DNA from: Rhodanobacter sp. PCA2
GTDB lineage: Bacteria; Pseudomonadota; Gammaproteobacteria; Xanthomonadales; Rhodanobacteraceae
Reading direction: 5' to 3'
Assembly (NCBI RefSeq): GCF_013620825.1
Contig: NZ_NJIC01000044.1
Location: 1 to 35,221 of the forward strand
Length of the DNA stretch: 35,221 bases
The position numbers were made by a program, and so were the translations under genes. Below are positions 1-35,221 of this stretch, one piece after another; the first letter of the stretch is position 1, and each line of letters starts with the position of its first letter. Below the pieces are notes generated by a model. That model had not been told where the DNA came from, did no database searches, and saw nothing but the letters and a program-made list of their open reading frames with translations.

Positions 1-1071
1 CAGCCCCACCGCCGCCCCCAGCGCGGGCGGCAGGCCGAACCAGGACGCGAACGCGCTGCCGGCCACCGCGCCCAGCACGAACTGCGGCGTGACGATGCCG
101 CCGTAGAAACCCGAGCCCAACGTGATCGCCACCAGCAGCGCCTTCCAGAGGAAGCCGAGGTACGGCATCGTCTCGCCGTGCAGGGCGCGCTCCATCACCG
201 GCAGGCTGAGGCCCAGGTAATCCGTGGGCACCAGCAGGATCAGCAGCGCCAGCAGCATGCCGCCCAGCATCGGCACCAGCGGCGGCCACAGCGCGTAACG
301 CTGCTTCAGCCGGCCGAACAGTTTCTTCGCCTGCCGCAGCAACTCCACGAACGTCCATGCCACGCCGCCGCACAGCACGCCGATCAGCACGGTCTTCAGG
401 AACAGTATCTCGGTGAACTGCCCGGTGAAATCGATGGCGTAATGCTGATACGGCACGCCCAGCCAGCGCGAAACCTCGAATGCGGTAACGCCGGCCACGA
501 TGCCGGGGAACAGGAAGTCGTGACGAATGCGCCCTATCGCCAGCATCTCCACGCCGTAGATCGCGCCCGCGATCGGCGTGCCGAACACGCTGGAAAAACC
601 CGCGCTGACGCCGCAGGCCAGGAGCCGCTTGCGCATCTCCGGATTGAGGTGCAGCACGCGCCCCACCACGGCCGCCAGGCTGGCGCCGATGTGCGCGCAC
701 GGGCCTTCCTTGCCGGCCGAACCGCCGCAGGCCAGGGTGATCAACGCCGCCAGCGGCTTGATCCACATCGTGCGGAACGGCAGCTTGCCGTGCTGCTCGT
801 TGACCGCCACGATCGCGTTGTCGTTGAACGTGCTGCGCCGCAGCCGATAGCCGTAATGCAACAGCAAGCCGTTGGCGAGGCCACCCAGCGGCAAGGCCAG
901 CGCCAGCAGCCACCACGGCGCCGCGTACGCGTGACCCTCGGTGGCGAGCAGCGCGCGCAGGAACAGGGTGCAGCCCGCGCCGACCAGGGTGCCGGTGACG
1001 ATGGAAAGCACCAGCCACTGCACCACGGTCGCCAGCATCACCAGCGGTTCGGTCAATCGGAAGCGTCGCAT
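1..1071 (-). CDS. ClC-family chloride channel/transporter (C-terminal end cut by window edge)
   Basis: Integral membrane anion channel or Cl-/H+ exchanger of the ClC family. The first 357 codons are visible; the gene runs off the left edge. The protein is almost entirely hydrophobic helices. The second ClC selectivity motif appears as GSAGKEGP at residues 117-124, with E122 in the place of the gating glutamate. A later GFYGGIVTPQF stretch matches the third conserved ClC motif (GGxFxP-like). A textbook GSGIP first motif is not seen; the equivalent segment reads STFNDNAI (residues 80-87), so this may be one of the divergent ClC-like clades. The start is the ATG at 1069-1071; no clear ribosome binding site precedes it. 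Family assignment is firm; whether it is a channel or an exchanger cannot be told. Confidence 0.88.
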   Translation of the reverse strand, partial: MRRFRLTEPLVMLATVVQWLVLSIVTGTLVGAGCTLFLRALLATEGHAYAAPWWLLALALPLGGLANGLLLHYGYRLRRSTFNDNAIVAVNEQHGKLPFRTMWIKPLAALITLACGGSAGKEGPCAHIGASLAAVVGRVLHLNPEMRKRLLACGVSAGFSSVFGTPIAGAIYGVEMLAIGRIRHDFLFPGIVAGVTAFEVSRWLGVPYQHYAIDFTGQFTEILFLKTVLIGVLCGGVAWTFVELLRQAKKLFGRLKQRYALWPPLVPMLGGMLLALLILLVPTDYLGLSLPVMERALHGETMPYLGFLWKALLVAITLGSGFYGGIVTPQFVLGAVAGSAFASWFGLPPALGAAVGL

Positions 1072-1458
1072 CGGCGTGGGTTGCTGCTGGACGGATGGGT
1101 GGACAAAACCCGGTGAGTATAGCGGCCTGCCCCGGCGGTCCCGGACCATCGCCAGCCCGGTTTCCCGCAGGCCCCCGTGGTTCCGGTGCGGCCCGGGCAT
1201 CGCAGGTTCCGGCGGGCCCGGAAGCGGCATGCGCATGGCGCGCCTGCCGGCCCGGGAGATACGATCCGCGCGGCGGCCGGCAACCGCATCGTGCTGCTCG
1301 CCAGCGAGGCCGGCACCGGCAGGACCCGCCTGCTGCAGGCGTTCGCGGAGCAGCGCGACGATGCCACGCCGTGGCAGGGTGGCCAAGCGCTCGTCATACG
1401 GGCTGCAGTGCGCAGCCTGGCGGCTGCGGGGCTCTTTTCGACAGCTCGACCGACACCA
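1072..1458 (+). pseudogene. Intergenic stretch with a possible decayed STAND/AAA ATPase fragment
   Basis: No intact gene lies between the ClC and PNGase genes. On the + strand, in the frame containing position 1255, codons from about 1258 to 1420 read like the P-loop of LuxR/MalT- or cyclase-associated STAND ATPases: 'RIVLLASEAGTGRTRLLQAF' with a Walker A-like SEAGTGRT, followed by 'AEQRDDATPWQGGQAL'. The usual family form is GEAGIGKTRLL, so the lysine is replaced by arginine. No start signal is convincing and the similarity stops near the end of the opposite-strand gene. I read it as a remnant of a regulatory ATPase; chance similarity in GC-rich DNA is the alternative. Confidence 0.35.
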
Positions 1459-3348
1459 TCACGGCCGCGGCGTCGAGGCCTGTTTCCGGCCGGCCAGCGC
1501 CGGCTCCAACGGCAGCAGCCACGGATGGTCGGGACGCGAACGGCCGTCGATGCGGTTGGCGTTGCCGGGGCAGCCGTCGCCCTGCTTCGCCGCCGTGAGG
1601 CGCTGGTCGCGCGACTGGATCGCGGCGCGATAGCAACTGCCCAGCGAGTCGCTGAAGCCCACCTGCTCGCTGCCCGCCTGGTCGTGGGCGAAGCTGCTGC
1701 GGTCCAGCGGATCGGGGATGGTCTTGCCATCGGCGTGGTCGCGGGTGGCAAGCTGCTCGTCCAGCACGGCGTGGTAGGCGGCTCCCTGCCCGCCCGTCCG
1801 CCGCGTCTCGATGCGATGGCCTTGCTTCATCGCCACCTCGGCGGTGAAGTCCTGGCCGGTGGTGACCATGGTCTTGCGCGAAGACAGCCACAGCGGGTCG
1901 CGCTGCTGCACGGTGTAGCCGTCCAGCGGGCGGCCATCCAGCGTGCGCTGCACTTTCAGCGAAGTCGTGCTCGTCTGATCGATGGTCTCGTCGTAGCGCT
2001 TCGCCCCGGGCCGCGCGAAGGTCTGGCGGTTGTGGAAACCGCCACGGTAGTCGACGGTGGTCTCGACCACGCCGCGCGGCGTGTGCAGGCGGCCGGCGAT
2101 CACATAATCCTGCGTCTGGTCGGTGCTTATGGTTCCCACGGTGCGGCCGGCGGCGTCGGCATGCAGCGTGTCGTGCACGACCAGCCCGGCCGGCTGCCGC
2201 GCGGCCAGCGTGTTCCGCGTGACTTCGCCCCGCAACTGGCCGGCCTGCGCGTCCTGGTAGACCAGCAGGTTCGCCGCGACGTTGAAGAAGTGGTCGCTGC
2301 CCAGCACGCGCACGGCCACGGCGTGCGGCTTGCCGTCGTCGAACAGGCCGGCGAACGGGGTCAGGTCCACCCGCGCGGGGATGAAGTTCGTGGTCTGGAT
2401 CGCCGGCGTGGGCAGCCACAGGTGCGGCGCCACGCCGCCGGTGAAGATCCACGGATAGACCGGCGCCAGTCCCGCAGGCTTGCCGTCCACCAGCACTTCC
2501 ACGCCGCGGAAGCTGCCGCCGTCGCAGGCCTCGAACGACTCCAGCGAGTAGTCGCGCGTCTTTTCCAGGTAGGCGTGGTCGACGCAGGTGTACCAGCGCT
2601 CGTCGTGCGCCTGGCTCTGCGCGATGACATCGAGCCAGGCGCGCTCAACGTTGCGCGGGAACGTGATCTCGCGCGACAGGCTGTCGCCCGCGTGTTCCAG
2701 CGCCGTCTGCATGCCGCGCGGGTCGCTGCCCAGCGGATAGATGCGGTCCGCGGCTGCCGCAGCCGGTTGCCCGTCATCTGCGGGATAGAACGCCAGGCGC
2801 ACGTCCACGTAGATCGGCTGATTGGTGCCGGGGCTCACCCAGTTGTTGAGTATCAGCTGCCCCGCCTGCGCCTGCCGGAACAGCGCGGCGTAATCCGTGA
2901 TGTCGCGCTCCACGCGCCAGCGCTGGGCCACGTCCGGCTCGGGTTCGATGGTGGTGCCGAAATACAGGTTCACGCCGCCCAGCCACAGCGCCACGGTGCG
3001 GTCGAACTGGCGCCCCGCGGGCACCGAGAAATCCGCTTCCAGCACCACCTTGCCCCAGCCTCCCGCGCAACCCTTGGGTGGAGCGAAGTCGAAGCGATGC
3101 GGGCGCGCCTCCATCGAGGAACCATCGCCCTGGTCGTCGAACGCCTCGTGCCTGAACAGCGTCACCATGCATGGCTTGCCTGCCGGCCGCGACACCGGCG
3201 GCTCGGCCGTGGCGACCACGCGCGAGCCGATATCGAACCGCGCCGCCGCAGCCGCATGCGAATCCGCCGCCGAAACAGCGCATGTCGCCAGACACGCCAT
3301 GCATCCTGACAGCCAACGCCACGCCACGGCTTTCTTCACGTTCGCCAC
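1459..3348 (-). CDS. Secreted PNGase A-like peptide-N-glycosidase (asparagine amidase)
   Basis: Predicted exported amidase of the plant/fungal PNGase A type (peptide-N4-(N-acetyl-beta-glucosaminyl)asparagine amidase A). Such enzymes cleave the bond between Asn and the first GlcNAc of N-glycans. The protein is 629 aa. The stretch at about 280-305 (FRGVEVLVDGK, then VYPWIFTGG), followed by APHLWLP and the segment ending RVDLTPFAGLFDDGK, matches the conserved core of the PNGase A family, as does the ERWYT segment at 250-254. The start is GTG at 3346-3348: a GGAGG lies five bases upstream and the product then begins with a clean signal peptide (lysines 5-6, hydrophobic stretch, AVSAADS). An earlier in-frame ATG at 3495 would spoil the signal peptide. 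It has few cysteines; export to periplasm or outside is inferred. It is followed by no same-strand gene close enough to be an operon partner. Confidence 0.82.
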   Translation of the reverse strand: MANVKKAVAWRWLSGCMACLATCAVSAADSHAAAAARFDIGSRVVATAEPPVSRPAGKPCMVTLFRHEAFDDQGDGSSMEARPHRFDFAPPKGCAGGWGKVVLEADFSVPAGRQFDRTVALWLGGVNLYFGTTIEPEPDVAQRWRVERDITDYAALFRQAQAGQLILNNWVSPGTNQPIYVDVRLAFYPADDGQPAAAAADRIYPLGSDPRGMQTALEHAGDSLSREITFPRNVERAWLDVIAQSQAHDERWYTCVDHAYLEKTRDYSLESFEACDGGSFRGVEVLVDGKPAGLAPVYPWIFTGGVAPHLWLPTPAIQTTNFIPARVDLTPFAGLFDDGKPHAVAVRVLGSDHFFNVAANLLVYQDAQAGQLRGEVTRNTLAARQPAGLVVHDTLHADAAGRTVGTISTDQTQDYVIAGRLHTPRGVVETTVDYRGGFHNRQTFARPGAKRYDETIDQTSTTSLKVQRTLDGRPLDGYTVQQRDPLWLSSRKTMVTTGQDFTAEVAMKQGHRIETRRTGGQGAAYHAVLDEQLATRDHADGKTIPDPLDRSSFAHDQAGSEQVGFSDSLGSCYRAAIQSRDQRLTAAKQGDGCPGNANRIDGRSRPDHPWLLPLEPALAGRKQASTPRP

Positions 3349-3500
3349 GATTGCCTCCGTCTCGTTGCCATGCCCGTGGTGGCTTCCCTGCGAGGAAGCT
3401 TGCCAACTGTCTCGCGTCGCACCCAGGGGTCTGATCAATCGACTGCTTGCTTGCTCGTCATTCCTGCGGCTTTCAACGGCCGGAGGGCCGGTCACGCAGG

Positions 3501-3646
3501 AGGCGCTTCAAACAGCGAAACCGGTCATCGAGTACCCTGGTGTTCCGTGGCTTGCAGGCACTGGATGACTCGCTGCGCTCGCCCCTTCGGGGCCGCCCTG
3601 CGGGCGTTCTGCGCGCTTTGCGCTTGTCCAGCCTTCGCCGGGATGA
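3501..3646. repeat. Dispersed ~146-bp repeat, copy A
   Basis: This stretch in the 318-base gap between the PNGase and M24 peptidase genes matches 13437-13583. The last 96 bases (3551-3646) are nearly identical to 13488-13583, differing at about two positions. The first 50 bases are more diverged. The unit ends in CCTTCGCCGGGATGA, half of the palindromic element found elsewhere in the window (22317-22414). It contains GC-rich inverted segments (CCCCTTCGGGG). No gene is seen in the rest of the 3349-3666 gap. Probably a non-autonomous palindromic repeat family of this genome. Confidence 0.8.
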
Positions 3647-3666
3647 CAAGCAAAACCAGACCCTCC

Positions 3667-4971
3667 CTAACCGAACGGCTGCTCGATGGACGGGCTCTGC
3701 GGCGTGAACCAGCGCGCGCCCGCGGCGGTGACGTGCATGTCGTCTTCCAGCCGCACGCCGAACTCGCCGGGGATGTAGATGCCGGGTTCGTCGCTGAAGG
3801 TCATGCCCGTCTCGATCTTCCGCGTGTTGCCCTGGACCAGGTAGTACCACTCGTGCATGTCCATGCCGATGCCGTGGCCCAGCCGGTGCGAGAAGTACAT
3901 GTAGCCGGGGCCGTAGCCGGCATCCACGATCACCTTGCGCGCGGCGGCGTCCACCGACTCCATCGTCGCGCCCGGATGCGCGGCCGCGAGAGCGGCCTGT
4001 TGCGCCTTGCGCACGATGTCGAACACCCGCTTCATCTTGTCGCTGGCCTTCCCCAGCGTGAAGGTGCGGGTGATGTCGCTCTGGTAACCCTCCACGTAGC
4101 AGCCGTCGTCCAGCATCACCGGCGTGCCCTCGCGCATCACCTGCGGCTCGCGCGAGCCGTGCGGCAGCGCGGTGTAGCGGCCCACGTTGATGCTGGCCTC
4201 GCCGCGCAGGCCCATGCGCGCATAGCCAGCGTCCACCCAGGCCGCGATGTGCTGTTGCGTGACGCCGGGCTCCAGGCCTTGCCAGACCGCCTTGTACAAG
4301 GCCAGCGTGGCGTCGTTCGCGACCTGCATCAGCGCGAGTTCGGCGGGGCTCTTGATCGCGCGGCAGCCGGTGGTGACTGGCGTCGCCGCCACCAGCTTCG
4401 CCTGCGGCATGGCTGCCGCGATGCCGGTGGAGCGGAAGAACGGCACCTTCTCCTCGATGCCCAGCGTGCCGGTGCCGGCATGCTTCTCGCGCATCACCTG
4501 CGCGATCAGCGCGTAGGGGCTCTCGTTCTCCTGCCAGGTGCGCAGGTCGTGGCCGAAGCGGATCTGCTCCATCGCGCGGTCGCGCTCGAACGCCGGCGCG
4601 ACGTACACCGGGTCGCCCGAGCGCGGCAGCAGCATGCCCATCAGGCGTTCGCTGCTCCACCAGCGCATGCCGGTGTAGTAGTCCAGCGTGGTGCCGCCGT
4701 CCAGGTAGATCGCGTCGATGCCGGAGCGGCCCATCAGTTCCTGCGCCCGCGCCAGCCGGGCGCGGCGCTCGTCGTCGGCGATCGGCACGATCTTCGACTG
4801 TACCGGCTGCAGCCCCAGAATGGATGGCGGCAGCTTGACAGCGTCGGTGGACGCGTCCGCAGCCGCCGCATGGCCGCCCAGCATCGCCGCCGGCAGCGCG
4901 GCCGCACCCAGCGCGGAATTCCGCAGGAAACGGCGCCGCCCCGGCTGCATCGCATCGCCACGATCGTTCAT
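3667..4971 (-). CDS. Tat-exported M24 family metallopeptidase (Xaa-Pro aminopeptidase-like)
   Basis: Predicted periplasmic dinuclear-metal peptidase of the M24B group (Xaa-Pro aminopeptidase/prolidase 'pita-bread' fold), 434 aa. The N-terminus has a twin-arginine signal (GRRRFLRNSA, residues 11-20) followed by an Ala-rich hydrophobic stretch. An N-terminal creatinase-like domain covers about 60-200. All five metal ligands of the family can be placed: D288 (LDDG), D299 (YQSDITRTF), H366 (RLGHGIGMDMHE), E395 (DEPGIYI) and E409 (VRLEDD). The start at 4971 is set by GGGGAGG four to five bases upstream. Export as a folded, metal-loaded enzyme via Tat is inferred. Location beside a secreted deglycosylating enzyme suggests a role in peptide scavenging, but the 318-base gap with a repeat argues against a shared transcript. 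Confidence 0.92.
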   Translation of the reverse strand: MNDRGDAMQPGRRRFLRNSALGAAALPAAMLGGHAAAADASTDAVKLPPSILGLQPVQSKIVPIADDERRARLARAQELMGRSGIDAIYLDGGTTLDYYTGMRWWSSERLMGMLLPRSGDPVYVAPAFERDRAMEQIRFGHDLRTWQENESPYALIAQVMREKHAGTGTLGIEEKVPFFRSTGIAAAMPQAKLVAATPVTTGCRAIKSPAELALMQVANDATLALYKAVWQGLEPGVTQQHIAAWVDAGYARMGLRGEASINVGRYTALPHGSREPQVMREGTPVMLDDGCYVEGYQSDITRTFTLGKASDKMKRVFDIVRKAQQAALAAAHPGATMESVDAAARKVIVDAGYGPGYMYFSHRLGHGIGMDMHEWYYLVQGNTRKIETGMTFSDEPGIYIPGEFGVRLEDDMHVTAAGARWFTPQSPSIEQPFG

Positions 4972-5123
4972 GGAACCTCCCCGGTCGAGTCACCCGCCGA
5001 TCATCCCACGAACGCAACGCCGCACCACGCCGCGGACACCCAACCGATGGCACGGTGGCCCGCCGCACGCAGGCCTGCGCAGGCGCGGCTAGACTGCGGC
5101 CACCTCACGCGCGGGCCGTTTCC

Positions 5124-5504
5124 ATGATCCCCCACTTCAGCGACCTCTCCGCCAACGAGCGCACCTATCTCGCCTGGATACGCACGGCGGTGTCGCTGAT
5201 GGGCTTCGGTTTCCTGATCGAGCGCTTCGACGTGTTCCTCGTCTACAACACGCGCGGCGCGGTGCTGAACAACGGCCTGCACATGCGCGCCTCGGAGTGG
5301 CTGGGCCTGGGCATGATCCTGCTGGGCGCGGTGCTGATCCTGCTTGCCACCCGCAGCTTCTACCGCAACTGCCGGCTGATCCAGGCCGAGGCCGAAGGCG
5401 CGTATCACGGCACCGCGGTCGAGCGCGTGCTGACGGCGCTGCTGGTCGCGCTGGCGCTGTTCCTGGTGCTGTACGTGGGCTACCAGCTCACCAGCCTGCA
5501 GTAG
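5124..5504 (+). CDS. DUF202 (YidH-like) inner-membrane protein
   Basis: Small integral membrane protein of the DUF202/YidH family, 126 aa; function unknown in general. The N-terminus carries the family hallmark 'DLSANERTYLAWIRTAVSLM' (residues 6-25), with first membrane segment around 18-34. A second hydrophobic helix lies at about 62-78 and a third at about 104-122. The start at 5124 is chosen because the family begins directly before this hallmark; an earlier in-frame ATG (5055) would add 23 Arg/Ala-rich residues that look non-coding. The gene is divergent from the M24 peptidase gene with 152 bases between the two starts. Confidence 0.85.
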   Translation: MIPHFSDLSANERTYLAWIRTAVSLMGFGFLIERFDVFLVYNTRGAVLNNGLHMRASEWLGLGMILLGAVLILLATRSFYRNCRLIQAEAEGAYHGTAVERVLTALLVALALFLVLYVGYQLTSLQ

Positions 5505-5834
5505 GGAACGGGCGTGCCCATGGGGTAGCCGGCGCGCTCCGGCAGGGCGACCGAACAGCCCGGCGCGCGTCCGCGCAACGCAATCAGCGTGGTCAGCAGC
5601 CCGACGCCCGCCAACCGCAGCGCCGTGGCGACCGGCAGCGAGGCGATCGGGCGTGAATTGCGCAGCATGTCCGCTTCGTCCGCGCCGCCCATGCAGGCAT
5701 CGAGGCAGGGAGTATTCCGGCCCGTCGGCCAAGCGGATGCAATGGCGCCTGCCCAGCACCGTCATCCCCACGGCGATTGAGTTGCGCGTTTCCGCCTCCA
5801 CATCGTGTGGACTGCACACCAACCTGGATTGCTC
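5505..5834. other. 330-base gap without a convincing gene
   Basis: A minus-strand frame at 5480-5692 (70 codons, one hydrophobic stretch 'ATALRLAGVGLLTTLIAL') is open, but it overlaps the end of the DUF202 gene, has no ribosome binding site and resembles nothing I know. A second minus-strand frame (5593-5817) has the composition of a shadow. No clear terminator or promoter is seen. Confidence 0.4.
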
Positions 5835-6500
5835 ATGACCACGCCCGCCACGCTGCGCATCGATTTCGTTTCCGACGTCGCCTGCCCGTGGTGCGCGGTC
5901 GGGCTCACCAGCCTGCAGCAGGCGCTGGCGAAACTGGACGGCGAAGTGCAGGCGGACATCCACCTGCAGCCGTTCGAGCTGAATCCGCAGATGGCCGCCG
6001 AAGGCGAGGACGCCGCCGAGCACATCATGCGCAAGTACGGCATCGACGAGGCCCGCATGGACGCCAACCGCGCGGCGATCCGCGAGCGTGCCGCGTCGCT
6101 CGGCTTCGCCTACAACGTGGGGCCGGGCAGCCGCATCTGGAACACCTTCGATGCGCACCGACTGCTGCACTGGGCCGAGCTGCAGGACAACGCACGCGCA
6201 CTGGCGCTGAAGCAGGCGCTGCTGCGCGCCAACTTCAGCGACGGCCGCAACGTCTCCGACCGCGAAATGCTCGCGGGCATCGCCGCGGACGTGGGTCTGG
6301 ATGCCGACGAGGCGCGCCGCGTGCTGGACAGCGGCGAGTACGCCGACGAGGTGCGCGCACAGGAACGGTACTTCCAGCAGGCCGGCATCCATTCCGTGCC
6401 CGCCACCATCGTCAACGGCACGCACCTGATCTCGGGCGGCCAGCCGCCAGAAGTGTTCGTGCGCGCGCTGCGCGAGATCGCGGGCAAGGCCGCTCCGTAA
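5835..6500 (+). CDS. DsbA-family oxidoreductase, FrnE-like
   Basis: Thioredoxin-fold protein of the DsbA/FrnE (2-hydroxychromene-2-carboxylate isomerase-like) group, 221 aa. The redox motif is CPWC (C17-C20) right after the first beta strand (LRIDFVSDVACPWC). The helical insert and the cis-Pro loop 'IHSVPATIVNGTHLISGGQP' near residues 192-211 complete the family pattern. No signal peptide is present, so it should act in the cytoplasm, as FrnE proteins do, as a disulfide isomerase/oxidoreductase possibly linked to oxidative stress. The start ATG at 5835 gives the expected N-terminus; ten codons further upstream there is an in-frame ATG (5805) without family similarity. Confidence 0.9.
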   Translation: MTTPATLRIDFVSDVACPWCAVGLTSLQQALAKLDGEVQADIHLQPFELNPQMAAEGEDAAEHIMRKYGIDEARMDANRAAIRERAASLGFAYNVGPGSRIWNTFDAHRLLHWAELQDNARALALKQALLRANFSDGRNVSDREMLAGIAADVGLDADEARRVLDSGEYADEVRAQERYFQQAGIHSVPATIVNGTHLISGGQPPEVFVRALREIAGKAAP

Positions 6501-6545
6501 AACCGGACGGCGCGCGGATCGCCCAGCGGCGGCGTCAGCCGCGCG

Positions 6546-7256
6546 TCATTCCCCCAGCTCGGGATCCAGCAACAGCAGCGCAGCGGCCGCGGCGGCGAAG
6601 TAGGCGCGCTGGTGGTCGTCCAGCGCACGATCGAAGTGCACGCGGCCACGGTTGAGCACGTCGACCACGGCAAGCGTGTTGCCGCCATCGGCGATGGCAT
6701 AGCCGGTCGGCGTCATCCCTTCGATCGGCGAACCTTCGTAACCGTGCAGGTCGCGCACGGCGTACTCGCTCCCCCACGGGGTGGCCAGGCGGCCCTGCAG
6801 GCGAGCGCCCTCGCGCGCGACCTCCAGCATCTGCGCTTCGTGGCCGTCCGCCCGCAGGCCGCAGGCCAGCAACGGCCCGGCCAGCGCGGTCACGTCCACC
6901 GTGGTGCGCTGCGACTCCTTCCCCGCACCCAGCGTCCACGCGCGTGCACGGCATTGCACCTCGACCGGCGGCGTCCCGCCCGCGGCCAGGGTGTAGGCAT
7001 ACCGCCGGCTGGTGCGACCCACGTCCAGCGCGCCCAGGGGTACCTGCCACGCGAACGTCGAACCCTCGCGCATCTCCGTGGCGCTGTACGGCCCGAAGCG
7101 CAGCGGTTCGTTGAAGCGGCGCGGCGAATGGCCGCTCACGTCGTACGCCACCGCGTTGCCGCCGAAACCTTCCGGCAGACGCAGCTGCGCCGGCGCGCAG
7201 GCCGACAGGGACACGGCCAGCAGTACTGGAATCGCGGCGAGGCGAATGCTGCGCAT
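6546..7256 (-). CDS. Hypothetical outer-membrane or periplasmic lipoprotein
   Basis: Unrecognised lipoprotein, 236 aa. Residues 1-20 form a lipoprotein signal: Arg-rich start, hydrophobic core and the lipobox LSAC with C20 as the modified cysteine, followed by APAQ, which does not have the Asp+2 inner-membrane retention signal. The mature part is soluble and mixed alpha/beta, with two further Cys (VQCRARAW and LLACGLRADG) that could pair in the periplasm. The C-terminus is Ala/Leu-rich. The start at 7256 follows a GGGGG run. It converges with the FrnE-like gene (45 bases between stops) and diverges from the GH31 gene. No function can be assigned. Confidence 0.75.
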   Translation of the reverse strand: MRSIRLAAIPVLLAVSLSACAPAQLRLPEGFGGNAVAYDVSGHSPRRFNEPLRFGPYSATEMREGSTFAWQVPLGALDVGRTSRRYAYTLAAGGTPPVEVQCRARAWTLGAGKESQRTTVDVTALAGPLLACGLRADGHEAQMLEVAREGARLQGRLATPWGSEYAVRDLHGYEGSPIEGMTPTGYAIADGGNTLAVVDVLNRGRVHFDRALDDHQRAYFAAAAAALLLLDPELGE

Positions 7257-7470
7257 GATGAACCCCCGTTCGTGACGACGAGCGCAGATTAGGCGCAGTG
7301 CGACTGCGCCGTACCGTGCCATTGGTTGGCCCCCGACCGGGATGCCGCCGTTCGCCGGCATCGCCGCCTCTGGAAATGTAGTACTTTTGATCGCGACCGC
7401 CGCCCTCCGCCTGCGCAGGCCCGCGTCACCGCCCTTCCCCAGACGGACCGACCAGACGATGAGGACCACG

Positions 7471-10119
7471 ATGAAGCGACCCTTCCATGCCCTCGCAGCC
7501 ACCGCGCTGCTCGCGTTGATCGCCGCGCTGCCGGCGCCGGCGCGGGGCGCCGAGCCCGCGATGCGCGGCAAGGCGAATCCTGCCGCGGTGGTCGAACGCG
7601 GCCAGGTGCGCTTCACCGTGCTGACGCCGCGCATCATCCGCATGGAGTGGTCGCCCGACGGGCACTTCGTCGATGCGCCTTCGCAGGTGTTCATCGACCG
7701 CGAGCAGCCGGTGCCCGCTTTCACCACCAGCACCCGCGACGGCACGCTGCACATCGACACCGATTCGCTGAGCCTCGCGTACAAGCTGGGCAGCGGCCGC
7801 TTCGCCGCGGACAACCTCACGATACGTTCCAGGGGCTTCAAGACCGCCTTCGACTGGCACCCGGGCCTGCCCGAGCCGGAGAACCTGAAAGGCACGGCGC
7901 GGACGCTTGACCGCTACGACGGCGACGTGCAGCCCGACACCGGCAAACAACTCGATCTCGGCCAGGGCCTGCTGTCGCGGCAGGGCTGGCACCTGATCGA
8001 CGACTCGGCCAGCTTCCTGTTCGACGACAGCGCATGGCGCTGGGTGGAAAAACGCAGCTGCGCCGATTGCCAGGACCTCTACTTCCTCGGCTACGGCCAT
8101 CGCTACGAGGAGATCCTGGGCGACTTCGCCAAGGTCGCCGGCCGCGAGCCCATGCCGCCGCGCTATGCGTTCGGCTACTGGTGGTCGCGTTACTGGAACT
8201 ACTCGGACAGCGAGATCCGCGAACTGGTCGAAGACTTCAAGCGCTACGGCATTCCGCTGGACGTGCTGGTGGTGGACATGGACTGGCACCGCACCGACGA
8301 CCTCGACTGGAATCCCAAGTACGCCAAGCAGGATGCCTTCGGCCAATTGGTCGGCTGGACCGGCTACACCTGGAATCGCAGCCTGTTTCCGGACCCGGCG
8401 AAATTCCTGCAGTGGCTGCACAGCCAGCAGTTGAAGGTGACGCTCAATCTGCACCCGGCCTCCGGCGTGTCGCCGGACGAAGCACGCTATCCCGCGTTCG
8501 CCAGGGCGATGGGCGTGCACGACGGCAAGGCCATCGGCATCGAGACCGCCGACAAGCGCTTCATGACCAGCCTGTTCGATACCGTGCTCGATCCGCTGCA
8601 CGCCGAGGGCGTGAATTTCTGGTGGCTGGACTGGCAGCAGTGGCCCGACTCGAAGCAGTTGCCGGGCCTGTCCAACACCTGGTGGCTGAACTACGTCTTC
8701 TACACGCGCATGCAGGACGCGGACCGCGAGCGCGCGCTGATCTACCACCGCTGGGGCGGCCTCGGGAATCACCGCTACCAGGTCGGCTTCTCCGGCGACT
8801 CGGTGATCTCCTGGCGCTCGCTGGCCTATCAGCCCTACTTCACCGCCACCGCCTCCAACGTGCTGTACGGCTACTGGAGCCACGACATCGGCGGCCACAT
8901 GTTCGCCGACGGTACGCCGGAGGACCAGCGCCACATCGACCCGGAACTCTACGTGCGCTGGATGCAGTTCGGCGCGTTCAGCCCCATCCTGCGCACGCAT
9001 TCCTCCAAGGAAGCCGGCCTGCGCAAGGAACCCTGGCGCTTCGCGCCCGCGGACTTCGCCGCGCTGAGGCAGATCGTCGACCTGCGCTACGCGCTGGCGC
9101 CCTACATCTACACCGCCTCGCGCCAGGCCTACGACACCGGCATCTCGCTGCTGCGCCCGCTGTACTACGCGTGGCCGGACCAGGCCAAGGCCTACGACGC
9201 CGGCAACGAATACATGTTCGGCGACGACCTGCTGGTCGCACCGGTCACCCGGCCGATGCAGGACGGCGTGGCCAACGTGTCGACCTGGCTGCCGCCCGGT
9301 CGCTGGTACGACCGCAACCGCGGCGACGTGCTGGAAGGCGGCCGCACGATCACGCGCGACTACACGCTGGACGAGGTGCCGGTGTTCGTGCGCGCCGGCG
9401 CGGTGGTGCCGATGAATCCGCCCGCGGTGAAGAAGCTGCAGGGCTGGGACGACCACGCCGTGGTGCTGCGCCAGTTCCCCGGTGGCAGCGCGCACACCCG
9501 GCTGTACGCCGATGCCGGCGACAGCGAGGGCTACCGCCGCGGCGAATACGCCTTCACCGCCATCGACGGACAGCGCGACACGCATGCCGCCACGCTGAGC
9601 GTCGGCGCACGCCAAGGCCAGTATCCCGGCATGCCGCAGGACATGCAGTACACAGTGGAACTGCCGGACGCGGCGCTGCCGGAAAGCGTCACGGTGAACG
9701 GCAAGCCGTACACCCGCTCGGACGACGCGCAGCCCGGCCATTGGCAATACGACGGCGACACGCTGACCGCCCGCATCGTGGTGCCCGCGCGGCGCGCGGA
9801 CCAGCCGCTGAAGGTCGCCGTGCAGTTCGCCGGCGACGCACCCGACGTCGCCGGCCTGCGCTACCGCATGAAGCGCACCACCACCGCGGTGGAATGGCTG
9901 AAATACCACTGGAACTCGCCGGCCCCGCTGCCGGACGACGTATCGCTGGCTGCGCAGCTCGGCCGCCTGATCGACTACCGGCCCGAGCAGTTGCCGGCGC
10001 TGGTGAAGGCGTTCGACGCGCGGCTGGGCAAGCTGCCGTCCGAAGTCGACCAGACGCATGCAGACGCGCAGACCAAGGCGCAGTTCGCCCGGATGATGAA
10101 GGCGATAAGCGCGAAGTGA
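7471..10119 (+). CDS. Exported glycoside hydrolase family 31 (alpha-glucosidase/alpha-xylosidase-like)
   Basis: Retaining alpha-glycosidase of family GH31, 882 aa, with signal peptide (MKRPFHALAATALLALIAAL, then PAPARGAE). An N-terminal beta-sandwich (about 40-230) precedes the TIM barrel, which begins near 'RYAFGYWWSRYWNYSDSEI'. The nucleophile is expected to be D387 in FWWLDWQQW and the acid/base D443 in VGFSGDSVISWRS; 'SHDIGGHM' follows as in the family. C-terminal beta domains (DUF5110-like) and a helical tail end the protein. The WWLDWQQ form of the nucleophile motif differs from the WxDMNE of classical alpha-glucosidases, so the substrate is uncertain. The start at 7471 has AGGA five bases upstream; ATG at 7459 is an in-frame alternative adding four residues. 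Likely periplasmic, acting on imported oligosaccharides. Confidence 0.92.
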   Translation: MKRPFHALAATALLALIAALPAPARGAEPAMRGKANPAAVVERGQVRFTVLTPRIIRMEWSPDGHFVDAPSQVFIDREQPVPAFTTSTRDGTLHIDTDSLSLAYKLGSGRFAADNLTIRSRGFKTAFDWHPGLPEPENLKGTARTLDRYDGDVQPDTGKQLDLGQGLLSRQGWHLIDDSASFLFDDSAWRWVEKRSCADCQDLYFLGYGHRYEEILGDFAKVAGREPMPPRYAFGYWWSRYWNYSDSEIRELVEDFKRYGIPLDVLVVDMDWHRTDDLDWNPKYAKQDAFGQLVGWTGYTWNRSLFPDPAKFLQWLHSQQLKVTLNLHPASGVSPDEARYPAFARAMGVHDGKAIGIETADKRFMTSLFDTVLDPLHAEGVNFWWLDWQQWPDSKQLPGLSNTWWLNYVFYTRMQDADRERALIYHRWGGLGNHRYQVGFSGDSVISWRSLAYQPYFTATASNVLYGYWSHDIGGHMFADGTPEDQRHIDPELYVRWMQFGAFSPILRTHSSKEAGLRKEPWRFAPADFAALRQIVDLRYALAPYIYTASRQAYDTGISLLRPLYYAWPDQAKAYDAGNEYMFGDDLLVAPVTRPMQDGVANVSTWLPPGRWYDRNRGDVLEGGRTITRDYTLDEVPVFVRAGAVVPMNPPAVKKLQGWDDHAVVLRQFPGGSAHTRLYADAGDSEGYRRGEYAFTAIDGQRDTHAATLSVGARQGQYPGMPQDMQYTVELPDAALPESVTVNGKPYTRSDDAQPGHWQYDGDTLTARIVVPARRADQPLKVAVQFAGDAPDVAGLRYRMKRTTTAVEWLKYHWNSPAPLPDDVSLAAQLGRLIDYRPEQLPALVKAFDARLGKLPSEVDQTHADAQTKAQFARMMKAISAK

Positions 10120-10123
10120 GCGC

Positions 10124-10149
10124 GCGCGGCGGGCGCATCCCCGCCGCGC
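10124..10149 (+). terminator. Hairpin just after the GH31 stop
   Basis: A perfect 10-bp GC stem (10124-10133 with 10140-10149, loop CGCATC) begins four bases after the GH31 stop codon. There is no T-run, so it may protect the 3' end or act as a weak terminator. Confidence 0.5.
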
Positions 10150-10182
10150 CCCGCCATGCGTATCGCGGCGAACGCGCGACGG

Positions 10183-10211
10183 AAAACGGCGCGGCCCGAG
10201 TGGCCGCGCCC
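10183..10211 (-). terminator. Rho-independent terminator of the RidA-family gene
   Basis: A perfect 9-bp stem (10188-10196 with 10202-10210, loop CGAGT) lies nine bases beyond the RidA stop. On the minus strand it is followed directly by GTTTTCC, as expected for an intrinsic terminator reading leftward. Confidence 0.75.
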
Positions 10212-10219
10212 GACAAACC

Positions 10220-10564
10220 TCAGACCGCCGCGGTCACCACGATCTCGACCTTCCACTCCGGCTTCGCCAGCTTCGCCTCCACCGTGGCGCGCGCCGGGCC
10301 TTGGCCCGGCACCACCCAGGTGTCCCACACGGCGTTCATGCCGGGAAAATCGGCGACGTCGGCGAGGAAGATCTGCGCGCGCAGGATGCGCGTCTTGTCG
10401 CTGCCCGCCTGCGCCAGCAGCGTGTCTATGGCTGCCAGTACCTGCTGCGTCTGCCCAGCGATATCCGCCCCGGCATCCTCGGCCACCTGGCCGGCGAGGT
10501 AGACGATGCCGTTGTGCAGGGTGGCCTCGGACATGCGCGGGCCGGCGTCGATGCGTTGGATCAT
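10220..10564 (-). CDS. RidA/YjgF/UK114-family protein
   Basis: Small trimer-forming protein of the RidA superfamily, 114 aa. RidA itself hydrolyses reactive enamine/imine intermediates from PLP enzymes such as threonine dehydratase; other subgroups have unknown roles. Visible hallmarks: 'NGIVYLAGQVAED', the Arg of 'GPARATVEA' corresponding to the substrate-binding arginine, and the terminal KVEIVVTAAV strand. The sequence looks closer to the Rid subgroup often annotated 'YjgF-like 2' than to archetypal RidA, so imine deaminase activity is only likely. The start at 10564 has GGAG eight bases upstream. Separated from the upstream gluconokinase by its own terminator, so it is probably transcribed alone. 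Confidence 0.87.
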   Translation of the reverse strand: MIQRIDAGPRMSEATLHNGIVYLAGQVAEDAGADIAGQTQQVLAAIDTLLAQAGSDKTRILRAQIFLADVADFPGMNAVWDTWVVPGQGPARATVEAKLAKPEWKVEIVVTAAV

Positions 10565-10587
10565 GCGGGAAGCTCCGTCAGACAAGG

Positions 10588-10613
10588 GAAAAGCGCCGGC
10601 GCGCGTGCCGGCG
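10588..10613 (-). terminator. Rho-independent terminator of the gluconokinase gene
   Basis: A 7-bp perfect GC stem (10594-10600 with 10607-10613, loop GCGCGT) is followed on the minus strand by CTTTTCCC. It sits between the gluconokinase stop and the RidA start, separating the two transcripts. Confidence 0.7.
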
Positions 10614-10693
10614 ACCCACCGGAGCATGGGTCATGCATGCGGCTGCCGGCAAGCGTGCGGCACGCACCGGTCGCCCGGAGACGTCCATTCGCC

Positions 10694-11221
10694 TCAAGGC
10701 CATGACGCCGGCATCGCCAACGCCTGCCTCGCCATCGCCACCGTGGCGGCAAGGTCGATGCCGCCTTCCAGCACCACGGCGTGTTCGTCCGCAGCGGGTT
10801 CCTCCAGCGTCGCCAACTGGCTGTCCAGCAGGCTGGCCGGCATGAAATGGCTGCGCTCGCGCAGGCGGCGCGCGAGTTCCTCGCGCGGCACGCGCAGGTA
10901 GAGCAGGCGCAGCGCCGGGTCGGCCTGGCGCAGCACGTCGCGGTAGCAACGACGCAGCGCCGAGCAGGCCACCACCACGCCGTCGTCGCGCCGCGCCGCG
11001 ATCGCCGCGGCGACGGCCGCCAGCCACGGCTGGCGATCCGCATCGTCCAGCGGAACGCCAGCGCTCATCTTCGCGATGTTCGCGGCGGGATGCAGCGCGT
11101 CGCCTTCCACGAAGCCCACGCCGCAGGCCCGCGCCAGCGCGGCGCCGAGCCGGCTCTTGCCGCTGCCGGACACGCCCATCACCACGATGGTCGGCGGTGC
11201 AGGCATCTGGTGGGTCGGCAA
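10694..11221 (-). CDS. gntK: Gluconokinase
   Basis: ATP:D-gluconate 6-phosphotransferase, cytoplasmic, feeding gluconate into the Entner-Doudoroff and pentose phosphate pathways; 175 aa, normal for the GntK/IdnK family. Walker A is GVSGSGKS (residues 16-23). The family block 'EGDALHPAANIAKMSAGVPL' with 'DDADRQPWL' binds the sugar, and 'VVACSALRRCYRDVLR' carries the conserved CSALK/R-type motif. The start is most likely TTG at 11219-11221, because GCGGAGG lies six bases before it; the first ATG (11206) has no ribosome binding site and would shorten the protein by five residues. A terminator follows the gene. Confidence 0.92.
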   Translation of the reverse strand: MPTHQMPAPPTIVVMGVSGSGKSRLGAALARACGVGFVEGDALHPAANIAKMSAGVPLDDADRQPWLAAVAAAIAARRDDGVVVACSALRRCYRDVLRQADPALRLLYLRVPREELARRLRERSHFMPASLLDSQLATLEEPAADEHAVVLEGGIDLAATVAMARQALAMPASWP

Positions 11222-11355
11222 GATTGGCCTCCGCAACAAGTCATGGGAAACGCGCACTTCCGGCACCGGACAGCTCCGCTGCCGCGGGCCGCCCTTGAGT
11301 ATGCGCGCTTCGCCCAGATTTCATGGGGAACGTCGACTCCCTCGCGCGCGTGCCC

Positions 11356-12111
11356 ATGTTCAACAGGATCAGAAACTGGTACGTGCGGCAGCTGGTCGCC
11401 CGGCGCCCCATCGCCGAACCGCTGTGGCAGGAAGCGTTGCGCCGCTGCGCCCCCGCGCGCAGGCTGGGCGCCACCGACCAGGCCACGCTGCGCGTGCTGG
11501 CCACGCTGTTCCTGGAAAGCAAGTCGCTGGAGCCGGTGCAGGGACTGGACCTCGACGACGCCGGCCGCGTGCTGCTCGCCACCCACGCCTGCCTGCCCAT
11601 ACTGAAACTGGGGCTGGACTGGTACGACGGCTGGCACAGCCTCATCGTCTATCCCGACGCGTTCGTTCCGCACCGCGAGCACACCGACGCCGCCGGCGTG
11701 GTCCACCGCACCGCCGACGCGATGGCCGGCGAGGCCTGGGGGCGCGGGCCGGTGATCGTGTCCTGGGCCGACGTGCTGGATGGCGGAAGGCGATCCGGGC
11801 ACAACGTGGTGGTCCACGAAATGGCGCACAAGCTCGACATGCTCAACGGCGACGCGAACGGCTTCCCGCCGCTGCACCGGCGCATGGACCGCCGCGCCTG
11901 GACCCGCGCCTTCTCCGGCGCGTGGGACCGCCTGCACGAGCAGCAGCGCCACGGCGACGAACTGCCCATCGACCCCTACGCGCTGGAAAGCCCGGCCGAG
12001 TTCTTCGCCGTGGCCAGCGAGCAATTCTTCGAGACCCCCGCCGCGCTGCGCCAGCACCTGCCTGAGGTCTACCGCCTGTTGGAGCAGTTCTACCGGCAGC
12101 ATCCGTACTGA
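11356..12111 (+). CDS. mtfA: M90-family zinc peptidase, MtfA-like
   Basis: Cytosolic zinc metallopeptidase of the MtfA (YeeI) family, about 251 aa. In E. coli MtfA binds the repressor Mlc (DgsA) and thereby affects glucose PTS expression; whether that applies here is unknown. The catalytic HEMAHKLD motif is at 154-161 (H154, E155, H158), and E215 in 'SPAEFFAVASEQFF' is the likely third zinc ligand. The segment 'CLPILKLGLDWYDGWHSLIVY' (residues 79-99) in two halves matches the family. Neither candidate start (ATG 11323 or ATG 11356) has a good ribosome binding site; 11356 agrees better with family N-termini. Confidence 0.88.
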   Translation: MFNRIRNWYVRQLVARRPIAEPLWQEALRRCAPARRLGATDQATLRVLATLFLESKSLEPVQGLDLDDAGRVLLATHACLPILKLGLDWYDGWHSLIVYPDAFVPHREHTDAAGVVHRTADAMAGEAWGRGPVIVSWADVLDGGRRSGHNVVVHEMAHKLDMLNGDANGFPPLHRRMDRRAWTRAFSGAWDRLHEQQRHGDELPIDPYALESPAEFFAVASEQFFETPAALRQHLPEVYRLLEQFYRQHPY

Positions 12112-12177
12112 ACGCACCGGGATCGCGCACGCCCCGGCCGGCCCCGTGAAGTATCCGTGACGCATCTCCCTTGTACC

Positions 12178-12204
12178 TTGCGCGCCATCCGGGACAGGTA
12201 TAGT
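12178..12204 (+). promoter_or_regulatory. Possible promoter for the SPFH cassette
   Basis: TATAGT at 12199-12204 with TTGCGC at 12178-12183 upstream; the 15-base spacer is short. TTGTAC at 12171 is too far (22). It lies 50 bases before the SPFH start in an otherwise GC-rich gap. Weak evidence. Confidence 0.3.
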
Positions 12205-12254
12205 TCGGCTTTCGATGGGCGCCGTGCCCGGCCACGAACAACCAGGGAGATGTC

Positions 12255-13403
12255 ATGGGTCTCATACAGGCAGTCGCGGGTTCGATCGGCGGCACGCTCG
12301 CCGACCAGTGGAAGGATTTCTACACGGTGCCGGCCGGCCTGCCGGCGACGGCGGCGCTGTTCGCCGCGGTGCCCCAGGGCAGCAATGCCGGGCGCGGTTC
12401 CAACACGCACGGTTCGTCCAACATCATCACCAACGGCTCGAAGATCGTGGTGCCCGAAGGCTACGGGCTTCTGCTGTTCCAGGACGGCAGGATCACCGGC
12501 TTCGCCGCCGAGCCGGGCGGCTACGAATGGCGTTCGGACGACCTCAACTCGCAGTCGGTCTTCTCCGGCGGCGGTCTGGTCGATGCGCTGATCAAGCAGA
12601 GCTGGGAGCGCTTCAAGTTCGGCGGCCAGCCGGGCTCGCAGCAGGCGGCGTTCTTCGTCTCGCTGAAGGAGCTGCCGGACAACCGCTTCGGCACGCAGTC
12701 GGAAATCTACTGGGACGACGGCTTCCTCAACACCCAGGTCGGCGCGGTGACGCGCGGCTCCTACACGCTGAAGATCGTCGACCCCATCCTGTTCGTGAAG
12801 AACTTCGTGCCGGCGTCCTACCTGCAGCCCGGCCAGGTGTTCGACTTCACCGACCTCGACAACGCCGCCGCCAGCCAGTTGTTCAACGAAGTGGTGGGTT
12901 CGCTGGCGCCGGCCTTCAGCGCGTACACGAACGACCCCGGCAAGGGCAACCGCATCGCCAAGCTGCAGCAGGATTCGCTGGGCTTCGCGAAGAGCCTGTC
13001 CGACGCGGTGGAACAGGGCTACCAGTGGAAGTCCGACCGCGGCCTCGCCATCGTCAAGACCGCGATCGTGTCGATCGAGTACGACGCGAACACGCGCGAA
13101 CTGCTGAAGAACGTGCAGCGCGCCGACGCGCTGTCCGGCGCGCGCGGCAACTCCAACCTGCAGGCCAGCGTCGCCGCGGGCATGCAGGCAGCGGGCGAGA
13201 ACGGCGGCGCGGCGGGCATGATGGGCATCGGCATGGCCTCCGGCATGATGGGCGGCATCGGCGGCCTGCAGCAGCCGGTGGCGCCGGCCGCGGCGGCGGA
13301 CGACCCGGTCGCCAAGCTGAAGAAGGCCAAGGAGATGCTCGACCTCGGCCTGATCACCCAGGCCGACTACGACGCGCTCAAGACCAAGGCGCTGGGCCTG
13401 TAG
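12255..13403 (+). CDS. SPFH-domain protein with C-terminal SHOCT motif
   Basis: 382-aa protein of the bacterial SPFH ('virion core protein'-like, YdjI-type) group. Residues about 20-250 form the SPFH/band-7-like fold ('KIVVPEGYGLLLFQDGRITG' at the start of it). A Gly/Met/Ala-rich linker (about 315-350) leads to a short C-terminal helix pair 'VAKLKKAKEMLDLGLITQAD', a typical SHOCT oligomerisation motif. No signal peptide or transmembrane helix, so it is probably a membrane-associated or cytosolic scaffold. AGGGAG lies seven bases before the ATG. Followed by a zinc-ribbon gene and a small membrane gene; this combination recurs in bacteria and suggests a shared complex, though its job is unknown. 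Confidence 0.85.
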   Translation: MGLIQAVAGSIGGTLADQWKDFYTVPAGLPATAALFAAVPQGSNAGRGSNTHGSSNIITNGSKIVVPEGYGLLLFQDGRITGFAAEPGGYEWRSDDLNSQSVFSGGGLVDALIKQSWERFKFGGQPGSQQAAFFVSLKELPDNRFGTQSEIYWDDGFLNTQVGAVTRGSYTLKIVDPILFVKNFVPASYLQPGQVFDFTDLDNAAASQLFNEVVGSLAPAFSAYTNDPGKGNRIAKLQQDSLGFAKSLSDAVEQGYQWKSDRGLAIVKTAIVSIEYDANTRELLKNVQRADALSGARGNSNLQASVAAGMQAAGENGGAAGMMGIGMASGMMGGIGGLQQPVAPAAAADDPVAKLKKAKEMLDLGLITQADYDALKTKALGL

Positions 13404-13436
13404 CGAACCTCCCGCCGTCGTCCCGGCGAAGGCCGG

Positions 13437-13583
13437 AGGCGCTTCACAGCAGCGAAGCTGGTCATCCAGTGTCCTTGTTCTCAGCAGCTTGCAGGCACTG
13501 GATGACTCGCTGCGCTCGCCCCTTCGGGGCCGCCCTGCGGGCGTTCTGCGCGCTTTGCGCTTGTCCTGCCTTCGCTGGGATGA
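13437..13583. repeat. Dispersed ~146-bp repeat, copy B
   Basis: Second copy of the repeat at 3501-3646, inserted in the 309-base gap between the SPFH and zinc-ribbon genes. Half-palindromes of the same family flank it: CCCGGCGAAGGCCGGAGG at 13421-13439 and GTCATTCCGGCGAAGGCCGG at 13644-13663. Nothing else is seen in the 13404-13712 gap. Confidence 0.8.
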
Positions 13584-13712
13584 TGTGCAAAATCAGACCA
13601 TCCCTGGCAAAGCTCCGGAAAACCCGCCACGTCATAGCACTGCCGTCATTCCGGCGAAGGCCGGGACGATGGCTTGAACTTCCTTCCTTGAGCCGGTGAT
13701 CCCGCCACGCCC

Positions 13713-15011
13713 ATGTCCAACGCCACCACGCCACCGCCCCTTGGCCCGGGGTCACCGCAGGACGTGCCGCCGCTGCCCGGCAGCTTCCCGATCGACCCGG
13801 CCACCCTGCCCGACCCGATCCGCAAGGAAGTCGAGGCGCCCGACCCGGTCGCCATCGATACCTCCGCCGCCGAACTCAAGGACGGCGTCAACCGCTGCCC
13901 GAAATGCGGCTCCACCGAGATCCGCCAGAAACCCGGCAGCGACATGCTGATCTGCCTGTACTGCCGCCATGAATGGCAGAGCACGCGGGTGGAGGATGAG
14001 TTCGGGCTGGGCGAAGGCATCGACCAGCTCCGCGGCACCGTCGTCGCGTCCGGCGCGCGCGACATCAAGGCCGACACCGCCAGCCTGATGACGTTCAAGT
14101 GCGCCGGCTGCGGCGCCGAGGTCACCGTCAACACCGCGAACGCGATGACCGCGCGCTGCCACTGGTGCCGCAGCGTGCTCGGCGTCAACGAGCAGATACC
14201 GAACGGCGCGGTGCCGGACGCGGTGCTGCCGTTCCACATCAAGAAGGACGACGCCGTCGCGCGCATCCGCCAGTTCGTGGACAAGCGCCGCCTGTTCGCG
14301 CTGAAGGCGTTCAAGGAACAGTTCACGCCGGAGAACGTCGTGGGCGTCTACCTGCCCTACATGATCGTGGACGCCAACGCGGCCGCCGACGTGGGCGGCC
14401 AGGGCGAGATCGAGACGCGCCGCTATACGAGAGGCAGCGGCGACGACAAGAAGACCTACTACGACGCCGACGTGTACCGGGTCGAACGGCACGTCGACTT
14501 CACCGTGGACGACCTGCCGCTGGAATCCTCGCTGGAACGCGGCAACCTCGACACCGGCAGCAACACCAACAATGTCATCAACGCCGTGCTGCCGTTCGAC
14601 ACCAAGAACGCGGTGAAGTGGAACGCCTCCTACCTCGCGGGCATCACCTCGGAAAAACGCGACCGCGACGTGGAAGGCCTGCGCCCGCACCTGGAGGACC
14701 AACTCCTTTCCATCGCCCGCGCCCAGGTCGAAGCCTCGGTCAGCCGCTACGACCGCGGCGTGCGCTGGGAACAGGAACGCCTGGACCTGCGCGGCACCCG
14801 CTGGGTGTCGATGTACCTGCCGGTGTGGCTGTACTCCTACCACCAGCCCGGCCGCAACGGCGGCATGCTGCACTACATCGCCGTGAACGGCCGCACCGGC
14901 AAGACCATGGGCAGCGTGCCCGTGCAGCAGTGGAAACTGCTCGCCACCGCACTCACCGTCGGCACCTTCCTCGAAGGCATCGCACTCTGGCTGGTGGGGC
15001 ACTCGTCATGA
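13713..15011 (+). CDS. TFIIB-type zinc-ribbon membrane-anchored protein
   Basis: 432-aa protein with a Pro-rich N-terminus (1-45) and two zinc ribbons: C62-C65 / C81-C84 (NRCPKCG...ICLYC) and C130-C133 / C149-C152 (KCAGCG...RCHWC). A long middle domain (about 165-400) follows, rich in charged residues with 'VVGVYLPYMIVDANAAADV' and 'YLPVWLYSYH'. A single hydrophobic helix near 408-428 (LLATALTVGTFLEGIALWLV) anchors the C-terminus. Such proteins are sometimes annotated as primosomal-protein-like, without support. Its stop overlaps the next gene (ATGA), showing translational coupling. The upstream SPFH gene is 309 bases away across a repeat. A role in a membrane complex with the SPFH protein is inference. 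Confidence 0.82.
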   Translation: MSNATTPPPLGPGSPQDVPPLPGSFPIDPATLPDPIRKEVEAPDPVAIDTSAAELKDGVNRCPKCGSTEIRQKPGSDMLICLYCRHEWQSTRVEDEFGLGEGIDQLRGTVVASGARDIKADTASLMTFKCAGCGAEVTVNTANAMTARCHWCRSVLGVNEQIPNGAVPDAVLPFHIKKDDAVARIRQFVDKRRLFALKAFKEQFTPENVVGVYLPYMIVDANAAADVGGQGEIETRRYTRGSGDDKKTYYDADVYRVERHVDFTVDDLPLESSLERGNLDTGSNTNNVINAVLPFDTKNAVKWNASYLAGITSEKRDRDVEGLRPHLEDQLLSIARAQVEASVSRYDRGVRWEQERLDLRGTRWVSMYLPVWLYSYHQPGRNGGMLHYIAVNGRTGKTMGSVPVQQWKLLATALTVGTFLEGIALWLVGHSS

Positions 15012-15280
15012 TGAGCGACGACAGCGGACTCTGGTTGCTCGCCCTCGGCCCGGCCGGCGCCACCGCGCTGTACTGGGCCCTGTACCGCTACTACCGCAAC
15101 ACCGACAAATCCCACGACTTCGAACACGAGACGAAGGTCGAGGCCAAGCCGGTCACCGGCTCGGACGGAAAGATCGATGAAGTGATCGGCACGCGGGAGA
15201 CGCGTATTGGCGGGGACAACGTGCATCAGTATCGCAAGCGGGTGCAGCGAACGGGGTCGGAGCGAACGGGGTCAGGTTGA
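15008..15280 (+). CDS. Small single-pass membrane protein, C-terminus rewritten by a REP-like repeat
   Basis: 90-aa protein whose ATG overlaps the preceding stop (ATGA). One membrane helix (about residues 7-24, LWLLALGPAGATALYWAL) is followed by a Tyr/Arg-rich turn and a polar tail (KSHDFEHETKVEAK...). The last twelve residues (VQRTGSERTGSG) are encoded by a tandem 15-bp repeat (15246-15260 and 15261-15275) that is the left end of the neighbouring RAYT element, so the native C-terminus has probably been replaced. No known function; it is the third gene of the SPFH/zinc-ribbon cassette. Confidence 0.65.
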   Translation: MMSDDSGLWLLALGPAGATALYWALYRYYRNTDKSHDFEHETKVEAKPVTGSDGKIDEVIGTRETRIGGDNVHQYRKRVQRTGSERTGSG

Positions 15281-16088
15281 CTTACCGACAAACCCGGACA
15301 CCGCACACCTACGGCGCCCCAAGTCCCGACACGCTACCGCTGCCCTGGCCACACCCCGATGCTCTGAGGATGGCCAGACTTCCCCGACTCGACCTTCCCG
15401 GCATCCCGCAACATATCGTCCAGCGCGGCAATAACCGCCTGCCCTGCTTCCTCGATGACGTCGACCGGCGTCGCTACCTGCATCTGCTGCGCATGGCACT
15501 GCTCGACACGCATTGCGCGCTGCATGGGTACGTGTTGATGGACAACCATGTTCATCTGCTCGCCACACCTCCCGAAGCGGGCGCCATTGCGCGCCTGATG
15601 CAAAAACTTGGACGCTGCTACGTCGCCCAGTTCAACGCCCGCCATCGGCGCACCGGCACCTTGTGGGAAGGCCGCTACAAGGCGTGCCTAGTCGACAGCG
15701 AAAGCTACGTGCTGCAGTGCATGCGGTACATCGACCTCAATCCGGTCCGCGCACGCTTGACCGACGACCCTCTCGCCTACGCCTGGTCCAGCTGTGCCGC
15801 GCATTGCGGCCAACGCGAAGACACGCTGTTGACGCCCCACCCTGCCTACTGCTCCCTCGCCTGCCCAGGCTCGAATCGCACCGACACCTATCGCTGCCTC
15901 GTATATCAGGCCTTGTCCGACGACGACCTCATTGCCATTCGCAGCTACCTCCAGCAACAGCGCGCCCTGGGTCGCGACGATTTCCGCTCCATGGTCGAAG
16001 CCAAGACCCAACGTTTCGCAGGCGTCCGACCGGCTCATCGGCCATCGCGTGGCGCGCACGCGGGTAGAAAGTGAACCTGACCCCGTTC
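15264..16088. mobile_element. RAYT element bounded by inverted 18-bp REP-like ends
   Basis: The left end, 15264-15281 (GAACGGGGTCAGGTTGAC), is the reverse complement of the right end, 16071-16088 (GTGAACCTGACCCCGTTC), with 17 of 18 bases matching. They enclose the transposase gene. The left end is preceded by a second partial copy (15246-15260). This is the layout expected of a REP-associated tyrosine transposase with its recognition hairpins. Confidence 0.72.
15370..16074 (+). CDS. REP-associated tyrosine transposase (RAYT, Y1/HUH family)
   Basis: Single-stranded DNA endonuclease of the TnpA-REP (IS200/IS605-related Y1) family, 234 aa, proposed to mobilise or maintain REP hairpins. The start MARLPRLDLPGIPQHIVQRG is the typical family N-terminus. 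The HUH motif is H60-V-H62 in 'LMDNHVHLLATP'. The nucleophilic tyrosine is probably Y84 in 'GRCYVAQFN'; 'RTGTLWEGRYKA' and 'YIDLNPVRARL' are the conserved downstream blocks. All catalytic residues are present and the frame is intact, so it may be active. An ATG 31 codons upstream (15277) is in frame but lies inside the repeat end. Its final 60 codons are duplicated at 17449-17644. Confidence 0.92.
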   Translation: MARLPRLDLPGIPQHIVQRGNNRLPCFLDDVDRRRYLHLLRMALLDTHCALHGYVLMDNHVHLLATPPEAGAIARLMQKLGRCYVAQFNARHRRTGTLWEGRYKACLVDSESYVLQCMRYIDLNPVRARLTDDPLAYAWSSCAAHCGQREDTLLTPHPAYCSLACPGSNRTDTYRCLVYQALSDDDLIAIRSYLQQQRALGRDDFRSMVEAKTQRFAGVRPAHRPSRGAHAGRK

Positions 16089-16189
16089 TTGGCGAGAACT
16101 TTCGCGCCATCGTCCAGGCCAACGCGCAACGCGGCGCCGGGGCGCCTGTAGCGCATCGCCCATGCACGCGGCGCCGCCGAAAACAGGAG

Positions 16190-16214
16190 GTGAACCTGCC
16201 CTCATCCTGTTCTT
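16190..16214. repeat. Degenerate REP-like copy
   Basis: GTGAACCTGCCCTCATCCTG followed by TTCTT resembles the RAYT right end (16071-16090) with an insertion. It sits in the 235-base gap between the RAYT and the hydrolase gene, where no other gene is seen. Confidence 0.5.
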
Positions 16215-16309
16215 GCGACCTACAAGCTTTCTGAACTTCCAGCACCGCCTCAAGTCGATGAAAGAGCCAGCCCGGCGCCCCTGCCCGGGCCATCGACGGG
16301 AGACATGCC

Positions 16310-17335
16310 TTGAACACGATGCACCTGAAAGCGGGCAGCGCGCTTTTGCTGGTCATGATGTTCGGCCAGGCCCGAGCCACCGAATCCAGCCACGCCGCTG
16401 CGTCGCAACGCGTGCCGGACAGCTATGCGCAGGCGGCGAAGCTGGTCGACATCGGCCATGGCCGCCATCTCAACCTGCGTTGCTCGGGCAGCGGAGCGCA
16501 GACCGTAATACTGGAAGCCGGCGCGATCGCCGATTCCTCCGCATGGTTCAAGGTGCAGCCACGCCTGGCCGCCCATGCACGCGTCTGCGCATACGACCGG
16601 GCCGGCTTCGGCTTCAGCAGCGAAGGGCCGATGCCGCGAGACCTCGATGCCGACGTGTCGGACCTGCACGCACTGATCCAGCGCGCCGGCCTTGCGACCC
16701 CGTTGGTGATGGTGGGGCATTCACTGGGCAGCAACATCGTCCGGCAATACGCGAGCCGCTATCCGGCGGACGTGAGCGCCATGGTGCTGCTCGATCCCCC
16801 CGCGCAGGACATCGGCCGGTTTGCCCCTGGCTGGCAGAAGGACGAGGACGCCCTGTCGGTGCAGCGGTTCGCGTTCATCCAACACTGCGAGGCGGCCGCC
16901 GAAAAGCACGCACTGCCATCCACCGATCCGGAACTGGGCCACTGCCTCGGCGAGGCCGATCCGCACGCCAGCGCCAAGCTCAACGCGGTGAACCGGACCC
17001 TGATGTCGAAGCCGGCGTACTGGCGCACCGTGCTGTCGGTACTCCGGAACAATGTCGAGGTGTTCAAGCAGTCCGTGTCAAAGCAGGAGACGCACGGCGC
17101 CACGCCGCTGATCGTGCTGTCCGCCGCCAACACCTACGCCGATGCGTTGCCGCGCGACCGCAAAGGGCTGGAAGAAGCCCGGGCGCACACGCAGGCGCAG
17201 ATCGTCGCCACCTCCTCCCGCGGCACGCTGGTGCACGTTCCGGATAGCTCGCATGAAATCGAGATCGACCAGCCGGGCGCGGTGGTCAAGGCAGTCGAGC
17301 AAGCGCTGGGGATGGCGCAGCGCGCACCGAAGTAA
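16310..17335 (+). CDS. Secreted alpha/beta-hydrolase
   Basis: Serine hydrolase of the alpha/beta fold, 341 aa, with signal peptide (about 1-23, AGSALLLVMMFGQARA). The nucleophile elbow is GHSLGS (136-141, S138), the oxyanion region follows 'VILEAGAIADSSAWF' and the catalytic histidine is H315 (PDSSHEIEID). The catalytic acid is not clear. The start is probably TTG at 16310, since GGGAG lies eight bases upstream; the next ATG (16319) is too far from it. The substrate is unknown. The gene lies between a complete RAYT and a truncated copy of that RAYT's 3' end, so it may be carried or duplicated with the element. Its base composition is ordinary for the genome. Confidence 0.85.
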   Translation: MNTMHLKAGSALLLVMMFGQARATESSHAAASQRVPDSYAQAAKLVDIGHGRHLNLRCSGSGAQTVILEAGAIADSSAWFKVQPRLAAHARVCAYDRAGFGFSSEGPMPRDLDADVSDLHALIQRAGLATPLVMVGHSLGSNIVRQYASRYPADVSAMVLLDPPAQDIGRFAPGWQKDEDALSVQRFAFIQHCEAAAEKHALPSTDPELGHCLGEADPHASAKLNAVNRTLMSKPAYWRTVLSVLRNNVEVFKQSVSKQETHGATPLIVLSAANTYADALPRDRKGLEEARAHTQAQIVATSSRGTLVHVPDSSHEIEIDQPGAVVKAVEQALGMAQRAPK

Positions 17336-17448
17336 CGTTACCCAGCGCAGTAGATCGTCCGCACGCCTCGTCCAGCAGACGCCTCGCGACGTGGCGCCGG
17401 TAGTTGGCGCCATCCCCGAAACTCAATTCCCTTCGTCCCCTTATGCCG

Positions 17449-17644
17449 TGCCTCGCATATCAGGCCTTGTCCGACGACGACCTCATCGCCATTCGCAGCT
17501 ACCTCCAGCAACAGCGCGCCCTGGGTTGCGACGATTTCCGCTCCATGGTCGAAGCCAAGGCCTAACGTTTCGCAGGCATTCGGCCGGCACATCGGTCGCC
17601 GCGTGGCACGCGCGTGGGCAGAAAGTGAACCCGACCCTGTTCTT
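17449..17644 (+). pseudogene. Truncated second copy of the RAYT 3' end
   Basis: These 196 bases align without gaps to 15895-16090, with 18 mismatches by my count (about 91% identity), nearly all transitions. They keep the last part of the transposase frame (YQALSDDDLIAIRSYLQQQR) and the right-end REP motif. One change turns CAA into TAA, ending the frame early. The rest of the gene is absent. The remaining part of the 17336-17691 gap holds no gene. Confidence 0.88.
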
Positions 17645-17669
17645 AGAAAGTGAACCTGTCCCCGTTTTT
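17645..17669. repeat. REP-like copy at the edge of the AT-rich gene
   Basis: AGAAAGTGAACCTGTCCCCG plus a T-run directly follows the RAYT remnant as a tandem second right-end motif. It is the last GC-rich sequence before the AT-rich GHKL gene. Read leftward it could also serve as part of that gene's 3' end. Confidence 0.6.
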
Positions 17670-17691
17670 TAGACCCCGTTTTTCAACGTGA

Positions 17692-19737
17692 TCACTCATA
17701 TTTTGCGTGCTGCTCCGCCACACCACCCGCCGAATCATTCAAACAGGTAATTAATTCGGATAGAACAATTAAATCCATAACTCGCGCCCCCGACTCAGCA
17801 TCGGTAAGAATGTGAGTCACTCCATGGAACTGTCGCTGATCTACATTTTCGGGAACAAGTAAAGAAGTAATTCCAAACCTACCCACATAATCATCACCCG
17901 TTTCCCACACCACGCAAAGATCAATATCCTTCAGATTCTTTTCCCCCGAATCCGCATCCTCAACCAATCCATCCAGTGAAAACTTATACTCAAGAATCTT
18001 TGGCTGGGAAATAATTCCAGAAAGGGCGGCAGCCGTAGCACCATCCAGGCCCAAAGGATTAGCCTTCACCTCATAGACATACTTTTCAACCGCGAGATCA
18101 AAGCTGACTTTAAACAGGCCATCGTAAGTTGCACGTTCATTCGTAGACATCACGCGCACACCTCGAATGATCCCTCCAGCAATCAGCTGATTAAATAAAG
18201 CAATAACGTCCTGCTCTCGAGTCGGCTTTGACGTAATAGAAATTCGCTCAACGGGAAGGAAAAAATGGGGGCTAATAAGATTTAGCGGCTCCGCATTCTC
18301 ATGTTCTAGCATCTCAGCCTTCCAATTTGCGACCTGCTGCTCCCTCAAAAGATCGGGCGCAACACCCGTGTTTGCCTTAAGCCGATTCTTTACTTTAGCC
18401 AACACAATATCTGTAATTTTTCTCGAAATTTCTTTGGCAAAATCAGTAAGCTCACGATGAAACCCTTTTCGACCCATATCTGGGCTATAGTTGTCAAAAT
18501 GAACCAAGAAATGAATCTGGTTTTGCCTGCCAATATTTCTTGTCAAAGGAATTTGAATTACGTCCCCTTGAGGCATATTGTTAGCAGCAAGCTGAATACC
18601 GCTATTTAAAACTCGATAATTTGCCCTAAGCCCCAATGAGCCATTGAATTTTTGCCAAAGTTTGGCAGTGTAGCCGAATTCAACCGATACATAAGGAGTA
18701 TGCACCTCAAGAATTGCCAAGTCATCCTTATCTAGCTGAATCAGATTTTTAAGCTCATCGTGTGTCCAACTATCAAAAATTACGTCCAGATTACAAATCT
18801 TATCCGGATGTTTGAATCCAGCACCCATTTTTTTGAATAGAGATTCCTCTATGGAAAAAATTTCGCGAATTCTCGCAACTTTTGCACACTCTTTATTTAT
18901 CCAATAATAACCAACCCCTTTATACTCGTTAGAATCGATTATTCCATCTGATTTTTTTACCGTTAAAATTACTTTCAGATCAAAAAATGGTTTTATTGCT
19001 CCCAATCCTGTTTTAATTGATAGTATTTTCCACCAGGCATCAACCTCTGACGCCTGAATCCAATCCAGCCTCTTTGGATGCGTACTTTCGTCAAATTTAA
19101 CCCTAACGCTAACGCCTCTATCCAATCCATAAAAATCCGTCGATGCCAACTCGTCAATTGGCTCTACTTTTGGGTTAGCACTGGGAGCGGGGTCCGAAAG
19201 CCAGCGACGTGCGTTAACGATACGCCCAGACGCCGAGAAAGTCGGCGTCTTCGTACTTACACTCATTGAATTAAAGCCGTAGGCGACATACGTAGCACCA
19301 ACACCTTTATGACCGCGCGCCTGGCCAGATTTAAACGAGAAATTTGGCGCGAGAAACTGCTGGAACTGATCCTTGTCTAAACCAACACCATTATCGGTTA
19401 CAGAGAGTTCATTCCCATAAATATCGATAGTTATCTTTATTATCGGCTGATATTTTTTATTGCCCGCCTCTAACTCCAGTTGTTCGCGAAGCTCAACCGA
19501 GTCTAGTGCGTTCTGTATAAGTTCACAGAAGGGGTCATACCAACCAACGTAGGAACTGAGAATATTTTTTATCTCCCGTTTCAAAGCTTGAAGCGCGGCC
19601 TCTGTGGCTTTATTTGACTTGCATTCCAACGGGTCAAATGCCTCGAATGTCACGTTACCCCCTAATACTTTGAAGTACGAAATTAGCCTGCCGTCACCGG
19701 AAATAATGCTAGGTACATTTATCTTGCCGAATCTCAA
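17692..19737 (-). CDS. GHKL-ATPase protein with C-terminal PD-(D/E)XK-like region; putative defence gene
   Basis: Unrecognised 681-aa protein (653 aa from an alternative start). The N-terminal GHKL (Hsp90/MutL/histidine-kinase type) ATP-binding domain is clear: N-box ELIQNALD (E72, N76), DNGVG (115-119), and a lid GHKGVG (142-147) next to 'NFSFKSGQA'. A middle region (about 200-460) may be a transducer domain. The C-terminus (about 500-665) places E508 (TREQDVIALFNQLI), D539 (YDGLF) and E556-V-K558 in the order and spacing of a PD-(D/E)XK nuclease core; 'ILEYKFSLDGL' and 'IDLCVVWE' follow. The DNA is strikingly AT-rich against all neighbours, indicating horizontal transfer. The longest start is TTG at 19737; GTG at 19653 has AGGGGG four bases upstream and may be the true one. 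An ATP-controlled nuclease in phage defence is inference. Confidence 0.8.
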   Translation of the reverse strand: MRFGKINVPSIISGDGRLISYFKVLGGNVTFEAFDPLECKSNKATEAALQALKREIKNILSSYVGWYDPFCELIQNALDSVELREQLELEAGNKKYQPIIKITIDIYGNELSVTDNGVGLDKDQFQQFLAPNFSFKSGQARGHKGVGATYVAYGFNSMSVSTKTPTFSASGRIVNARRWLSDPAPSANPKVEPIDELASTDFYGLDRGVSVRVKFDESTHPKRLDWIQASEVDAWWKILSIKTGLGAIKPFFDLKVILTVKKSDGIIDSNEYKGVGYYWINKECAKVARIREIFSIEESLFKKMGAGFKHPDKICNLDVIFDSWTHDELKNLIQLDKDDLAILEVHTPYVSVEFGYTAKLWQKFNGSLGLRANYRVLNSGIQLAANNMPQGDVIQIPLTRNIGRQNQIHFLVHFDNYSPDMGRKGFHRELTDFAKEISRKITDIVLAKVKNRLKANTGVAPDLLREQQVANWKAEMLEHENAEPLNLISPHFFLPVERISITSKPTREQDVIALFNQLIAGGIIRGVRVMSTNERATYDGLFKVSFDLAVEKYVYEVKANPLGLDGATAAALSGIISQPKILEYKFSLDGLVEDADSGEKNLKDIDLCVVWETGDDYVGRFGITSLLVPENVDQRQFHGVTHILTDAESGARVMDLIVLSELITCLNDSAGGVAEQHAKYE

Positions 19738-19953
19738 TCAAAGCTTGTAACTACCATCCGCAACAACCTTCGGTCTCTCCGGCCAAACCGGACACAGCGC
19801 CTCCACCGCCTCCATCAACTCCACCCAGTCGGACAGGTCACCCTTTCCCGGCAGCGGCGCCGACGTGACATAGTCCCCGGCCAGTGGCTCGGCCACCCGG
19901 TCAGCATGCGTCGTCGTCGATTTGGGCGAGGAGTTCATCGAGCCATTCCACAC
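19738..19953 (-). CDS. Small hypothetical ORF between the nucleotidyltransferase remnant and the GHKL gene
   Basis: An open frame of 71 codons; the likely start is GTG near 19896, giving about 52 aa (AEPLAGDYVTSAPLPGKG..., then ELMEAVEALCPVWPERP). The 'VEALCPVWPERP' ending resembles small proteins that accompany AbiEii-like nucleotidyltransferases in Xanthomonadales; this is recollection, not a search. Its TGA is directly followed, in the same frame, by the TTG that opens the GHKL frame. Normal GC content, unlike the next gene, so the composition break falls exactly here. Confidence 0.45.
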   Translation of the reverse strand: MWNGSMNSSPKSTTTHADRVAEPLAGDYVTSAPLPGKGDLSDWVELMEAVEALCPVWPERPKVVADGSYKL

Positions 19954-20110
19954 AGTCGAACAAGGCGAAGTATTCGCGTACCTCGGCCATGTTGAGCTTT
20001 CCGTGCTGGGCCCGCAACAACGCGCGGATGTCCTCGATGTCGCGGGTGCGGGAGGGGTTGTTGGCCAGAGCCTGCAGCTTGAAGCCGATCAGGCCTTCGG
20101 CGCCGATCAC
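19901..20110 (-). pseudogene. C-terminal remnant of an AbiEii-like nucleotidyltransferase
   Basis: About 70 codons (GAEGLIGFKLQALANNPSRT, then RDIEDIRALLRAQ, ending EVREYFALFDCVEWLDELL) match the C-terminal part of AbiEii/AbiGii-type nucleotidyltransferases (type IV toxin family). The same frame stays similar for perhaps seven more codons upstream, then is lost near a 24-bp palindrome and the IcmF stop. The catalytic N-terminal domain (GS-x-DxD type) is absent, so the gene is broken. It marks an older accessory locus next to the GHKL gene. Confidence 0.6.
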
Positions 20111-20145
20111 CCGCGGGCAGCCCAGCGCGGTGGCGCGTTCGCCGT

Positions 20146-20169
20146 GTTGCCCGGCACGTGCCGGGCAAC
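20146..20169. terminator. 24-bp perfect palindrome downstream of IcmF
   Basis: Positions 20146-20157 and 20158-20169 are exact reverse complements with no spacer. It begins 12 bases past the IcmF stop codon and could form a terminator-like stem (no T-run) or be a scar at the point where the nucleotidyltransferase gene was truncated. Confidence 0.5.
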
Positions 20170-20181
20170 GCGGCGGGACAC

Positions 20182-23100
20182 TTACATGTTCCGCCGATAC
20201 TCGCCGCCCACATCGTACAGCGCATGGCTGATCTGGCCCAGCGAGTGGGTCTTCACCGCTTCCATCAGCGCGGCGAAGACGTTCTTGCGGTCGCGGGCGG
20301 TGTTTTGGAGGTAGGCGAGGCCGTGGCCCTGGGCGTTGTTGGGGTGCTGCCCTTGGGCTTTGAGGACATGCTGTCCTTCGACTTCGCTCGCCGTTGGCGA
20401 GCTACGCTCTGGACGAACGGAGTCTGCGGGAGCTGCGGCGTCGGTGGAGTCGGTGCCGTGGGCGTGGGAGGTTTCGCCGGCGGGGGCCAGGGCGTTGCGC
20501 GCCTGCTGGAACGCCTGCACGTTGGCGATCTGCTGGCCCTTCTCCTCCTCCGTCGAGCGGATGAGTTCGATCTCGGTGGCGATCTCGCCGCCCTTGTCCT
20601 TGGGCAGGAAGGTGTTGACGCCGATCAGGGGCAGCGAGCCGTCGTGTTTCTTGTGCTCGTAGTACAGGCTTTCTTCCTGGATCTTGCCGCGCTGGTACAT
20701 GGTGTCCATGGCGCCGAGCACGCCGCCGCGCTCGCTGATGGCTTCGAATTCCTTGTACACGGCCTCTTCCACCAGGTCGGTGAGTTCCTCGACCACGTAG
20801 CTGCCCTGCCAGGGGTTTTCGTTGAAGTTGAGGCCGAGTTCCTTGTTGATGATCATCTGGATCGCCACGGCGCGGCGCACGCTTTCCTCGGTGGGCGTGG
20901 TGATGGCTTCGTCGTAGGCGTTGGTGTGCAGGCTGTTGCAGTTGTCGAACAGGGCGTACAGCGCCTGCAGCGTGGTGCGGATGTCGTTGAACTGGATTTC
21001 CTGCGCGTGCAGCGAACGGCCGCTGGTCTGGATGTGGTACTTCATCATCTGGCTGCGCGCGCTGGCGCCGTAGCGCTCGCGCATGGCGCGGGCCCAGATG
21101 CGGCGGGCCACGCGGCCGATCACGGTGTATTCCGGGTCCATGCCGTTGGAGAAGAAGAACGACAGGTTCGGTGCGAAGTCGTCGATCTTCATCCCGCGCG
21201 CGAGGTAGTACTCCACGATGGTGAAGCCGTTGCTCAGCGTGAAGGCGAGCTGGCTGATCGGGTTCGCGCCGGCCTCGGCGATGTGGTAGCCGGAGATGGA
21301 CACCGAGTAGAAATTGCGGACCTTGTGCTCCACGAAGTACTGCTGGATGTCGCCCATCATGCGCAGGGCGAACTCGGTGGAGAAGATGCAGGTGTTCTGC
21401 GCCTGATCCTCCTTGAGGATGTCTGCCTGCACGGTGCCGCGCACGGTGCTGAGCGTCTCGGCCTTGATGCGCGCGTAGGTCTCGTCATCCACCAGCTGGT
21501 TGCCGGTGACGCCGAGCAGGCCGAGGCCCAGGCCTTCGTTGCCCTTGGGCAGTTCGCCGGAATACTGCGGGCGGCCATTCGGATACATCGCGGCGATCTT
21601 CTTTTCCGCCGCGGCCCAGCGCGCGGGGTCCTGCTTTAGGTACTTCTCCACGTTCTGGTCGATCGCGGTGTTCATGAACATCGCGAGGATGATCGGCGCG
21701 GGACCGTTGATGGTCATCGACACCGAGCTGGTGGGCGCGCTGAGGTCGAAGCCGGAGTACAGCTTCTTCATGTCGTCCAGCGTGGCGATGTTGACGCCGG
21801 AGTTGCCGATCTTGCCGTAGATGTCGGGGCGCGGCGCCGGGTCTTCGCCGTACAGCGTGACCGAGTCGAACGCGGTGGACAGGCGCGTGGCCGCACCGCC
21901 CTGGCTCAGGTAATGGAAGCGGCGGTTGGTGCGCTCGGGCGTGCCCTCGCCCGCGAACATGCGGGTGGGGTCCTCGCCGCTGCGGCGGTACGGGTACACG
22001 CCGCCGGTGTAGGGGTAGTGGCCCGGCAGGTTTTCCTTGCCGAGGAACACGAGCTGGTCGCCCCAGCTTTCCGTCTTCGGCGGCGCCACCTTGGGAATCT
22101 TCTGGTGGCTCAACGACTCGCGGTAGTTCTCCACGCGGATGGTCTTGTCGCGCACCTTGTACTCGTTGACCTCCTTGGTCACCGACTCGCGCAACTGCGG
22201 CCAGTCGCGCAGCAGGTGGATGGACTCGTGGCTGAGCTCTTTCAGCGCGGCGTTGTAGCGTTGGCGGAGGAGAAGCAGGGTGCGGTCGACGTGCTGCCCA
22301 TCATTTCGGTTCTGCCCGTCATTCCGGCGAAAGCCGGAATCCAGTGCCTTTGCATTTGAGTCGTGCGCTTCGCGCGAGTTATCCGACTGGATCCCGGCTT
22401 TCGCCGGGATGACGGCGTCATGCAAATCCTCGCCGTGATACAGCTCCAGCGGCTTCGGCAGCTTGTCGTCGCCCAGCTCCTTCAACGACTCGTAGTAATG
22501 CTGCGCCTTGCTCGCCGCCTCGGCCTGGTGGGCGACGGAGGCGTTGATGCCGCGGCCCTGTTCGGCGATCTCCGCAAGGTAGCGCACGCGGCTGCCGGGG
22601 ATCAGCACGGTGGCGCGGGGTTCCTTCAGCGAGGTGTCGACGCTGGGCGCCCACTTCTCCGTGGGCAGGTGCAGCTTGTCGCGCATCAGCCGGCACAGGT
22701 TCGCGAACATCCAGGTGACGCCGGGGTCGTTGAACTGGCTGGCGATGGTGGGGTACACCGGCACGTCCTCGTCCTTCACGGCGAACGCGGTGTGGTTGCG
22801 CTTCCACTGCTTGCGCACGTCGCGCAGCGCGTCCTCGGCGCCGCGGCGGTCGAACTTGTTCAGCACCACCAGGTCGGCGAAGTCGATCATGTCGATCTTC
22901 TCCAGCTGGCTGGCCGCGCCGTAGTCGCTGGTCATCACGTAGACCGGGAAATCCACCAGGTCGACGATCTCGGAATCGCTCTGGCCGATGCCGGCGGTTT
23001 CCACGATCACCAGGTCGTAGGGCTGCGCCTTGAGGAAGTCGATGCAGTCGTGCAGCACCTCGTTGGTGGCGGCGTGCTGGCGGCGCGTGGCCATGGATCG

Positions 23101-23913
23101 CATGTAGACGCGATGGCTGCGCAGCGCGTTCATGCGGATGCGGTCGCCCAGCAGCGCACCGCCCGAACGGCGGCGGGTGGGATCGATGGCGAGCACGGCG
23201 ATGCGCATCTGCGGGAATGCGTGCAGGAAACGCAGCAGCAGTTCGTCCACCACGCTGGACTTGCCCGCGCCGCCGGTGCCGGTGAGGCCGAGCACGGGCG
23301 TGGCCTTGCCGGCCAGCTTCCACTGCTTGCGCAGGTGGTCGAGGTCGGTGGCGGAGAGCTTGCGCTCCTCGATCGCGGAGAGCATGTGGCCGATGGATAT
23401 CTCGTCGTCCACGCTCACCTTCGACGCGGCGGTGTCGGGCGCGCGCTGCGCGGCGGCGTTGCCGGCGCGCTTCATCACGTCCTCGATCATCTCGGTGAGG
23501 CCGAGCTTCATGCCGTCGTTCGGGTGGTAGATGCGCTCCACGCCATAGGCCTGCAGCTCGCGGATTTCCTCCGGCGTGATGGTGCCGCCGCCGCCGCCGA
23601 ACACGCGGATGTGGGCGGCGCCCTTCTCCTTCAGCATGTCCACCATGTACTTGAAGTACTCGACGTGGCCGCCCTGGTAGGACGACAGCGCGATGGCGTC
23701 GGCGTCCTCCTGCAGCGCGGCGCGCACCACGTCCTCCACCGAGCGGTTGTGGCCCAGGTGGATCACCTCGGCGCCCTGGCTCTGGATGATGCGGCGCATG
23801 ATGTTGATCGCCGCGTCGTGGCCGTCGAACAGGCTGGCCGCGGTGACGAAGCGCAGCGGGGTGGCCTCGGCCTGGGGGGAGCCGACGGGAACATGCTTGG
23901 CGGGGGAACTCAT
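20182..23913 (-). CDS. icmF: Fused isobutyryl-CoA mutase/GTPase IcmF, with two repeat-derived insertions
   Basis: Adenosylcobalamin-dependent carbon-skeleton mutase with built-in G-protein chaperone, interconverting isobutyryl-CoA and n-butyryl-CoA (some IcmFs also act on isovaleryl-CoA). Domain order: B12-binding domain about 20-150 ([16 protein letters not shown]), MeaI-like GTPase about 200-420 (P-loop GTGGAGKSS), linker, substrate-binding mutase domain about 600-1243 ([14 protein letters not shown]; ends [18 protein letters not shown]). At 1243 aa it is longer than the roughly 1,090-1,100 usual. The excess is explained by a palindromic element encoded in frame at residues 499-541 and a second insertion around 1150-1190, both in loops. 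The frame is intact, so the protein is probably functional. GGAG lies five bases before the ATG. Chromosomal neighbours give no pathway partners. Confidence 0.93.
20373..20414. repeat. Palindromic repeat inside icmF (C-terminal insertion)
   Basis: A 42-base inverted repeat: outer GTCC/GGAC, inner GCTCGCC-GTT-equivalent arms around a three-base loop. On the coding strand it reads as SVRPERSS...ASEVEGQ, a peptide I associate with dispersed palindromic repeats. It lies in a stretch (residues about 1150-1190) that IcmF proteins normally lack. Confidence 0.65.
22317..22414. repeat. Palindromic element inserted in frame in icmF
   Basis: Arms of 29 bases (22317-22345 and 22386-22414) are reverse complements with two mismatches, around a 40-base loop. 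Translated, it begins VIPAKAGIQ and ends SGFRRNDG, the well-known coding signature of this repeat type. It is 98 bases long and, with flanking bases, keeps the icmF frame open. Half-units of the family occur at 3630-3646, 13421-13439, 13570-13583 and 13644-13663. Confidence 0.85.
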
Positions 23914-24230
23914 GGCGACTCCGGCATCGTGTGCGATAGCTGGTCGATTCTAGTCGGGATCGATGTCCGGGGCTTGCTGCAGCGCGGATACCCATGCGTA
24001 TGGAAGCGCGGATTCCCGGCGAAAACCGGCGTCGCGGGCGACTCACGCACGCCACGGTTTGCCGGCATACTGGCGGCCGAAGATGCGGCGCCCCGCAGGC
24101 GCCCATCGGGGGACCATCCACGAATGGCGCCGAAGGCCGCGCGGCAACTGCCACGCGCAGGCAGCGGACCGCCCTCGCCTGCCGCCCGGGATGGACACGC
24201 TGCTACGCAAAGGAATGAAGGAACGCACGC
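23914..24230. other. 317-base divergent gap, nothing specific seen
   Basis: This gap separates the divergent starts of icmF and the TonB-domain gene and must hold both promoters. No convincing -35/-10 pair, operator or small gene could be picked out. A diverged half of the palindromic repeat (GGATTCCCGGCGAAAACCGG, near 24011) is present. Confidence 0.35.
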
Positions 24231-25073
24231 ATGAAGAAGGTCTTGTTCGGCGCGACCCTGGCGATGGCGACGATGGTCGCCCAGGCCGGCAACCTCCGGG
24301 ACGTCGAATCCTCCGCCCTGGTCCAGGGCAGCCTCGTGCTGGCCCCGGATGGCACGGTGCGGGACGCGACGATCACCGACCCCGCCAAGTACGGCCAGGC
24401 CATCTCCGACATGGTGCGCAAGGCCGTGCTGCAGTGGCGCTTCCAACCCGTGCTGCTGGATGGCGCGCCGGTGATCGCCAAAAGCAGCATGCGGGTGCGC
24501 GTGGTACTGAAGAAAAACCCCGACGGCAACTACACCGCGCGCATCAAGGGCGCCACCTTCGGCGACGACGATCCGGGCGACACCGGGGTGCTGCATGCAG
24601 CCGAGGCGAACAAGAAGCTCTATCCACACTATCCCGAGGCGGCGATCCGCGCCCGCGTGCAGGGCACGGTGTACCTGGCGCTGCACGTGGACCGCAACGG
24701 CCGGGTGACCGACGCCGTGGCCGAGCAGGTCAACCTGGACAATACCGGCACCGACCTCGCGCTCAAGCGGTACCGCGAGGTGCTGGCGAAGTCGGCGCTG
24801 GACGTGGCGCGCACGTGGACCTACCGGGTCCCCACCACCGGCAAGCTCGCCGGGCAGGACAGTTGGACCGTGCATCTGCCGGTCAGGTATTACCTCAACA
24901 CGCTGGGTGAGCCGCCGCGTGACCACACCTGGGAAACCTATGTCCCCGGCCCGTACACGCGGGCTCCCTGGGTGGACAAGCCCGACGTGAATGCCGCCGA
25001 CGCCCTCGCCGATGGCGCCGTGCAGACCGACGGCGCGGGCCCGGTGCTGCTGTCTCCGCTCAACCACGGTTGA
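24231..25073 (+). CDS. TonB-domain (energy-transducer-like) periplasmic protein
   Basis: 280-aa exported protein with signal peptide MKKVLFGATLAMATMVAQAG. Two TonB C-terminal-like repeats can be seen. The first (about 28-95) reads 'QGSLVLAPDGTVRDATITDP' and 'QWRFQPVLLDG'; the second (about 130-225) reads 'YPEAAIRARVQGTVYLALHV', then 'DRNGRVTDAVAEQVN' and 'ARTWTYRVP'. Unlike TonB proper it has no retained N-terminal anchor or Pro-rich spacer, so it likely does not couple ExbBD to receptors. Such standalone TonB-domain proteins are common in Xanthomonadales and their role is unclear. A GGA-containing purine stretch precedes the ATG. Confidence 0.78.
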   Translation: MKKVLFGATLAMATMVAQAGNLRDVESSALVQGSLVLAPDGTVRDATITDPAKYGQAISDMVRKAVLQWRFQPVLLDGAPVIAKSSMRVRVVLKKNPDGNYTARIKGATFGDDDPGDTGVLHAAEANKKLYPHYPEAAIRARVQGTVYLALHVDRNGRVTDAVAEQVNLDNTGTDLALKRYREVLAKSALDVARTWTYRVPTTGKLAGQDSWTVHLPVRYYLNTLGEPPRDHTWETYVPGPYTRAPWVDKPDVNAADALADGAVQTDGAGPVLLSPLNHG

Positions 25074-25078
25074 CGGCG

Positions 25079-25108
25079 GCGGCGCCCGTCGCCATGGACG
25101 GGCGCCGC
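25079..25108. terminator. Hairpin between convergent genes
   Basis: A perfect 12-bp stem (25079-25090 with 25097-25108, loop GCCATG) lies six bases after the TonB-domain stop and before the stop of the convergent small gene. No T-run on either side; a bidirectional terminator is plausible. Confidence 0.5.
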
Positions 25109-25121
25109 GACGCCGGCCTGC

Positions 25122-25343
25122 CTATTTCGCCGGCCAGCGGTCGCCTTCGCGGCGGGTGTGGTCGCTCATCGCCGACCAGGCGACCGGCGCCGCTTCTTCG
25201 CGCGATTCGTCGTCGCGGCGTGCACCCTCGCCGGCACAGGCTTCCAGCGGGCCATCGAACGCTACCCCGCCGCCCTGCCGGGCGTGCTTCGACAGCTGCT
25301 CGCGCTCCCAGGCGGGGAGTTCGCTGACGCTCAGGCAGGACAT
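25122..25343 (-). CDS. Small hypothetical protein
   Basis: 73-aa charged, soluble protein beginning MSCLSVSELPAWEREQLSKH and ending SDHTRREGDRWPAK. The start at 25343 is strongly supported by AAGGAG seven bases upstream; thirteen codons of open frame before it have no such signal. Composition is rich in Glu, Arg and Ala, with no membrane segment. I recognise no family. It converges on the TonB-domain gene with a hairpin between. Confidence 0.6.
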   Translation of the reverse strand: MSCLSVSELPAWEREQLSKHARQGGGVAFDGPLEACAGEGARRDDESREEAAPVAWSAMSDHTRREGDRWPAK

Positions 25344-25491
25344 GTCCGTGCTCCTTGGGTTGGCGCGGCAAGCTTGGACCATGCCGGATCAAGCCGTCGT
25401 CAAACCGCCGCGATCCATCCGCTGCACGCGGCCCTCGCGATGATGAAAACCGGTTGGCGCGTAGCGTTGCAGCCGTCCGCGCAGAAGACGC

Positions 25492-26409
25492 TCAGGCCAC
25501 GCCCAGCGGCAGGTTGGGGGTGCCGATCACCCGCACGCCCACCGCTTCCCCGCGCGCGAACGCCAGCGACGCGGCGATCACCGCGGGTTCGCTAAGCACG
25601 CGGCGGTGACCCAGCCCCTGCGTGCTGAGCAGGCGCGCGCCGGGCCAGTAGCGCGCGTAGCGCTCGCCCTCGCTCCACGGCACGTCGGGGTCCTCGAGGT
25701 CGTGCACGATCAGCGCGGGCAGGCCCAGCGCCGGCAGGCGGCGATGCACTTCCAGTTGCTCCACGCGCACGCCGGTACGGCGCAGCAGCCAGTCGTAGAA
25801 CGCCTGGCGCAGGTGCTCGCCCACCCGCACGAGGCGGAAGTAGCGGCTGGCCGCGTCGGCCATGTCGGCGGCGGGCGCCACCAGCACCAGCCGGCGCGCG
25901 TGCCAGTCCTCGTCCTGCGCCAGCGCCAGCGCGGCGCCGCCCAGCGAGTGACCCACCGCCAGCGCGGCCTCGCCGTAGTGGCAGCCCACCGCGCGCACGG
26001 TCGCGGTGAATTCCGGCAAGGTGCACAGCTTGCCGCTGCTGCGGCCGTGGCCGGGCTGGTCGAACGCAACCACGGCGTAGCCTTGCGCGCGCAGCCCTTC
26101 CACCCACGGCAGGAAGCGCAGGCCGAAGCTGGACCAGCCATGCGCCATCAGCGCGTACGGCTGCGCGGCGGGATCGCCCCAGACGTAGGTGGCGATGGTT
26201 TCGCCACCGGCCTGCAAGTCCTCGCGCCGCATCCCGGCGTCGCCCTGCGCCGCCAGCGCGCGCCTGCGGCTGCTGGCGAACGGCGTGGCGAACAGTTGCG
26301 CGGCGCGGTCGGCGGTCTGCTTTGGCGCCAGCCTGCCACCGAGCACGAAACCGGCGCGCAGCGCGCCGAGGCGGAGACGGGCGGAAACGGGAGTCGCATG
26401 CGTGGCCAT
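25492..26409 (-). CDS. Alpha/beta-hydrolase in operon with a TetR regulator
   Basis: 305-aa cytoplasmic serine hydrolase. Visible motifs: oxyanion 'LMAHGWSS' (88-94), 'VVAFDQPGHGRSSG', nucleophile elbow GHSLGG (S155), the acid in 'LIVHDLEDPDVP' and the histidine in 'GLGHRRVL'. The fold is complete. No signal peptide is present; an N-terminal helix-rich extension of about 60 residues precedes the core. GAGGA lies eight bases before the ATG, and the start is only 11 bases after the TetR stop, so the two are co-transcribed and the hydrolase is probably under TetR control. Substrate unknown; a lipid or ester ligand sensed by the regulator is a guess. Confidence 0.88.
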   Translation of the reverse strand: MATHATPVSARLRLGALRAGFVLGGRLAPKQTADRAAQLFATPFASSRRRALAAQGDAGMRREDLQAGGETIATYVWGDPAAQPYALMAHGWSSFGLRFLPWVEGLRAQGYAVVAFDQPGHGRSSGKLCTLPEFTATVRAVGCHYGEAALAVGHSLGGAALALAQDEDWHARRLVLVAPAADMADAASRYFRLVRVGEHLRQAFYDWLLRRTGVRVEQLEVHRRLPALGLPALIVHDLEDPDVPWSEGERYARYWPGARLLSTQGLGHRRVLSEPAVIAASLAFARGEAVGVRVIGTPNLPLGVA

Positions 26410-26420
26410 GGGAGCGTTCC

Positions 26421-27026
26421 TCAAGGTTGCCAACTGCGCCAGAGCCGCTCGAAGGCGGCTTCGGCGTGGCGATGGGCCTGGTCGTAGCCGAACAGGCCGC
26501 CGTCGTGGTGCAGGCCCAGCAGCAGCGCGTAGATCTCGAACGCGAGCTGGGCGGTGTCGGTATCGGTGCGCAGATGGCCGGCGTCCACCGCCTGCGCGAT
26601 CGCCTTCTGCATCTCGACGCGCCAGCCGGCTTGCTGCGCCACCACGGCGTCGTGCAGCGCGCCCACGCGGCCGTCGTACTCGCTGGCGGCGGACAGCAGC
26701 ACGCAGCCGTTCTCGTGCCAGCGCGCCCAGGCGAACCAGTTCGCCACGATCGCGCGCAGGCGCGGCAGGCCGCGCGGCTGCTTCAGCGCCGGCAGCAGCA
26801 CCTTGGCCATGAAGCGCCGCGCGCCCAGGTCCAGCACGGCCAGCTGCAGATCCTCGCGCGAGCCGAAGTGCGCGAACACGCCGCTCTTGGACATCTCCAC
26901 GTCGGCCGCCAGCGTGCCGATGGACAGGCCTTCCAGCCCGTCGCGGCGCGCCAGCACGTAGGCGTGGTCGAGGATGATGTCGCGCGTGGCGGCGCGCTTG
27001 CCGGTGGCGGTCGCTGGAGTGCCCAT
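26421..27026 (-). CDS. TetR/AcrR-family transcriptional regulator
   Basis: 201-aa repressor. The N-terminal helix-turn-helix is 'LSIGTLAADVEMSKSGVFAH' (about 34-53) followed by FGSREDLQLAVLD, a pattern close to TetR regulators of fatty acid or ester-responsive genes. The ligand-binding domain is helical, with 'NWFAWARWHENGCVLLSAAS' around 95-114. It is the first gene of a two-gene operon with the alpha/beta-hydrolase. An imperfect palindrome 14 bases upstream of its start is a likely binding site for autoregulation and possibly for control of the divergent M48 gene, whose start is 102 bases away. Confidence 0.92.
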   Translation of the reverse strand: MGTPATATGKRAATRDIILDHAYVLARRDGLEGLSIGTLAADVEMSKSGVFAHFGSREDLQLAVLDLGARRFMAKVLLPALKQPRGLPRLRAIVANWFAWARWHENGCVLLSAASEYDGRVGALHDAVVAQQAGWRVEMQKAIAQAVDAGHLRTDTDTAQLAFEIYALLLGLHHDGGLFGYDQAHRHAEAAFERLWRSWQP

Positions 27027-27033
27027 GGGCTGA

Positions 27034-27060
27034 AAATAGCACGACCGTTCGTTTTATTTC
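27034..27060. promoter_or_regulatory. Candidate TetR operator
   Basis: Core ACGACCGTTCGT (27041-27052) is a palindrome at 10 of 12 positions, set in an AT-rich patch (AAAATAGC on one side, TTTATTTC on the other) just upstream of the TetR ATG. TetR regulators commonly bind such sites over their own promoter. The TATTTT on the minus strand could serve as a -10 region. Confidence 0.45.
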
Positions 27061-27127
27061 CAGTTCCCGCCCGACGCAACATCCTGCGGGTATGCTGGAG
27101 GCCCCGTTCGCCCCGGATGGAACCGCC

Positions 27128-27925
27128 ATGCGCCCACGCCACCTGCCCGTGCTGCTCGCTTCCGCGCTGCTCGCCGCCTGCGCCACCTCGCCCACCGGCC
27201 GGCCGCAGCTGATGATGGTTTCCGACACGCAGATGAGCCAGATGGGCCTCACCGCGTTCGACGGCATGCGCAAGCAGGGCAAGTTCGTGGACGCGCCGCG
27301 CGAACGCGCCTACGCCACCTGCGTCGCGAACGCGCTGATCGCGGTGCTGCCGCCGCCATGGAACACCCAGTCCTGGGAAGTGCAGATCGTGGGCGACGAC
27401 AACGCCAACGCGTTCGCCCTGCCCGGCGGGCGCATCGGCGTGAACCGCGGCATGTTCAAGACCGCGACCGACCAGAACCAACTGGCCGTGGTGCTGGGCC
27501 ACGAGCTGTCGCACGTGGTGTCCCGCCACGGCGCGGAGCGCGTGTCGGACAACTACGCCGCGCAGGCCGCGGTGTTGGCCGGCACCGCCTACGCCGCCAG
27601 CCGCGGCACCGACGCCGGCTACGCGGCCGCGGTGCTGGGCGCCGGCGCCCAGGTGGGCTTGCTGCTGCCGTTCTCGCGCACCCAGGAAAGCGAGGCGGAC
27701 GGCCTGGGCCTGCGCTACATGGCGCAAGCCGGCTTCGATCCGCGCGCGGCCGCCACGCTGTGGACCAAGATGGAGCAGCAGGGCGGCGCCAAGGGGCCGG
27801 CCTTCCTCTCCACCCATCCCTCGCCGGGGCGGCGCGCGCAGACGCTGGCCGCCGAAGCCCAGCAGCTGATGCCGACGTACGAGCAGGCGCGCGCCAGCGG
27901 CCGCGCCCCGAACTGCAAGATGTAG
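27128..27925 (+). CDS. M48-family zinc metalloprotease, lipoprotein
   Basis: 265-aa periplasmic lipoprotein peptidase of the M48 (BepA/LoiP/Oma1-like) group, probably in outer-membrane quality control. The lipobox is LAAC with C18. The catalytic motif is HELSH (125-129) in 'VVLGHELSHVVSRHGAER', and the third ligand E187 lies in ESEADGLG. 'NANAFALPGGRIGVNRGMF' (92-110) and 'FLSTHPSPGRRAQTL' are the other conserved blocks. There are no TPR repeats, so it is LoiP-like in size. The start at 27128 is chosen for the signal peptide; an in-frame ATG at 27092 adds twelve residues before it. Confidence 0.92.
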   Translation: MRPRHLPVLLASALLAACATSPTGRPQLMMVSDTQMSQMGLTAFDGMRKQGKFVDAPRERAYATCVANALIAVLPPPWNTQSWEVQIVGDDNANAFALPGGRIGVNRGMFKTATDQNQLAVVLGHELSHVVSRHGAERVSDNYAAQAAVLAGTAYAASRGTDAGYAAAVLGAGAQVGLLLPFSRTQESEADGLGLRYMAQAGFDPRAAATLWTKMEQQGGAKGPAFLSTHPSPGRRAQTLAAEAQQLMPTYEQARASGRAPNCKM

Positions 27926-28033
27926 CCGAGCCGACCGGCGCCTGAACGCGGCCGCGGCGCCGCGTCAACACGCGTTCGCGTGGCGGCGTTCTCCGTCCTG
28001 CACGCCGCCCCCGCGGCGACCACGGAGAACACG

Positions 28034-28369
28034 ATGAGCCGCAAGTCGACCGCCCTGTTTCTTTCCGCCGCGCTCGCGCTGGCCTGCACCGGCCTCGCCG
28101 CGCCTGCGGCGCAGGCCGCGCCGCAGGTATCGGTGGGGGTGGGCATAGGCGTGGCGCCGCCGGCGCCGCGTTTCGAACGGGCGCCGCCGCCGCGCGCCGG
28201 CTACGCGTGGGCGCCCGGCTACTGGCAGTGGAGCCCGCGCATGCGTCGCCACGTGTGGGTGGCGGGCCGCTGGATGCGCGTGCACCCCGGCTACCGCTAC
28301 GTGCCGGCGCGCTGGCGGCAGGGGCCGCATGGCCACTGGCACTTCAACGCCGGCCACTGGGCGCGCTGA
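28034..28369 (+). CDS. YXWGXW-repeat envelope protein 1
   Basis: 111-aa exported protein. The signal peptide (SRKSTALFLSAALALACTGL, then AAPAAQA) is followed by a Pro-rich strand and three aromatic repeats of the form GY-W-PGYWQW, VWVAGRWMR and 'HGHWHFNAGHWAR'. These belong to the YXWGXW (WxxGxW) repeat family, short periplasmic or surface proteins of unknown role. GGAG lies six bases before the ATG. A paralogue follows 133 bases downstream. Confidence 0.82.
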   Translation: MSRKSTALFLSAALALACTGLAAPAAQAAPQVSVGVGIGVAPPAPRFERAPPPRAGYAWAPGYWQWSPRMRRHVWVAGRWMRVHPGYRYVPARWRQGPHGHWHFNAGHWAR

Positions 28370-28502
28370 ACCCGCAACAAGCTGCGACGGAAACGGCGAT
28401 GCCGCGCCGCTTTCCGCCGCCGGCACCGCTTCTACACTCGCCCCACCCACGGCGCGGCAACGCCGTCCGGCCACCGTCCACCATCACCATCGAGGGAACT
28501 CC

Positions 28503-28880
28503 ATGTCGTCACGTCTTGCAGGTCTGTTGATCGTCGCCACCGCCGCTGCCGTGGCCGCGGGCTGCGTCGAGGAGCGTCCGGTGTACCGCCCGCGCCCGGT
28601 GCAGCGCGAGGTGATCGTCGAGCGCCAGGCGCCGCCGCCGCCCGAAGTGGTGGAGGTGATCGCGCCGCAGCCGCCGCCGCCGCGCATCGTGGAAGTGGTG
28701 CCGCCGCCGCGCCCGGGCTTCGTCTGGGTGAACGGCTACTGGCGCTGGGACGGCCGTCGCTATGTCCCGGTGGCCGGCCACTGGCGCGAGGCGCGCGCCG
28801 GCTACCACTACGTGCACCCGCACTGGGAACAGCGCAACGACGGCTGGCATTTCCACGTGGGTGTGTGGGTGAACGACTGA
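28503..28880 (+). CDS. YXWGXW-repeat lipoprotein 2
   Basis: 125-aa lipoprotein. The lipobox is VAAGC with the cysteine at about 20, then EERPVYRPRP. A Pro/Val-rich extended stretch (about 30-70) may span the periplasm. The C-terminal half carries repeats WVNGYWRWDG, VAGHWREARAGYHYVHPHW and 'DGWHFHVGVWVND'. GAGGG lies before the ATG. Similar to the preceding gene in its repeats, so probably an old tandem duplication with different sorting: one soluble, one lipid-anchored. Function unknown. A strong terminator-like hairpin follows. Confidence 0.82.
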   Translation: MSSRLAGLLIVATAAAVAAGCVEERPVYRPRPVQREVIVERQAPPPPEVVEVIAPQPPPPRIVEVVPPPRPGFVWVNGYWRWDGRRYVPVAGHWREARAGYHYVHPHWEQRNDGWHFHVGVWVND

Positions 28881-28930
28881 GCCGCGGCGCAAATCGGACG
28901 GGCGAGCCTGCATCGCCCGCACTGGTGCAG

Positions 28931-28958
28931 CAAACGGCCCGGAATCCCGGGCCGTTTG
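28931..28958 (+). terminator. Terminator hairpin after the YXWGXW lipoprotein
   Basis: A perfect 12-bp stem (28931-28942 with 28947-28958) with a four-base loop, followed by CCTTTGTT. It lies 50 bases past the stop and separates the envelope genes from recC. Confidence 0.75.
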
Positions 28959-29037
28959 CCTTTGTTGCGGCCATGGTTCCCGGCACCTTTGTCGCGCGGT
29001 CGCAGACGGCGAGACCAAAGGACGGCAAAATCGGCGG

Positions 29038-32000
29038 ATGCCCGACCACCCGCCCATCACGGAAGACATCCAGCCCGGCCTGATGGTCGTGCACGGCAAC
29101 CAGCTGGAAGACCTGCGCGACCTGCTGGTGGCGTGGCTGGCGCGTGCGCCGCTCGCCCCGCTGGAGGACGAGCTGATGCTGGTGCAGAGCAACGGCATCG
29201 CGCAGTGGCTGAAGCTGGCGCTGGCGCGGCCGCGCGAAGCGGGCGGCATGGGCATCAGCGCGGCGGTGGAGATGCAGTTGCCCGGCCGCTTCCTGTGGCA
29301 GGCCTACCGCGCCGTGCTGGGGCGCGAGGCGGTGTCGGCGGACTCGCCGTTCGACAAGTCGCGCCTCGCCTGGCGCCTGATGCGCCTGCTGCCCGCGCAA
29401 CTCGGCCACGCCGACTTCGCGCCGCTGCGCCACTTCCTCGGCGAGGGACAGATCGACCCGACGAAATTGTTCCAGCTGGCCCAGCAGATCGCCGACCTGT
29501 TCGACCAGTACCAGGTCTACCGCGCCGACTGGCTGGAGGATTGGGAACACGGCCGCGACATGCTGCGCGACGAGCTGCGCGCATCCCACCCGGCGCTGCC
29601 CGCGAAGCAGCGCTGGCAGGCGCGCCTGTGGCGCGCGCTGCTGGACGACGTGGGCCGCGCGCAACGCGGCAGCCATCGCGCCGCCACGCATCGCGCCTTC
29701 CTCGAACGCGCCGCCACGCTGCAGGAACGGCCTGCCGCGCTGCCCCGGCGCATCGTGGTGTTCGGCATTTCCTCCCTGCCGCAGCAAACATTGGAGGCGC
29801 TCACCGCGCTGGGCCGCATCAGCCAGGTGCTGCTGCTGGTGACCAACCCGTGCCGGCATTACTGGGCCGAGATCATCGAGGACCGCGAGCTGCTCAAGGC
29901 CGCGCAGCATCGCCACGCCACCAAGCCCGGCCTGCCGGACGAGCCCCGCTACGAGGAGCTGCACCTGCACGCGAACCCGCTGCTCGCCGCGTGGGGCAGG
30001 CAGGGCCGCGACTACATCCGCCTGCTCGACACCTTCGACCGCCCCGACGCCTACAGCGCGCGCTTCGCCGCGCTGGGCCGCGACATCGACCTGTTCGCCG
30101 ATCCCGGCCGCGACAGCCTGCTGCACCAGGTGCAGCAGGCCATCCTCGACCTCGAGCCGCTGCCCGCCGATCCCGCGCAACGCAAACGGCTGCAAGCCGG
30201 CGACGAATCGCTGCGCTTCCACGTCGCGCACAACCCGCAGCGCGAGGTGGAGATCCTGCACGACGAACTGCTGGCGATGTTCGAGCAGGCTGCGCGCGCG
30301 GGAAAACCGCTGGCGCCGCGCGACGTGATGGTGATGGTGCCGGACATCCAGACCTACGCCCCGCACATCCAGGCCGTGTTCGGCCGCGTGCCGCCCGGCG
30401 ACCCGCGCCACCTGCCCTGCAGCATCGCCGACCGTCCCGCCCGCGGCGCGGCGCCCCTGCTGGTGGCGCTGGAACAGCTGCTGCGCCTGCCCGAGTCGCG
30501 CTTCGCCGCCGGCGACATCTTCGATCTGCTGGACGCGCCCGCGCTGCGTCGCCGCCTTGGTCTCGACGAAACCGCGCTGCCGGTGCTGCGCCGCTGGATC
30601 GCGGACGCCGGCATCCGCTGGGGCCTGGACGGCGCGCAGAAACAAAACCTTGGCCTGCCGCCCGAGGAACAGAACACCTGGCGCTTCGGCCTGCGCCGCA
30701 TGCTGCTGGGCTATGCGGTGGGCGACGGCGAATCGCTGGACGGCATCGCGCCCTGCGCCGAGGTGGGCGGCCTGGACGCCGCGCTGGTCGGTCCGCTCGC
30801 CGCCCTGATCGAAAGGCTGGAACACTGGTGGCGCACCTGCGCCGTCCCGGCGACGCCCGCGCAATGGGGCGCGCGCCTGCGCACGCTGCTCGCGGAGATG
30901 TTCGACGCCGGTCGCGACGATGACGACGCTCTCGCCCTGCAACGCCTCGACGATGCGCTCGCCGACTGGGAACTCGCCTGCGCGGAAGCCGGCTTCGACC
31001 AGCCGCTGCCGCTCGCCGTGGTGCGCGAATACTGGCTCGGCGCGATCGACGAGAGCCGTCTCTCGCAGCGCTTCCTCGGCGGCGCAGTGAGCTTCGGCAC
31101 CCTGCTGCCGATGCGCGCGATTCCGTTCCGCGTGGTGTGCCTGCTGGGCATGAACGACGGCGACTACCCGCGCCGCCACGACGCGCCCGACTTCGACCTG
31201 ATGGCGCAAGCCGGCCAGCAGCGCCCCGGCGACCGCTCGCGCCGCGAGGACGACCGTTACCTGTTCCTCGAAGCCCTGCTCTCCGCGCGCGACGCGCTGT
31301 ACGTGAGCTGGGTGGGCCGCAGCGCGCGCGACAACTCCGCGCTGCCGCCCTCGGTACTGGTGGGCCAGCTGCGCGACTACCTCGCGGCGGGCTGGCGTCG
31401 GGCGGACGACGACACGCACGATGCGGCATCCGCGGAAAAGCTGCTCGCCGCGCTCACCACCGACTATCCGCTGCAGGCCTTCAGCCAGCGCTATTTCGAC
31501 GCCGCCGGCGACGCACGCCTGTTCACCTACGCCACGGAATGGCAGCGCGCGCGCCAGGCCCCGCCCACGGGCGACGACGCACCGCTGCCCGCGTGGCAGC
31601 CGGAGACCGCGCTCAACCTGGGCCTGCTGCAGCGCTTCCTCAAGGCGCCCGCGAAAACCTTCTACGCCGAACGCCTGGGCGTGCGCTTCGACGCGCTGGA
31701 CGATACCGATCCCGAGCACGAACCGTTCGCGCTGGACGCCCTGGAACGCCACGGCGCCACCGACCTGCTGCTGCGCACCGCGATCGCCACGGGCGCCGGC
31801 GCGCTCGCCCCCACCGCACAACGCCTGCGCGAACAGGGCGTGCTGCCGCCCGGCGGCTTCGGCACGCTGGCGCTGGAACCGATCGCGCGGGCTGCACGCG
31901 ACGCCAGCGAGGCATGGCGCGAACTGGACGCGCGCTGGCCGCAGGCGGCCGACATCCGCGAACTCCGGCACGAGGCGCTGGGCCTGCGCGTGGAGGACTG

Positions 32001-32529
32001 GCTGGGCGACCTGCGCCACGACGGCGCGGGCGGCCACGTGCGCCTGCTGGCCAGTGCCGGCGCGCTGAAGAGGAACGAGGCCCTGCGCGTAGACAAGCTG
32101 CTGGACGCCTGGGTGCCGCACCTGCTCGCGAACGCGAACGCGCTGCAGCTCACCACCTGGGTCGCCGCGCCCGACGCCACCGTGGCGCTGCGGCCGCTGT
32201 CCGCCGGCGAAGCCGCCCGCCATCTCGACGAACTGCTGGCGGCCTTGCGCGCCGGCATGCAGGCGCCGCTGCCGCTCGCGCGCATGACCGCGTTCGCGTG
32301 GCTGAAGCTCGCCACGGACGGTCGCGACGACGCCGCGATCGAGGCCGCGGCGCGCCGGCGCTACAACCACGACGACAGCGGCCACGGCGTCGGCGAAGTG
32401 GACACCGACGCCTGCCTCGCGCGCGAATGGCCCGACTTCACGCGACTGCAGCAGGCCGGCTTCGCGGACTGGCTGCACCTGTACCTGCCGCTGTTCGACA
32501 GCGTGCGCGGAGAGGGAGGCGCCGCATGA
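29038..32529 (+). CDS. recC: Exodeoxyribonuclease V subunit RecC
   Basis: Gamma subunit of the RecBCD helicase-nuclease, which resects double-strand breaks, recognises Chi and loads RecA, and also degrades foreign linear DNA. 1163 aa, close to the usual length of about 1,120. The N-terminal block 'MVVHGNQLEDLRDLLVAWLA' with 'LVQSNGIAQWLKLALA' and 'FPGRFLW'-type segment (QLPGRFLWQAYRAVLG) is diagnostic. 'PRRIVVFGISSLPQQTLEAL', 'ILHDELLAMFEQ', 'VMVPDIQTYAPHIQAVFG', and 'MRAIPFRVVCLLGMNDGDYP' are the conserved inactive-helicase motifs. The C-terminal domain resembles the RecB nuclease fold but is not catalytic. Its stop overlaps the recB start (ATGA), coupling translation. Confidence 0.96.
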   Translation: MPDHPPITEDIQPGLMVVHGNQLEDLRDLLVAWLARAPLAPLEDELMLVQSNGIAQWLKLALARPREAGGMGISAAVEMQLPGRFLWQAYRAVLGREAVSADSPFDKSRLAWRLMRLLPAQLGHADFAPLRHFLGEGQIDPTKLFQLAQQIADLFDQYQVYRADWLEDWEHGRDMLRDELRASHPALPAKQRWQARLWRALLDDVGRAQRGSHRAATHRAFLERAATLQERPAALPRRIVVFGISSLPQQTLEALTALGRISQVLLLVTNPCRHYWAEIIEDRELLKAAQHRHATKPGLPDEPRYEELHLHANPLLAAWGRQGRDYIRLLDTFDRPDAYSARFAALGRDIDLFADPGRDSLLHQVQQAILDLEPLPADPAQRKRLQAGDESLRFHVAHNPQREVEILHDELLAMFEQAARAGKPLAPRDVMVMVPDIQTYAPHIQAVFGRVPPGDPRHLPCSIADRPARGAAPLLVALEQLLRLPESRFAAGDIFDLLDAPALRRRLGLDETALPVLRRWIADAGIRWGLDGAQKQNLGLPPEEQNTWRFGLRRMLLGYAVGDGESLDGIAPCAEVGGLDAALVGPLAALIERLEHWWRTCAVPATPAQWGARLRTLLAEMFDAGRDDDDALALQRLDDALADWELACAEAGFDQPLPLAVVREYWLGAIDESRLSQRFLGGAVSFGTLLPMRAIPFRVVCLLGMNDGDYPRRHDAPDFDLMAQAGQQRPGDRSRREDDRYLFLEALLSARDALYVSWVGRSARDNSALPPSVLVGQLRDYLAAGWRRADDDTHDAASAEKLLAALTTDYPLQAFSQRYFDAAGDARLFTYATEWQRARQAPPTGDDAPLPAWQPETALNLGLLQRFLKAPAKTFYAERLGVRFDALDDTDPEHEPFALDALERHGATDLLLRTAIATGAGALAPTAQRLREQGVLPPGGFGTLALEPIARAARDASEAWRELDARWPQAADIRELRHEALGLRVEDWLGDLRHDGAGGHVRLLASAGALKRNEALRVDKLLDAWVPHLLANANALQLTTWVAAPDATVALRPLSAGEAARHLDELLAALRAGMQAPLPLARMTAFAWLKLATDGRDDAAIEAAARRRYNHDDSGHGVGEVDTDACLAREWPDFTRLQQAGFADWLHLYLPLFDSVRGEGGAA

Positions 32530-35221
32530 GCGCGCCCGCACCGCTGGACCCCCTGCGCCTGCCGCTGGCCGGCATCCAGCTCATCGAGGCCAGCGCCGGC
32601 ACCGGCAAGACCTGGACCATCGCCGCGCTGTACCTGCGCCTGGTGCTGGGCCACGGCGGCGGCCCGGCCCTGCTGCCCGCGCAGATCCTGGTGATGACGT
32701 TCACCCGGGCCGCCACCGCGGAACTGCGCGAACGCATCCGCACGCGCCTGGCCGAGGCCGCCGCCGCGTTCCGCGGCCAGCGCGAGGCCGACGACTTCCT
32801 GCTAGCGCTGATCGCCGACTATCCCGACGAGGACGCGCGCGCCGCCGCCGCGCGGCGCCTGGAACTCGCCGCGCAATGGATGGACGAGGCCGCCGTGTTC
32901 ACCATCCACGGCTGGTGCCAGCGCATGCTGCTGCAGCACGCGTTCGACAGCGGCGAGGCGGCGGCCGAAGGCGGCCTGGCCGACGAAAGCGAACTGCTGG
33001 CCGACGCCGTGCGCGACTACTGGCGCCGCTTCGTCCTCCCGCTGGATCGCGACGCTGCCGAGCTGCTGGCACAGGAATGGCAGGAACCCGACGCGCTGCA
33101 ATACGCGGTCAAGCCGCTGCTGGCCAGCGCGCCCGACGGCCTGCGCCGGAAAGGCCAGCCCGTGCCCGCCATCGCCGACCCCGCGCATGCGCTGAGCGGC
33201 GAGGCGGCAGGGCTGCGCGAAGCCGAAGAGCACGCGCGTGCGCTGTGGCGCGAGCACGGCGGGGAGATCGCGCGGCTGATGCACGAAGCATTGGACAACG
33301 GCGTGCTCAGCGCCGCCAGCTACAAGCGCGCCGCGCTGGAGGCCGACCACGCCGCGTTCGACGCCTGGGGCAGCACCGCGGAACTCGAACAAGCCGGCGC
33401 GCTGACGCGCCATTCCACCGCCAAGCTCACAAGCGCCACCCGCAAGAACCGGGTCACGCCCGCGCACGCGTTCTTCGCCGCCGTCGACGCCGTGCTGGCG
33501 GCCCGCGCCGCCACCGCCCGACTGCGGCCGCTGCTGCTCGCCCACGCCGCGAACTGGATCGCGCAGCGCCTGGACGAAACCCGCCGCGCGCGCGCGCTGC
33601 TCGGCTACGACGACATGCTGAAGCGCCTCGCCGCGGCCCTGCACGGCGCGAACGGCGACGCGCTGGCGCAGACCATCGCCGCGCAATACCCGGCCGCGCT
33701 GGTGGACGAATTCCAGGACACCGACCCGCTGCAATGGCGCAGCCTGCAACGCATCTACGGCGAGTGCGACGACACCGCACTGCTGCTGATCGGCGATCCC
33801 AAGCAGGCGATCTACGGCTTCCGCGGCGCGGACATCCACACCTATTTCCACGCCCGCGAAAGCGCCGCCGAACCGCACTGGACGCTGGGCACCAACCATC
33901 GTTCCAGCAAGGAGCTGGTGGCCGCGGTGAATCGCGTGTTCGAGCACGCGGACACGCAGCCGGACGGCGCGTTCGGCTTCGGCGGCGAGCTGCCGTTCGT
34001 GCCGGTGCAGGCCCGCGGCCGCAGCGAGGTCCTGCAGCTGGACGGCGCCCCGCTGCCCGCGTTGCAACTGGCCCTGCCTCCCTGCGGCGATCCGGTGAGC
34101 ATGGGCGCGTGGCGCGAGTCCATGGCGGCCCACGCCGCCGCGCAACTCGTCGCGTGGCTGGATGCCGCCCAGGCCGGGCGCTGCGGTTTCGTGGGCGCAG
34201 ACGGCCGGCTCACGCCGCTGCAACCCGGCGACGTCGCAATCCTGGTGCGCGACAAGACCGATGCCGCCGCGATGGCCGGCGCCTTGCGCCGGCGCGGCCT
34301 CGCCCATGTCTATCTGTCCGACCAACACTCGGTGTACGCCAGCGAGCAGGCGGTGGACCTGCTGCGCTGGCTGCACGCCTGCGCCCGTCCAGGCGACGAC
34401 CGCGCCATGCGCGCCGCGCTGGCCACGCCCGGCATGGCGCGCAGCCTGGCCGAACTCGCCAGCCTCGACGACGACGCCCGGCGCGAAGCCAGCGACGAGC
34501 ACTTCCGACAGTTGCACGCGCTGTGGCAACGCCACGGCGTGCTGGCGATGCTGCACGAGCTGCTGCACCGCTTCGACCTGCCCGCGCGCCTGCTCGCCTG
34601 CGACGGCGGCGAACGCGCGCTGACCAACATGCTGCACCTGGCCGAGCTGCTGCAGCAGGCCGCCACCGGGCTGGACGGCGAGCACGCGCTGATCCGCTTT
34701 CTCGCCACGCAGATCGAGCAGCCCGGCGGCGGCGAGGATGCCGATGCGCAGCTGGTGCGGCTGGAAAGCGAGGCGGCGCTGGTCAAGCTGGTGACCGTGC
34801 ACAAATCCAAGGGGCTGGAATACCCCGTGGTGCTGCTGCCGTTCGCCTGCGGCTTCCGCGAGATCGACGCCGACAAACCCGTACTTGTGCGCGATGGCGA
34901 GGGCCGGGTCCGCATGGACCTCGAACCCGACGCCGCCGCCTTGCAGGCGGCGGACGACCAACGCCTGCAGGAAGACCTGCGCCTGCTCTACGTGGCGCTC
35001 ACCCGCGCCCGCCATGCGTGCTGGGTGGGCGTGGGCAACCTCAAGCGCGGCAACCGCAAGGACTCCGACCTGCACAAGTCCGCGCTCGGTTACGTGCTGG
35101 CCGGCGGCGACCCCATCGATGCGGAGGCGCTGCTGCCGCGCGTGCGCGCGCTGGCCGGCGAGTGCGCCTCCATCCACCTCGTCGACCTGCCCATGGAAGC
35201 GGACGAACACCGCCACCACCC
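32526..35221 (+). CDS. recB: Exodeoxyribonuclease V subunit RecB (3' end beyond the window)
   Basis: Beta subunit of RecBCD: a UvrD-like 3'-5' helicase with a C-terminal nuclease domain. The first 898 codons are present. Superfamily 1 motifs: Walker A ASAGTGKT (22-29), 'VMTFTRAATAELRERI', 'VFTIHGWCQRML', DEFQDTDP (394-401), 'GDPKQAIYGFRGADIHTYF', 'VTVHKSKGLEYPVV' (from about 756) and 'LLYVALTRAR' (from 820). The nuclease domain lies beyond the right edge and cannot be checked. recD would be expected downstream. Translationally coupled to recC. Confidence 0.96.
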   Translation, partial: MSAPAPLDPLRLPLAGIQLIEASAGTGKTWTIAALYLRLVLGHGGGPALLPAQILVMTFTRAATAELRERIRTRLAEAAAAFRGQREADDFLLALIADYPDEDARAAAARRLELAAQWMDEAAVFTIHGWCQRMLLQHAFDSGEAAAEGGLADESELLADAVRDYWRRFVLPLDRDAAELLAQEWQEPDALQYAVKPLLASAPDGLRRKGQPVPAIADPAHALSGEAAGLREAEEHARALWREHGGEIARLMHEALDNGVLSAASYKRAALEADHAAFDAWGSTAELEQAGALTRHSTAKLTSATRKNRVTPAHAFFAAVDAVLAARAATARLRPLLLAHAANWIAQRLDETRRARALLGYDDMLKRLAAALHGANGDALAQTIAAQYPAALVDEFQDTDPLQWRSLQRIYGECDDTALLLIGDPKQAIYGFRGADIHTYFHARESAAEPHWTLGTNHRSSKELVAAVNRVFEHADTQPDGAFGFGGELPFVPVQARGRSEVLQLDGAPLPALQLALPPCGDPVSMGAWRESMAAHAAAQLVAWLDAAQAGRCGFVGADGRLTPLQPGDVAILVRDKTDAAAMAGALRRRGLAHVYLSDQHSVYASEQAVDLLRWLHACARPGDDRAMRAALATPGMARSLAELASLDDDARREASDEHFRQLHALWQRHGVLAMLHELLHRFDLPARLLACDGGERALTNMLHLAELLQQAATGLDGEHALIRFLATQIEQPGGGEDADAQLVRLESEAALVKLVTVHKSKGLEYPVVLLPFACGFREIDADKPVLVRDGEGRVRMDLEPDAAALQAADDQRLQEDLRLLYVALTRARHACWVGVGNLKRGNRKDSDLHKSALGYVLAGGDPIDAEALLPRVRALAGECASIHLVDLPMEADEHRHH

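Follow-up and report, generated by a model that had tools for sequence, protein, structure and literature searches.

What does an AT-rich gene at the 3ʹ end of a methylmalonyl-CoA mutase gene do for Rhodanobacter sp. PCA2? In the window, the whole stretch of 35,221 nucleotides that was analysed, this gene is likely to serve defence on its own, to have been acquired horizontally and to encode an ATP-gated DNA clamp that carries a putative nuclease. A single-gene, ATP-gated clamp nuclease had been proposed from the letters of the DNA alone (the sequence-only reading), and it survives as the best-supported reading, backed by the E-D-ExK order of its motifs, a mobile and patchy family and a variable site that carries other defence genes in some sister genomes. 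Two parts of the proposal fared worse: the catalytic pair that it named, E556/K558, was the wrong one, and the C-terminal model finds no match to a solved PD-(D/E)XK structure. The gene and its surroundings comprise the following features.

17692..19653, minus strand: gene encoding the protein with GHKL ATPase, middle and nuclease-like domains (GTG start, 653 aa, from the starts of relatives)
19658..19663, minus strand: AGGGGG upstream of the GTG, its likely ribosome-binding site
20182..23913, minus strand: mcm-like gene, a methylmalonyl-CoA mutase with fused MeaB and B12-binding domains; right border of the variable site
15277..16074, plus strand: IS200-like transposase gene (Pfam Y1_Tnp, E 4.4e-12), which we take to be of the REP-associated type
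17450..17682, plus strand: second, partial copy of the IS200-like transposase gene (its 3ʹ end), bordering the AT-rich gene on the left

The open frame on the minus strand spans positions 17692-19737 and has 681 codons counted from a TTG. This earlier start is probably too early. Full-length relatives have their N-terminus at about residue 29 of the 681-codon frame, some 28 residues later, where a GTG at 19653 is preceded by AGGGGGTAAC and hence by a good ribosome site, so that translation probably starts at this GTG and the protein is probably 653 aa long. Residues are given in 681-aa numbering unless the 653-aa protein is named; its numbers are lower by 28. At 43.2% GC, against 68.0% across the window, and with a GC3 of 0.41, against 0.92 in the adjoining mcm gene, the gene is as AT-rich as had been noticed at first sight and is foreign in composition, and horizontal acquisition is the best-supported reading of its origin.

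Relatives in genomes were fetched with two peptide patterns that lie in the ATPase alone, SYVG[WT]YDP and [HN]KGVGATY. A scan of a species collection with these patterns yielded 70 loci among 84,980 species, a lower bound because both patterns are short and confined to the ATPase. The relatives were aligned in 69 rows, 68 of them different (L010 and L012 are identical in sequence and both counted). This alignment omits second or near-copies (L001, L008, L081, L082), frames shorter than 620 aa that are fragments, contig-end or split genes (L027, L054, L063, L066, L072, L073, L074, L079, L083), and L006 and L007. Two 63-row alignments, A3 and A6, additionally lack L005, L010, L021, L024, L064 and L084.

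The first two thirds of the protein hold two domains.

19084..19602, minus strand: GHKL ATPase domain, about residues 18-190 of 653 (E44/N48/D51, D87-N-G-V-G, G114-H-K-G-V-G; limits approximate, from predicted secondary structure)
18382..19056, minus strand: middle, S5/transducer-like domain, about residues 200-424 of 653 (Foldseek alignments of at least 424 columns to Hsp90, GyrB and topoisomerase VI B; limits approximate)

The GHKL motifs are complete, as the sequence-only reading held: ELIQNALD (72-79), DNGVG (115-119) and GHKGVG (142-147) supply the N box (E..N..D), G1 (DxGxG) and G2 (GxKGxG) of the superfamily. E72, N76, D79, D115, G117, G142, K144, G145 and G147 are invariant in all 69 rows, and G119 is kept in 68. 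Searches with the protein returned sub-threshold HATPase_c matches alone in Pfam; sub-threshold HSP90-family, sacsin-type and topoisomerase VI B matches in NCBIfam; TmtA alone in PADLOC-DB 2.0.0 (E 0.011, in the ATPase); and two weak matches, again in the ATPase region, in PHROGs. A 63-row profile compared with known families matched HtpG (E 1.6e-4), endoplasmin (6.5e-4) and topoisomerase VI B (0.0096), all in the ATPase. The AlphaFold2 model of the whole protein, made with 63 rows (pLDDT 88.7, pTM 0.68), gave 632 Foldseek matches in the PDB with E <= 0.001, a clear likeness in fold beside the weak one in sequence. The 50 matches listed are Hsp90-family, GyrB and topoisomerase VI chains, and among these the alignments cover 424-648 columns with E 1.1e-11 or lower, but TM-scores over the query are 0.22-0.39. 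In this model, the GHKL domain is followed by a predicted S5/transducer-type domain, as in the GHKL + S5 group of MutL, Hsp90, topoisomerases and MORC/paraMORC proteins; it contains a conserved stretch (M360, Q362, G363, Q377, D392, G394, R395 and K396 in 653-aa numbering).

The remaining third is the part that would make the clamp a nuclease.

17695..18372, minus strand: C-terminal PD-(D/E)XK-like domain, residues 428-653 of 653 (E480 helix, strand, D511 and strand, E555-Y-K557 strand, helix, strand)
18214..18216, minus strand: codon of E508 (E480 of 653), invariant in the 69-row alignment
18121..18123, minus strand: codon of D539 (D511 of 653), invariant in the 69-row alignment
17983..17991, minus strand: codons of E583-Y-K585 (E555-Y-K557 of 653), E and K invariant in the 69-row alignment

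E508, D539, E583 and K585 are the same in all 69 rows, as are K600, W611, R635, G639, T641 and H642. This conservation was not built in by the genome search, since the fetching patterns lie in the ATPase. The sequence-only reading had placed E508 in a helix, D539 in a strand and the catalytic E-x-K at E556-V-K558. Both of the first two residues proved invariant and E508 opens a predicted helix, but D539 lies just before its predicted strand. The third assignment was rejected, as 5 of the 69 rows have E at position 556 and 5 have K at position 558; the invariant pair is E583-Y-K585, 27 residues farther on. E and D are 31 residues apart in each of the 63 rows of A6; D and the E of E-x-K are 39-50 apart.

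Modelled alone, residues 428-653 of the 653-aa protein are predicted with a pLDDT of 92.1 and a pTM of 0.90, in the order helix (from E508), strand, D539 and strand, strand (E583-x-K585), helix, strand. The order helix-strand-strand-strand-helix-strand is that of the PD-(D/E)XK core, and alignment and model together place E, D and E-x-K in it; E-D-ExK motifs are likewise described for the restriction endonuclease (RE) fold (PMC2292703). In Foldseek searches with this model, none of 260 matches in the PDB (E <= 10) and none of 218 in BFVD reached E <= 0.001. Pfam weakly matched 16 families among 63 C-terminal domains, none of them a PD-(D/E)XK family; the commonest was SAD/SRA (6 of 63, best E 0.042), and Exo_endo_phos2 matched one domain (E 0.046). 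An SRA (5-methylcytosine-binding) reading of the YDG motif was considered and set aside: the six matches are weak and span 31-35 residues in the three rows viewed in detail, and the likeness was judged local in view of the invariance of E508, D539, E583 and K585 and of a predicted order that agrees with PD-(D/E)XK. SRA itself occurs in 1 genome in a sample of 200. Structure prediction thus supplies the PD-(D/E)XK order of E, D and ExK but no solved counterpart, and the nuclease assignment is founded on motif, order and invariance rather than on a structural match; on these, the domain is probably a PD-(D/E)XK-like nuclease. The domain was found on no other N-terminus in 398 genomes, where its two matches were the gene itself and one in a 660-codon frame.

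More distant homologues have the same layout and the same E-YD-ExK order, with a shorter distance from D to ExK than in the family. A Lactiplantibacillus protein (P0003), about 20% identical to P0001, aligns with the family profile along 489 columns (E 1.7e-21) and has retained E, YD and LEFK; when only the C-terminal profile is compared, the match is weak (probability 33%). In a Priestia protein (P0006), YDLL...VIEFK was placed by eye and by a partial match to P0003. In both proteins, most of the residues that separate D from E-x-K are missing, which brings them nearer the usual spacing. In a Halobacterium relative, the second piece is matched by the C-terminal profile (E 1.2e-13), and E, YD and E-F-K are all present in it.

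MutL, Hsp90 and topoisomerase VI bind ATP and dimerise through their GHKL domains. Two subunits of the present protein would likewise bind ATP and dimerise, and their S5-like middle domains would close around DNA, the presumed substrate. The conserved Q...DxGRK stretch in the middle domain may relay closure or hydrolysis, and the paired C-terminal domains, with E508, D539, E583 and K585, would then be licensed to cut invading DNA. The targets of such an enzyme are most likely phages or plasmids.

The same parts might instead be turned on the host, with the ATPase sensing phage activity and the nuclease destroying host DNA or RNA so that growth stops. An abortive effector of this kind is compatible with genes that have no linked methyltransferase, and WonB of the WonAB system offers a precedent: it is a PD-(D/E)XK protein that halts growth through its activity, and its authors suggest rRNA or tRNA as the target (PMC12137116). 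However, VcSduA, the tested protein closest in layout, is reported to have protected cultures whatever the multiplicity of infection tested, which its authors read as direct action on phage (PMC12137116), and GHKL and S5 modules are described as DNA-handling engines in MutL and topoisomerases (PMC2292703). Self-destruction by the host is accordingly an unlikely function for this gene.

In the relatives, neighbours were taken as open frames of at least 100 aa by a simple picking rule, a crude choice in GC-rich genomes, and counts over 77 loci leave out L001-L004, L007, L008, L010, L081 and L082. The upstream neighbour lies at least 50 bases away in 70 of 74 loci and the downstream neighbour in 59 of 67, and a co-directional neighbour closer than 50 bases occurs in 7 of 77; most loci thus have no close operon partner. 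No partner gene is common among the 138 nearest neighbours, of which the commonest Pfam family accounts for 3, and the idea of a conserved partner was rejected.

Some relatives nevertheless sit beside modification genes. A copy on a Rhizobium plasmid has Dcm, Vsr and DUF2357 genes within 6 kb, a Halobacterium copy adjoins a C5 methyltransferase, and Dcm is the next gene listed in two loci (L006 and L052). Profiles built from these loci detected Dcm in the stretch around the gene in 7 of 77 and Vsr in 6. The same loci include 13 with a tyrosine-integrase-like gene, 4 with a serine-recombinase-like gene and 6 with an SF2-like helicase; these three labels are our own, and the six Vsr and four Dcm proteins submitted to Pfam were confirmed. 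As a yardstick, whole genomes of the host's class have Dcm in 22 of 94 (20 over the cut-off) and Vsr in 10 of 94, a rough comparison because the yardstick covers one class, a plasmid search supplied 2 of the 77 loci and the profiles used for the loci are home-made, and one that sets loci of 18.7 kb mean length against whole genomes.

Such linkage is what favours a restriction or accessory subunit of a restriction-modification system, with the methyltransferase linked in some genomes and unlinked in others, a role that has been proposed for MORC/paraMORC proteins (PMC2292703). The host genome, too, has one Dcm match and one Vsr match on another contig, C10. Against this role, 70 of the 77 loci have no Dcm in the stretch around the gene, neighbours lack a common partner, and no methyltransferase was recognised among the open frames listed for positions 13000-25000 of the window. 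A restriction-modification subunit is, on this evidence, slightly less probable again than an abortive effector. For the preferred clamp nuclease, the cue that separates self from invader is likelier to be a feature of the invading DNA (ends, topology or modification) than a linked methylation mark, because most relatives have no cytosine methyltransferase nearby.

Defence genes were found around the homologues, though not in a way that singles out the gene. PADLOC matched 135 families with the 138 nearest neighbours and 103 families with 125 more distant ones. Defence genes are thus present in both sets without measurable excess near the gene, since the PADLOC listings give families and not the proteins matched, and both sets may lie in islands.

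The distribution of the family is that of a mobile gene. It is rare and patchy, spans bacteria and archaea in ten phyla, and occurs on plasmids, in prophages and in 1 of 15 genomes of the host's genus. Among 369 genomes of the host's class, four had a match: the gene itself and three in the ATPase only. Searches with tblastn found relatives in four plasmid records and in no phage records. In viral contigs, the single sequence found two relatives; a four-row alignment found six loci, of which two lie in the same records. One of these contigs (L009) has a terminase up to 73% identical to those of deposited phages, and another (L010) has a weak terminase match (22.5%). In L009, the gene lies between lysis genes and an antitermination gene, both read by eye. 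A maximum-likelihood tree of the 69 rows covers the ten phyla, with 10 changes for the Pseudomonadota rows and 4 for the Bacteroidota rows, and phylum labels are more clustered on it than in shuffles. The aligned sequences thus give a tree that crosses phylum lines and appears to suit transfer, although a count of changes above one does not prove it.

Positions 15265-16091 and 17450-17682 of the window match overlapping parts of one transposase gene in a relative, so the latter segment is a copy of the transposase 3ʹ end and the remnant that had been recognised beside the gene is supported. A broken AbiEii-like gene, recognised by eye alone, lies on the minus strand at about 19903-20160. In the relatives compared, DNA homology to the window beside mcm stops at 20180-20184. 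Other low-GC frames (0.42-0.57), in the direction of mcm, occupy this flank in 8 of 10 genus relatives (L129-L136), and cargo is absent in the other 2 (L128, L138). Four further genus genomes stand outside this count, two without a proper mcm match (G753, G757) and two left out (G766, G767). Low-GC genes also occur at the mcm site in L137, whose genome belongs to a different family of the order. In L136, the same hydrolase gene (88%), the same kind of transposase gene (71%) and mcm are present, with another AT-rich gene between them. By PADLOC, the cargo of L133 is a DRT5 reverse transcriptase (E 1.5e-204), and that of L132 includes type II methyltransferase (E 2e-90), DpdB-like (9.4e-18) and DrmA-like (5.4e-17) frames, a cluster that resembles restriction-modification; 4 of 10 cargo proteins, from five of the eight genomes, were matched and 6 were not. 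The cargo of L131 includes a 1034-aa protein with an Hsp90-like ATPase region. The 3ʹ end of mcm is therefore a variable cargo site in the genus, and some of its cargo consists of defence genes.

A MutL-type clamp nuclease for DNA repair or housekeeping is highly improbable for a gene of foreign, AT-rich composition that is found in 1 of 15 genus genomes, sits at a variable site and has relatives on plasmids and in viral contigs, even though mismatch repair also pairs GHKL proteins with nucleases and Iyer et al. weighed a role outside restriction-modification for stand-alone paraMORC3 genes (PMC2292703). For defence, the 3ʹ end of mcm is a place to look for more genes in the genus.

Among known systems, MutL, Hsp90, GyrB and topoisomerase VI B resemble the protein in their GHKL domain and S5/transducer fold; they are not known to end in a comparable PD-(D/E)XK-like domain. 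Prokaryotic MORC proteins share GHKL and S5 and, in part, linkage to Dcm and Vsr genes. Their motif GhXhhpXXRhl, searched as a regular expression that a diverged motif would escape, occurs in none of 63 rows (0.004 per sequence in shuffled sequences), and membership was ruled out on this motif. A helicase of SF2 type, resembling those seen in three loci, occurs in 6 of 77 family loci, against about 70% for MORC genes (PMC2292703).

The sequence-only reading could match the gene to no named system, which holds for Pfam, PADLOC, NCBIfam and PHROGs, but the layout is in print under two names, paraMORC3 (PMC2292703) and VcSduA (PMC12137116). As described by Iyer, Abhiman and Aravind in 2008, paraMORC3 joins GHKL and S5 to a C-terminal RE-fold domain with E-D-ExK and is patchy and laterally mobile, a subset being described as stand-alone without conserved neighbours (PMC2292703). 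In all these features, compared by published description only, it resembles the present family. VcSduA is a GHKL-type Shedu (type I-D) of Vibrio cholerae, encoded by a single gene, that was shown in 2025 to stop phages and to need E27 in its ATPase and K557 in its nuclease (PMC12137116). It shares the single gene, the GHKL ATPase, the middle clamp and a C-terminal PD-(D/E)xK nuclease, which in VcSduA is DUF4263/PF14082 (PMC12137116).

The nuclease is where the family parts from Shedu. DUF4263 matched none of 63 family C-terminal domains at E <= 5, comparison of the C-terminal profile with 12 DUF4263 domains gave no alignment, and PF14082 has zero matches in the host genome; Shedu (SduA) membership was ruled out by Pfam and profile comparison, VcSduA itself being compared by published description. 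The GHKL+DUF4263 type, which the authors of VcSduA tie to paraMORC3 (PMC12137116), was represented by six proteins (A8) from one PF14082 match (L100) and its plasmid relatives, and it aligns with the family in the ATPase domain alone, along 124 columns within the ATPase core and immediately behind it. By sequence comparison, then, the layout is common to VcSduA but the nuclease is not detectably DUF4263. Searches of open-licence PMC papers led to VcSduA and the MORC/paraMORC work, and what they returned contained no GHKL-nuclease family of this kind lacking DUF4263. The balance is even on whether the family forms a distinct, unnamed single-gene immune family of bacteria and archaea, one in which a gyrase/Hsp90-type clamp carries a nuclease of PD-(D/E)XK kind that is not close to DUF4263. 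If it does, a compact and widely spread defence enzyme joins a class with one tested example found, VcSduA; restriction of DNA by such clamps needs no linked methylation mark; and both the gating of a nuclease by an ATP clamp and the discrimination of self from invader without a partner methyltransferase become testable. Together with paraMORC3 and VcSduA, the family would then imply that the union of clamp and nuclease arose more than once in immunity.

The 3ʹ end of the methylmalonyl-CoA mutase-like gene (mcm) is likely a site of defence-gene exchange. Eight of the ten genus relatives examined carry differing cargo there, which includes DRT5, a methyltransferase cluster and large proteins without an assigned family. 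Across window 17450-20181 and the relatives' mcm-flank loci (L128-L138), the cargo at this end is low in GC and varies across the genus. Three features at or near the site are as follows:

L131:3005-6109, minus strand, 1034-aa protein at the mcm-end site of a sister genome
L130:2505-5945, minus strand, 1146-aa protein at the mcm-end site
Window 19903-20160, minus strand, remnant resembling the C-terminus of an AbiEii-type nucleotidyltransferase (by-eye reading only)

The 1034-aa protein contains an Hsp90-like ATPase region (residues ~350-520) and returned no match in a PADLOC scan; an HD-type motif was read by eye near its start. The 1146-aa protein, which matched nothing in PADLOC or among PDB sequences, appears by eye to begin with a SIR2-like region, with a P-loop further along. 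Adjoining the AbiEii-like remnant is a GC-rich palindrome (window ~20140-20175), likewise read only by eye.

The Halobacterium plasmid relative of the GHKL ATPase gene (L006:9989-11980) is probably inactive, because it is broken into two frames. On another contig of the host genome (G000), C10, one match to Vsr and one to a C5 methyltransferase lie ~8 kb from each other; this region (~3235-12686) is possibly a separate defence island.
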